A DNA stretch of 53,102 nucleotides from Clostridia bacterium (GTDB lineage: Bacteria > Bacillota > Clostridia > Christensenellales > CAG-314), in NCBI GenBank assembly GCA_028698585.1, contig JAQVWG010000012.1, positions 1-53,102 of the forward strand. Reading direction: 5' to 3'. Position 1 is the first letter of the stretch, and each line of letters begins with the position of its first letter. Positions 1 to 53,102 of this stretch are shown in pieces. The translations under genes and the position numbers were made by a program. The notes beneath the pieces were generated by a model, which saw only the letters and a program-made list of their open reading frames with translations, did no database searches and was not told where the DNA came from.

Positions 1-805
1 AAGACAGTATGAAGGAAAGGAAGAATAAGTAGCCATACCTATATATGCTGACATACCAACAGATAGTGCAACAGTTAATTAGAGTATGTGGTAGCGCAAT
101 CACACACTGTCTGTTAAGAGAATATATGACACTTCCAATCAAGTGATAGGCAGTAGACTGCCATATCTAGGTAAGTTGGCAAGACAGTATGAAGGGAATG
201 CAGAAATATCTCTAAGCAGTCTCAGAATAATGTTTATCTAGATACTGCTCTGCTCATAGGGACAGTTATCTCCTCTGCCAAGGTGCCACTAGTAGACAAG
301 ATTTACTACCACTGGAGTTCTTTACCCATATATTGAGTGTTGTTTAGTGCGTGATAGTATTGCTGTAGTATGTAAGGATACGAATGATACGGAGTTGATG
401 TGGCAGTATTGCCAAGCACTCTGTCATTCTTACAGAGTATTCGAGCACAGATACAGTTCAGCGCTAATCTTGGTCAGTTTACATATAATCAGTAGGTAGA
501 GTTATAACTACATTTGAGTTGTTGAATTATGGAGAGTACTATCACATGTGGCTGTTACTTGACGATTATCTACACTGTTCATCATTTATCGGCAGACTGC
601 AAATGACTATTTGATGATGAGCAACAACCTCAGCAAGTTTACACATAACAAGGCACTGCACAAAAAAGTGGAATCCAATAGAGTCCAACCTGCTGACAAG
701 ATTTTGGCTAAAAGCATAAAAATTAAGTAGTTTTTGTCGCATTTAATTAAAAATAATCTGTAAGCATATACTATCTTGTAACGAGAATACGAGGTAGTTT
801 ATTTT
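1..805. other. Gene-free stretch upstream of ytxC
   Basis: I see no convincing gene here. A 15-base direct repeat (aagacagtatgaagg) occurs at 1-15 and 181-195. In the first copy frame 2 reads RQYEGKEE then a stop at 26-28, so this could be the last codons of a gene lying to the left plus a decayed tandem copy about 180 bp downstream, as is seen behind other genes in this window. The rest is AT-rich with many stops in all frames. Low confidence that the first 28 bases are coding. Confidence 0.4.
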
Positions 806-1573
806 ATGTTCGAAGCCTGCATAAATGCCAGTCAGCAGAACAGTTATTACATTAAATATATAGATGAGCGACTGTCTGCTAGCATAGACAAGTTAAAGGG
901 ATTGTCTGCAATGACCGGCAAGGGCAACAGGTGCTACTACTCTGTGGCATGCGAAGACGCTTATTGCGACCAGTTAACGGACATATTAGTTGACAAGATT
1001 GCAGATGTAATACTGCTGGGGTATAAGAACAGCTACTTTAGAGATAACTTGAACATAAGATACGACAGTTTCTTATCCAACACGCTTGTCAATATAATGT
1101 GCATTTTTGACCACACGGCAGACAAGGTATCTATTAAGAACACAATAGGCGATATCAGTAATTTTTCGATTGAGGGTTACTGCAATTTCAGGATGAAACA
1201 GGTCAAGAGTAAATGGGATGAGATTATACTGTTGACCAACACCTATGAACAGGTGCTACTTGATGATAGAATATTGCGCGAGTTTATTGCTTTTCTGGTC
1301 AACGCCATACCTATTAGAGAGAGTCAAATGAGCGTTTTTCTGGAGAATGGTGATTTCCTATTGCTTAATGCCGAGGGGGAGCAACTGGCTCCACTAGATA
1401 TAGTGTATCCACACCAAAGTATGCAAGAGCAACTAATGCTTAATCTAGTATGTCATAAGAGTAAACACATCTACATGGTCGGTGAGTATTACAATGCTGT
1501 TGGAGAGGATTTTGAAAAACTTGCAGATATATTATTCAATATAACTGTCATCAAGCCTAGCATTAAGCAGTAA
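806..1573 (+). CDS. ytxC: YtxC-like sporulation protein
   Basis: A 255-residue protein without obvious signal peptide or catalytic motif. Its general sequence character (a C-terminal region with FIAFLVNAIPIRES and VGEYYNAVGEDFEKLADILF) and its position directly before thrS match the YtxC family of spore formers; ytxC also precedes thrS in Bacillus subtilis. The molecular role of YtxC is not established; it is treated as a putative sporulation protein. The ATG at 806 has a GAGG at 791-794, rather far upstream, so the ribosome site is weak. The gene ends just before the thrS promoter, so the two are probably transcribed separately. Family assignment rests on context and resemblance, not on a search. 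Confidence 0.7.
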   Translation: MFEACINASQQNSYYIKYIDERLSASIDKLKGLSAMTGKGNRCYYSVACEDAYCDQLTDILVDKIADVILLGYKNSYFRDNLNIRYDSFLSNTLVNIMCIFDHTADKVSIKNTIGDISNFSIEGYCNFRMKQVKSKWDEIILLTNTYEQVLLDDRILREFIAFLVNAIPIRESQMSVFLENGDFLLLNAEGEQLAPLDIVYPHQSMQEQLMLNLVCHKSKHIYMVGEYYNAVGEDFEKLADILFNITVIKPSIKQ

Positions 1574-1618
1574 TATAAGTAGCTTATGGCATTAATGTCA
1601 AAAGTAGCGCTTTTTTTG

Positions 1619-1647
1619 TTGACAATGAATTAATTAAGGACTAGAAT
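1619..1647 (+). promoter_or_regulatory. Sigma-A promoter of the thrS T-box transcript
   Basis: TTGACA at 1619-1624, a 17-base spacer, and TAGAAT at 1642-1647. It lies directly before the T-box leader and would start transcription near 1654. Confidence 0.75.
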
Positions 1648-1653
1648 GGTGAT

Positions 1654-1870
1654 AATATCTCTATAGATATAGCAGGAGACAACATTATCTGGCAAGACTG
1701 TTTACAGAGAGTCCGCACTAGGCTGTGATGTGGATAACAGAGCCTTATAGATTACCACTTCTGTTGATTGCATTATTAACCAACGAGTGGCCGACTAGTT
1801 CGGCAAGTAAGGTGGAACCACGGATATAATTATTCGTCCTTACCAAGAGACTATCTTGGTATTTTTTTAT
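1654..1870 (+). promoter_or_regulatory. T-box riboswitch (threonine) upstream of thrS
   Basis: The T-box sequence AAGGTGGAACCACGG lies at 1809-1823. GTAAGG (about 1806-1812) can pair with CCTTAC (1838-1843) to form the antiterminator. The competing terminator is TACCAAGA/TCTTGGTA followed by a T run, ending about 1868. In the stem I specifier loop the threonine codon ACC is at 1754-1756 in the context AGATTACCA, the same arrangement (AGAT-N-codon-A) as in the pheS leader of this window. Uncharged tRNA-Thr should bind, stabilise the antiterminator and allow thrS transcription. The specifier identity agrees with the downstream gene, which strengthens the call. Confidence 0.93.
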
Positions 1871-1925
1871 ACCAAAAAGTAAAAAGAGATTATACATTAG
1901 ACGTTAATACGTATTGGAGGAGTAT

Positions 1926-3830
1926 ATGATTAAGGTTACATTGCCAAACGGCGACAGTAGAGAGTACGAGAAAGGCACTAAAGCCATTGATATTATTAAG
2001 GATATCAGCGAAGGGTTGGCACGCAATGCTATCTGCGTAGCAATCAATGATGAGAATAAGGAAATTAATACATTGGTAAACACAGACTGCACATTTAAGG
2101 TGTTTACATTCGCCGACGAGCTGGGTAAAGAGGTATATAGGCACACAACATCCCACATACTCGCTCAAGCAGTCAAGAGGCTATATCCTAATGCCGAGGT
2201 TGCTATAGGGCCAGCTATAAAGGACGGATTCTATTATGACATTGAGTTCAACTGCGAGTTTACGCAAGAGGACTTGGCTGTAGTCGAAGCGGAGATGAAC
2301 AAGATTATTAAAGAGAACCTGCCTATTACTAGAGATGTTATCAGTAAGGCTGAGGGCGTTAAACTCTTTACCAGTAGAGGCGAGAAGTACAAGATTGAGA
2401 TAATGCGTGATTTAGATGTGGAAAGCGTGTCTATATATACGCAAGGAGAGTATATCGATATGTGTCGTGGGCCACACCTGACCAGCACGGGTAAGGTCAA
2501 GGCTGTTAAACTGCTATCTGTCGCAGGCGCATACTGGAGAGGCGACGTTAAGAATAAGATGTTGACTCGTATCTATGGAACGGCATTCGACAAGAAATCA
2601 GACCTAGACGCTTATGTCCTTATGCTTGAGGAGGCCAAGAAAAGGGATCACAGAAAACTAGGCAGAGAGCTAGACCTGTTCGACTTGTTTGACGAGGGTC
2701 CCGGATTCCCATTCTATCTGCCTAAAGGTATGATACTCAAGAATAAGCTAATTGAGTTCTGGCGTGAAGAACATCTTAAGGATGACTATAAGGAAATAAG
2801 CACACCGATAATCCTCAATCAAGAATTGTGGCACAGAAGTGGCCACTGGGACCACTATAAGGATAATATGTATACCCTCAAAATTGATGATGAGGACTAT
2901 GCGATTAAACCTATGAATTGCCCAGGCGGTATGCTGGTGTATAAGCGCAGACCACACTCATACAGAGATTTACCCGACAGAATGGCAGAACTGGGTCTAG
3001 TACACCGACACGAGTTGTCCGGCGCACTACACGGACTTATGAGAGTAAGGTGCTTTACTCAGGATGACGCACATATATTCATGACCAAAGAGCAACTGGT
3101 GGACGAAGTATGTAATGTAATCAAACTGATAGACAGGGTATATAGCGTATTCGGATTTAGTTATCACATGGAGTTATCCACCATGCCTGAGGACCACTTG
3201 GGGACGGAGCAGGAATGGGAGCAAGCGACCAACGCATTGAGAGTTGCATTAGAACAACTAGGCAGAGACTACGTAATCAATGAGGGAGACGGCGCATTCT
3301 ATGGGCCTAAAATTGATTTCCACCTTAAGGACAGTCTGGGCAGAACATGGCAATGCGGTACCATTCAAGCAGACTTCCAGTTGCCAGAACGATTCGACTT
3401 GACTTATGTGGGTGCTGACGGCGAGAAACATCGTCCCTGCACCATTCACAGAACTGTACTGGGCAGTATTGAGCGTTTCATAGCCATACTGACCGAGCAC
3501 TTTGCAGGCGCATTCCCTCTATGGTTATCGCCTGTGCAGATGAGAGTACTACCTATATCGGAGAACAACTACGTGTACGCACAGAGAGTGCAAGATATGC
3601 TGGTCAAGGCTGGATTTAGAAGCGAATTAGATAACAGAAATGAGAAGATTGGTTACAGAATAAGAGAAGCGCAACTACAGAAGATACCATACATGTTGGT
3701 TGTCGGCGACAAGGAACAAGAGGACGGAACGCTCTCAGTAAGGCAACGCAAGAATGGTGACCTAGGTGTTAAGACTATCGAGCAGTTCATACAACTCGCC
3801 AGAGAGGAAGAAGTCAATAAACTTTATTAG
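1926..3830 (+). CDS. thrS: Threonyl-tRNA synthetase
   Basis: Charges tRNA-Thr in the cytoplasm. The 634-residue protein has the normal order: N-terminal TGS domain (about 1-62), editing domain with HTTSH (73-77) and the CRGPHL motif, class II catalytic core with NCPGGM and the R-rich motif 2 (RVRCFTQDDAHIF), motif 3 (GSIERFIAIL) and the C-terminal anticodon-binding domain. I start at ATG 1926 because GGAGG lies at 1916-1920 with ideal spacing; an in-frame TTG at 1914 precedes the ribosome site and is not used. Expression is controlled by the threonine T-box just upstream. A decayed copy of its last 75 bases follows the gene. Confidence 0.97.
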   Translation: MIKVTLPNGDSREYEKGTKAIDIIKDISEGLARNAICVAINDENKEINTLVNTDCTFKVFTFADELGKEVYRHTTSHILAQAVKRLYPNAEVAIGPAIKDGFYYDIEFNCEFTQEDLAVVEAEMNKIIKENLPITRDVISKAEGVKLFTSRGEKYKIEIMRDLDVESVSIYTQGEYIDMCRGPHLTSTGKVKAVKLLSVAGAYWRGDVKNKMLTRIYGTAFDKKSDLDAYVLMLEEAKKRDHRKLGRELDLFDLFDEGPGFPFYLPKGMILKNKLIEFWREEHLKDDYKEISTPIILNQELWHRSGHWDHYKDNMYTLKIDDEDYAIKPMNCPGGMLVYKRRPHSYRDLPDRMAELGLVHRHELSGALHGLMRVRCFTQDDAHIFMTKEQLVDEVCNVIKLIDRVYSVFGFSYHMELSTMPEDHLGTEQEWEQATNALRVALEQLGRDYVINEGDGAFYGPKIDFHLKDSLGRTWQCGTIQADFQLPERFDLTYVGADGEKHRPCTIHRTVLGSIERFIAILTEHFAGAFPLWLSPVQMRVLPISENNYVYAQRVQDMLVKAGFRSELDNRNEKIGYRIREAQLQKIPYMLVVGDKEQEDGTLSVRQRKNGDLGVKTIEQFIQLAREEEVNKLY

Positions 3831-3861
3831 TAGATTGAGGATTGCACATAATTCCTAAGTG

Positions 3862-3950
3862 TGATAATGGCTTATAGGTGACCTAGCTGTCAAGACTATC
3901 GAGCAGTTTATCAACTTGCCAGAGAGGCAGAGGTCAAGACACTCTATTAG
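3862..3950 (+). repeat. Decayed tandem copy of the thrS 3' end
   Basis: About 75-85 bases matching the last 25 codons of thrS, offset by 121 bp. Shared runs include ggtgacctag, aagactatcgagcagtt and cttgccagagaggcagag-like sequence, and the copy ends with a TAG as the gene does. Point changes and small indels have destroyed the frame. It is the most degraded member of the family of gene-end duplications in this window. Confidence 0.85.
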
Positions 3951-4034
3951 CCGACACGAACCACCTTATCTAGTAAGTAAGATACTGGTTGTATAGTAGT
4001 GTAGGCATCAACTCAAAATATTTAGATATTCTTT

Positions 4035-4068
4035 AACAAAACGGTTGACTATTCAACCGTTTTTTGTT
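4035..4068 (+). terminator. Rho-independent terminator downstream of thrS
   Basis: AACAAAACGGTTGA pairs with TCAACCGTTTTTTGTT around a 4-base loop, with T and A runs on either side, so it could work in both directions. The hairpin also contains the probable -35 element of the infC promoter. Confidence 0.85.
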
Positions 4069-4073
4069 AACAT
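4045..4073 (+). promoter_or_regulatory. Probable infC operon promoter
   Basis: TTGACT (4045-4050), 17-base spacer, TAACAT (4068-4073). It overlaps the thrS terminator hairpin. The same TAACAT -10 form occurs before pheS. Moderate confidence because the -10 is imperfect. Confidence 0.55.
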
Positions 4074-4077
4074 AGAT

Positions 4078-4203
4078 GAGCAAAGCAGAAGTACCACTTC
4101 TCGCCAACACGATTGCAAGACATTGTTTGGCTTTACAATAGCGACTATTATGGGCTACACGCCTATGCTGTAATGTGGTATTCTGCGATACCACATTTTT
4201 TTT
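4078..4203 (+). promoter_or_regulatory. infC-rpmI-rplT leader with attenuator (L20-leader-like)
   Basis: A roughly 125-base leader before infC holds a small hairpin (AGAAGT/ACTTCT near 4088-4102) and ends in a strong intrinsic terminator: ATGTGGTA (4173-4180) pairs with TACCACAT (4189-4196), followed by eight Ts. In low-GC Gram-positives the infC-rpmI-rplT operon is attenuated by excess ribosomal protein L20 binding such a leader. The terminator in front of infC and the gene order support this; the L20-binding structure itself I could not verify. Confidence 0.6.
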
Positions 4204-4218
4204 GGGAGGAAAACAACT

Positions 4219-4725
4219 ATTAAGGAATTACTTATTAATGGCCAGATTAGAGAGAAGGAAGTGCGTTTAATCGGCTCTGATGGTGCTCAGTTAGGCATCG
4301 TCCACATAGCCAAGGCGCAGGCAATAGCAGATGACGAAGGTATGGATTTGGTTATGATATCACCAACAGCCACTCCACCGGTCTGTAAGGTAATTGATTA
4401 TAGCAAGTACAAGTACGAACAGCAGAAGCGCGAGAGAGAGATGCGCAAGAATCAAAAGGTCGTGGAAATGAAAATTATGTGGTTATCCATGACTATTGAT
4501 GATAACGATATGAAAACCAAGGCTAAGGCATGTAGTAAGTGGCTCGCCGAGGGCAACAAGGTCAAGTTATCGTTACGAATGATAGGCAGACAGATGGCTT
4601 ATTCTGCTAACGCAGTCACAGTGGTCAACAAGTTCTATGAACTGCTTGCTGACAACGCCAAGATTGAGAAGCCTGCCGCACAAGAAGGCAGGAGTATAAC
4701 AATGGTTATAGCACCTGGCAAATAA
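4219..4725 (+). CDS. infC: Translation initiation factor IF-3
   Basis: Binds the 30S subunit and checks start-codon/initiator pairing. No ATG, GTG or TTG gives the full N-terminus: the next in-frame GTG at 4261 would cut off the conserved segment LLINGQIREKEVRLIG. An AUU codon at 4219 lies 8 bases after a strong GGGAGGA (4204-4210) and yields a normal 168-residue IF-3. AUU is the classic rare start of infC, which lets IF-3 repress its own synthesis by rejecting non-canonical starts. The N domain carries SPTATPPVCKVIDYSKYKYE and the C domain VKLSLRMIGRQMAYS. It is followed by rpmI and rplT in the usual operon. Confidence 0.93.
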   Translation: MKELLINGQIREKEVRLIGSDGAQLGIVHIAKAQAIADDEGMDLVMISPTATPPVCKVIDYSKYKYEQQKREREMRKNQKVVEMKIMWLSMTIDDNDMKTKAKACSKWLAEGNKVKLSLRMIGRQMAYSANAVTVVNKFYELLADNAKIEKPAAQEGRSITMVIAPGK

Positions 4726-4758
4726 CTGATAGTATAATTACATTAAGGAGATAAGAAA

Positions 4759-4953
4759 ATGCCTAAACAAAAAACCCACAGTGCATCCAAAAAAAGATTT
4801 AAGGTCCTTAAATCCGGCAAAGTCAAGAGAGCACAGAACAACAAGAATCACAAGTTAACCAAAAAGACAACAAAAAGAACTCGTAATCTTCGTGGCCCTG
4901 CTTATGTTGATAAGACACAAGAGAAGACCGTTAAGAATATGATGCCATATTAA
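4759..4953 (+). CDS. rpmI: 50S ribosomal protein L35
   Basis: 64 residues, strongly basic, with the L35 signature of a Lys/Arg-rich start (MPKQKTHSASKKRFKV) and the NHKLTKKTTKRTRNL segment. Component of the large subunit. Ribosome site AAGGAG 11 bases before the ATG. It sits between infC and rplT as in most bacteria and is expected to share the leader attenuator and translational control by L20. Confidence 0.97.
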   Translation: MPKQKTHSASKKRFKVLKSGKVKRAQNNKNHKLTKKTTKRTRNLRGPAYVDKTQEKTVKNMMPY

Positions 4954-4969
4954 GCAGGAGGAACTATAA

Positions 4970-5326
4970 ATGAGAATAAAAAGAGGCGTTACTTCTATCA
5001 AGAAGCGCAGAAAGATATTAAAGGTAGCCAAAGGGTATTTTGGTGCAAAATCAACCAACTATCGTATAGCCAGAGAGGCTGTCATGAAGTCATTTAACTA
5101 TGCCTATATCGGCAGAAGACTTCGTAAAAGGGATATGCGTGGTCTATGGATTGCTCGTATCAACGCAGCAGCTCGCGCCAACGGTCTGTCATACAGTAAG
5201 TTCATGCACGGCCTAAAACTAGCCAATGTTGATCTCAACCGCAAGGTATTAGCAGATATAGCAGTTAGTGATGCAAAAGCATTCGAACAGTTATCTAATA
5301 CTGCTAAACAAGCAATCAACGCATAA
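4970..5326 (+). CDS. rplT: 50S ribosomal protein L20
   Basis: 118 residues, the normal length. N-terminal basic extension ([18 protein letters not shown]) that binds 23S rRNA, followed by the conserved [20 protein letters not shown] and the globular C-terminal domain with [17 protein letters not shown]. It helps assemble the 50S subunit and is the likely autogenous repressor of the infC-rpmI-rplT operon. AGGAGG precedes the ATG. A clear terminator follows within 15 bases. Confidence 0.97.
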
Positions 5327-5340
5327 TTGACAAAGGAATA

Positions 5341-5367
5341 GAGCCTATCGACATTAGGCTCTTTTTT
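5341..5367 (+). terminator. Terminator after rplT
   Basis: GAGCCTA / TAGGCTC stem with a 6-base loop followed by six Ts. It ends only 8 bases before the start codon of the methyltransferase gene. Confidence 0.9.
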
Positions 5368-5374
5368 GTATTAT

Positions 5375-6118
5375 ATGATTATACAATCTGCTAGCAACAT
5401 AACCATTCAGTATACTAAGAAACTCTTGCAGAAAAAATATCGTGAGCAGGAACGTAAGTACCTAGTTGAGGGTGAGAAGCTCATTCGTGAGGCAATCGAC
5501 CATAGTTTACCCATAGAGTATGTTGTCGCTACAGAACAGATGGCTAACAAGTTACCCTTGCAATCAATACGGACAATACTGGCATCGGACAATGTGGTTA
5601 AGTCGTGCTGTGATACGGTAGCACAACAGGGCGCTGTTGCCGTAGTTAGAATTGTTGATAAACCAATATGTTCACCTGCGGGCAGATGTTTGGTGCTTGA
5701 TAATCTTCAGGACGCTGGCAATGTCGGTACTATACTGCGCACTGCTGTCGCAACCGATTATAAGGATGTATACCTTATCAACTGCGTTGATGTATATAGC
5801 GGTAAGGTTGTCAGGAGTGCTTCTAGTGCACACTATGTGCTTAACCTGTATCAAGGCGACTACGACAGGGTATGTCGAGCCATCAATGGATGTCAGTTAG
5901 TATGTGCGTCAATGGATGGCGAGAATATATTTACAACTCAAGTAAATGACAATCACGCTCTGATAATAGGCAACGAAGGACAGGGAGTAAGCGCTAGATT
6001 AAGAGATATGTGTCATAAGACAATATCATTACCCATGAAGAATAATCTGGAATCACTCAATGCAGGTGTTAGCGCAGGTATAATCATGTATCAATTAACC
6101 ATAGCAAAGGAGGTCTAA
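5375..6118 (+). CDS. TrmH/SpoU-family RNA 2'-O-methyltransferase
   Basis: A 247-residue SAM-dependent RNA methyltransferase of the SPOUT class. The N-terminal substrate-binding part contains KKYREQERKYLVEGEKLIREA. The C-terminal knotted domain shows motif 1 (NLQDAGNVGTILRTA), motif 2 (ALIIGNEGQGVS) and motif 3 (ISLPMKNNLESLNAGVSAG). The likely substrate is 23S rRNA, as for the family member (YsgA/RlmB-like) that follows rplT in other Bacillota. I start at ATG 5375 because homologs begin with MII; this start has no ribosome site and follows the rplT terminator T run by 8 bases, so the transcript may be nearly leaderless or depend on readthrough. The exact methylated nucleotide is unknown. Confidence 0.88.
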   Translation: MIIQSASNITIQYTKKLLQKKYREQERKYLVEGEKLIREAIDHSLPIEYVVATEQMANKLPLQSIRTILASDNVVKSCCDTVAQQGAVAVVRIVDKPICSPAGRCLVLDNLQDAGNVGTILRTAVATDYKDVYLINCVDVYSGKVVRSASSAHYVLNLYQGDYDRVCRAINGCQLVCASMDGENIFTTQVNDNHALIIGNEGQGVSARLRDMCHKTISLPMKNNLESLNAGVSAGIIMYQLTIAKEV

Positions 6119-6121
6119 ACA

Positions 6122-6862
6122 ATGTCAGGACATAGTAAGTGGAATAATATCAAGCAAAAGAAAGCCAAGGGAGACGCAGCTCGTTCCAAGGTTTTTACCA
6201 AGATAGGCAGAGAGATAGCAGTGGCTGTTAAGGCTGGTGGAAGCGATCCAGCAACCAATTCCACCTTATATAGCATCATCCAAAAAGCGCGTCTTAACAA
6301 TATGCCGAACGACAATATAACCCGTTCAATCAAGAAGGCGAGTGGAGAACTGGGGGAGGTAAACTACGAGTCGATACTATACGAGGGGTACGGTGTTGGT
6401 GGCTCTGCGGTCATTGTAGACTGTCTAACGGACAATAAGAACAGAACAGCAGGTGATGTACGCAGTTTTATTACTAAACACGGAGGTTCTTTGGGCACGA
6501 CTAATTGCGTCTCATTTATGTTCGACCGTAAGGGTGTAATAGTCGCCGAGAGACAATCTGGGCAGGAGGAAGACACAATATTCGAACTGGCTATCGATGC
6601 CGGCGCAGATGACGTACAGATTGAGGATGAAGCATTCATCATGTATACTAGTCCAACCAATCTTAATACAGTAGTTAAGAATCTCGAAGCAGGAGGCGTA
6701 ACGCTGGTTAGCGCTCAAGTCGATTGGATTCCACAGAATACTATTGTACTTAGTGATGAGCAGTTGCCCAAGTTCTTGAGAATGATTGACGCTCTAGAAG
6801 AAGATGATGATGTACAGAACGTGTATCATAACGTGGAACTGCCAGATGAGGACGAAGAATAA
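6122..6862 (+). CDS. yebC: YebC/PmpR (TACO1) family protein
   Basis: 246 residues with the hallmark start MSGHSKWNNIKQKKAKGDA and the three-domain YebC fold. Family members were long annotated as transcriptional regulators; recent work on YebC/TACO1 proteins supports a role in helping ribosomes through proline-rich stretches. The acidic C-terminus (ALEEDDDVQNVYHNVELPDEDEE) is typical. AAAGGAGG precedes the ATG by 8 bases, and the gene starts 3 bases after the methyltransferase stop, so the two are co-translated. A terminator follows. Confidence 0.95.
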   Translation: MSGHSKWNNIKQKKAKGDAARSKVFTKIGREIAVAVKAGGSDPATNSTLYSIIQKARLNNMPNDNITRSIKKASGELGEVNYESILYEGYGVGGSAVIVDCLTDNKNRTAGDVRSFITKHGGSLGTTNCVSFMFDRKGVIVAERQSGQEEDTIFELAIDAGADDVQIEDEAFIMYTSPTNLNTVVKNLEAGGVTLVSAQVDWIPQNTIVLSDEQLPKFLRMIDALEEDDDVQNVYHNVELPDEDEE

Positions 6863-6874
6863 CATAATTATATC

Positions 6875-6906
6875 AACCGCTTCTTAATTGAGGCGGTTTT
6901 TTGTTT
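6875..6906 (+). terminator. Terminator after yebC
   Basis: AACCGC(CT-like arm)/GCGGTT hairpin followed by six Ts. Confidence 0.85.
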
Positions 6907-6999
6907 TGGGAATAACTTGACTATTCTGTTTTCTGTCGCTATTATATAGGTAATGCAGTGTATAGCTACCCTGTTATTTCGGGGTATGCCAAGGATGAA

Positions 7000-7494
7000 A
7001 TGAGAGTATTAGGAATTGACCCAGGGCTTGCCACTATAGGTTATGGCATAATAGATAGAGAGGAAAAAAAAGATACCGTCATAGACTATGGTGTTATTAG
7101 TACGCCTAAGGATGAGAGCACACCTGTAAGGTTAGCTATGATATATGACGCCATGGCAACCATTATCTCCAAGTATAAGCCCGATGAGATAGCTGTAGAA
7201 AACTTGTTTTTTTATAAGAACATTACAACAGGTATACCTGTCGCCGAGGCAAGGGGAGTAATTCTAACTGCTGCTGTGCGTGAGTGTGGCAAATTATACG
7301 AGTACACTCCTCAACAGGTCAAGATGGCAATGACAGGATTCGGTAAGGCAGACAAGAAACAGATTCAGCAGATGGTTAAACTGTTCTTGCGACTAGATAA
7401 GATACCTAAACCAGATGATGCCGCTGATGCACTGGCTATCGCATTGACTCATCTCAACCTAGGAATATTTACGCAAGAGAAGTACGTCAAGTAG
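7000..7494 (+). CDS. ruvC: Holliday junction endodeoxyribonuclease RuvC
   Basis: Resolves Holliday junctions by symmetrical cleavage, acting with RuvAB. The 164-residue protein has the RNase H-like fold signature: Asp7 in MRVLGIDPGLATIGYG, Glu67 in AVENLFFYKN and the C-terminal acidic pair in PDDAADALAIALTH. The reading frame is open further upstream (to 6958), but ATG 7000 gives the conserved N-terminus and follows AAGGA at 6991-6995. The last codons and stop (GTCAAGTAG) run into a GGAGATAAT ribosome-site sequence, which is what now stands in front of ruvA 600 bp away; a tandem array has separated the two genes. Confidence 0.95.
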   Translation: MRVLGIDPGLATIGYGIIDREEKKDTVIDYGVISTPKDESTPVRLAMIYDAMATIISKYKPDEIAVENLFFYKNITTGIPVAEARGVILTAAVRECGKLYEYTPQQVKMAMTGFGKADKKQIQQMVKLFLRLDKIPKPDDAADALAIALTHLNLGIFTQEKYVK

Positions 7495-8115
7495 GAGATA
7501 ATTTCTCTTACCACGTAAGACGACTATGTCAAGTATGGGGGTAATTAATATAACATAATTGACCAGTATGCACAACAGGAGATAAATACTCTACTCAATT
7601 AAGTAAGTATGATATTGTGGGAGATAATTGTCAATCTTCATTAAGGCCTACGTGATTAGAAGGTATTGCTGTTAACTTGATTAGGCAAGTGCGTTAAGTA
7701 TAAGATATCGCAATTAACTTGATTATGTAACCATTAAGCAAGAGATAATTACTATAACTTTACTTGCTATTATGTCAACAGGAGATAAATACTCTACTCA
7801 ATTAAGTAAGTATGATATTGTGGGAGATAATTGTCTATCTTCATTAAGGCCTACGTGATTATAAGGTATTGTTGTCAACTTGATTAGGCAAGTGCGTTAA
7901 GTATAAGATATCGCAATTAACTTGATTATGTAACCATTAAGCAAGAGATAATTACTATACCTTTACTTGCTATTATGTCAACAGGAGATAAATACTCTAC
8001 TCAATTAAGTAAGTATGATATTGTGGGAGATAATTGTCTATCTTCATTAAGGCCTACGTGATTATAAGGTATTGTTGTCAACTTGATTAGGCAAGTGCGT
8101 TAAGTAGGAGATAAT
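7484..8115 (+). repeat. 203-bp tandem array between ruvC and ruvA
   Basis: Direct repeats begin at 7573, 7776 and 7979 with a constant period of 203 bp; the third copy is partial and runs straight into the ruvA start. Copies differ at only a few positions. The motif GGAGATAA(T) recurs in the array (near 7494, 7578, 7620, 7742, 7783, 7985, 8024) and finally as the true ruvA ribosome site. The ruvC end (CGTCAAGTAGGAGATAAT) and the ruvA leader (CGTTAAGTAGGAGATAAT) are nearly the same sequence, so the array appears to derive from duplication of the original ruvC-ruvA junction. No gene is seen inside. Confidence 0.93.
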
Positions 8116-8691
8116 ATGATTAACTTCATTTATGGCGAGATAGTGAGCAAAGAAGATAATTTGCTTGTGCTCAAGAGTAATAACATAGGCTACGAGGTAG
8201 TTGTATCTTCTTTGTCTGCTGATACGCTCAACGTGGGCGACAATGTTCAACTGTATTGCTATCTGCAAGTCAAGGAGGACGGACTGGCGTTGTTCGGATT
8301 CACTTGTGCCGAAGAGAAGGCATTATTCAAGCAACTTATATCAGTATCTGGAATCGGTCCCAAACTAGCAATAACGGTATTATCCGGTATGCAACCCAGT
8401 CAACTGGCGTACGCAATAGTCAACAGTGATACTGACAGCCTGCGAGCCATTAAAGGATTGGGCAAAAAAACCGCAGAAAGGATAATAGTGGAATTAAGAG
8501 AGAAATTAGAGATAGAGAAGGCAACATTCTCCTTACAGAGTGCAGTCGGTGGAAATACTGATGAAGTTATCACTATACTCAAGTCGCTAGGCATAAGCAG
8601 GAACGAGGCCACTCGGCGCATTAAGTGTGCTATAGACAACGGCATGAAGACAACTGAGCAGATACTTAACTTTGCGATAAAAAATTATTGA
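8116..8691 (+). CDS. ruvA: Holliday junction branch migration subunit RuvA
   Basis: Binds the four-way junction as a tetramer and recruits RuvB. 191 residues: N-terminal OB fold (MINFIYGEIVSKEDNLLVL to LALFGF), two helix-hairpin-helix motifs (LISVSGIGPKLAITVLSG and IKGLGKKTAERIIVELREK) and a C-terminal RuvB-binding three-helix domain (DEVITILKSLGISRNEATRRI). GGAGATAAT immediately precedes the ATG. The last 100 bp of the gene plus the start of ruvB are duplicated exactly downstream. Confidence 0.96.
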   Translation: MINFIYGEIVSKEDNLLVLKSNNIGYEVVVSSLSADTLNVGDNVQLYCYLQVKEDGLALFGFTCAEEKALFKQLISVSGIGPKLAITVLSGMQPSQLAYAIVNSDTDSLRAIKGLGKKTAERIIVELREKLEIEKATFSLQSAVGGNTDEVITILKSLGISRNEATRRIKCAIDNGMKTTEQILNFAIKNY

Positions 8692-8913
8692 TATAGGTAC
8701 AGATATGTTTGATGATACACGCAGAATAATTACCAGCACCCTAGACTCTTAAGACATATCATAAGCAGGAACGAGGCCACTCGGCGCATTAAGTGTGCTA
8801 TAGACAACGGCATGAAGACAACTGAGCAGATACTTAACTTTGCGATAAAAAATTATTGATATAGGTACAGATATGTTTGATGATACACGCAGAATAATTA
8901 CCAGCACCCTAGA
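8592..8913 (+). repeat. Perfect 154-bp tandem duplication of the ruvA/ruvB junction
   Basis: 8592-8745 and 8760-8913 are identical over 154 bases (period 168). Each copy contains the last 33 codons of ruvA, the intergenic spacer with its ribosome site and the first 13 codons of ruvB. Similarity continues weakly to about 8758 (aagacata shared). The absence of any mismatch indicates a very recent event, or recent homogenisation. Confidence 0.97.
8705..8752 (+). pseudogene. Truncated ruvB start (decoy mini-ORF)
   Basis: ATG 8705 opens [14 protein letters not shown] exactly as in ruvB, then reads Ser and a TAA at 8750-8752. It keeps the complete native translation start of ruvB 13 bases after the ruvA stop, so ribosomes should translate a 15-residue peptide here. 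It is the upstream copy of the tandem duplication and not a functional ruvB. Confidence 0.9.
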
Positions 8914-9911
8914 TACACAAGACATAGAGATGGAGAATAACTTGCGCCCCAAGACTATGGACAAGTATATAGGTCAGGACAAACTCAAGGAGAAACTATT
9001 AATCTACATTCAGGCTGCGCAGAATAGAGGTGAGCCACTGGATCACTGCCTGTTCTATGGTCCAGCAGGCTTAGGCAAAACTACCCTTGCTCATATTATC
9101 GCCAACCAAACTAACAAGCGCATTGTTATCACTAGTGGACCTGCCATTGAGAGGGCAGCAGACCTCGCTGCGGTACTGACTAATATGGCTGAGGGCGAAG
9201 TGCTATTCATTGATGAGATACATAGGCTCAATCACAACGTAGAGGAGATACTATACCCTGCACTTGAGGATTACGCACTGGATTTCATGGTGGGTAGGGG
9301 TCCCAGCGCTAAGTCTGTTCGCATACCATTGTCCCATTTTACATTGATTGGTGCAACGACCAAGGCAGGCAAACTGTCTCAACCCTTGCGTGATAGATTC
9401 GGCATTAAAGCAAAACTCGAAATGTACACACCGGAGCAACTTGCCATAATAGTCAATAACTCTGCACAAGTGCTCAATATTGAGATAGATCAACAGTCTA
9501 CTACGGAGATTGCTCGTCGTAGCAGAGGAACGCCCAGAGTTGCCAACAGACTGCTCAAAAGAACTAGGGACTATGCCCAAATCAAGGGAAAGGGCATAAT
9601 AGACATTGATATAACCAGATACGCTCTAAACAATATGGAGATTGATGAGTTAGGGCTGGACAATGTGGATAAGGCCATTCTGTATGCAATAATTGACAAG
9701 TTTAACGGCGGACCGGTTGGTGTCGAGTCCTTATCTGCTATGGCTAACGAAGATGTGGCAACCATTGAGGATGTCTACGAACCATACCTATTACAACTAG
9801 GATTCATTATGCGCACGCCACGTGGCAGAGTGTGTCTAGAATCAGCATATAAGCACTTAGGCAGAGAAATGTCCGAGTGGGCTAAGAAACAACAAAACGC
9901 AAGTAGTCAAG

Positions 9912-9922
<11 letters not shown>
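8873..9922 (+). CDS. ruvB: Holliday junction branch migration ATPase RuvB
   Basis: AAA+ motor that drives branch migration with RuvA. 349 residues: Walker [10 protein letters not shown] (63-71), Walker B LFIDE (111-115), sensor 1 in [12 protein letters not shown], the arginine finger region PLRDRFGIK, and a C-terminal winged-helix domain ([16 protein letters not shown] to RTPRGR). The full-length gene starts at the second copy of the duplicated junction. Its end overlaps queA by 8-11 bases. Confidence 0.97.
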
Positions 9923-12073
<2,151 letters not shown>

Positions 12074-12085
12074 ACATATAAACAC

Positions 12086-12114
12086 TTGCCAAATGGAATA
12101 ATTAAGTGTATACT
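12086..12114 (+). promoter_or_regulatory. Probable yajC promoter
   Basis: TTGCCA (12086-12091), 17-base spacer, TATACT (12109-12114), 40 bases before the yajC start codon. Confidence 0.6.
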
Positions 12115-12152
12115 GTCGCTATTGAGTCAAGAACAATAAAGGAGATATAATA

Positions 12153-12521
12153 ATGATATTAACAGCAATGAGTTTAGCCGACACACCTTCGGGAGGATAC
12201 GTACAATATATTCTACTGGGTGTTATGTTAATAGCAGTGGTATTATTAATGATACTACCGCAGAGGAAACAGAAGAAAAGGCAACAAGAAATGATGGATA
12301 GATTACAAGTGGGAGCAACGATAACTACTATCGGTGGTATTGTAGGCGAAGTGGTAGATATCAATCCGACTGATAATTCCTTAGTCATCAAGACTGGCGA
12401 CGAGAACAGTTCAACAACAATGAAGATAATTAGAAGTGCAGTCTATATGGTTAATCCAGATCCAGTCCCAGCCACGCCTGCGACAGCCAAAGCAGAAGAC
12501 GAAGAGGACGAGATTAAATAA
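12153..12521 (+). CDS. yajC: Preprotein translocase subunit YajC
   Basis: 122 residues: one N-terminal membrane helix (ILLGVMLIAVVLLMILPQ), then the conserved cytoplasmic part RKQKKRQQEMMDRLQVG and GGIVGEVVDIN, and an acidic tail. Accessory partner of SecDF at the Sec translocon. AAAGGAGATATAATA lies before the ATG. The gene order tgt-yajC-membrane protein-scfAB-secDF is common in Clostridia. Confidence 0.95.
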   Translation: MILTAMSLADTPSGGYVQYILLGVMLIAVVLLMILPQRKQKKRQQEMMDRLQVGATITTIGGIVGEVVDINPTDNSLVIKTGDENSSTTMKIIRSAVYMVNPDPVPATPATAKAEDEEDEIK

Positions 12522-12591
12522 CTCACTTACAGGTATAATGGACAAGGCCTTCGAATAAGTATAGCATATATACTGTTTGGAGGTTTTTCTT

Positions 12592-12975
12592 ATGTCGCAA
12601 AAAGTAAAGAGTAGTAATGTATATAGTCAAGTATTGAGGACAGGCCTTACGTCGTTGATTGTCTGCACTATATTGGTGCTTATGCTTGCGCTTGTTGTCA
12701 AGATATTCGGCATACCTACATCTGTACTCCCTGTAATCAATCAAGTGATTAAGGTTGTCAGTGCGATACTAGGCTCGTTATTTACTGTTAGGGGAGATAG
12801 AGGGCTGATTAAAGGTATTCTAGGTGCAGTGCTATTCCTCATCCTATCCACCGTATTGTTCACATTGCTAGGTGGCATACTGGTGTGGGGACAAGTGGGT
12901 ATAGATGCTCTGCTAGAAATAGTAGCAGGTGCGCTGAGTGGTTTAATCGCTTCGAGCCGTACTAGGAGTAAATAA
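12592..12975 (+). CDS. TIGR04086-type small membrane protein
   Basis: 127 residues with four predicted membrane helices separated by short loops (first at about residues 17-38). Length, hydrophobic pattern and location between yajC and the SCIFF gene fit the uncharacterised TIGR04086 family. I use ATG 12592, which follows TTTGGAGG (12576-12583) with an 8-base gap; the frame is open upstream to 12577 but that would include the ribosome site. No function is known. Confidence 0.8.
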   Translation: MSQKVKSSNVYSQVLRTGLTSLIVCTILVLMLALVVKIFGIPTSVLPVINQVIKVVSAILGSLFTVRGDRGLIKGILGAVLFLILSTVLFTLLGGILVWGQVGIDALLEIVAGALSGLIASSRTRSK

Positions 12976-13088
12976 GCATTAGTAATCATATAATTACATA
13001 ATTTGGCGGATATAGTGTTAAAAAACAGTTGAGTTTAGGATAGAAATGAAGTAGAATATAATCAATACAAGAAACGAGGTTATTGATT

Positions 13089-13244
13089 ATGAAACATATT
13101 AAGACTATTGCCAATCCTAAACACAACTGCATCAACCCCAAGAGTGGTTGTGATGAGTGCAGATCAAGTTGTCAGTCTGCATGCAAGACAAGTTGTACAG
13201 TAGGTAATCAAGTCTGCGAACAAAAGAAAAAGGAACAGCAATAG
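13089..13244 (+). CDS. scfA: SCIFF ribosomal peptide precursor (six-cysteine peptide)
   Basis: A 51-residue peptide with the near-invariant SCIFF core CQSACKTSCTVGNQVCE. Cysteines at 21, 24, 28, 32, 36 and 43 are the six expected; Cys14 is an extra one. The radical SAM maturase ScfB next door forms thioether cross-links on such peptides; the biological role of SCIFF products is still unknown although they are nearly universal in Clostridia. The start MKHIKT is conserved. GAGG at 13076-13079 serves as ribosome site. Confidence 0.95.
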   Translation: MKHIKTIANPKHNCINPKSGCDECRSSCQSACKTSCTVGNQVCEQKKKEQQ

Positions 13245-13313
13245 TATAGTGAGCATATAAGCAGTCTATTGTATTGCTTTTTGCTCATTTTTACTATGGA
13301 TATATTGTTGAGT

Positions 13314-14615
13314 ATGCACTGTTTTGAATGTCTTGGAGAGTATTTTCTATATGATATCGAGAGTGGCGCACTGCATGTAGTGGACAGAATTGTCTATGAT
13401 TATTTGCAGGGCGACATTTCTTGTTATAGTAAAAATCAGATTGATGAAGTAATAGATGAGTTACAACAACTAACAGATAACGGACTGTTATACACTAATC
13501 CACCACAAGTGCCACGTCAGATTAAAGAAAGGGTTATTAAATCCCTCTGTCTACATGTCAGTCATGACTGCAATCTGCGGTGCAAATATTGTTTTGCCGG
13601 ACAGGGTGCATATCATGGCGATAGACTCAATATGTCTATAGATATAGCGTTAGCTAGTATTGATTTCTTAATTGCCAACAGTGGTACTAGGCACAACCTC
13701 GAGGTAGACTTCTTCGGCGGAGAGCCACTGCTTAATCTCGATGTGCTCAAGAAGACAGTTGAGTACGCCAACGCACAAGGTGCGATATACAACAAACAGT
13801 TCCTTTTTACCACTACGACTAATGGCCTGTTGCTTAACAAGGAAACGAGTGATTATCTCAATCAAACAATGGAGAACGTTGTGCTCAGCCTTGATGGGAG
13901 GAAGTCTGTTAATGATGAATTAAGGGTAACTGCCGGCAACAAGGGTAGTTATGATTTGATTGTCGACAAATACAGGTATTTTCGCAGTATTAGAGGGAAT
14001 AAGAGTTATTATGTAAGAGGTACCTTTACTGCGCTTAACCTCGACTTCTGCGCGGATGTATTACATATTGCTGACTTAGGATTCGACCAGATATCGCTAG
14101 AGCCTGTTGTATTGAGCAAGGGCGATGTGCTGGAAATAAGGCAAGAGCACTTGCAGACCATTTTCCGTCAGTACGAAATACTGGCGAAGGAATACATAGA
14201 ACGCAGGCAGAATGGCAGGTGGTTCTCATTCTTCCACTTCGTGTTGGATTTAGAGAATAGTCCTTGCTACAAGAAGAAGTTGTCTGGCTGTGGCGCAGGA
14301 GTCAAGTATCTAGCAGTAGCTCCTAACGGGGATATCTATCCCTGTCACCAGTTCGTGGGTGAAAAGGAGTATTGTATGGGTAACGTTCAATCAGGAGTTA
14401 TAGATGAGAGCATAAGAGATATATTCGCAAGTACCGACTTGACTACTAAGCCTAAATGTGCAAGTTGTTGGGCGAAGTATCATTGTAGTGGTGGTTGTAA
14501 TGCTAATGCTATCCATTTTAACAACGACATATCAGTACCTTATGAAATATCCTGCGAGATATTCAAAAAAAGACTTGAGTGCGCACTATACATATACAGC
14601 AAGGCACATGAATGA
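13314..14615 (+). CDS. scfB: Thioether cross-link-forming SCIFF maturase (radical SAM/SPASM)
   Basis: 433 residues. N-terminal RiPP-recognition part (SGALHVVDRIVYDYL), radical SAM cluster motif CNLRCKYC (Cys86, 90, 93), and a C-terminal SPASM domain rich in cysteines (CGAGVKYLAVAPNGDIYPC and CASCWAKYHCSGGC) that binds two auxiliary iron-sulfur clusters. It should install Cys-to-alpha-carbon thioethers in the ScfA peptide. The frame is open to 13269, but homologs begin close to ATG 13314; ATG 13296 is an alternative and neither has a strong ribosome site. The last 27 codons are repeated downstream. Confidence 0.93.
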   Translation: MHCFECLGEYFLYDIESGALHVVDRIVYDYLQGDISCYSKNQIDEVIDELQQLTDNGLLYTNPPQVPRQIKERVIKSLCLHVSHDCNLRCKYCFAGQGAYHGDRLNMSIDIALASIDFLIANSGTRHNLEVDFFGGEPLLNLDVLKKTVEYANAQGAIYNKQFLFTTTTNGLLLNKETSDYLNQTMENVVLSLDGRKSVNDELRVTAGNKGSYDLIVDKYRYFRSIRGNKSYYVRGTFTALNLDFCADVLHIADLGFDQISLEPVVLSKGDVLEIRQEHLQTIFRQYEILAKEYIERRQNGRWFSFFHFVLDLENSPCYKKKLSGCGAGVKYLAVAPNGDIYPCHQFVGEKEYCMGNVQSGVIDESIRDIFASTDLTTKPKCASCWAKYHCSGGCNANAIHFNNDISVPYEISCEIFKKRLECALYIYSKAHE

Positions 14616-14947
14616 TTAAATAACAAGACGATAATTAGGAATAATCAATCGACTAATTATCACTACATATAAGTACCTTTTGAGATATCCTGCGAGATAT
14701 TCAAAAAAAGACTTGAGTGCGCACTATACATATACAGCAAGGCACTCGAATGATTAAATAACAAGACGATAATTAGGAATAATCAATTGACTAATTATCA
14801 CTACATATAAGTACCTTTTGAGATATCCTGCGAGATATTCAAAAAAAGACTTGAGTGCGCACTATACATATACAGCAAGGCAAATAAACAAAATTGAGTC
14901 AAAAGCCAATAATTAGGGTATAATCAATTGACTTTGGACGTCAAAAA
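14534..14947 (+). repeat. 138-bp tandem array of the scfB 3' end (three copies)
   Basis: Copies start at 14534 (inside scfB), 14672 and 14810, period 138 bp. Each unit carries the final 27 codons of scfB, the stop region and an AT-rich spacer. Copies 2 and 3 are nearly identical until the third diverges near 14884. The spacer part caattgact in copies 2 and 3 corresponds to the -35 region of the secD promoter, so the unit originally spanned the whole scfB-secD gap. No gene is present in 14616-14994. Confidence 0.95.
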
Positions 14948-14956
14948 TATTATAAT
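14928..14956 (+). promoter_or_regulatory. secD promoter
   Basis: TTGACT (14928-14933), exact 17-base spacer, consensus TATAAT (14951-14956), 38 bases before the secD start codon. Confidence 0.8.
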
Positions 14957-14994
14957 ATTACGGTTAATACGCTATAAATACAAGGAGCTAAATT

Positions 14995-16344
14995 ATGGGT
15001 AAAATAGGTTATAACATACTACTTTGGGCATTAGTAGTAGTATTGTTGTTTTTGAGTGTATTCACGTTTTTCCCTACTTCGATTAAGTACAATAACGGCA
15101 CCAGACTGTACAACTCGCCATTAGTGTGGCTGAGTACGGGTGATGATTTGGGCAAGGGAATGTATGCACGATTCAAGGTACTAGCAGATACATCTATGAC
15201 AAATGACGAGTTTATGGATGCAGTTGCCGAGGTGGCTGGAATCATGCGTGATAGACTGGAGTACTTCAACGTGCCAGATGTTGTCATCACATACTCTGCT
15301 AAAGAGATAGTTGTTAGATGTTCTTACTATTCACTTAATACTCAGGAGCCCGCTGCAAGAGACGCTAGTTTCTTGTCGTTGCTAGAACCTTATGGTGATT
15401 TTAGCATCGCAATGCTGTCTACTGACGGTAAGCCCGGCGCACCTATTGTAACCAAGGCAGATATTAAGGATATCGTAATCACCAAGAGGGCAGATATCAG
15501 CGAAGATACTCCTTGGGTATATTATTTCCTGTTCAACAAACAAGCAACTCAAAAATTAAAGGAAATTACCAGCACCGCCACAACTGCCAACTCTGTCAAG
15601 TTGTCCTTGACAATGCCTCCGAGTGCAACGACGTCTACTCAAGAGTTCAAACAAGTCTATGATGACGGAATGATTGGTTATATGGCGCAGACAAGAGAGC
15701 AGGTAGATGTCCAAAGGTGTTATTTACTAAACGGCACATATAGAGTAGGCGTTACTATGGAAGAATCTGCACTCATTAGTGCCAACAATCGTGATACCGG
15801 TTTAGTTGTATTTTTCGTAATGATTGCTGTACTGTTAATATATATCATTGCTATGTCAGTAACATATGGGTTTAATGGTCTGTCCTATGGCATATCACTG
15901 ATTGTGTGCGTGCTGTTGACTATATGGACATCTGCAGGAATATACGGTTCGGTAATCAATATGCCTACACTTTATGCTGTGCTAGTTAACATAGTAGTGT
16001 TCGCACTGTTCAGCGCACTCAAGTGCAGTAAGGCTAAACTGCTAGGAGAAGCGCTCGGTGATATGAACGCAACTGCTAAACTGGACGCTGTTATCAGAAA
16101 GGCTAATGCTGCGTACAATATGACATTGATTAAGGTGAGTTGTCTCAGTATTATTATGGCAATCGCAACATGGCTACTGGCTGTAGGCACCATGAGAGGA
16201 TTCGGCGTAGTTATGACGTATAGTATCGTACTAACACTAGTCTGCTTGATGTTCGTCGCACGGCTGGTTAACAGAATATTGAGGAATGCTCTCGGTACAC
16301 CCGCCTCATATAAGTTAACCCAGAACGACAAGGAGGTGCAATAA
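14995..16344 (+). CDS. secD: Protein translocase subunit SecD
   Basis: 449 residues, somewhat shorter than the usual SecD. One N-terminal membrane helix (about 8-27), an extracellular part resembling the P1 domain (with MRDRLEYFNVPDVVITY and DASFLSLLEPYGDFSIAM), and a C-terminal bundle of about five helices starting near residue 262. With SecF it uses the proton gradient to pull proteins across the membrane. AAGGAGC precedes the ATG. The D1 signature is divergent (STGDDLGKGMYARFKV where DLxGG is usual). secF follows after one base. Confidence 0.88.
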   Translation: MGKIGYNILLWALVVVLLFLSVFTFFPTSIKYNNGTRLYNSPLVWLSTGDDLGKGMYARFKVLADTSMTNDEFMDAVAEVAGIMRDRLEYFNVPDVVITYSAKEIVVRCSYYSLNTQEPAARDASFLSLLEPYGDFSIAMLSTDGKPGAPIVTKADIKDIVITKRADISEDTPWVYYFLFNKQATQKLKEITSTATTANSVKLSLTMPPSATTSTQEFKQVYDDGMIGYMAQTREQVDVQRCYLLNGTYRVGVTMEESALISANNRDTGLVVFFVMIAVLLIYIIAMSVTYGFNGLSYGISLIVCVLLTIWTSAGIYGSVINMPTLYAVLVNIVVFALFSALKCSKAKLLGEALGDMNATAKLDAVIRKANAAYNMTLIKVSCLSIIMAIATWLLAVGTMRGFGVVMTYSIVLTLVCLMFVARLVNRILRNALGTPASYKLTQNDKEVQ

Positions 16345-16345
16345 T

Positions 16346-17230
16346 ATGAACAGCAAAAAAACATTAGTATTAGTGATTATATATGCACTTATCATTGTAG
16401 CTGGTGTTGTTAGTATATGTGTGGCTAACATAGGCGGAATTGGATTCGGAGATATTACAACACTTACCATAGTTAACCAGTATCAAATGACATTCGACGA
16501 GTTTGATGAATACATCGACACTACACTTGTCGAGCATATTAATAACGAACACATTAAGGTCGAGAACAGACAGATAGTATATGATGTAGTAGACCACTAT
16601 AGTATAGTTGTATATGACTTCCACAATCTAACGGCAGAGGAGCAATCCAAGTTGGATACTGTACTGACAGCGCAGAGTGGTAATATGACATATAATTTTA
16701 CCAAGTCGCTGAGTGATCTGAGCAATAAGGCACTATATATGACTGCTATTATTGTCGGAGTAGTACTTATACTACAGTTCATATACTTCGCTATATTCAA
16801 TAAATCCACAGGGCGCATATCTACAGCAGTAGTATCTACTATTACACTGATGATTAATATCATAGTCAGTAGTGCTGTTATATGCCTTCTGGGATTAGTC
16901 GGTATCAAGGTTACTGCCCATGCTATTGCTTCACCGTTGATTGTCGCTTTTTTGACCGTTGTTGTCAATGTGGTGCTGTTCGACGTGACCGCTCAGATTA
17001 TGACAAAGTCTGCTAAACCTGCACAAGAGGTACTAACTGACGCACTTGCAGAGATCAAGGTGCCTATGTTATATGCAACACTTATTGGCATGGTCGCATG
17101 CGTGTTGCTTGCCGCAGTCGGCTCATACAGTATGCTATCGTTAACATTAGCAGTATTCTTCGGCATAATGGCAGTGCTCTGTACAACAATGTATATAGCA
17201 CAACCACTACTTGCTAGATTGCGTAAATAA
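16346..17230 (+). CDS. secF: Protein translocase subunit SecF
   Basis: 294 residues with an N-terminal helix (about 6-25), a periplasmic-type domain and five C-terminal helices, the SecF layout. FGDITTLTIVNQ and the RLRK end are consistent with the family; the sequence is divergent, like its SecD partner. AAGGAGGTG lies just before the ATG inside the end of secD, so translation is coupled. A terminator follows. Confidence 0.87.
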   Translation: MNSKKTLVLVIIYALIIVAGVVSICVANIGGIGFGDITTLTIVNQYQMTFDEFDEYIDTTLVEHINNEHIKVENRQIVYDVVDHYSIVVYDFHNLTAEEQSKLDTVLTAQSGNMTYNFTKSLSDLSNKALYMTAIIVGVVLILQFIYFAIFNKSTGRISTAVVSTITLMINIIVSSAVICLLGLVGIKVTAHAIASPLIVAFLTVVVNVVLFDVTAQIMTKSAKPAQEVLTDALAEIKVPMLYATLIGMVACVLLAAVGSYSMLSLTLAVFFGIMAVLCTTMYIAQPLLARLRK

Positions 17231-17245
17231 ACACAACTGATTATT

Positions 17246-17277
17246 ACAGCCTATCAGATAGTTGGTAGGCTGTTTTA
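17246..17277 (+). terminator. Terminator after secF
   Basis: ACAGCCTA pairs with TAGGCTGT around a 12-base loop, followed by four Ts. The T run is short, so termination may be partial. Confidence 0.7.
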
Positions 17278-17318
17278 CATTACACATAAGGACTATTGGT
17301 AAGCAATACTAGAAGGAA

Positions 17319-19586
17319 ATGAAAAGCAGTTTTTATCAAAAACAAGACTATGATGTAGAGAGTGCAGATTACTTTGTAAATGCACTCAATATGGACGCAG
17401 ATTTTGCTATTCTTCTGGCTGGCAGAGGGGTAACTAAAGACAACGTTAACAAGTTTTTCAATTTTGACATGTCCAACTTCTATTCACCCTTCCTTATGGA
17501 CAACATGCAACAAGCTGTTAAGATAATCAAAGAACATATGCAATCAGGGAGCCACATCTTGATATTCGGCGATTATGATGCTGACGGACTCAGTTCGAGT
17601 AGCCTACTCAAAATATTCTTTGATAATAACGGCGTGGACAGTAATGTAGTTATGCCTAGCAGAGAGGAAGGGTATGGGCTGAGTGTCGCTAGAGTGCTGG
17701 AATACTATCAACAGCACAAGTGCGATTTACTTATCACAGTAGACTGTGGCATATCTAATGCCGAAGAAGTAGCCCAAATAATTAAGGCAACCAACATGAC
17801 AGTAGTAGTTACCGATCACCATGAAGTGCCACCGATTATACCTGACTGCGTATGTGTCAATCCCAAAATGGGCGGTTACCCGTTTCCCTACCTATCAGGC
17901 TCTGGCGTCGCGTTCAAACTAGTTCAGGGCATAATCGGAGTGGACAACTCGGTAGAATATGCTGATTTGGCACTGATTGGGACTATTGCCGATATGATGC
18001 CGTTGATTGATGAAAACCGTGATATTGTCAGGCTCGGGCTAGCCAACTTCAATCATAAAGGACTTGTTAAACTTGCCGAGTTATGTGGTTGTGTTGCACC
18101 CATTAATGCATACGACATTGCGATGAAACTGTCGCCACGCATAAATGCCGCCGGCAGACTGGGCGAGATTGACGTAGCCCTTGACCTGTTGACCAATAAT
18201 GGCAGGAGTCCTAAGGATAACGCCAGTGCGCTCAACGAGATTAACGAGAGGCGCCGAGCAATGGTCGATCAATTACTAGTTGAGGCCGAAGATAAATTAT
18301 TCGATTCTCACATATATAGCGATAATATTATATATCTGTATGATGATAATTGGCAGAAAGGAATACTTGGTATTGCGGCCAATAAGTTCAAGGACAGATA
18401 TAATTTACCCACAGTAATACTCACTAAGGACGGCGACAATTATGTAGGCTCTGCCAGGGGTGTAGGCGAGTTAGACCTACACGACATGTTTACCCAGTGC
18501 GCTAGTTTACTTGTCAAGTTCGGTGGGCATCGCTCCTCGGTGGGATTTACGGTGAGTCAAGGCAATCTACTGCCTCTTAAAGAAAGCCTGTCAAAACTGA
18601 CCAGGCAGAACAATGAAGATATATTCAACCCGATATACTACTATGATTTACCTTTTGACAACAAGTTTTTGTCTGCAGACTTCTACAAGAAACTGGACAG
18701 TCTTCAACCGGTATTCCCCAACAAGAAGCCTGTATTCTATTATTCTGGGCACTGTAAACTAGTCAATATATTCGGCGTCGGTCATAACCATATACGAATG
18801 ACTATGGATAATGGGCTGGAGTTAAAAGGTTTTTATAAGTTCGCTCAGTTCTATCCTGCCTTGGCCACATGTTGTGACTGTGAGGCGTTATTCTCCTTAG
18901 AGATTGATAACTACTCCAAGAGCACCATCGGCATAATCTCTCAGCTACGCATTAAGAACTCTTTACACTTTGACGACATATATACAGAGAACTTCATACG
19001 CAATATAGACTATTACACACAACATACATACGTTGGCAAGAGTGTTGTTGAGGAGCTATTACGCCAGAAGAGTACTGTCGCAGTCTTCAACTCATATTTA
19101 GAGTTCGAGCATTACTCTAAAACGTTCGATTTTGACGACTATTATCTGGATATGTTCGTACAGAACAGCATATATACCAAGTCCGTGTTCATATCGCCAT
19201 ATCTTAATACCACTCTTAAGTATTATGCTAACGTGATATGTTTTGGCAACTATGAGAATCTAACACTCAATATTGACGCTAAAGCCGTCTATTATAATCA
19301 AATAACTCCCTTACCAGCATATATGGACTGTACAATTGACAGAGATACGTGTATGATAGTATTTAGGGCGCTTAAACGCAACGTAAGGGCAGTTAGTTCA
19401 TATGCTTTGTATTATATGCTAGGTCTGACTAGTCTGTCTTATGCTCAATTCCTGCTCGTGTTAAAGGTATTCGAGGAATTGAATATATTCAACTGGCTGG
19501 CCGATTACAGTTACGAGCTAAACGACACTGTCAAGACTGATTTATGCAATTCGCCAACTTACAGGAGATTCTGCAAGGAATATTAG
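17319..19586 (+). CDS. recJ: Single-stranded-DNA exonuclease RecJ
   Basis: 755 residues. The DHH phosphoesterase domain shows DYDADG (85-90), the DCGISN segment, VTDHHE (DHH at 166-168) and PRINAAGRLGE; the DHHA1 domain shows KFGGHRSSVGFTV where GGHxxAxG is usual. The C-terminal half is RecJ-like in length but poorly conserved. It degrades 5' single-stranded ends in recombination and repair. Ribosome site AGAAGGA. Its stop is 7 bases before rsh; the apt gene commonly found between recJ and the ppGpp synthetase is absent here. Confidence 0.93.
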   Translation: MKSSFYQKQDYDVESADYFVNALNMDADFAILLAGRGVTKDNVNKFFNFDMSNFYSPFLMDNMQQAVKIIKEHMQSGSHILIFGDYDADGLSSSSLLKIFFDNNGVDSNVVMPSREEGYGLSVARVLEYYQQHKCDLLITVDCGISNAEEVAQIIKATNMTVVVTDHHEVPPIIPDCVCVNPKMGGYPFPYLSGSGVAFKLVQGIIGVDNSVEYADLALIGTIADMMPLIDENRDIVRLGLANFNHKGLVKLAELCGCVAPINAYDIAMKLSPRINAAGRLGEIDVALDLLTNNGRSPKDNASALNEINERRRAMVDQLLVEAEDKLFDSHIYSDNIIYLYDDNWQKGILGIAANKFKDRYNLPTVILTKDGDNYVGSARGVGELDLHDMFTQCASLLVKFGGHRSSVGFTVSQGNLLPLKESLSKLTRQNNEDIFNPIYYYDLPFDNKFLSADFYKKLDSLQPVFPNKKPVFYYSGHCKLVNIFGVGHNHIRMTMDNGLELKGFYKFAQFYPALATCCDCEALFSLEIDNYSKSTIGIISQLRIKNSLHFDDIYTENFIRNIDYYTQHTYVGKSVVEELLRQKSTVAVFNSYLEFEHYSKTFDFDDYYLDMFVQNSIYTKSVFISPYLNTTLKYYANVICFGNYENLTLNIDAKAVYYNQITPLPAYMDCTIDRDTCMIVFRALKRNVRAVSSYALYYMLGLTSLSYAQFLLVLKVFEELNIFNWLADYSYELNDTVKTDLCNSPTYRRFCKEY

Positions 19587-19593
19587 GCTAATT

Positions 19594-21771
19594 ATGATAG
19601 ATAAGAATCGCAAGGATAACTTAATAGAGAACCTCACAAGTAAAGTCAAGTATTATTATCCTAATGATAATTTGATAATAATGCAGGCATTCGAGATGGC
19701 CAAAAAAGCGCACGAAGGTCAACTGCGTGCAAGTGGTTCACCATACATTACGCACCCAATACAGGTAGCTGACATACTGATAGACTTAGGAATGGATTAC
19801 ACTGCTGTGTGTGCCGGTTTACTGCATGATACCGTAGAGGACACCGCAGTAACCGATGAGGAAATACGGCAGAAGTTCGGCGATACAGTAGCCGATTTAG
19901 TTGCCGGAGTAACTAAACTAGCCAAGTTTCAGTTCAACACTATAGAGGAAGAGCAGGTAGAGAATATTCGCAAGATGTTCTTCGCTATGGCCAAAGATAT
20001 AAGGGTGCTCATCATTAAGTTGGCAGACAGACTTCATAATATGAGGTCATTAAGTTATCTGTCACCCTCAAGACAGTTGGCAATGGCCAAGGAAACGATG
20101 GAGGTATATGCGCCGTTGGCTGGCAGACTAGGTATCTCACCTGTTAAATGTGAACTAGAGGACTTATGCCTTAAATACTTGGATAAGCCTGCCTACGACT
20201 ATCTGGCAGAGAATATCGCACAGACCAAACTGCAACGACAAGAGCAAGTGGATGCAGTTATTGCAGAGATTAAGAAAATTATCGCAGAAGCCGAAGTAGA
20301 GAATGCCGAAGTGTCGGGCAGAACCAAACACTTCTACAGTATATATAAGAAAATGAAAAACCAGCATAAGACGCTGGACCAGATATATGATATGACAGCA
20401 GTAAGGGTAATAGTTGATACAGTCAAGGACTGCTTTAGCGTACTGGGTGTCATACATGCTAGGTGGAAGCCAATACCAGGTCGATTCAAGGACTACATAG
20501 CTGTACCCAAGCCCAATATGTATCAGTCCCTTCATACAACAGTTATCACCAACTATGGCGTGCCGTTCGAGATTCAAATAAGAACCAAGGAGATGCATAA
20601 GGTCGCAGAGTACGGTATCGCTGCCCACTGGAAGTATAAAGAGGGCATTAAAGGTTCGACTTCGCTAGACGATAAACTGCGCTGGGTTAAAGAGGTGTTG
20701 TCCTACGAACCCGACATTCAGGATAGCAAAGAGTTCTTGGACCTAATTAAGCGCGACATATCGGCAACAAGCGAAATATACGTTTTTACCCCCAAGGGTG
20801 ACGTTGTAGCATTATCGTCTAATGCTACTGCACTAGATTTTGCGTATGCTATACACAGTCAGGTGGGCAATCACTGTGTTGGTATTAAGGTTAATGGCAA
20901 GATAGTACCCCTTGATAGACAGTTAGAGACAGGTGAAGTGGTTGAGGTGTTAACTAATGCCAACTCTAAAGGACCTTCGAGGGACTGGCTTAAGATAGTG
21001 CGTTCTTCTTCAGCCAAGGCCAAGATAAGACAGTTTTTTAAGCGCGAACTAAAGGAAGAACACCTTAAACTAGGTAAGTCGTTGTTGGAAAAAGACGCCA
21101 AACACAGAGGTCTAGTGTTATCTAGTCTACTCACAACAGAGGGCATTAATGCAGTATGTGCTAGGTACTCCTTTTCCTCCATGGACGAGGCGTATGCTTC
21201 TGTTGGTTATGGTGGCATTACTACCAGTCAAGTATTGTCTAAACTACTCGGTGCCAATAATCAGACAAGCAAACTGGCTGACATTCTCCCCACTCAAGAG
21301 ATTCAACTCAAGAAGAAGCCCAAGAACGCAGACAATGTAGTAGATATTAAAGGTCATGATGACTTACTCGTAAGGTTTTCGGCGTGTTGTTCACCAGTTT
21401 TTGGAGATGATATTATTGGTTATATCTCTCGTGGCAGAGGAGTTAGTATACATCGTAAGGATTGTTACTGCGTCAAGAGTCTTGAGCAAGAGAGACTTGT
21501 CGAGGCCAAGTGGATACAGCAAGAGTCTGCCAAGTTCCACACTGCAATCCAGATTGTGTCTGAGAATAAGGTGGGTGTGTTCGCCGAGATAACCAAGGTT
21601 ATCAGTAACCAGAAACTACCTTTACTTGCAGTTAAAGCCAAGATAGATAAGAACGGCGATGCTGTATCTATAATTACTCTAGAGGTATCAGGACAGGAAG
21701 AGGTAGAGGAGCTGATAAGCAAAATTAGGAGTTTATCTACCACGCTCAAAGTATTCAGGGTGGCTAAGTGA
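19594..21771 (+). CDS. relA: Bifunctional (p)ppGpp synthetase/hydrolase
   Basis: Rel/SpoT homolog of 725 residues controlling the stringent response. Hydrolase domain: His54 and the HD pair 78-79 in GLLHDTVEDT. Synthetase domain: TKHFYSIYKKM, GRFKDYIAVPKPNMYQSLHT. TGS domain: IYVFTPKGDVVAL. C-terminal ACT domain after the CCSPVFGDDIIGYISRGRG zinc-finger-like segment. Both active sites look intact, so it should both make and remove the alarmone. It lies in a co-oriented run recJ-rsh-MBL-hemZ with overlapping or near-touching ends. Confidence 0.96.
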   Translation: MIDKNRKDNLIENLTSKVKYYYPNDNLIIMQAFEMAKKAHEGQLRASGSPYITHPIQVADILIDLGMDYTAVCAGLLHDTVEDTAVTDEEIRQKFGDTVADLVAGVTKLAKFQFNTIEEEQVENIRKMFFAMAKDIRVLIIKLADRLHNMRSLSYLSPSRQLAMAKETMEVYAPLAGRLGISPVKCELEDLCLKYLDKPAYDYLAENIAQTKLQRQEQVDAVIAEIKKIIAEAEVENAEVSGRTKHFYSIYKKMKNQHKTLDQIYDMTAVRVIVDTVKDCFSVLGVIHARWKPIPGRFKDYIAVPKPNMYQSLHTTVITNYGVPFEIQIRTKEMHKVAEYGIAAHWKYKEGIKGSTSLDDKLRWVKEVLSYEPDIQDSKEFLDLIKRDISATSEIYVFTPKGDVVALSSNATALDFAYAIHSQVGNHCVGIKVNGKIVPLDRQLETGEVVEVLTNANSKGPSRDWLKIVRSSSAKAKIRQFFKRELKEEHLKLGKSLLEKDAKHRGLVLSSLLTTEGINAVCARYSFSSMDEAYASVGYGGITTSQVLSKLLGANNQTSKLADILPTQEIQLKKKPKNADNVVDIKGHDDLLVRFSACCSPVFGDDIIGYISRGRGVSIHRKDCYCVKSLEQERLVEAKWIQQESAKFHTAIQIVSENKVGVFAEITKVISNQKLPLLAVKAKIDKNGDAVSIITLEVSGQEEVEELISKIRSLSTTLKVFRVAK

Positions 21772-22397
21772 TGAAGATTAAGAGATTAATATTAGGCGCA
21801 TTAGAGACTAACTGTTACGTTCTTACAGATGAGAACACGGGTGATTGTGTGATAATTGACCCTGCCTATAATGCTCAACAAGTGGTAGATTATCTATCCG
21901 ACAATCATTTAACGCCTATCGCTATTCTGCTAACGCACGGACACTTCGACCACTGTGGGGGAGTGTCTTGTATTACTGACAAGTATGATGTACCAGTATA
22001 CTGTCATAATCTTGATGTGGCTATGGCACATTATGCCCAGCATAATGAGTATAGTATCCCTGCACGCAACTGTGACGTTACTAACCCATTCGATAATGAG
22101 GATGATATATGTGTAGGCAATTATCATATATCTGTTATGCACACGCCCGGACACACGCCTGGCTCAGTATGTTATTTCGTGTACAACTATATGTTCAGTG
22201 GCGATACGTTATTCGCAGGGAGCATTGGCAGAACGGATTTAGCGCAAGGCAATCCTAAACAGATGATTGATTCCCTGTGCAGAATAGCCAGAATCAAGGC
22301 AGACTATATTATGTATCCTGGACATGATATCTCATCAACTTTATCCAACGAGCAGGCGAATAATATGTATTTAGCGGGAGTGATTAGATTTGATTAA
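21771..22397 (+). CDS. Metallo-beta-lactamase-fold hydrolase (glyoxalase II-like)
   Basis: 208 residues with the metal-binding motif THGHFDH (HxHxDH at 56-61), the MHTPGHTPGSVCY histidine and the FSGDTLFAGSIGRTD aspartate. Related small MBL proteins hydrolyse thioesters such as S-lactoylglutathione analogues, but the substrate here is not known. The ATG overlaps the rsh stop (TGATG). This gene often sits between relA and hemZ in Clostridia. Confidence 0.88.
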   Translation: MKIKRLILGALETNCYVLTDENTGDCVIIDPAYNAQQVVDYLSDNHLTPIAILLTHGHFDHCGGVSCITDKYDVPVYCHNLDVAMAHYAQHNEYSIPARNCDVTNPFDNEDDICVGNYHISVMHTPGHTPGSVCYFVYNYMFSGDTLFAGSIGRTDLAQGNPKQMIDSLCRIARIKADYIMYPGHDISSTLSNEQANNMYLAGVIRFD

Positions 22398-23808
22398 GAT
22401 ATATAGCAATTTAACTGACTTTGTCGCAGACATCATTGACGAAGTCAAACTGTTCATACTAGACACAGTCGTAACGACAGACGATATAGGTAGCGCAGAT
22501 ATAGTACATATATGCGACTATCAACAAGACAATGCTGTTAACACTTGCACATACCTTGGACACACATATAAGAGTCAAACGCTCATTCTCAACAGTTACG
22601 GTAAGTTGCAGAAGGACAGATATCTCAAGAGATATGCCAAACTGAGCGTGTACCATTGTATGCAAGAGATAACGCACAAGCAGTTGCCGTGGGGTAGTCT
22701 AACAGGAATACGCCCCACAAAACTTGCCTACGACATTAAGCAAAAAGAAGGCAGTGATTATCAACAAGTGTTTAGAGACATACTATGCGTTAGCCCTGAG
22801 AAAATACAACTTGTCAGCGATATATTGAGTGAACAGATGGGTTTTCGTGAACAGAATGATGATAAGGTAGACTTATATGTGGGTATACCATTCTGTGTCA
22901 GCAGGTGCATTTACTGTTCTTTTACCAGCGGTGTCATAGATAAACTCAAATTACAAGTTGAGCCTTATTTAGATAAACTGATTGAGGAAATCAAGTTTTC
23001 GCTCAAACTTGCCAAGGAGAACGGCTACGAAGTGTCCAATATATACATTGGTGGTGGGACTCCGACTGCATTGACCTGTAAGCAACTGCAAAGAGTTATT
23101 GAGTTGTTCGACCCGACATGTGAGTTTACTGTCGAGGCAGGTAGACCGGATACGATAGATGAGGATAAGTTGAGAATGCTTGCTGACCATAATGTTAACC
23201 GCATATGTATCAATCCTCAGTCGTTTAATGATAAGACACTATCAATAATTGGCAGGAGCCATAGTGTTCAAGATATATATGACAAGTACAATATGACTAG
23301 AAATTATCCGTTCCTCATCAATATGGACTTGATTGCAGGTCTGCCGAATGAGAATCTCGACGACTTCGTATACAGTATCAATGAGACTGTCAAACTATCA
23401 CCACATAATATCACTGTGCATAGTTTAGCGCTTAAGAAGGGCAGTACACTCAAAGAGCAAGATGGTAATGTATATGATGACGGCAAGGTTGCTCAGATGA
23501 TAGACTATGCCCAGAATACGTTGTATAATGCCAACTATCGACCGTATTACCTATATAGACAGAAGTATGTTAGTGACAGCCTTGAAAATGTCGGCTATTG
23601 TCAGAGCGGTGCGCAGTGCATATATAATATAGATATTATGGAGGAGACCATATCTATTATGGCTTGTGGCTGTAATGCTATCTCTAAACGGGTATATAAC
23701 ACGCAGAGCAGAATTGAACGACAAGCCAACCCTAAGGACGTCAAGACGTATATCGATAGTTTTGATAAATACATGCAACACAAAAGAGCTCTTTTCGAAC
23801 GAAAGTAA
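22390..23808 (+). CDS. hemZ: Coproporphyrinogen dehydrogenase-like radical SAM protein HemZ
   Basis: 472 residues. A family-specific N-terminal part (with LPWGSLTGIRPTKLAYD) precedes a radical SAM domain with CVSRCIYC (Cys169, 173, 176) and VSNIYIGGGTPTAL, followed by a HemW/HemN-like domain. Annotated in Clostridia as HemZ; whether it decarboxylates coproporphyrinogen in organisms without a full heme pathway is doubtful, and no other heme gene is in this window. The start is a TTG at 22390, overlapping the end of the MBL gene; no later start keeps the N-terminus. Confidence 0.88.
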   Translation: MIKIYSNLTDFVADIIDEVKLFILDTVVTTDDIGSADIVHICDYQQDNAVNTCTYLGHTYKSQTLILNSYGKLQKDRYLKRYAKLSVYHCMQEITHKQLPWGSLTGIRPTKLAYDIKQKEGSDYQQVFRDILCVSPEKIQLVSDILSEQMGFREQNDDKVDLYVGIPFCVSRCIYCSFTSGVIDKLKLQVEPYLDKLIEEIKFSLKLAKENGYEVSNIYIGGGTPTALTCKQLQRVIELFDPTCEFTVEAGRPDTIDEDKLRMLADHNVNRICINPQSFNDKTLSIIGRSHSVQDIYDKYNMTRNYPFLINMDLIAGLPNENLDDFVYSINETVKLSPHNITVHSLALKKGSTLKEQDGNVYDDGKVAQMIDYAQNTLYNANYRPYYLYRQKYVSDSLENVGYCQSGAQCIYNIDIMEETISIMACGCNAISKRVYNTQSRIERQANPKDVKTYIDSFDKYMQHKRALFERK

Positions 23809-23849
23809 CGCAATTACGTGCCATTATAGGCAGTAAATGGGGGGAAACT

Positions 23850-24470
23850 ATGAAAGTTATACTGATAAATGGCAGTCCTCACACTAATGGGTGCACACAT
23901 AGAGCACTGTTAGAGGTAGCCAACACACTGAATGTCGAGGGCATTAATACCGAGATTATCCAAGTAGGAGATAAAGACATACGAGGGTGTAATGCATGTG
24001 GATATTGTCATAGCGGCAATAATGGTTGTGTCTATGACGATATAGTCAATGAAGTTGCACGTAAGTTCGAGCAGGCAGATGGACTGATTATAGGTTCGCC
24101 AGTATACTATGCTTCGGCCAACGGTACTATGATATCATTTCTTGACAGACTATTCTATAGCACAACATTCGATAAGACAATGAAAATTGGTGCCAGCGTG
24201 GTATCGTGCAGGCGAGCAGGCAACACTGCCACATTCGATATTCTTAATAAATATTTCGGAATAAGCAGTATGCCTATTGTTACCAGTAAGTATTGGAATC
24301 AGGTGCACGGTGCAAGTGTCGAGGATGTAGAAAAGGACCTAGAAGGACTACAGACTATGAGAGTACTGGGTAGGAATATGGCGTTCTTGCTCAAGAGTAT
24401 CGCACTAGGCAAGAGTCAGATTGGATTGCCGATTAAGGAACAACCGCTAAGGACTAATTTCATTCGTTAG
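23850..24470 (+). CDS. Flavodoxin-fold NAD(P)H/FMN reductase
   Basis: 206 residues. The FMN-binding start KVILINGSPHTNGCTHRAL, the iron-sulfur-flavoprotein-like cysteine pattern CNACGYCHSGNNGCVYDD and the GSPVYYASANGTMISFLDR flavin loop identify an NADPH-dependent FMN reductase/iron-sulfur flavoprotein relative. Likely a cytoplasmic redox enzyme; substrate unknown. GGGGGGAAA precedes the ATG. A decayed copy of its last 35 codons follows 150 bp downstream. Confidence 0.85.
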   Translation: MKVILINGSPHTNGCTHRALLEVANTLNVEGINTEIIQVGDKDIRGCNACGYCHSGNNGCVYDDIVNEVARKFEQADGLIIGSPVYYASANGTMISFLDRLFYSTTFDKTMKIGASVVSCRRAGNTATFDILNKYFGISSMPIVTSKYWNQVHGASVEDVEKDLEGLQTMRVLGRNMAFLLKSIALGKSQIGLPIKEQPLRTNFIR

Positions 24471-24776
24471 AGTAGACAGTGGCGAGGAAAGTATATAGAT
24501 AGAGCAAACCAAGTACTGGGTAGGAATATGGCGTTCTTGCTAAGAGTATAGCGCTGGGCAAAGGTCAAATAGAATTGCCGATTAAGAACAGCCTGTCAGG
24601 ACTAATTTAATTGATAATAAACGGGCGATAATGGGAGGATATATCGTAGCTAACGATATAATTAGTCTGTGCGAGTATCTAAAGGAATACGAATAATACT
24701 TGCGTGATTATTCTGTCGCGTATGGACTAATGAAGAGATTAAGACCAGACTAGCATATCCAATATATGACTCATTG
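24471..24776. repeat. Decayed tandem copy of the reductase 3' end in a gene-free gap
   Basis: 24511-24612 matches the gene end at 24361-24470 with an offset of about 150 bp: the first 30 bases are almost identical (gtactgggtaggaatatgg shared), then single-base losses and substitutions accumulate. The remainder to 24776 holds only a 21-codon ORF at 24631-24696 that I do not consider a gene. Confidence 0.85.
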
Positions 24777-25112
24777 TCATATCAATTTGATTTCAATTCC
24801 CACAACTCCATATTTGATAATGTCATCAACTGAATAGTATTTATGCATATCGGATGGGTTAGCGTCCTCATTTCGCTCATACCCAATAGACATTTTGTCG
24901 TGACGCTCATACAGTTGGTCAAAATCTCTGTATATATAGAGATTAACTACTACACATTCTATACACTCCCCATTACTAATGTCGCAGAATCTGATTAAGT
25001 CATTTATCTTTATCCGTGACCTCTTCTCGTCATACAATCTCATTTCTATTGTTTTCGTCAATGCTTGTATTCGAGTGAACGGATAATGCTGTAATTCCAT
25101 ATTATGCACCAT
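24777..25112 (-). CDS. ASCH-domain protein
   Basis: 111 residues, full length for a stand-alone ASCH (PUA-like) protein: MVHNMELQHYPFTRI, TKTIEMRLYDEKRSRIKIND, ECVVVNLYIYRDFDQLYE, and the ending YYSVDDIIKYGVVGIEIKLI are the family pattern. ASCH domains bind RNA, and some cleave nucleic acid or modified nucleosides; no function is proven for this type. I start at ATG 25112, preceded by AGAAGG; the frame is open to 25250 but the extra part overlaps the promoter and leader. It stands alone on the minus strand, next to a mobile-element remnant, so it is accessory. Confidence 0.85.
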   Translation of the reverse strand: MVHNMELQHYPFTRIQALTKTIEMRLYDEKRSRIKINDLIRFCDISNGECIECVVVNLYIYRDFDQLYERHDKMSIGYERNEDANPSDMHKYYSVDDIIKYGVVGIEIKLI

Positions 25113-25133
25113 ATAACACCTTCTGTAAGCTGA

Positions 25134-25167
25134 GGGCATGCGCCGTTGTGCGCATACAGAACTGCCC
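25134..25167 (-). promoter_or_regulatory. Structured leader hairpin of the ASCH gene
   Basis: On the minus strand GGGCA...ATGCGC ACAACG GCGCAT GCCC forms a stem with a perfect 6-bp core (ATGCGC/GCGCAT) and a GGGC/GCCC extension, lying between promoter and start codon in a leader of about 100 bases. There is no T run, so it is not a terminator. Function unknown. Confidence 0.5.
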
Positions 25168-25221
25168 GTCATATTGACTAGACTCTGTATAGATTCTATT
25201 GAGTTATCACCTACTGTGTAG

Positions 25222-25250
25222 ATTATATCATACTGGCAGGGATATATCAA
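25222..25250 (-). promoter_or_regulatory. Promoter of the ASCH gene
   Basis: Reading the minus strand: TTGATA (25250-25245), 17-base spacer, consensus TATAAT (25227-25222). Confidence 0.75.
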
Positions 25251-25321
25251 GAAAAGAATATGTGAATAGAGTGGTAAACCCCAATTAATGCACGATTACA
25301 TTGCATCATAAGTGAGGTTTA

Positions 25322-27661
25322 AACACGGCAAAGGCAGAGGAAATATTAACTATTGCGAGTGCTGACAGAACGTCAAAACTTGGCAGAGAAGTCAAACTAT
25401 CCATATTTGACGGTGAGTATGATAACTCGGCACAAGCAGATGACTTTATGCGTGTAGCAGAGGCAATGGGCGAAATGAACGGCACTAAATACGTTGTCTA
25501 TGAGGGTGACTCAGACATTCATGCTTTTGCGAATGGCAACATAATCGAGGGTGGTGTGGCGTACTTTAACAAGGCGGACATAGAGAATGGTAATTGGGTT
25601 AAAGCGATAGTGCACGAGAACTTCCACTTTGCAGAGGGAAGCGCAGAAGGGAAAAGGTGGACAAGATTCGTCAAGTCGCAGTATAGTGAACTACTAACAT
25701 CGGATGACATAGCAATGCTTGAATCTAACTTTGATTCTTCACAACTCGAGAGCGAGAAACTAGCACTTGCCACCGAAAAGCTGTTGGGCAACAGAGAGAG
25801 TATCCAAAGGCTTGTTCGTTATGACTCCACCTTAGCCAAGAGAATATGGAACAAAATCAAGGACTTAATAGAAACACTAAAAGCAGGCAAATCCCCCGAG
25901 GCTCAGAAGAAGTTGAAGGAACTTATGACTGCCGAAAAATTATTCAAGGAGTTAGTATCCACACAGACAGTAGCCGTTACTGACGGTGAGAGTGGGTATG
26001 TAGTGCAACGTAAGGGTGAGAGATTACAGAGTGCAGAGGTCACAAGGCGTATTGTACCACAAGAAAAGGCATTGCAGTATAGCAGTCAAAACACATATAC
26101 CAGCTCTATAGAGTCCTATATAAACATTCAAGTCTCTGAGTCGGACGAAGCGTTGTTCAGAGATATGTCAAACAAAGAAAGGACGGCGTTTTTCAGGCAG
26201 TATATTGCACATAAATACATTGGGCAAGAGTTTGCTTTGAGTGACGGTATAAAAGCAAAAATAGACAAGGGGGTATATCCAAGTACACGGAAACCAGATA
26301 CAAACCAAAACTCTTTGCGACATTTGACCTAAAGGCAGTTGTGGAGTCGGCGGTATTTCAAGAGAACAAAAATATAGAGCACAAGAAGTTTGACGAGATG
26401 CGTTTCTATATGGCATCTTTCTCAATAAATGGAGTCCATTATGGTGCGATAGTAAATGTAGGCAAAAATAAGTTTAACGGAAAATATCACGTTTACGATA
26501 TAAATCAGTTTACGGACATAAAAAGAGAAGGCTGGGACAAAATCGTCCGCCCTAAGTCCGGAGAGCAGAGGGTCAGTCAGCGTTCTACTATTAGTATATC
26601 ACAAAAAACGGAAAATGCAGCACCAAATGGAAAAAAAGTTAAATATTCTTCTACCCAAGTTAAGTCGGTAACAGACAACATAGACAATAGGTATGGCGAA
26701 GATATACGGTTTAGTAGTACTGCTAAATATAGTTATGAGACATTGACTGCGAAGAAGGATATGACCATAACGGTAGTGGATGACAGCAGAGCCTTCACAC
26801 CTTCACCCGAAACTAGGAAATACATAGTAGAGCAAGGTATACAGAACGCAAAGGCTATAGGAAGAGAGAATGAGAATGGTAATGCGATAGTTCATGTTGA
26901 CGATATAAAGACGGACATAATTGTTGGGGTTAATGGATTAAGACATAGTATAGATAGACGGATTAACATAGTTGCTCCTGTCACGGTTAAAATAGGTGAG
27001 ATACTCAAAAACTCTATCAGGATAAATGAGCAATACCCGAATAAAGAGAATATAAAGCACGCTTATCTTTTGGTTGGCATTGCAAAGAATCTTGACGATA
27101 TACCATATACAGTGATATTCCAGATTAACGGATATACTAAAGAGGTAATGACCACTGATGTACTATATTCGCTAAATACAAAATGGAATCAGCCCGTCTC
27201 AACGACGCAGGTGTTCCTACCGAGGTAGACCGCCTTACTGATTCCACTATTAGTATACGCAATCTTCTCGAATATGTCAACAAGTATTTTCCGGACATAT
27301 TACCAATGGACGTACTACAACACTTAGGTCGCATCAAAAGACCAAGTGGTATATTCAGTAACAGCGTTAAGTATTCCTCAACAGCCACACTTGAGCAGGC
27401 TCAACAGAAAACATATACTCGAAAGGAGTCACGAGAGATAATCGATTCGGTAATAGGGGAGTTATCATTCGGTGATGACTATGTTCATCTTATTGGCAAT
27501 ACAGGCATATAGTTGATAGCCTGTATTCTTTACTCAACCATAACCCCAAGAATAGGGATATGGTAGCACAACAGATAGCAGATTACATTATAGATAAAGT
27601 CCTACTAGGCAATATATATAGCAATGCAATGTATCAGCAGATAGCATTAGTCCACGAGTAA
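25322..27661 (+). pseudogene. Decayed large polyvalent protein (mobile-element cargo)
   Basis: Remnant of a long multidomain protein of the type carried by phages and conjugative elements of gut Clostridia. It has no start: an in-frame stop at 25319 precedes the first coding sequence. In order I see a HExxH metallopeptidase-like segment (IVHENFHFAEGS near 25610), a long helical part, a barnase/EndoU-like segment (FSINGVHYGAIVNVGKN), an LPD3-like region (NGNAIVHVDDIKTD, then VNGLRHSIDRR) and the linker STISIRNLLEYVNKYFPDIL. Three -1 frameshifts break it: near 26267-26272 (a run of five G), near 27178-27184 (a run of four A) and near 27505-27512. Across each the next frame continues the same protein, the last one reading VDSLYSLLNHNPKNRDMVAQ to a stop at 27661. 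Domain names are from recognition only. Confidence 0.82.
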
Positions 27662-27956
27662 ATTACAGATAATAGATTAACAATACTTGATATATGTAAT
27701 GATGATGAGTGTATAACAACACGCGCATAGACAACGGATAGACAGTGCACCACAAATCCGCTTTATATACATTAGGAGCGATACAGAAGCAGTTTATAAT
27801 CAACAGAACAATATATTATCACATTACCAACTAGGCACACATAAAGAGTGGCATAAGGGCAGTCAGTAATAATCATATCAATACATTAACACATTGGCAT
27901 AATTCTGCAGGTAGAACTGCCGACATAATAGAACAATCAGTATTGCTGAGTAAAAA
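27662..27956. other. Gap after the mobile remnant
   Basis: No gene that I can support. Short in-frame stretches (for example ITDNRLTILDICNDDEC directly after the last stop) may be further decayed sequence of the same polyvalent protein. Confidence 0.4.
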
Positions 27957-27985
27957 ATAAAACTCATTGTGTATACAATGAGTTT
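27957..27985 (-). terminator. Terminator of the tRNA operon
   Basis: On the minus strand AAAACTCATTGT and ACAATGAGTTTT form a 12-bp stem around a short loop, followed by a T-rich run, directly after tRNA-Tyr. Confidence 0.88.
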
Positions 27986-28070
27986 TGGTGGGAAGAGGTG
28001 GATTCGAACCACCGTAGCAACTTGCAACAGATTTACAGTCTGCCCCCTTTGGCCGCTCGGGAATCTTCCC
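27986..28070 (-). tRNA. tRNA-Tyr (GTA)
   Basis: 85 bases including encoded CCA. Acceptor GGGAAGA pairs with TCTTCCC; anticodon GTA in CTGTAAA; long variable arm as expected for bacterial tRNA-Tyr; T arm GGTTCGAATCC. Last gene of the six-tRNA operon. GUN anticodon, so a substrate for Tgt/QueA. Confidence 0.97.
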
Positions 28071-28078
28071 ACATTGGT

Positions 28079-28155
28079 TGGAGCTGGTGATGGGAATCGA
28101 ACCCGCAACCTATTGATTACAAATCAATCGCTCTGCCTAGTTGAGCTACACCAGC
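28079..28155 (-). tRNA. tRNA-Thr (TGT)
   Basis: 77 bases with encoded CCA. Acceptor GCTGGTG/CACCAGC, D arm TAGCTCAACTAGGCAGAGC, anticodon TGT in TTTGTAA, T arm GGTTCGATTCC. Confidence 0.97.
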
Positions 28156-28170
28156 GTGGTGATATATAAA

Positions 28171-28246
<76 letters not shown>

Positions 28247-28254
28247 AAACATTC

Positions 28255-28331
28255 TGGCGACCTGGAAGGGATTCGAACCCTCGACCTCTAGCGTGACAGG
28301 CTAGCGTTCTAACCAACTGAACTACCAGGCC
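28255..28331 (-). tRNA. tRNA-Asp (GTC)
   Basis: 77 bases with encoded CCA. Acceptor GGCCTGG/CCAGGTC with one G-U pair, anticodon GTC in CTGTCAC, T arm GGTTCGAATCC. Confidence 0.97.
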
Positions 28332-28357
28332 ATGGCCAAATAATGTTATGAATATGA

Positions 28358-28434
28358 TGGTGGGCCTTCAGGGACTCGAACCCCGGACCAATCGGTTATG
28401 AGCCGACCGCTCTAACCAACTGAGCTAAAGGCCC
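28358..28434 (-). tRNA. tRNA-Met (CAT), probably elongator
   Basis: 77 bases with encoded CCA. Acceptor GGGCCTT/AAGGCCC is fully paired from position 1, which argues against the initiator tRNA; D arm TTAGCTCAGTTGGTTAGAGC; anticodon CAT in CTCATAA. A lysidine-modified Ile2 tRNA cannot be fully excluded by anticodon alone. Confidence 0.92.
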
Positions 28435-28445
28435 TAAATGTGTCT

Positions 28446-28522
28446 TGGTCGGGGTGAAGAGACTCGAACTCCCGGCCTCATGGTCCCAAACCACGCGCGC
28501 TACCAAACTGCGCTACACCCCG
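28446..28522 (-). tRNA. tRNA-Pro (TGG)
   Basis: 77 bases with encoded CCA. Acceptor CGGGGTG/CACCCCG, D arm TAGCGCAGTTTGGTAGCGC, anticodon TGG in TTTGGGA, T arm GAGTTCGAGTC. First gene of the operon. Confidence 0.97.
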
Positions 28523-28556
28523 ATGATTGTAATAGTACAATACAAACAGCCTTAAT

Positions 28557-28585
28557 AATTTACAATATTTTGTGTTAAATGTCAA
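28557..28585 (-). promoter_or_regulatory. Promoter of the tRNA operon
   Basis: On the minus strand TTGACA (28585-28580), 17-base spacer, TAAATT (28562-28557), about 35 bases before tRNA-Pro. Perfect -35, weaker -10. Confidence 0.65.
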
Positions 28586-28714
28586 TCCTTTTTTAGTCAG
28601 TTTTTCAATATTTTTTGTGAATCAGTGCGACACGATAAAACATATTTCTACAAGTTATCCGAATAATCTTAATACCAGTTATGTTACTGTATTAACACTT
28701 TGGAGGCGTGGTGT

Positions 28715-29017
28715 ATGGAAGTAATTTCAAAGCAAGAAAGTGATAAAACCATTATTTATTTAATGGGAGAGTTGGACAATCACAACGCAGATTATGCCAG
28801 AACCAAGATAGATGATATTATGGCGCAGAGCCTTAAACGAATAGTGGTATTCGATCTCAAATTACTTTCTTTTATGGACAGCACTGGTATCGGCGTGCTC
28901 ATAGGCAGATATAAGAAGGCCAAGGGTAAACAACAACTGTTCGTTAAGAATCCTAGTCGTACAGTGGACAAAATATTCTTAATGTCCGGCCTGTATGATA
29001 TTATGCCAAAAGTATAA
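28715..29017 (+). CDS. spoIIAA: Anti-sigma F factor antagonist SpoIIAA
   Basis: 100-residue STAS protein. The phosphorylated serine is Ser56 in LSFMDSTGIGVLIGR. Unphosphorylated SpoIIAA displaces SpoIIAB from sigma F in the forespore. I use ATG 28715, 8 bases after GGAGG (28702-28706); an open frame to 28700 would lie over the ribosome site. First gene of the canonical spoIIA operon. I found no clear sigma-H promoter upstream. Confidence 0.95.
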   Translation: MEVISKQESDKTIIYLMGELDNHNADYARTKIDDIMAQSLKRIVVFDLKLLSFMDSTGIGVLIGRYKKAKGKQQLFVKNPSRTVDKIFLMSGLYDIMPKV

Positions 29018-29048
29018 ACCAACATATTGACAAGCAAGGAGTGTAAGT

Positions 29049-29513
29049 ATGAAATATTCCAACGAGATGACATTGACAATATCTGCATTATCGCAGAATG
29101 AGAGTTTTATCCGTAGCAGTGTGGCATCGTTTAGCGTGTTGCTTAATCCGAGCATTGAGGAGATAGGCGACATTAAGACAGCAGTATCCGAGGCCATAAC
29201 CAACTGCATAGTGCATGCGTATAAGGGTCGAAACGGTGCAGATAGAATAACCGTAAAGGTTGGTATCACGGATAGAACGCTCGTGATTGACATAATTGAT
29301 TATGGTAGCGGGATTGACGACGTATCTCTTGCCATGCAACCATTCTTTACATCAGGTAACACTGAGGAACGCTCCGGAATGGGGTTTACCGTTATGCAAG
29401 CGTTAATGGACGAACTGAAGGTAACATCCAAGCCCAATAAAGGCACCCACGTGCTGATGAAAAAACATATTCAGCAGACAAATAACGATATTGACGAGGG
29501 CGCAGATGCTTGA
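29049..29513 (+). CDS. spoIIAB: Anti-sigma F factor / serine kinase SpoIIAB
   Basis: 154-residue GHKL kinase: N box AVSEAITNCIVHAY, G1 box IIDYGSGID, G2 box RSGMGFTVMQALMD. It holds sigma F inactive and phosphorylates SpoIIAA. AAGGAG before ATG. Its 3' end overlaps sigF (ATGCTTGA). Confidence 0.95.
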   Translation: MKYSNEMTLTISALSQNESFIRSSVASFSVLLNPSIEEIGDIKTAVSEAITNCIVHAYKGRNGADRITVKVGITDRTLVIDIIDYGSGIDDVSLAMQPFFTSGNTEERSGMGFTVMQALMDELKVTSKPNKGTHVLMKKHIQQTNNDIDEGADA

Positions 29514-30231
29514 ACATGAACAGACAATGCTACTCATTGGCAAAGCCAAGCAGGGTGACGAGGAGGCCAAAACAATTCTGTTGCAGGAGAATATGCCCTT
29601 GCTCAAGAGTATTATCAGGCGATATGCCGGCAAGAACGTAGAGTATGATGACTTATTGCAAATAAGTAGTATAGGATTACTCAAGGCAATCAATAACTTT
29701 TCGACTGAGTTTAATGTGCGATTCTCTACTTATGCCGTGCCTATGATACTAGGCGAGGTTAAGAGATACTTAAGGGATGACGGATATATCAAGGTCAGTC
29801 GTTCAGTCAAGAGCCTAGCGTCCAAAATAAATCTATACATTGACGAATACCGCAAAACTAACATAGCAGAGCCTACCATTGAGCAGATTGCAGAACAGTT
29901 CGACATCGAGCAGACCGAGGTCATTTTCGTTATGGACTCAACCAAGATGCCGATATCACTATACGATCGCAACAACTCAAATGACGGCAAGTCATTGAGT
30001 GTTATAGATAAACTCGTGGAGGACAACGGAGACGAAGATTTGATTGATAGAATAATACTCAAAACGGTAATCAATCAACTAACGGATCGAGAAAAGAAAA
30101 TCATATTGTTAAGGTACTTTCGTGACCTCACTCAAGGTGAGATTGCTCATCAGTTGGGGGTATCTCAAGTGCAGATATCACGTCTGGAGACCAAAATACT
30201 GGAAAAAATCAAAAAGTCATTTACAGATTAG
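29506..30231 (+). CDS. sigF: RNA polymerase sigma-F factor
   Basis: 241 residues. Region 2 (YDDLLQISSIGLLKAINNF and RFSTYAVPMILGEVKRYLRD), region 3, and region 4 with helix-turn-helix (LTQGEIAHQLGVSQVQISRL). First forespore-specific sigma factor. Start ATG 29506 follows GAGGG and overlaps the spoIIAB stop; an in-frame TTG at 29491 lies before the ribosome site. The third gene of the spoIIA operon as in Bacillus and Clostridium. Confidence 0.95.
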   Translation: MLEHEQTMLLIGKAKQGDEEAKTILLQENMPLLKSIIRRYAGKNVEYDDLLQISSIGLLKAINNFSTEFNVRFSTYAVPMILGEVKRYLRDDGYIKVSRSVKSLASKINLYIDEYRKTNIAEPTIEQIAEQFDIEQTEVIFVMDSTKMPISLYDRNNSNDGKSLSVIDKLVEDNGDEDLIDRIILKTVINQLTDREKKIILLRYFRDLTQGEIAHQLGVSQVQISRLETKILEKIKKSFTD

Positions 30232-30383
30232 TTTAGTTGTTATAAGTATATTTGTTTCTTTTTTTGTTAATTATCCTTGTTGGGTGAGTTAATTGATTAC
30301 ACGGCCTGTTCGTGGCTTCTGTCAAAACATTGACGAGAGGGAATCTTATCACAAAAAAATTAAGAGTAGAAGGGGACAAAGAA

Positions 30384-30848
30384 TTGAAAAGTCAGCAGAA
30401 AGATTATGCTCAAATAAGCAAGAGCAATTATAAATCTTATGTGTTCGAAACCTCGCCGAAGTCCAGCCACTGGAAGAATATGATATGGGCATTCCTCATA
30501 GGTGGGTTGATTTGTGTCGTTGGACAACTGCTAATTGCGTTGTTCATTAAGCTGGGATTAGATAAGGAGATGTCGTCAACTTTAGCGTCTAGCGTATTGG
30601 TCGCCCTAGCAGCGATTACTACAGGTATAGGTATATATGATAGGCTAGGCAGGTTCGCAGGCGCAGGTTCTACCATACCTATAACAGGATTCTCTAACGC
30701 TATTGTCGCACCTGCAATAGAGTTTAGAAGCGAAGGGTTAATATATGGAATAGGCGCCAAGATGTTCACGGTTGCAGGTCCGGTTATTGTCAACGGTGTA
30801 AGTGTAGCAGTAATAATTGCGTTGCTTACAGCCCTTTTCGGAGGCTAA
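30384..30848 (+). CDS. spoVAC: Stage V sporulation protein SpoVAC
   Basis: 154 residues from TTG 30384, which follows GAAGGGGA with good spacing and gives a family-length protein; a GTG at 30312 would add 24 residues without a ribosome site. Membrane protein with about four helices; conserved segments GGLICVVGQLL, FAGAGSTIPITGFSNAIVAPA and EGLIYGIGAKMFTVAGPVIVNG. Part of the channel moving dipicolinic acid in and out of the spore; SpoVAC is thought to be the mechanosensitive pore. Confidence 0.93.
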   Translation: MKSQQKDYAQISKSNYKSYVFETSPKSSHWKNMIWAFLIGGLICVVGQLLIALFIKLGLDKEMSSTLASSVLVALAAITTGIGIYDRLGRFAGAGSTIPITGFSNAIVAPAIEFRSEGLIYGIGAKMFTVAGPVIVNGVSVAVIIALLTALFGG

Positions 30849-30850
30849 AA

Positions 30851-31885
30851 ATGGCATACATGGTAAATGACAGTTATGATTTGCCTACAATTAACTATGT
30901 CAACTGCTACATTCTTGATGGTTATTCAGTGGCTGGTCCTAAGGAGAGAATGGGCAAGTTGGGTGAGCACTATGACCTTACGGTAGATAATGACAAGTTC
31001 GGAGAGGACACATTCGAGAAGGGCGAGCGAAAAATGTTCGCCACAGCGTTACAGGGCGCTATAAACAAGTCCGGTGTAAGTGATAGTGACATTAATGCGA
31101 TAATAGGTGGCGATCTTCTTAATCAAATCGTTTCCACTTCATTCGCAACAAGGGGGTATCCTATACCTTACTTGGGATTATATAATGCATGTGGCACTTT
31201 CGTTGAGAGTCTAGTTGTGGGTGCAATGCTAGTAGACAATTATATGCAACATGTGGCATGTGTAAGTGGCAGTCATTTCTCTACAGCAGAACGGCAATAT
31301 CGGTTTCCTTTAGAACTCGGAGTTTTTCGTTCACCTCACTCGCAATGGACCGCTACAGGTGCAGGGTGCACAATACTGAGTAATCACTCTGCACATCCGT
31401 GCGCAAGGATAACTAAAGCGACTATTGGACGGGTTGTCGATTACGGCATTAAGGATATTAACAATATGGGAGCTGCAATGGCACCTGCTGCGTGTGACAC
31501 ATTACTGGCACACCTTAACAATACTTCAACAAAACCTGATGATTACGACTTAATTATGACTGGCGACCTAGGAAAACTGGGTGGATACATTTTCGGCGAT
31601 CTTACCAGCAAGAAAGGAGTTGTTCTTGGTGATAACTATATGGACTGTGGCGCTTCGATGTACTACCCAGAACAGAGGACATATATGGGGGGCTCGGGTG
31701 CTGCGTGTTCGGCACTCGTTTTTAACAGTATGATACTCAATCAACTGCACAACAATGAAATCAAAAAAATGCTTTTAATAGGAACTGGCGCATTGATGAG
31801 CCCAACAACTTCTTTTCAGGGGGACAGCATACCATCCATTGCGCATTGTATTCAGGTAGAGTATGAGGAGGAGTTATGGAACTAG
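30851..31885 (+). CDS. spoVAD: Stage V sporulation protein SpoVAD
   Basis: 344 residues with a thiolase-like fold; segments GDLLNQIVSTSFATRG, PYLGLYNACGTFVESL, SGSHFSTAERQYRFPLELG and GTGALMSPTTSFQGDSIPSIAH are family hallmarks. It binds dipicolinic acid on the inner spore membrane. GGAGG precedes the ATG. Overlaps spoVAE. Confidence 0.96.
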   Translation: MAYMVNDSYDLPTINYVNCYILDGYSVAGPKERMGKLGEHYDLTVDNDKFGEDTFEKGERKMFATALQGAINKSGVSDSDINAIIGGDLLNQIVSTSFATRGYPIPYLGLYNACGTFVESLVVGAMLVDNYMQHVACVSGSHFSTAERQYRFPLELGVFRSPHSQWTATGAGCTILSNHSAHPCARITKATIGRVVDYGIKDINNMGAAMAPAACDTLLAHLNNTSTKPDDYDLIMTGDLGKLGGYIFGDLTSKKGVVLGDNYMDCGASMYYPEQRTYMGGSGAACSALVFNSMILNQLHNNEIKKMLLIGTGALMSPTTSFQGDSIPSIAHCIQVEYEEELWN

Positions 31886-32247
31886 CATTAGCGTTATTAA
31901 AAGCATTCGTTGTAGGGGGACTTATCTGCGTTATTGGGCAGCTGCTCATAGATTACACCCACCTTACTAACGGCAAAATATTAGTCATTTTCCTCGTTGC
32001 AGGTGCTATACTGCAAGCATTCGGGCTGTACGAATACTTGATTAAGTTCGCTGGCGCAGGTGCAAGCGTACCTATATCGGGTTTCGGCTATGCACTTGTT
32101 AAGGGCGCAGTGGAGTCGGTTAAGGAAATGGGACCAATAGGCGCTTTTGTCGGCGGACTCAAAGCAACTGCCATAGGTATATCTACTGCAATCGTGTTCG
32201 GTTATGCCGTAGCATTAATATTCAAGCCACGCACTAAGGAAATGTAG
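31876..32247 (+). CDS. spoVAE: Stage V sporulation protein SpoVAE (SpoVAEb type)
   Basis: 123 residues, four membrane helices, resembling SpoVAC at KAFVVGGLICVIGQLLID and FAGAGASVPISGFGYALVKGA. GAGGAG lies before the ATG inside the end of spoVAD. Completes the minimal spoVAC-D-E operon typical of Clostridia. Confidence 0.94.
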   Translation: MELALALLKAFVVGGLICVIGQLLIDYTHLTNGKILVIFLVAGAILQAFGLYEYLIKFAGAGASVPISGFGYALVKGAVESVKEMGPIGAFVGGLKATAIGISTAIVFGYAVALIFKPRTKEM

Positions 32248-32515
32248 TAGTAAATGATTGATACTGTTATTGAATAATAGCTTATGTTGGTGATTGTTCA
32301 GTGATTAACTCGATAAAGCCATAGATAAGTAGTGGTTAGGTTGTTTACTCGACCGAACCACAGATAATTGATATATTACAGCCCCTAACCGATATATTGT
32401 CTTATTAGATATACAATTGACTGAATCTGATACAACATAATTAACTACTTATACATTCTAGTAGAACATAACGGCAGTAATCGGCATATAATATATAAAT
32501 TGCGGGGTTGTTGTC

Positions 32516-33196
32516 GTGCCAAGGCAGGTCATATACAACGGTGTAGAGTATATCAACAGGCGACACAGAATCAAAAAAAAGACTCGAGTAATGCTAATTG
32601 TTATAAGTTTAGCAGTTGTTCTGTTTGTCATCGTGTGGTCGTTATTCAACAATAATCGAGCACCCAATATCGCTGACTACTCTCGTGCGCAGGTGCTATC
32701 TATGTCTACTATTGCAGTTAATGACGCAGTGTTGACATCGCTTAGTCAGTCTGTTGAATATGATGACCTAGTAACGCTTGTCCGCAATGATAATGGCGAT
32801 GTGCAACTTATGCAAACTAACACAATGTTGGTTAACATGTTGGCGAGAAAAGTTGCACGAGCAGTCGAAATTAATCTAGAAATCATGAGCGAACAGGGAA
32901 TCGTTATACCACTGGGAAACTTGACAGGTTTACCTATACTGGCAGGGCTTGGGCCAGACATTACTGTAGTGGTGTCGCCCAATGAATCCGTGGTGTGTCA
33001 ATTCATATCTGAGTTCGAATCGGTAGGAATTAACCAAACAAGGCATAAGATATATGTCAATATTATAACATCTGTTGAGTTGATAATGCCGTCGTTCGAA
33101 AGCACATTGACCAATCAAACCCAAGTGTTGGTATGTGAATGTATCATACTCGGGGATGTGCCACAAGTCTATATGTCGCCACTAAATCTCAACTGA
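32516..33196 (+). CDS. yunB: Sporulation protein YunB
   Basis: 226 residues. A basic N-terminus is followed by one membrane helix (about 24-43); the rest should face the intermembrane side. Conserved family segments: IVIPLGNLTGLPILAGLGPDI, FESVGINQTRHKIYV and the final VPQVY. YunB is a sigma-E-controlled sporulation protein of unknown biochemical role. Start is a GTG at 32516 after GGGG. The last 27 codons are repeated three more times downstream. Confidence 0.92.
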   Translation: MPRQVIYNGVEYINRRHRIKKKTRVMLIVISLAVVLFVIVWSLFNNNRAPNIADYSRAQVLSMSTIAVNDAVLTSLSQSVEYDDLVTLVRNDNGDVQLMQTNTMLVNMLARKVARAVEINLEIMSEQGIVIPLGNLTGLPILAGLGPDITVVVSPNESVVCQFISEFESVGINQTRHKIYVNIITSVELIMPSFESTLTNQTQVLVCECIILGDVPQVYMSPLNLN

Positions 33197-33575
33197 CTGT
33201 CAAGTTAGATTAAATGCTATTAGAATATTTGATTTACCATCAAACCCAAGTGTTGGTATGTGAGTGTATCATACTCTGTGATGTGCCACAAGTCTATATG
33301 TCGCCACTTAATCTCAACTGACTGTCAAGTTAGATTAAATGCTATTAGAACATTTGATTTACCATCAAACCCAAGTGTTGGTATGTGAGTGTATTAACCT
33401 CTGTGTTGTGCCACAAGTCTACATGTCGCCACTTAATCTCAACTGACTGTCAAGTTAGATTAAATGCTATTAGAACATTTGTTTTATCATCAAACCCAAG
33501 TGTTGGTATGTGAATGTATTAACCTCTGTGATGTGCCACATGTCTATATGTCGCCACTAATCTTTGCTGATAACC
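33115..33575 (+). repeat. 125-bp tandem array of the yunB 3' end (four copies)
   Basis: Copies start at 33115 (within yunB), 33240, 33365 and 33490, all with exact 125-bp period; the last is partial. Copies 1 and 2 differ at only about five positions. Each unit holds the last 27 codons of yunB, the stop and about 45 bases of spacer. The open frame is not kept between copies because 125 is not a multiple of three. Confidence 0.96.
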
Positions 33576-33602
33576 TTAGTTTGGTAAATTGTCAAAAAAC
33601 AT

Positions 33603-33631
33603 TTGATTTAATGCCTTAATTGTGTTAACAT
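33603..33631 (+). promoter_or_regulatory. Probable promoter of the pheS T-box transcript
   Basis: TTGATT (33603-33608), 17-base spacer, TAACAT (33626-33631). Directly after the yunB array and just before the T-box leader. Confidence 0.6.
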
Positions 33632-33637
33632 ATCTAT

Positions 33638-33897
33638 ACAGGCGATGATAGGGCATAAGAGCCTTTCAATATGCACATTCAGAGAGCGACTGTTAGGTGC
33701 GAAGTCGTGGCAATGAAAGGAAGATATTCACCCAGTAGCTCAAGGTGTTAAAGGCTGTTGTCGAGTAGCACTTTGCGGGTTATTCCGTTATAGATAATGT
33801 CGAGGTTTGTTCGAGTATACTCGTACAGATGAAGTTCAGGTGGTACCGTGTAATTATTGCACCCTGACGGCGTATGCGCTGTTAGGGTTTTTTTTGA
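33638..33897 (+). promoter_or_regulatory. T-box riboswitch (phenylalanine) upstream of pheST
   Basis: T-box core AGGTGGTACCGTG at 33838-33850; TCAGG/CCTGA can form the antiterminator. The competing terminator is CCCTGACGGCG/CGCTGTTAGGG followed by eight Ts (33862-33895). In stem I, CCTTTCA pairs with TGAAAGG and the specifier loop has the Phe codon TTC at 33727-33729 in the context AGATATTCA. Uncharged tRNA-Phe should turn on pheST. Confidence 0.94.
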
Positions 33898-33922
33898 TTG
33901 ATATAGATGGGAGGACTTAATT

Positions 33923-34945
33923 TTGAAGGACAGAATTGATGGTTTGATTGCTAGATGTAGAGGGGAAATAGCAACTTGTACATGCGTGCAATCCTTAACG
34001 GAATGTAAGGTCAAGTTCCTTGGCAAGAACGGTGAACTGACAGCCATTCTGCGCGGAATGAAGGACTTGTCCCCCGAGGACAAGCCTATTATTGGCAGTC
34101 TTGTCAATAAGGCAAGAGATGAACTTGCCAACGAGCTTACCATAGCTGAACAGAGCCTTAAGCAGGCAGAATTGAACAGCAAGTTGAATAACGAAAAAGT
34201 AGATATAACATGGGTTAAGAATACGGATAAATCTGGCACTCTGCACCCATTAACCAAGATACAGAATCTAATAATTGATTCATTCGTACCTATGGGATTC
34301 GAGGTATTAGAGGGACCAGAGATTGAGACAGAGTACTATAATTTCGAGGCACTCAATGTACCTGCTGATCATCCTGCCAGAGATATGCAGGACACATTCT
34401 ATATCACGCAGAACATCCTCTTAAGGACTCACACCTCGCCCAATCAGGTGCGCACCATGGAAGCCAAGAAGCCTCCAATCAAAATGTTATGTCCAGGCAG
34501 AACATATAGGGCAGACTATGACGCATCACACTCGCCTGTGTTTCACCAAATAGAAGGGTTAGTTATAGATGAGAATCTAACATTGTGCGACTTAATGGGC
34601 ACATTAGAGTGTGTCGCGCGTAAACTGTTCAGTGCAGACACCAAGGTGCGTTTTCGTCCCTCTTATTTTCCGTTCACTGAGCCGTCGGTAGAAGTCGACG
34701 TATCCTGCTGTAAGTGCGGTGGGGTTGGGTGTAGCGTATGTAAAGGCACTGGCTGGGTAGAGATACTGGGCGCCGGCATGGTGCATCCATACGTACTCGA
34801 GAATTGTGGAATTGACAGTAATAAGTACACTGGATTCGCATTCGGACTGGGCGTTGAGCGTATGGCTATGATTAAGTATGGCATTACTGATATTAGATTG
34901 TTTTTTGAGAATGATAAACGTTTTCTCAAGCAGTTCAATAAGTAG
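33923..34945 (+). CDS. pheS: Phenylalanyl-tRNA synthetase alpha subunit
   Basis: 340 residues, class II catalytic subunit: N-terminal coiled coil, FLGKNGELTAILRGM, motif 2 area CPGRTYRADYDASHSPVFHQIEG, the zinc-like CxxCxxxxCxxC insert (CCKCGGVGCSVC) common in Bacillota, and motif 3 GFAFGLGVERMAMIKYG. TTG start at 33923 with a strong GGGAGGA 7 bases before. Controlled by the Phe T-box; cotranscribed with pheT. Confidence 0.97.
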   Translation: MKDRIDGLIARCRGEIATCTCVQSLTECKVKFLGKNGELTAILRGMKDLSPEDKPIIGSLVNKARDELANELTIAEQSLKQAELNSKLNNEKVDITWVKNTDKSGTLHPLTKIQNLIIDSFVPMGFEVLEGPEIETEYYNFEALNVPADHPARDMQDTFYITQNILLRTHTSPNQVRTMEAKKPPIKMLCPGRTYRADYDASHSPVFHQIEGLVIDENLTLCDLMGTLECVARKLFSADTKVRFRPSYFPFTEPSVEVDVSCCKCGGVGCSVCKGTGWVEILGAGMVHPYVLENCGIDSNKYTGFAFGLGVERMAMIKYGITDIRLFFENDKRFLKQFNK

Positions 34946-34956
34946 GAGGGTTAGTT

Positions 34957-37344
34957 ATGAAATTACCTATTAGTTGGTTAAAAGAATATGTTGATATTGG
35001 AGACATTACTCCTATTGAGTTGTGCGAGAAGCTGGTCAATGCCGGATTCGAAGTAGAGGAGATAATATATCGTGGTGAGGGAATGAGTAATGTGGTTGTC
35101 GGTAGAATACTGGACATAAGTAAACACCCTGACGCTGACAAGTTACTCGTGTGTAGGATTGATATCGGCAAAGAAGTCTTGCAGATAGTTACGGGTGCAC
35201 CTAATGTATTCATTGGCGCAGTCGTACCTGTCGCTACGCATAATTCATATTTACCGTGCGGCAAGCACATCACAAGGGGCAGATTGAGGGGCGTGGAGAG
35301 CAACGGTATGCTATGTGGCGGTGAGGAGTTATGTGTAACAGAGGATATCTATCACGGTGCTAGTGTAGACGGCATACTGATTCTTAATGATAATGAGATT
35401 ATTGGCGAAGATATGGTTAAGGTATTAGGCCTTGACGACTATGTTCTAGATATATCTATTACTGCTAACAGACCTGACTGTGGCAGTGTGTACGGAATGT
35501 GCAGAGAGATTGCTGGCATACTGGGAAATCAATGTAAAGAATTAGATTTGACATATAATATAACTGTTGATAAGGACATCAAACAATATGTTAATGTAAA
35601 GGTTTACGACGTAGACTTATGCACTAACTATGCTATGTCCGTTGTGGATAACGTAACGATTGCACAGTCTCCATTATGGTTGACTCGCAGACTGTCAGCA
35701 GTGGGACTGCGGGGTATCAATAATCTAGTTGATATCACCAACTATGTACTCATTGAACTAGGTCAGCCCATGCACGCATTTGATTATGCAGATATTACTG
35801 ATAAGACCATAATTGTTAGGAGAGCCAACAAGGGCGAGAATATAACGCTCCTTGATGATAAGGAGTACTCCCTTGGCGAACAAATGCTGGTGATTGCAGA
35901 TAAAACTAAACCAGTTGGGCTGGCAGGTATCATGGGTGGGGTTAAGAGTGGTATCAAGCAAGACACTAAGACAGTTGCATTCGAATCGGCAATATTCGCT
36001 AAAGGTAGTATAAGGCATACCAGTAAAGATTTGAACGTTAGGAGTGATTCTTCGGCACGGTTCGAGAGAGGACTAGATGACTACACTTCGTTGTTGGCAT
36101 TAGACAGGGCACTACACCTAGTACAACAGTTAAAGTGTGGACAAGTAGTCAAGGGGCAGATCAAGATAGGTGAATACACCGGACTCAGGGAAATCAAGTT
36201 CGACAAGTCTCGTATTGTCAAGTTACTTGGCATTGAGGTGCCGGATAAGGACATAGTGCGTATTCTAAATGGACTAGGTATCCTCGCAACAATCGAGAAG
36301 ACCACTCTTAATTGCATAATACCACCATATAGGGCAGACTTGACAAGACCCTGCGACTTAATAGAGGAGATAATTCGCATATATGGTTATTCACACATAA
36401 CGCCTACTCTGTTAGAGGACTGCAGAATCACAATAGGCGGTAGGTCATCTGTTGACACTGACATCAACAAGATTAAGGGACTACTTGTTTCTTGTGGGTA
36501 TAACGAGATAGTGACATACTCATTCGGTGGTAGATTGACGTATGAGAAACTATCTGTTGATAAGAATGCGGATTTAAGCAATAATATTAAACTACTCAAT
36601 CCGCTCGGCGAGGAGTTCAGTCTAATGAGGCGCACTTTGGTTGCCGATATGCTTGAAGTAATTGCTGGCAATCAATCTCGTCACAATGAGCAACTGAGTC
36701 TATTCGAGTTGGCCAAAGTCTATTTAACAGATAAACTGCCACTAGAATCATTACCCATTGAACAGCGCAGACTATGTGTTGCTTCGACTTGTCAGGACGC
36801 ATTCTACACCGTTAAGGATGATTTACTTAGTCTGCTAGCAAGAATGGGAATTGACGCTAGCGTTACTAGTTGTCAATGTGAGTATTTACACCCCAACATC
36901 AGTGCTAGTTTAATGTGCGGTGATAGAGTGATTGGCTCAGTTGGTTTGGTTCACCCAACAGTTGCAGATAATTATAATATCAAGTCTGCTGTATGTGTGG
37001 CAGAACTAGACGTAGATACTATACTCAGTGTAAAGGATGACAATATCAAATATAAGAGCGTACCGAGATTTCCTGCAATAGAGAGGGATTTTGCATTGGT
37101 TGCAGATATTGATATGCAATCGGGCAAGATTATAGAACTGATTCGCAAGTACTGTAAACACAGCGAAAGTGCAAGAGTATTTGATGTATATTGCGGTGAT
37201 CAGGTCGGCAATAACAAGAAGAGCATTGCAATTAATGTAGTGTTCAGGGGTGAGGGCACGCTGACGGACAGTGATATCGAAGGTGAAATCAAGAAGTGTT
37301 TGTCCGAACTAAATAGACAACTCAATGTTGTATTGAGAGTATGA
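34957..37344 (+). CDS. pheT: Phenylalanyl-tRNA synthetase beta subunit
   Basis: 795 residues. N-terminal tRNA-binding domain (EMAP-like, GRILDISKHPDADKLLVCRI), B3/B4 editing domain (with ITANRPDCGSVYG and YVLIELGQPMHAFDYA), B5 domain, catalytic-like core and C-terminal anticodon-binding FDX-ACB domain (YKSVPRFPAIERDFALV). Holds the tRNA and edits Tyr-tRNA-Phe. TAGGAGGG before ATG. Its stop overlaps the start of mutS2. Confidence 0.97.
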   Translation: MKLPISWLKEYVDIGDITPIELCEKLVNAGFEVEEIIYRGEGMSNVVVGRILDISKHPDADKLLVCRIDIGKEVLQIVTGAPNVFIGAVVPVATHNSYLPCGKHITRGRLRGVESNGMLCGGEELCVTEDIYHGASVDGILILNDNEIIGEDMVKVLGLDDYVLDISITANRPDCGSVYGMCREIAGILGNQCKELDLTYNITVDKDIKQYVNVKVYDVDLCTNYAMSVVDNVTIAQSPLWLTRRLSAVGLRGINNLVDITNYVLIELGQPMHAFDYADITDKTIIVRRANKGENITLLDDKEYSLGEQMLVIADKTKPVGLAGIMGGVKSGIKQDTKTVAFESAIFAKGSIRHTSKDLNVRSDSSARFERGLDDYTSLLALDRALHLVQQLKCGQVVKGQIKIGEYTGLREIKFDKSRIVKLLGIEVPDKDIVRILNGLGILATIEKTTLNCIIPPYRADLTRPCDLIEEIIRIYGYSHITPTLLEDCRITIGGRSSVDTDINKIKGLLVSCGYNEIVTYSFGGRLTYEKLSVDKNADLSNNIKLLNPLGEEFSLMRRTLVADMLEVIAGNQSRHNEQLSLFELAKVYLTDKLPLESLPIEQRRLCVASTCQDAFYTVKDDLLSLLARMGIDASVTSCQCEYLHPNISASLMCGDRVIGSVGLVHPTVADNYNIKSAVCVAELDVDTILSVKDDNIKYKSVPRFPAIERDFALVADIDMQSGKIIELIRKYCKHSESARVFDVYCGDQVGNNKKSIAINVVFRGEGTLTDSDIEGEIKKCLSELNRQLNVVLRV

Positions 37345-39707
37345 TTAACGATAAGACATTAATTAAATTAGAATATGCGAGAGTGTTACAACTAGTAGCA
37401 CAGAGGACAAGGAGCGCACTGGCACGCAACCTCGTATTGGAAACGCAACCTATGAGTGACTGCGATACTGTAGCAGGATTACTAGCGCAGACAAGCGAAG
37501 CCATAGAATACATTAATAATGCTGTTACGCCAGACTATACATTCGATGATGCGACAATAGTGCTGGGCAAGGCGAGGGTGTGCTCCACTCTTAATTTGAG
37601 AGAGCTATTATGCGTTATGCGATTATTAAGAGTTTCTAGGCAGATTAGAACATTACTTAATTCTTACCATAATGAAAGGATAGTATGGATAGCACAGAAA
37701 ACAGATGAAATCTATACTAATCACAACTTGGAGGAACTGCTCGATTATAGCATTATATCCGAGGAGGAATTGAACGATAAGGCCAGCGACACGCTCTTTT
37801 CTATTCGCAAGAAGATTAAGAAGGTAAACGCAGACATCAGGGAAAAACTTAATAGTTATACTCGCAGTAAGGATATGGCTATGTATTTACAAGATGCCAT
37901 TGTAACCATGCGTGGTGGCAGATATGTTATACCGGTCAAGCAGGAGTATAAGAATTATGTCAAGGGCCTAGTGCATGACCAATCTGCGTCTGGCTCGACA
38001 TTGTTTATAGAGCCACTAGCCATAGTCAACCTTAATAATAATCTCAAGACTCTATTGCTAGAGGAGGCAGAAGAGATAGAGAGGATTCTTGTCGAGTTAA
38101 CAAGAATGGTTAACGAGGTGGAGAAATCCCTGTCTAATAACCAGAATATAATTGCGCTACTAGACAGCGTTTTCGCACGAGGGCTGTATGCTATTGACAT
38201 TAAGGGGGTAATGCCCAAAGTGAACGACAGTGGCTATGTGTCGCTTATAAGGGCAAGACATCCCCTTATTGACAAGCATAAAGTAGTACCCATAAGTATA
38301 TCGTTCGGACGGGGACACTCCATAGTGGTCGTGACAGGTCCTAACACGGGTGGTAAAACGGTGTCTCTCAAGACTGTAGGATTGTTCTGTATTATGGCAA
38401 GCAGTGGACTATATTTACCGGCAGATGATGGTACCGAGATAAGTGTGTTCGAGAATATATTCTGTGACATAGGAGACGAGCAGAGTATCGAGCAGAACCT
38501 GTCGACGTTTTCTAGCCACATACTTAACATCAAGAGCATAACCGAGCAGTTGAATAAGCAGACGCTAGTATTGCTAGATGAACTTGGTGCAGGCACCGAG
38601 CCTAACGAGGGAGCAGCTATTGCTCTGGCTATCACAGAGTATATACTCAACAGTGGAGCTAAGGCTGTGTTAACTACTCACTATGGACAACTTAAGGAAT
38701 ACTCTCTTGTAACTGAGGGCATAGAGAACGCTTGTATGGAGTTTGATATCAATACTTTGGCGCCGACATACAAGTTAATTATGGGCATACCGGGCAGTAG
38801 TAATGCCATCATCATAGCGCAGAAACTGGGTCTATCCAGACAGATTATTGCATCTGCGAGGGATAAGATATCAGCAGAGAAAATTACTTTTGAGGGAGTA
38901 TTGCAAAGAGCAGAGCAGGTAAGACAGGCGAGCGAACAACAAAAAGAGGAAGTCGAATCCATCAAAAGAGAGCTATATGAGCAACTACAGAAGGCTAGAG
39001 CGCAGAATGAAACATTACTTGTCGAACGCGAGAAACTGCTTAAGAAGTCGCAACTAGAGGTACGCCAAGTGGTATTGCAAGCGCAAGAGGAGGCAACGGA
39101 ATTACTCAATCAGTTGAAAGAAATACTCAATAAAAAAGAGTATGATGACTCAACCATTTTCCATGCACGCAAGATTGTCAAGGAGATTAAGGATAAGAAG
39201 TACGTGTCGCAGGAGAGCGAAGAGGACGCTGTATTTGTCGGCGACAAGGTCAAGATTGATATGGCCAAGGTGGGGGACGACGTGTATATCAAACCATTGA
39301 AGAATGTGGGTAAGATTGTCAAGTTCGAGAAGAAGAACAGAGTGCTTGTTCAGTGTGGCAACATGACTACAACTGTTGATGCTGATGATTTGTACGAGAG
39401 CTATGACGCAGGTCAGAGCAAGAAGAAATATCAACCGACCAAGACTACCATAAGAAAACAATATGTACCGAGCGAAATTAATGTGCTTGGTCAAACGGTG
39501 CTGGAGGCAACAGACAATGTCGATAAGTTCCTAGATGACGCCGTATACGCAGGGCTAGAAACAGTGCGTGTTGTCCATGGTATAGGGACGGGTAAATTGA
39601 GAGATGGCTTGCATAGTTATTTTGGCAGACATCCGCATGTGGCTGAGTATAGACTAGGCGTATATGGCGAGGGCGAAGGTGGAGTTACCATAATTAAACT
39701 CAAATAA
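37341..39707 (+). CDS. mutS2: MutS2 (RqcU) ATPase with Smr domain
   Basis: 788 residues. MutS-type ATPase with Walker A GPNTGGKTVSLK (from about residue 333), Walker B LVLLDELGAGTEPNEG, long coiled coil (about 510-610) and a C-terminal Smr domain (last 75 residues, RVVHGIGTGKLRDGL). MutS2 does not perform mismatch repair; it limits recombination and acts on collided ribosomes. It follows pheT by overlap; zapA, often found between them, is absent. Confidence 0.95.
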   Translation: MINDKTLIKLEYARVLQLVAQRTRSALARNLVLETQPMSDCDTVAGLLAQTSEAIEYINNAVTPDYTFDDATIVLGKARVCSTLNLRELLCVMRLLRVSRQIRTLLNSYHNERIVWIAQKTDEIYTNHNLEELLDYSIISEEELNDKASDTLFSIRKKIKKVNADIREKLNSYTRSKDMAMYLQDAIVTMRGGRYVIPVKQEYKNYVKGLVHDQSASGSTLFIEPLAIVNLNNNLKTLLLEEAEEIERILVELTRMVNEVEKSLSNNQNIIALLDSVFARGLYAIDIKGVMPKVNDSGYVSLIRARHPLIDKHKVVPISISFGRGHSIVVVTGPNTGGKTVSLKTVGLFCIMASSGLYLPADDGTEISVFENIFCDIGDEQSIEQNLSTFSSHILNIKSITEQLNKQTLVLLDELGAGTEPNEGAAIALAITEYILNSGAKAVLTTHYGQLKEYSLVTEGIENACMEFDINTLAPTYKLIMGIPGSSNAIIIAQKLGLSRQIIASARDKISAEKITFEGVLQRAEQVRQASEQQKEEVESIKRELYEQLQKARAQNETLLVEREKLLKKSQLEVRQVVLQAQEEATELLNQLKEILNKKEYDDSTIFHARKIVKEIKDKKYVSQESEEDAVFVGDKVKIDMAKVGDDVYIKPLKNVGKIVKFEKKNRVLVQCGNMTTTVDADDLYESYDAGQSKKKYQPTKTTIRKQYVPSEINVLGQTVLEATDNVDKFLDDAVYAGLETVRVVHGIGTGKLRDGLHSYFGRHPHVAEYRLGVYGEGEGGVTIIKLK

Positions 39708-39865
39708 CGGTAAATATGGTTCACTAGAAACGTTAATTATCAACTCAGCGTGATATAATCAAACTATATTATAGATATGACCGTCCTTAATGACGGCATA
39801 TTGATTATCGCAACGGCTAGTTAGCGTACATACAATTAAAAAACATAAGGTATTACAGTAATATT

Positions 39866-40999
39866 ATGATATATTTTGACAATTCAGCAACTACTGTGGT
39901 AGACATAGACGTAGAAAAAGTTATGCATAAGTACCATTGTGAGGCATACTACAATGCCTCTTCATTGCATAAGTTTTCGCTAGACGTTAAGAAAGATATA
40001 CAGCAAGCGCGCCAAGTTATGGCTAATGCAATCGGCTGTTATGCAAGCGAAATATATTTTACGGGTTCAGGAACAGAAGCTGATAATATGGCCATAAGTG
40101 GTTCAATCAGGCGAAAAGGTAACATAGTTACTTCGTATGCTGAACATTCGGCAGTTCTGAATACAGTTATGCAGTTTAGGTCTAAGGGGTATGAGATACG
40201 TTTATGTAATTTGATGAGCGATGGGCGTATAGATATACAGCATTTAGCTTCTCTTGTTGATAATGACACCGTAGTCGTTACTGCTATGTATGTTAACAAC
40301 GAGACTGGCGCTGTCAATGATATCGAACGAATTGTAAGACTAGTTAAGGGAATTAATGCCCAAACACTGGTTATGTGTGACGGCGTGCAGGCGCTGGGCA
40401 AAATACCAGTTGATGTCAAAAAACTTGGAATTGACTTTTTTACGTTTTCTGGACACAAGATACACGCAAGTAAGGGGATAGGTGGGCTATACATCAAGAA
40501 TGGAGTTCATATTAATCCTATTATACATGGCGGTGGGCAGGAGTCAAATCTGAGGTCTGGTACCGAGTATGTTGCTGGTATAATGGGTATGGCTTGTGCA
40601 ACAACTAAGGCAATTGCCACTATGCAGAGCAATAGCATTAAGTATGCAGAGTACAAGAGTATAATATGCAACAGATTGCAGGAGATAGGGCACTACGTTC
40701 TGCTCTGTCCGGATAACTCTGTGCCTTCTATACTGGCGATTGGGCTAGAGGATATTAGGTCTAACACTTTACTTAATCTGCTGGAACAACAGGACGTCAT
40801 TATCGGACTAGGCTCCGCATGCAATTCTAAGAAAGGTATAAGTAAAGGCATTCAAGCGACTGGTCTCGATGCCAAGTACCTCAATGGAATAGTAAGAATA
40901 AGTTTTAGCAGATACAATACCGTTCAAGATGTCGACCAGTTGGCAAATTGCTTAGTCGATTCTATTAAGCAGTTAAGACGAATGTTAGGGTTGACGTAA
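39866..40999 (+). CDS. Cysteine desulfurase (NifS/IscS family)
   Basis: 377 residues, PLP enzyme that takes sulfur from cysteine. Start IYFDNSATTVVD, PLP lysine Lys198 in FSGHKIHASKG, catalytic Cys319 in GSACNSKKG. Its partner thiI lies downstream in the same direction, as in Bacillota where such a pair makes 4-thiouridine at tRNA position 8. A hairpin (CCGTC/GACGG) lies at 39782-39797 in the leader. The last 13 codons are repeated three more times downstream. Confidence 0.94.
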   Translation: MIYFDNSATTVVDIDVEKVMHKYHCEAYYNASSLHKFSLDVKKDIQQARQVMANAIGCYASEIYFTGSGTEADNMAISGSIRRKGNIVTSYAEHSAVLNTVMQFRSKGYEIRLCNLMSDGRIDIQHLASLVDNDTVVVTAMYVNNETGAVNDIERIVRLVKGINAQTLVMCDGVQALGKIPVDVKKLGIDFFTFSGHKIHASKGIGGLYIKNGVHINPIIHGGGQESNLRSGTEYVAGIMGMACATTKAIATMQSNSIKYAEYKSIICNRLQEIGHYVLLCPDNSVPSILAIGLEDIRSNTLLNLLEQQDVIIGLGSACNSKKGISKGIQATGLDAKYLNGIVRISFSRYNTVQDVDQLANCLVDSIKQLRRMLGLT

Positions 41000-41400
41000 T
41001 TCTCGCTGAGTCGCTATATATAGGGTTACAGCACTCTATAAATTGATTAGTTATAATCAATGCATAGCAGTTGGATTAACGCCTTGAGGACTCTATTAAG
41101 CAGTTAAGACGAATGTTAGGGTTGACGTAATTCTCACTGAGTAGCTGGAATATGGCGTTAACTGTCGCAACTATGGATTGATTAGTTATAACATCAATGC
41201 GTAGTACTTGGTCTAACGCCTTGAGGACTCTATTAAGCGATTAAGACGAATGTTAGGGTTGACGTAATTCTCACTGAGTAGCTGGAATACGGCTTTAACT
41301 GTCGCAACTATGGATTGATTAGTTATAACATCAATGCGTAGTACTTGGTCTAACGCCTTGAGGACTCTATTAAGCAGTTAAGACTATTGTAGGGATTAAT
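40961..41400 (+). repeat. Tandem array of the cysteine desulfurase 3' end (four copies)
   Basis: Copies of the gene end (tctattaagcagttaagacg) start at 40961, 41092, 41229 and 41366: periods 131, 137 and 137 bp. Copies 2 and 3 are nearly identical along their full length including the spacer; copy 1, with the real gene end, has a more diverged spacer. Copy 4 is truncated. The remainder to 41673 (before thiI) shows no gene. Confidence 0.95.
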
Positions 41401-41673
41401 ATAACGCTGACCTAGAGTTATGGTAAGCTTGTCTGCAGTGTAAATCTAGTCTACGGTTGACTGGTGAATAAGAATTATTAAGGTATATTTACCACAGGAG
41501 TTACTATGCTCATCTTGCCGTGTTTACGCTACACTGCGTTGTGCATTAACGACAGCCATTTCATTTAACACGTGCTAGTGTACACGAGTACATTAGGTAG
41601 ATATATCGGGACAGGTTAGGTTGGCACAGCCAAGAGGAATATAAGTAGTATAAGGGAGTAAATAGTTGGAGAG

Positions 41674-42822
41674 ATGAACGTAATTATTATTAGATATAGC
41701 GAGATACATTTGAAGGGTAGGAACCGTGGTTACTTTGAAAGTGTCTTGATCAAGAATATCAAGACTGTATTATCAGGGTATGAGTACACATTCACTAAGA
41801 ACACCGCAAGGTATACTATAACTAACTATTCTCAAGAACAAGAGGCTGAGATTATAGATATATTGTCTGCAGTATTCGGTATCAGCTCCATTAGTATTGC
41901 CAAGCAAGTCGATACGGATATGGAGCAGATAGCCAGTGCATGTATATCACTCAGCCATACAAGTGGCACATTCAAGGTAGAAACTAACAGGGCAGACAAG
42001 ACATATGAGTTGAACTCACAGGAGATATCTGCCAAGATAGGCGGTAGCATACTGGCAAGCAACCCTAAATTAAGAGTTGATGTACACAACCCTGACTGGA
42101 TAATTTATATCGATGTCAGGGAGAATAAGAAGACGTTCTGTTACCGAGAGGCTATCAAGTGTGTTAATGGCATGCCTGTCGGAACTGGTGGCAAGGGAGT
42201 ACTGCTACTGTCTGGAGGAATAGATAGTCCTGTAGCTGGTTATATGATGGCAAAGCGTGGCATGTCGTTGAGGGCACTACATTTCCATAGTTATCCCTAC
42301 ACGAGTGCGCTCGCCAAGGAGAAGGTTATTACGCTCGCCAAATTGATGAAAAAATACTGTATCAATTTAACAATAGACATCGTAAATGTAGCTGATATAC
42401 AGACGGCAATTCATAACAGCTGTAGGGAGGACTACATGATAACAATCTTGCGCAGATTCATGATGCGCATTGCCCAGAGGGTCGCAGACAGGATAGACGC
42501 GTCAGTATTGATAACCGGTGAGAGTCTAGGTCAAGTAGCTAGCCAAACTGTTGAGAGTCTAGTGTCTACGTCAAGTGTAACTGATAAACTTATTCTGCGT
42601 CCGTTAATAGGATTTGACAAAGAAGAGATTATTGCGATAGCCAAAAGAATAGGTACATTTGATACATCTATACAACCATTCGAGGATTGTTGCACTGTAT
42701 TCCTGCCTAAGAGTCCAGTCATTCATCCTAAATTATCTGATGTAGTACGAATAGAATCTGCTCTTGATATAGATACGTTAGTCGAGCAGTCCCTGTCTAA
42801 TATTGAGACGATTATTCTATAA
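41674..42822 (+). CDS. thiI: tRNA 4-thiouridine synthase ThiI
   Basis: 382 residues: N-terminal ferredoxin-like and THUMP domains (RYSEIHLKGRNRGYFE at the start), then a PP-loop ATPase (SGGIDSP, 180-186) and the family ending EDCCTVFLPKSP. No C-terminal rhodanese domain, as usual in Bacillota, where a dedicated cysteine desulfurase hands over sulfur directly. ATG 41674 matches the homologous N-terminus although GGAGAG is very close to it. Confidence 0.94.
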   Translation: MNVIIIRYSEIHLKGRNRGYFESVLIKNIKTVLSGYEYTFTKNTARYTITNYSQEQEAEIIDILSAVFGISSISIAKQVDTDMEQIASACISLSHTSGTFKVETNRADKTYELNSQEISAKIGGSILASNPKLRVDVHNPDWIIYIDVRENKKTFCYREAIKCVNGMPVGTGGKGVLLLSGGIDSPVAGYMMAKRGMSLRALHFHSYPYTSALAKEKVITLAKLMKKYCINLTIDIVNVADIQTAIHNSCREDYMITILRRFMMRIAQRVADRIDASVLITGESLGQVASQTVESLVSTSSVTDKLILRPLIGFDKEEIIAIAKRIGTFDTSIQPFEDCCTVFLPKSPVIHPKLSDVVRIESALDIDTLVEQSLSNIETIIL

Positions 42823-43377
42823 TATAAGCATATATGTTGTACTATTATAGACATAGTATGACATATTATGACATTTCCGCAAACAATATGAATATTGCTT
42901 GTTCGTCCTATGTACTTATGGATGTCGCAGATACTATAACCTAGAGCATACAGTAACTATTATCGATTATGTTCGCTAATATTCCGCAGTATTGCTTTAA
43001 CCTATAGTTAATTATGCAACTCCTAGTATACTGTTATTGGTGACTTAACCTAAGGCACTGCAGTTAACTAATGCTAATAGCGTCCGTTTCAATAAGTTTA
43101 TGTTTGCTGTTGTTGCACCACCTTGATGTAATCAATTACCATTAGTTAATATATAATTAACCAGTTAAACCTTCGATAAAGGAACGCCACCAACCCTTGT
43201 TCTGGTGTGGCTTATGCTCGGTGTTATGGTTTAATTTACACTCCTAGTATACTGTTATTGGTGACTTAACCTAAGGCACTGCAGTTAACTAATGCTAATA
43301 GCGTCCGGTTCAATTAGTTTATGTTTGCTGTTGTTGCACCATCTTGATGTAATCATTTACCATTAGTTAATATATAA
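42823..43377. repeat. 221-bp tandem duplication at the PBP 3' end in a gene-free gap
   Basis: The sequence from about 43021 recurs from about 43242 with a 221-bp period (tcctagtatactgttattgg and ccagttaaaccttcgataaa both found twice, at 43021/43242 and 43161/43382). The second copy enters the PBP gene from its 3' side, so the upstream copy (about 43161-43210) is a duplicated PBP tail on the minus strand. 42823-43020 shows nothing but short gacatagtatgacat-type repeats. Confidence 0.9.
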
Positions 43378-45657
43378 TTAACCAGTTAAACCTTCGATAA
43401 AGGAACGCCACCAACCCTTGTTCTGGTCGGGCTCAGTTTGTTCTGTTGTTGATTCAGTAAATGGTATAGTTACGGTTACTTTATTAGAACATAGTATCTC
43501 TTTGGTATCGATAACTCTCGTAAGGAAATATGTGTATGTCGAACCTTCTGTAAGGCTCTTATCCATGTACTTTCCGTTTAGTTGTGAACAATCGTTACTG
43601 AGGAGTGTGGCATTATCGTTGTTAATCCTATATAGTCTATATTGTGGCAACTCACTTGACATATTGACTATTATTGAGTTGTCGTACCTGACAAGTGACA
43701 GTTTTACTATATCGTCCTTAATGTCTATCGTGATTGGAGCGTTGTCCCTACTAAAGTATTCACTCATATAATCCCTAGACTTGCCAGCCAGTGCCACTAT
43801 GTGTTTATCCTTAAGCATTCTGCTATCTACTTGATATACTGCTACGCTGTTAGGCTGAACGAAATCCTCAGGGTAGTAGTCTACGTACGTGTGCGTAAGT
43901 ATATCTTTAGCAATAATGGTTGGCGCACCTCCACCTAGTAGAGTGGGAGCAAGATTGCTATCTGTATCGCTTATCCATACGCAAAATGTGTGTTGTGACG
44001 TATATCCTACAGATATTGCATCACTGTTACTAATTGTTGTACCTACCGTGCCCGTCTTACACGCTACTTGATAGGGCAGAGAGGATAGCCCTCTCGCTGT
44101 TCCTTCTTGAACTGCAGAGATGAGTAGCTGAGTAGATAAGAATGCTGTGTCAGGTGAATAAACAGACTGGTTATTAGTTTGATGTTGATATATGCACCTG
44201 CCTTGACTGTGAATACTCTTAATTAGCGATGCATTGCATATATTACCCTGTCGTGCGAATGTAGAGTACGCCGAAGCAAGGGTTAGTATATCTACGCCTT
44301 GGCTATAGTTACCCAGTGCTAGTGTTAGATTATCGTCTGCATCTGTAATCCTGATACCTAGTTTAGCAGAATACTCCTGCGATTTAGCTATGCCGATAGA
44401 ATTGAGAATACTTGTCGCACACGCATTAGAACTGTTGGCGAATGCTCGCTTGATAGTTGTCCAACCAAGGTAACTGTTGTTATAGTTATCCGGTGAATAG
44501 CCATTGAAGTCAGTCTTCTCGTCCAGTATGGGTGTTACTAGCGTAATTGCCTTACATTCGAGTGCTGGTGCATAGACAGCGAATGTTTTGGCTGTTGAAC
44601 CTATCTGTCTGTGTTGTCTAAGGAAGTCAAACGCGTTTAGGCAGTAATACGCACTAACGCCACACGTATTATTGTCTAGCACTAAAGCGCTCTTTTGTGC
44701 TGGCGCGCCTGATTGAGTTGTTGATGTATCCCTATTGATAGAGTCAATTAAACTATCCTGAGCATTCTGGTCTAAGTAAGTGTGTATAACCAGTTCGCTC
44801 TTGGTCAATTGCATGGGGGAAACGCCCAGTATTTGGCATGCCTGATATATGACTGCGTCAGCATAGTCTTGCTGTTTAATAGTTGACCTAGGGCTATTGT
44901 CAATATGTTCTAATAGGGCTGTGTCGTACTGTTCTTGAGTGATTAACGATTGCGTAAGCATAGCACCTAGCACTGTATTGCGCCTGCTGATACACTTATT
45001 AATGTCAGTGAATGGAGAATAATTGTTCGGGGACTGTATGATACCAGCCAACATAGCGCTTTGAGACAGCGTCAGCTCGCTGGCACTCTTGTCAAAATAC
45101 AGATTGGACGCAACCTCAATGCCGTATGCGTTGCCACCAAAATATATAGTGTTGAGATACATTTGGAGTATTTCTTTCTTACTGTATTGACTCTCGAGGC
45201 GCCTAGCGAGGATAATCTCATTGACCTTGCGCTTGATTGTTTTGTCGTTGTTGAGGTGAGTGTTCTTGATAAGTTGCTGTGAAATGGTAGATGCGCCTTC
45301 TTTAATAGAACGACTACTGATGTTATTTTTCAGTGCTCTCAGAATACTTCTTACATCCACTCCATTGTGGGAGTAGAATCGTTTGTCTTCTATACTGATA
45401 AATGCATCTAGCGTGTACTGATTGAGGAGTGTTATATCTACGTTCTTAGCATTATTGATAAGTAACGTCTCATTAATGGGTTGACCATTGACGTCAAGTA
45501 TTACCACTCTGCTACTGAATGCCTTGAGCTTACATTCATCAAATCGCACATAATCATCGCTTGACACTATTACCGCAAGGGTAATAATAATTAACAGAAT
45601 TATAGCGCTGAGGAAACTGACTATAGTGATTAAGGCTATTTTGAGTTTTTTGTTCAT
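43378..45657 (-). CDS. Class A penicillin-binding protein (PBP1A type)
   Basis: 759 residues, bifunctional peptidoglycan synthase. Membrane helix at about 7-31; glycosyltransferase domain with Glu90 in SIEDKRFYSHNGVD, EGASTISQQLIKN and RRLESQYSKKEILQMYLN; transpeptidase domain with Ser354 and Lys357 in GSTAKTF, SSN in ANSSNACATS, and KTG in ACKTGTVGTT. The C-terminus has a fibronectin-like segment (YRLYRINNDN to VTVTIPF). The start ATG at 45657 lacks a recognisable ribosome site. Opposite in direction to its neighbours. Confidence 0.94.
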   Translation of the reverse strand: MNKKLKIALITIVSFLSAIILLIIITLAVIVSSDDYVRFDECKLKAFSSRVVILDVNGQPINETLLINNAKNVDITLLNQYTLDAFISIEDKRFYSHNGVDVRSILRALKNNISSRSIKEGASTISQQLIKNTHLNNDKTIKRKVNEIILARRLESQYSKKEILQMYLNTIYFGGNAYGIEVASNLYFDKSASELTLSQSAMLAGIIQSPNNYSPFTDINKCISRRNTVLGAMLTQSLITQEQYDTALLEHIDNSPRSTIKQQDYADAVIYQACQILGVSPMQLTKSELVIHTYLDQNAQDSLIDSINRDTSTTQSGAPAQKSALVLDNNTCGVSAYYCLNAFDFLRQHRQIGSTAKTFAVYAPALECKAITLVTPILDEKTDFNGYSPDNYNNSYLGWTTIKRAFANSSNACATSILNSIGIAKSQEYSAKLGIRITDADDNLTLALGNYSQGVDILTLASAYSTFARQGNICNASLIKSIHSQGRCIYQHQTNNQSVYSPDTAFLSTQLLISAVQEGTARGLSSLPYQVACKTGTVGTTISNSDAISVGYTSQHTFCVWISDTDSNLAPTLLGGGAPTIIAKDILTHTYVDYYPEDFVQPNSVAVYQVDSRMLKDKHIVALAGKSRDYMSEYFSRDNAPITIDIKDDIVKLSLVRYDNSIIVNMSSELPQYRLYRINNDNATLLSNDCSQLNGKYMDKSLTEGSTYTYFLTRVIDTKEILCSNKVTVTIPFTESTTEQTEPDQNKGWWRSFIEGLTG

Positions 45658-46216
45658 ATTGATATTATTTGATTATGTGTCTATATTTATTTACACCAAT
45701 AAGCAGAATGAGCAAATGTATAGGTGTTAATGAAACAGTCATATTCTGGTGTTAAGCTCTAATTACATAGTCTTGAATTATCGCTCTGTCTACATGCGCG
45801 CATAAATGGCACCATCGTGGCAAGGAAAGCAATAGTAATACTCCTAAGCATTAATAAGCTAATAATTATATCCGTTATATAGGTAAGTACCAATGCAGTT
45901 ATTGATAAGTATGTATCAATCCATAAGCGAATTGACTATTAAATATTAGCAGAGGAACTTAACGTATGGGGCATTAATTAACTATGCTGTCACTCTGTGT
46001 GTTGTCAAGCATTTGATTTACAACATGTTGATATATCTTAACTCTGCACGTGAGCAATTACAGGTATTATGGCTATAGCAACCAAATTATAGTTAAGTGT
46101 TAATTGGCGCATATACTGTGCAACATATAACTGTGACGACAGAGTATAGGTTGTGTGCGTTTGTGTTGCGCTGAGTAGATACTTAGCATGACAGCAAGAT
46201 ATTTTGTAGTTTTCTC
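45658..46216. other. Divergent gap between PBP and miaB
   Basis: No gene and no array that I can see. It must hold the PBP promoter (minus strand), for which I find only weak candidates, and at its right end the miaB promoter. Confidence 0.5.
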
Positions 46217-46245
46217 TTGAATAATACACAAAAAGCAGTTATAAT
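46217..46245 (+). promoter_or_regulatory. miaB promoter
   Basis: TTGAAT (46217-46222), 17-base spacer, consensus TATAAT (46240-46245). Transcription from here excludes any start codon before about 46252. Confidence 0.72.
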
Positions 46246-46267
46246 GAGATTAAGTAAGGAGAATAGA

Positions 46268-47578
46268 GTGAATTACTATATTAAGACGTACGGCTGTCAA
46301 ATGAATGTACACGAGTCGGAAAAAATAGCCAATATATTAGTCGAGTTAGGGTATCAAGAGTGTACAGATATGAGTACGGCTGATATTATCGTGTTCAATA
46401 CCTGTTGCATTAGGGGGACTGCCGAGGACAAGATTAAGGCTCATATCGGAGAGGTTAAGCACATCAAGAAGGCAAACCCTAACTTAATCGTAGCTGTATG
46501 TGGGTGTATGTCGCAACAGGAGGGTGTCGCACAATCGCTACTGAATCGATTTCCGTTTATCAATATTGTACTGGGGACGACTAATCTTCACCTGCTCAAA
46601 GAACGGATTGCACAAGTCAAGAACAGTAAACGATATGCTAACACCGACTATTGCCACCATGCAGAGCTAGAGTCTTATCGAACAAGTACACCTAACGGAT
46701 GGGTTAATATAATATATGGTTGTAATAATTATTGCACTTACTGCATAGTCCCACATGTTAGGGGTAGAGAACAGAGTCGACAGGAGGATAATATTGTTGA
46801 CGAAGTAACGCAACTGCTCGAGAATGGTTATAAGGAAATCACATTGCTTGGACAGAATGTTAATTCTTATGGCAAAGACTTGAACGATGGCAGTAGTTTT
46901 GCCGGATTACTTAATAGGTTGGCTGAGTTGCCGTATAGATATAGGTTGAGATTTATTACTTCGCACCCTAAGGATTTGAGTGATGAAGTCATAGACGCTA
47001 TCGCCAGACATGATAATATATGCAAGAGCATACATTTGCCAGTTCAAAGCGGCAGCACCGATATACTTAGGCGTATGAACAGGAGATATACTCGTGAGGA
47101 TTATATCGCACTTGTGGACCGCATACGGGCATCTATACCGAATGTCGGCATTACTAGCGATATAATGGTCGGCTTTCCCAATGAGACAGAACAAGATTTT
47201 TTCGATACGCTGGACCTAGTTAACAGAGTTAGGTTTTCGTCACTATTCTGCTTCATCTACTCGCGTCGCAAGGGTACCCCTGCTTATAGCATGGATAATC
47301 AAGTGAGCATCGAGGTCAAGAGAGATCGCATTAAGCGCCTTATTACCACACAGAATATTATTACTAATCAAGTGAGCCAAGAGTATCACGGCAAGGTGTA
47401 TGAGATACTTGTAGAAGATAGGAATGATAAATACGATAATACCTACTGTGGTCGCACTGACTGTGGCAGACTAGTCAACTTTGGGTGTGACACTGACTTA
47501 ATAGGACAGTTCGTTAATGTGCGCATTAGGAAATCAGCATCTGCCACGCTATGGGGCGACCTAGTAATGGACGGATAG
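46268..47578 (+). CDS. miaB: tRNA-2-methylthio-N6-dimethylallyladenosine synthase
   Basis: 436 residues. UPF0004 domain with three cluster cysteines (TYGCQMN, FNTCCIRG, VAVCGCMSQ), radical SAM motif CNNYCTYC (Cys152, 156, 159) and a C-terminal TRAM domain. Methylthiolates i6A37 made by MiaA, which is encoded downstream. Start is GTG 46268, 6 bases after AAGGAG; the frame is open to 46217 but that part overlaps the promoter. Confidence 0.95.
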   Translation: MNYYIKTYGCQMNVHESEKIANILVELGYQECTDMSTADIIVFNTCCIRGTAEDKIKAHIGEVKHIKKANPNLIVAVCGCMSQQEGVAQSLLNRFPFINIVLGTTNLHLLKERIAQVKNSKRYANTDYCHHAELESYRTSTPNGWVNIIYGCNNYCTYCIVPHVRGREQSRQEDNIVDEVTQLLENGYKEITLLGQNVNSYGKDLNDGSSFAGLLNRLAELPYRYRLRFITSHPKDLSDEVIDAIARHDNICKSIHLPVQSGSTDILRRMNRRYTREDYIALVDRIRASIPNVGITSDIMVGFPNETEQDFFDTLDLVNRVRFSSLFCFIYSRRKGTPAYSMDNQVSIEVKRDRIKRLITTQNIITNQVSQEYHGKVYEILVEDRNDKYDNTYCGRTDCGRLVNFGCDTDLIGQFVNVRIRKSASATLWGDLVMDG

Positions 47579-47965
47579 GAGCATGACAATTAACTGCTCA
47601 TTGTAGTTATCCCATTATCAGCGATTATCCAGCATAACACGATGTTAACTCAATAATCTGGACTAATATTTACCGACAATAGTTCTGTAATTGTGGGGAA
47701 GAGGGACTCCGTTGGCATTTCATAACTGACGGTTAGATTATTCTGTAGTCCAATATTATGCGCATTCATATCAACAGCCAGTACAGATTACTCTTACACC
47801 GCTCTTCCTTCTATTACATGGCTGTATGGTAATATTGCGTATATGGTCTGTTACTGTTCCAAGGGGGACAACATCCATTATGTTGTACTGCGCATAGGGG
47901 AGCAACATCGATATAACTGTATGGTTTGCGTTCAGAATGATAAACAAGTGATGTCCATAGTGGTA
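47579..47965. other. Gap at the usual mutS position
   Basis: No gene. In many Bacillota mutS lies between miaB and mutL; I find no recognisable MutS fragment here in any frame. Confidence 0.6.
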
Positions 47966-48541
47966 TAATCAATGGTAATTATATGTTCGACTCCATAGGA
48001 TTCTTATTGACGAAGTTACCGATATATTACACCTAGTTGTAATCTCTTAAACGTATAAGTACCGTTATTATCGCTAACGGCTATATGATACACAATAGAT
48101 GTTGTGGTGTAATCAATGGTAATTATATGTTCGACTCCATAGGATTCTTATTGACGAAGTTACCGTTATATTACACCTAGTTGTAATCTCTTAAACGTAT
48201 AAGTACCGTAATTATCGCTAACGGCTATATGATACACAATAGATGTTGTGGTGTAATCAATGGTAATTATATGTTCGACTCCATAGAATTCTTATTGACG
48301 AAGTTACCGTTATATTACACCTAGTTGTAATCTCTTAAACGTATAAGTACCGTTACTATCGCTAACGGCTATATGATACACAATAGATGTTGTGGTTTAA
48401 TCAATGGTAATTATATGTTCGACTCCATAGGATTCTTATTGACGAAGTTACCGTTATATTACACCTAGTTGCGGTCTATTGAAGGTATAAGAGCCGTTAT
48501 GCTAACGGCAAGTTAATGAACTACTATATTACCTTACACGA
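47966..48541 (+). repeat. 144-bp tandem array upstream of mutL (four copies)
   Basis: Copies start at 47966, 48110, 48254 and 48398, exact 144-bp period, very high identity; the fourth diverges over its last 70 bases as it approaches mutL. Each unit contains the inverted repeat CCGTTA...TAACGG. Unlike the other arrays I cannot match the unit to the end of a neighbouring gene; it may descend from the lost mutS region or the mutL leader. Confidence 0.95.
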
Positions 48542-48549
48542 GGAAATTA

Positions 48550-50574
48550 ATGATTAATCGTATTAATGATGAGTTGTATAGCCAAAAAGAATTCGGTAAC
48601 ATTATTGTGTTGCCTGTCAATATTGTAAAAGAATTAATCGAAAACAGCATAGATAGTGGAGCAAAGCAGATAATTATCAAAGTTGAGGACTATGGCTGGG
48701 GCAAGATAACTGTTGCTGACGATGGGATAGGGATAGATAAGAGTGATGTATCCAAGTTGTGTCAATATCAAGCCACGAGTAAAATCAAGAGTAAGTACGA
48801 TATAATTGGTGTAACAATGCTGGGATTCAGAGGATTAGCATTGCATACGATATCAACTAGTAGTAAGTTAGATATTGTATCTGCTCAAGTAGGGGGTACG
48901 CCGTTTAGTTTTTCGACATTCAATCGCCAAGTAGAAATTAATCCTATTACTGCTGACTCATTCACCCAATCGCTGATTGAAGCAGACATCAATCTACTTG
49001 ACTCCGATAATTGTTCTACATTAGAGGAGGATTTTGATTCTGCCGACATAGAATTATTAAGTTCAGCAGATGGTGTTATGAAACAACCTTTGTCTGACAC
49101 TGAACAGCAAGATAGTAGTCACGGCACAGTTGTATCGGTATCCAAGATATTCTATTATAATCCGGAGATAAGACAGAATCATGATGACCAACTGTGTCTG
49201 GTAGGCATTAACCGTTGCGTAAGCGACTTCATACTGACTAATGGTGACAAATGCATCAAGTATTATGTAGACAATAAACTTATTTTTAATCATGACGGCA
49301 GTGGTCGCAAGAATGCAATCAAGTCGGTCTACGGCGAGAAGTTTTTTTCGAATGTGCTCAAAACCGATTGGTTCTATCATGGTATCACCATACACGGATA
49401 CATAAGCAAGCCCGGATTCGGTCAGTCGCACAATGGTATGCAGACCATATCTGTTAATAATCGGCTGATTGAATCACCATTGCTATTGAATGCCATCAAT
49501 GACGTTTATAGGTATTATTTGATTGATAAACACGCTTTTTTTGTTCTCAATATTACTCTCATGCCTAAGGATGTTGATGTTAACACTAGTGCTAATAAGA
49601 CTCACGTTGAGTTCGCCAACAAGCAACGAGTACGTGAAGCAGTAAAAGAGAGCGTCAAAAAAACTCTTCAATATGACCATATTATCAACGAAAGGGCTGT
49701 TTTCGGGGATGATGCACTAAAGGACAAAAAAGCTCACAGGAATCTCAATAATCACTTGAGTGCGTTGCGCTTGAGGAGTGGTTTACCTTTCAACTCATTT
49801 AAGAACACCAAGGAGCAGGAGGTCACTAAGTATCTGGGTTACGGTGGTATGGATGCTAATCTGCTCTATGCCAATCACGGCCACATACGTGCCTCAGGCG
49901 ATAGGTATTATCAACTAGATGAGAACACTAATGCTGATTTTTTGAGCATAATTACCATGCTAAATGGTATGAGGGCTAGTAAACTGACTAGTTTTCCATT
50001 GTTTTCTAGTGGTAAGTTGTTGGGCATGATATTCGATAGATATATCTTGCTCGAGAGAGATGAGTTCTTATATATAATAGATTATTATGCTGCCAGAGCA
50101 AGGGCATATTATGACTTCTATCTAGAACAATGCAAGAGCAACGTGGTAAGTATTAAACTGAAGGAACCATTCGTATTTAAGGTTAATGATACCATGCAAG
50201 ACTATTTAGTGCTCAATCATGCCCTGTTTGCAAAACTTGGGATATATTTTAAGCAACTTCAAGGTGTGTACTATCGCTTGGATAGGTTGCCATTAGGGTT
50301 TTCGACCGTGATGCATGTTGAGAGTTTTGTGGAGAGTCTACTGACTAATTCTTATAATTATGGTTCAGCGGAGAATATTATTACAGCAGAGAATATGGGC
50401 AGACTCATGTGTAGGTATCTAGAATTGAGAGCAGAGGATCTCACCGTACCCGAGATACGCACATTCCTAAAAACGATTGACAGAACTAAGTTTCACACTA
50501 GTCCCGAAGGCAAGTCGATTGTCGTGATATACCATCAAGTAGAGTTCGAGAGGAGGTTTAATCGCAAGACATGA
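48550..50574 (+). CDS. mutL: Divergent DNA mismatch repair protein MutL
   Basis: 674 residues, full length. The GHKL ATPase core keeps Glu28/Asn32 in VKELIENSIDSGA, DDGIG (57-61) and ATSKI (75-79), but the IAAGEV segment is replaced by EFGNIIVLP and GFRGEAL has become GFRGLAL (92-98). An acidic insertion (about 140-190) is unusual. In the C-terminal domain the endonuclease motif DQHAxxER reads DYYAARAR (from Asp511), losing His and Glu, and CPHGRP is replaced by SPEGKS (from 651). Nicking activity is therefore probably lost. It sits between miaB and miaA as expected, but mutS is missing. GAGGA precedes the ATG. A specialised or decaying MutL are both possible. Confidence 0.88.
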   Translation: MINRINDELYSQKEFGNIIVLPVNIVKELIENSIDSGAKQIIIKVEDYGWGKITVADDGIGIDKSDVSKLCQYQATSKIKSKYDIIGVTMLGFRGLALHTISTSSKLDIVSAQVGGTPFSFSTFNRQVEINPITADSFTQSLIEADINLLDSDNCSTLEEDFDSADIELLSSADGVMKQPLSDTEQQDSSHGTVVSVSKIFYYNPEIRQNHDDQLCLVGINRCVSDFILTNGDKCIKYYVDNKLIFNHDGSGRKNAIKSVYGEKFFSNVLKTDWFYHGITIHGYISKPGFGQSHNGMQTISVNNRLIESPLLLNAINDVYRYYLIDKHAFFVLNITLMPKDVDVNTSANKTHVEFANKQRVREAVKESVKKTLQYDHIINERAVFGDDALKDKKAHRNLNNHLSALRLRSGLPFNSFKNTKEQEVTKYLGYGGMDANLLYANHGHIRASGDRYYQLDENTNADFLSIITMLNGMRASKLTSFPLFSSGKLLGMIFDRYILLERDEFLYIIDYYAARARAYYDFYLEQCKSNVVSIKLKEPFVFKVNDTMQDYLVLNHALFAKLGIYFKQLQGVYYRLDRLPLGFSTVMHVESFVESLLTNSYNYGSAENIITAENMGRLMCRYLELRAEDLTVPEIRTFLKTIDRTKFHTSPEGKSIVVIYHQVEFERRFNRKT

Positions 50575-51500
50575 GCAAATATTCTCATACTCTGCTGTGC
50601 TTGTCCGGACCGACTGCAGTAGGTAAAAGTGACATTGCTATGGAGATAGCTAGACGGTTGGGGAGTGATATTATATCTGCTGATTCGATGCAGATATATC
50701 GTGGCATGGATATAGGTACTGCTAAACCTACCAAGCTAGACCAAGGCATAATTAAACACCACATGATTGATATAATTAATTGTGATGAAGAGTACAGTAG
50801 CTATATGTATAAGGAGGCTGTTGACGGTATTATAGCTCAGCACGAGGAGTCACAACAACCATCGCTGATAGTTGGTGGAACTGCATTCTATCTTGATAGT
50901 CTGCTATATAAGTTGGATTTTGAAGTGAATGGTCAAACCATTGAGTTGCGCGACAGATTGCTTCACGAATATACAGAGAGAGGTGCGCAGTACCTTCACG
51001 ATAAGTTGCACAACCTTGACCCACAGTCGGCAGAGCGCATACATCCCAATAACGTCAAGAGGGTGATTAGAGCTATCGAAGTGGCTAGTATGGGTGGCTC
51101 CTTATCTAATGCACGCGATAAGTGTAGTAGATACAACCATGTGCTATTTGCGCTTAGTATGAATAGACCACTACTCTACGAGCGAATCAATAATAGGGTT
51201 GATACGATGGTAAAACAAGGTCTAATTGAAGAAGTGCAGAATGTATACGCAGATTACCACGATAGGAGACTTCAGGCGCTACAAGGTATCGGGTACAAGG
51301 AGATTATTCAATATCTCGAGGGTGAAATAACCCTAAGTGACTCAGTTGACCTTATTAAACGGCATAGCCGAAATTATGCCAAAAGGCAATTAACTTTTCT
51401 TAAGAGATTGAATCCAATATGGCTAGATGTGACATCAACTCAATCAAATGTAATTGATACTATTTTAGATGAGTACTACATGAAATCGAGTTATGTATAA
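50571..51500 (+). CDS. miaA: tRNA dimethylallyltransferase
   Basis: 309 residues. P-loop GPTAVGKS (13-20), ISADSMQIYRGMDIGTAKP, KHHMIDI, and the catalytic VGGTAFYLDSLLY segment. Adds dimethylallyl to A37 of tRNAs reading UNN codons; its product is the substrate of MiaB upstream. The ATG overlaps the mutL stop. hfq, the common next gene, is absent. Confidence 0.96.
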   Translation: MSKYSHTLLCLSGPTAVGKSDIAMEIARRLGSDIISADSMQIYRGMDIGTAKPTKLDQGIIKHHMIDIINCDEEYSSYMYKEAVDGIIAQHEESQQPSLIVGGTAFYLDSLLYKLDFEVNGQTIELRDRLLHEYTERGAQYLHDKLHNLDPQSAERIHPNNVKRVIRAIEVASMGGSLSNARDKCSRYNHVLFALSMNRPLLYERINNRVDTMVKQGLIEEVQNVYADYHDRRLQALQGIGYKEIIQYLEGEITLSDSVDLIKRHSRNYAKRQLTFLKRLNPIWLDVTSTQSNVIDTILDEYYMKSSYV

Positions 51501-51509
51501 TACTATCAC

Positions 51510-51690
51510 TGACATAGTAGATTAAAGAGGAAGAAAATGACAGATATTGTTAGTTTAGCACAGAACTAATGAACGACGCCAAACTAGAGAAGTACCACAC
51601 TGTGGGAATTATATATAACTTTATTACAGACATAGTATATTAATGAGGAAGAAAATGACAGATATTGTTAGTTTAGCACAACATGAATTA
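51510..51690 (+). repeat. 118-bp duplication of the 5' end of the PLP gene
   Basis: The leader and first codons (gacatagta...gaggaagaaaatgacagatattgttagtttagcac) occur at about 51511-51562 and 51629-51680, offset 118 bp, with a few mismatches in the leader and none in the coding part up to the break. Confidence 0.92.
51537..51569 (+). pseudogene. Truncated start of the PLP gene (decoy mini-ORF)
   Basis: ATG 51537 reads MTDIVSLAQ as the real gene does, then Asn and stop. It retains a complete GAGGAAG ribosome site, so it should be translated into a 10-residue peptide. Confidence 0.88.
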
Positions 51691-52872
51691 GATGATATTA
51701 ATAACGAAATTGACAGTATTGCACTGCACAATCAACAGAGGGTATTGCAAGCATTCATAGAACATAGAGTTTCGGCAATGCATTTTGCTAACACCAACGG
51801 TTATGGATATGGCGACATAGGGCGAGATACACTTCAGAACATTTTTGCTCAGATTTTTGGCACCGAGAGCGCCATAGTCAGCCCTAACATTCTATCCGGT
51901 ACTCATGCGCTAACTATTGCCTTGTTCGGTCTATTAAGGCCGGGCGACTTGTTGCTGAGCATTACTGGTGATGTGTATGATACGTTGCAGACGGTTATTA
52001 GTGGAGCAGATGGTTCACTTGAGGATTTTGGTGTGGTGTATGATAAGGTAGATTTGATTAATGACGATTTTGACTATCAAACTATAGCTGATAAGGTGAT
52101 TAAACGCAAGCCTAAAGTTATCTATATACAGAAATCACGTGGATATTCATGGCGACAGGCAATATCGTGTGACATGATTAAGTTGATAGCTGAGCACATT
52201 AGAAGCATCGATAAGGATGTAGTGTTGTTCGTGGATAACTGCTACGGTGAGTTCGTTGAGAGGATGGAGCCGACTCAGGTGGGCTGTGATGTTTGTGCCG
52301 GTTCGCTCATAAAGAATCTCGGTGGTTCACTTGCACAGACAGGTGGCTACATTGTAGGTCGAAGTAAACTGATACAGAGGATTGCCGGCAGGCTGACTTC
52401 TCCTTCTGTCGGTGCAGAAATCGGCAGTTATGCGTATGGATATCAGTATCTATATCAAGGTCTGTTTATGGCGCCACATATAGTCGCTCAGGCAGTTAAG
52501 ACGGCCATGCTAGTAAGTCGATGTATGAATATGTTGGGCTATGATGCCTTGCCACATATAGATCAACAGCCTAGGGACATAGTCTGCTCGGTCAAACTTA
52601 ATGACAGGGATAAACTTATCAAGTTTGTTCAAACGGTGCAGACAGTTTCGCCTGTGGATAGTTATGCATTGCCGACCCCGTGGAATATGCCGGGTTATCA
52701 AGATCAAGTGATTATGGCAGCAGGCTGTTTTGTCCAAGGCGCATCTATCGAGTTGAGTTGTGATGCTCCAATCAGAGAGCCATATATTGCATATCTTCAA
52801 GGTGGGATAACCTACGAACACGGCATAATTCTCGCTAATAAACTTACAGAATTACTATCGCACAGTAATTGA
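51655..52872 (+). CDS. Methionine gamma-lyase family PLP protein (YnbB-like)
   Basis: 405 residues, fold type I PLP enzyme of the group once called aluminium resistance protein. Segments: NGYGYGDIGRDTLQNIFAQI, SGTHALTIALFGLLRPGD, VDNCYGEFVE and the PLP-lysine region GSLIKNLGGSLAQTGGY. Substrate unproven; a C-S lyase activity is expected from the family. It follows miaA as ynbB does in many Bacillota. I start at ATG 51655 with GAGGAAG before it; an in-frame ATG at 51643 overlaps the ribosome site. Confidence 0.9.
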   Translation: MTDIVSLAQHELDDINNEIDSIALHNQQRVLQAFIEHRVSAMHFANTNGYGYGDIGRDTLQNIFAQIFGTESAIVSPNILSGTHALTIALFGLLRPGDLLLSITGDVYDTLQTVISGADGSLEDFGVVYDKVDLINDDFDYQTIADKVIKRKPKVIYIQKSRGYSWRQAISCDMIKLIAEHIRSIDKDVVLFVDNCYGEFVERMEPTQVGCDVCAGSLIKNLGGSLAQTGGYIVGRSKLIQRIAGRLTSPSVGAEIGSYAYGYQYLYQGLFMAPHIVAQAVKTAMLVSRCMNMLGYDALPHIDQQPRDIVCSVKLNDRDKLIKFVQTVQTVSPVDSYALPTPWNMPGYQDQVIMAAGCFVQGASIELSCDAPIREPYIAYLQGGITYEHGIILANKLTELLSHSN

Positions 52873-53102
52873 TAATCACAGTAACTTGATTACCACTTGA
52901 CAGCGCTGTTGATAAATGCAAGCCGTTAACTCATACAACGACTACTATTATACTAATTATCAATTTAGGCTATGTGATTCTGCACGATACTTACATGATA
53001 TCAAGCGTAATTTGGTCGCAATCTAATGCTTATGCTATCAACGTTATAATCTGTTCGAAGGCATTTACAAAACACAGATAATTCAATCGACGTATACCTA
53101 AT

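Follow-up and report, generated by a model that had tools for sequence, protein, structure and literature searches.

In a window of 53,102 nucleotides, the whole stretch of DNA analyzed, from the draft genome of a Clostridia bacterium (contig JAQVWG010000012.1 of assembly GCA_028698585.1; 16 contigs, 95.3% complete), mutL stands intact beside miaA and, as read from the sequence, mutS is absent from the assembly, several MutL motifs are lost, the nucleotide-pocket residues are retained, and the protein shares ancestry with the MutL of a sister genus of the same family (genome G003). We consider it somewhat probable that this MutL is a maintained protein with a MutS1-independent role. More tentatively, we propose that it is a bacterial MutL which, having neither MutS1 nor nicking, would act as an ATP-gated dimeric scaffold selected for some other transaction on DNA, with MutS2 as a possible partner, and that G003 represents an intermediate with a MutS–MutL pair without nicking. 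The locus is arranged as follows, in window coordinates.

46217–47578, + strand: miaB (tRNA methylthiotransferase), flanking the lost mutS on the left
47579–48549 (971 bp): gap where relatives have mutS
47960–48500: tandem array, 144-bp unit, 3.8 copies, the unit occurring only here in the genome
48550–50574, + strand: mutL, 674 aa, intact frame, ATG start
50571–51500, + strand: miaA, overlapping the mutL stop by ATGA

In the fetched family relatives whose contigs extend far enough, the genes run miaB-mutS-mutL-miaA, and the earlier note was right that mutS is missing from this order here and that a 144-bp array occupies its place: no MutS remnant could be detected in the gap, and a profile search finds no match to mutS1 proper on any contig of the draft genome. 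A ribosome-binding-like GAGGA lies ahead of mutL at 48540–48544, and the gap does not exceed shuffled sequences in promoter-like or terminator-like sites. That mutS is in fact present and dropped out of the assembly through collapse at the array, the organism then having a diverged, G003-like MutS–MutL pair without a nicking site, would fit the draft state of the genome, the position of the array exactly at the expected mutS site, and the diverged mutS that G003 has at that place. We hold such a collapse to be improbable, as no contig gives a mutS1 match besides MutS2, KamC and a MutS_I fusion (see below), 381 bp free of array copies separate miaB from the array, and similar arrays are common in this genome. 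In a 441-kb sample, arrays of period at least 60 number 54 per Mb and cover 2.4% of bases, whereas nine relatives have 0–20 per Mb and a tenth has 59 (51-kb sample). Being one of many, the array at 47960–48500 need not be tied to the loss of mutS. It was also considered as an RNA gene and rejected, with no Rfam match and fold z scores of −0.05 and −1.73 against shuffles. Seven arrays, with different units of 125–221 bp, lie within the 53-kb window:

7573–8113
8592–8913
14527–14882
33106–33560
40961–41384
43019–43427
47960–48500

The genome is unusual in dinucleotide composition as well (AA/TT 0.93, TA 1.13 and CG 0.89 in the 441-kb sample; AA 1.16–1.47 and TA 0.52–0.97 in ten relatives). As to a homopolymer footprint, A/T runs of at least 8 in its coding sequence are not more depleted than in relatives bearing mismatch repair, and over the genome as a whole, judged from the 441-kb sample, runs of at least 4 are rare, at 0.72 times chance versus 1.45–3.4, with dinucleotide make-up differing too. 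The organism is probably a spore-former, since a gene for a sigma-70-family factor lies close to a SpoVAD gene (window 29491–31885).

The search for mutS elsewhere in the genome that the earlier note had advised left its reading standing: the mutS1 profile gave three matches on the genome's contigs, namely MutS2, a protein encoded on contig 3 and a short segment of contig 9. The contig 3 protein (471 aa) was rejected as mutS and is KamC, the reactivase ATPase of lysine 5,6-aminomutase (429 bits). The contig 9 match was likewise rejected, being MutS domain I carried by a protein of 332 aa whose PcfK score is weak (24.1 bits, below the cut-off of 27); this protein adjoins a PcfJ-like gene and is probably mobile-element cargo. 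MutS domain I is present in 371 of 396 genomes of the order, and here its only match is this fusion. The two features that bear on a MutS-family partner are:

37341–39707, + strand: mutS2 (MutS_V, MSSS and Smr), intact, a possible remaining MutS-family partner
L162:2982–3980 (contig C9), − strand: MutS_I fusion in the PcfK-like protein, sole MutS_I match in the genome

A second intact mutL, which would have counted against the earlier reading, was not found in the genome, and as a MutS–MutL system the locus lacks its MutS1 in this draft (95% complete). MutH is found in neither this genome nor G003, and NucS is not found in this genome. With MutS1, MutH and NucS missing and the MutL nicking site lost, ordinary mismatch correction would be unavailable through known parts. 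Among the relatives, genomes G002, G006 and G081 (92–98% complete) have no detectable MutS1 or MutL and no MutS2 over cut-off. Two further genomes, G154 and G348, were tried as carriers of orphan MutLs without MutS_I and rejected, their MutLs having canonical motifs and lying on 3–4 kb pieces, which makes a contig break likely.

The MutL protein scores 268.4 bits against TIGR00585 (cut-off 180) and has the Pfam domains ATPase, DNA_mis_repair and MutL_C, with PF08676 over cut-off. Its features, all on the + strand, are:

48631–48654: GHKL motif I (ELIENSID), with catalytic E28 and Mg-binding N32 kept
48823–48843: GFRGLAL, in which Leu replaces the invariant Glu of GFRGEAL, the same change occurring in G003
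48997–49116: residues 150–189, core of an ATPase-domain insertion, pLDDT <50, absent from G003
50005–50574: C-terminal dimerization (former endonuclease) domain, residues 486–674
50080–50103: DYYAARAR replacing DQHAxxER
50500–50517: SPEGKS replacing CPHGRP

The three motif replacements are thus as the earlier note had described them. It had placed all of them in the nicking site, which holds for DQHAxxER and CPHGRP but not for GFRGE, an ATPase motif outside the endonuclease site. DQHAxxE, ACR and CPHGRP are metal-binding motifs, and the Arg of CPHGRP is catalytic (PMC10366529). At the metal site, His is replaced by Y513, Glu by A517, Cys by S651 and His by E653, and the CPHGRP Arg by K655; still in place are D511, the endonuclease Asp, and C621, the Cys of motif IV. 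The Gln of the β-clamp motif is lost as well (I535 here, Thr in G003). On these residues, a working nicking site in this MutL is very unlikely. On the ATPase side, E28, N32, D57, N345 and K350 are kept, among them the catalytic Glu, the Mg-binding Asn and the γ-phosphate Lys. Motif III, conserved in the family but not needed for the TIGR00585 score, reads GFRGLAL. All 80 MutL relatives fetched from genome_contigs, a set from which records close to this genome may be absent, carry GFRGE, which argues that the motif changes seen here are not chance.

The claim that ATP-binding residues are kept was borne out in an alignment with 72 MutLs, in columns at least 90% conserved: 26 of 29 nucleotide-pocket columns are kept, versus 26 of 47 other conserved columns (Fisher p 0.002), and G003 keeps 25 of 29 and 16 of 47 (Fisher p 1e-5). 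Because the pocket columns (motifs I to IV, TSK, N345 and K350) were picked by motif after the table was viewed, these p values are to be read as descriptive. Both genomes have lost, in the N-domain, the GFRGE Glu, the greater part of the AAGEVVERP arm, the TPARRK loop and the His-Pro preceding K350, and, toward the C-terminus, the His and Glu of DQHAxxE, the Gln of the clamp motif and three CPHGRP residues (Cys, His and Arg). The N-domain losses count against a scaffold, as ATP-driven closure may be altered or absent.

The reading frame is indeed open over all 674 residues, with folds predicted at both ends. The full-length model comprises two confident domains, and MutL is predicted to keep both the GHKL ATPase and the C-terminal dimerization folds. 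The best match of the N-domain is the B. subtilis MutL NTD (Z 36.2, rmsd 2.2, 311 aligned). Modeled alone, the C-domain reaches pLDDT 89.2 and matches the MutL CTDs of N. gonorrhoeae (Z 18.7), B. subtilis (Z 16.4) and E. coli (Z 16.4, rmsd 2.9, 175 aligned), the last of which is endonuclease-free. These models used alignments of ordinary MutLs and are biased toward the ordinary fold; the metal-site loss was read from the sequence. The match to the E. coli CTD, together with the lack of endonuclease motifs in E. coli MutL, would suit an enterobacterial style of repair, in which an endonuclease-free MutL directs a separate nickase. This we regard as very improbable, with no MutH in either genome, no NucS and no MutS1 to start repair in this one, and the clamp-binding Gln lost too.

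G003 suggests an order of events. Its relevant genes are:

L037:6414–8210: mutL, 31% identity over 589 aligned codons, best family match to the MutL described here
L037:4001–6421: mutS, adjoining mutL, fast-evolving, C-terminal part missing

The two MutLs have the identical substitutions E17N, V18I, E96L, E517A, L639F, C651S and R655K, and their linker in common too. A profile of this derived MutL, run against 396 genomes of the order, gave 1324 bits for the present genome, 903 + 203 for G003 and at most 173 for the rest; having been built from the first two, it is informative only in the drop below them. No other genome among the 396, and no relative in genome_contigs, has the derived form. 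A tree of MiaA and MiaB groups the two genomes (bootstrap 94). The G003 MutS has DEIGKETSTQDG where the DExGRGTxTxDG loop is usual and keeps the FYE motif and Walker A. The shared identical substitutions, taken with the presence of mutS in G003, are most simply explained if the endonuclease was lost before the genera split and before mutS was lost. The simplest order, as far as sequence comparison allows, is that the nicking site went on the stem shared by the two genomes and mutS later in the line of the present one. The recent loss suggested in the earlier note does not hold for MutL, as the derived protein is common to a genus that retains mutS.

Evolutionary rates were obtained by setting MutL branch lengths against those of MiaA and MiaB on the MiaA + MiaB topology. 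The MutL/flank ratio reaches about 10.5 for the stem common to the two genomes, against 2.8 and 3.4 at the tips of the present genome and G003, and about 1.7 at ordinary MutL tips, with ratios taken by hand and long branches poorly estimated; the two tip rates are thus 1.6–2 times the ordinary MutL rate. By comparison with MiaA and MiaB, the G003 MutS evolves about 3 times faster than expected. The MutL rates look like a burst followed by partial regain of constraint, rather than steady decay. The two mutL genes differ at 57% of first, 41% of second and 70% of third codon positions, an inequality unlike neutral drift, and the roughly 7 stops expected in mutL at neutral drift of 0.1 substitutions per site compare with 0 seen.

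These data also bear on whether mutL is a decaying relic, intact but useless after mismatch repair was lost, its frame kept open by coupling to miaA or by slow decay. We give this a lower, though appreciable, probability than a nick-free scaffold. In favor of a relic, MutL has lost many of its motifs and its tip rates remain elevated, mutL and miaA overlap (ATGA) so that coupling could keep the frame open, and G002 and G006, which have no mutS, mutL or mutS2, indicate that repair loss is tolerated in the family. Against a relic, conservation is concentrated in the ATP pocket across two genera, codon positions are constrained, folds are predicted for both domains, and the frame predates the genus split; moreover, coupling guards a frame and not specific residues. 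Raised tip rates and miaA coupling weigh correspondingly against a scaffold. The conservation pattern favors, as a hypothesis, the new role for the ATPase scaffold that the earlier note had offered as an alternative.

As we picture the nick-free scaffold, MutL in the common ancestor of the two genomes would have dropped its metal-dependent nicking site and the β-clamp Gln, the ATP pocket staying in place, and mutS would have been deleted at a later step in the present lineage. The remaining MutL could close in an ATP-dependent manner and recruit partners, and would be unable to start MutS-directed, MutL-nicked repair; we infer its ATPase activity, clamp action, partner and job. A plausible job would be recombination control or damage tolerance, not replication-error correction. 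In anti-recombination of the E. coli type, offered here as an analogy, MutL acts without nicking of its own. MutS2 would be the leading candidate partner, because it is intact in this genome and MutL–MutS2 complexes occur in Thermus thermophilus, where co-immunoprecipitation and pull-down have demonstrated them (PMC3084264); a helicase would be an alternative. As a specific assignment, MutS2 as the partner remains doubtful. It is absent from some MutL-bearing genomes and present in some without MutL (6 of 11 genomes without MutL keep mutS2 over cut-off, as do most MutL-bearing ones, kinship ignored), and this mixed distribution means that co-occurrence lends little to the link.

MutL is usually viewed as subordinate to MutS and, in bacteria without MutH, as the nickase. 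In the literature searched we found no described case of a MutS-independent MutL or of MutL without MutS. With the nicking site gone first, mutS later and the ATP pocket retained, the present protein would amount to a natural separation-of-function mutant, and its lineage would open to study what the MutL ATPase does by itself and whether the reported MutL–MutS2 contact is important in living cells. For a lineage that lives without mismatch repair, the case also points to an order in which the system may be lost, nickase and then sensor.

Compared with the MutL endonucleases of MutH-less bacteria (Bacillus subtilis, Aquifex aeolicus), the protein has the same domain order, both folds and the ATP-pocket residues, and within the family such MutLs occupy the same place between mutS and miaA; unlike them, it has lost the metal-site His, Glu, Cys and His, the CPHGRP Arg and the clamp Gln, and has no MutS partner. 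Escherichia coli MutL likewise has a dimeric ATPase fold and a C-terminal domain without a nicking site. E. coli MutL keeps GFRGE, the AAGEVVERP arm and a clamp motif, and acts together with MutS, MutH and Dam, whereas the present genome has neither MutS nor MutH. Closest is the MutL of G003, with the derived substitutions and linker in common, which, unlike its counterpart here, adjoins a retained, fast-evolving mutS and is without the insertion in the ATPase domain.
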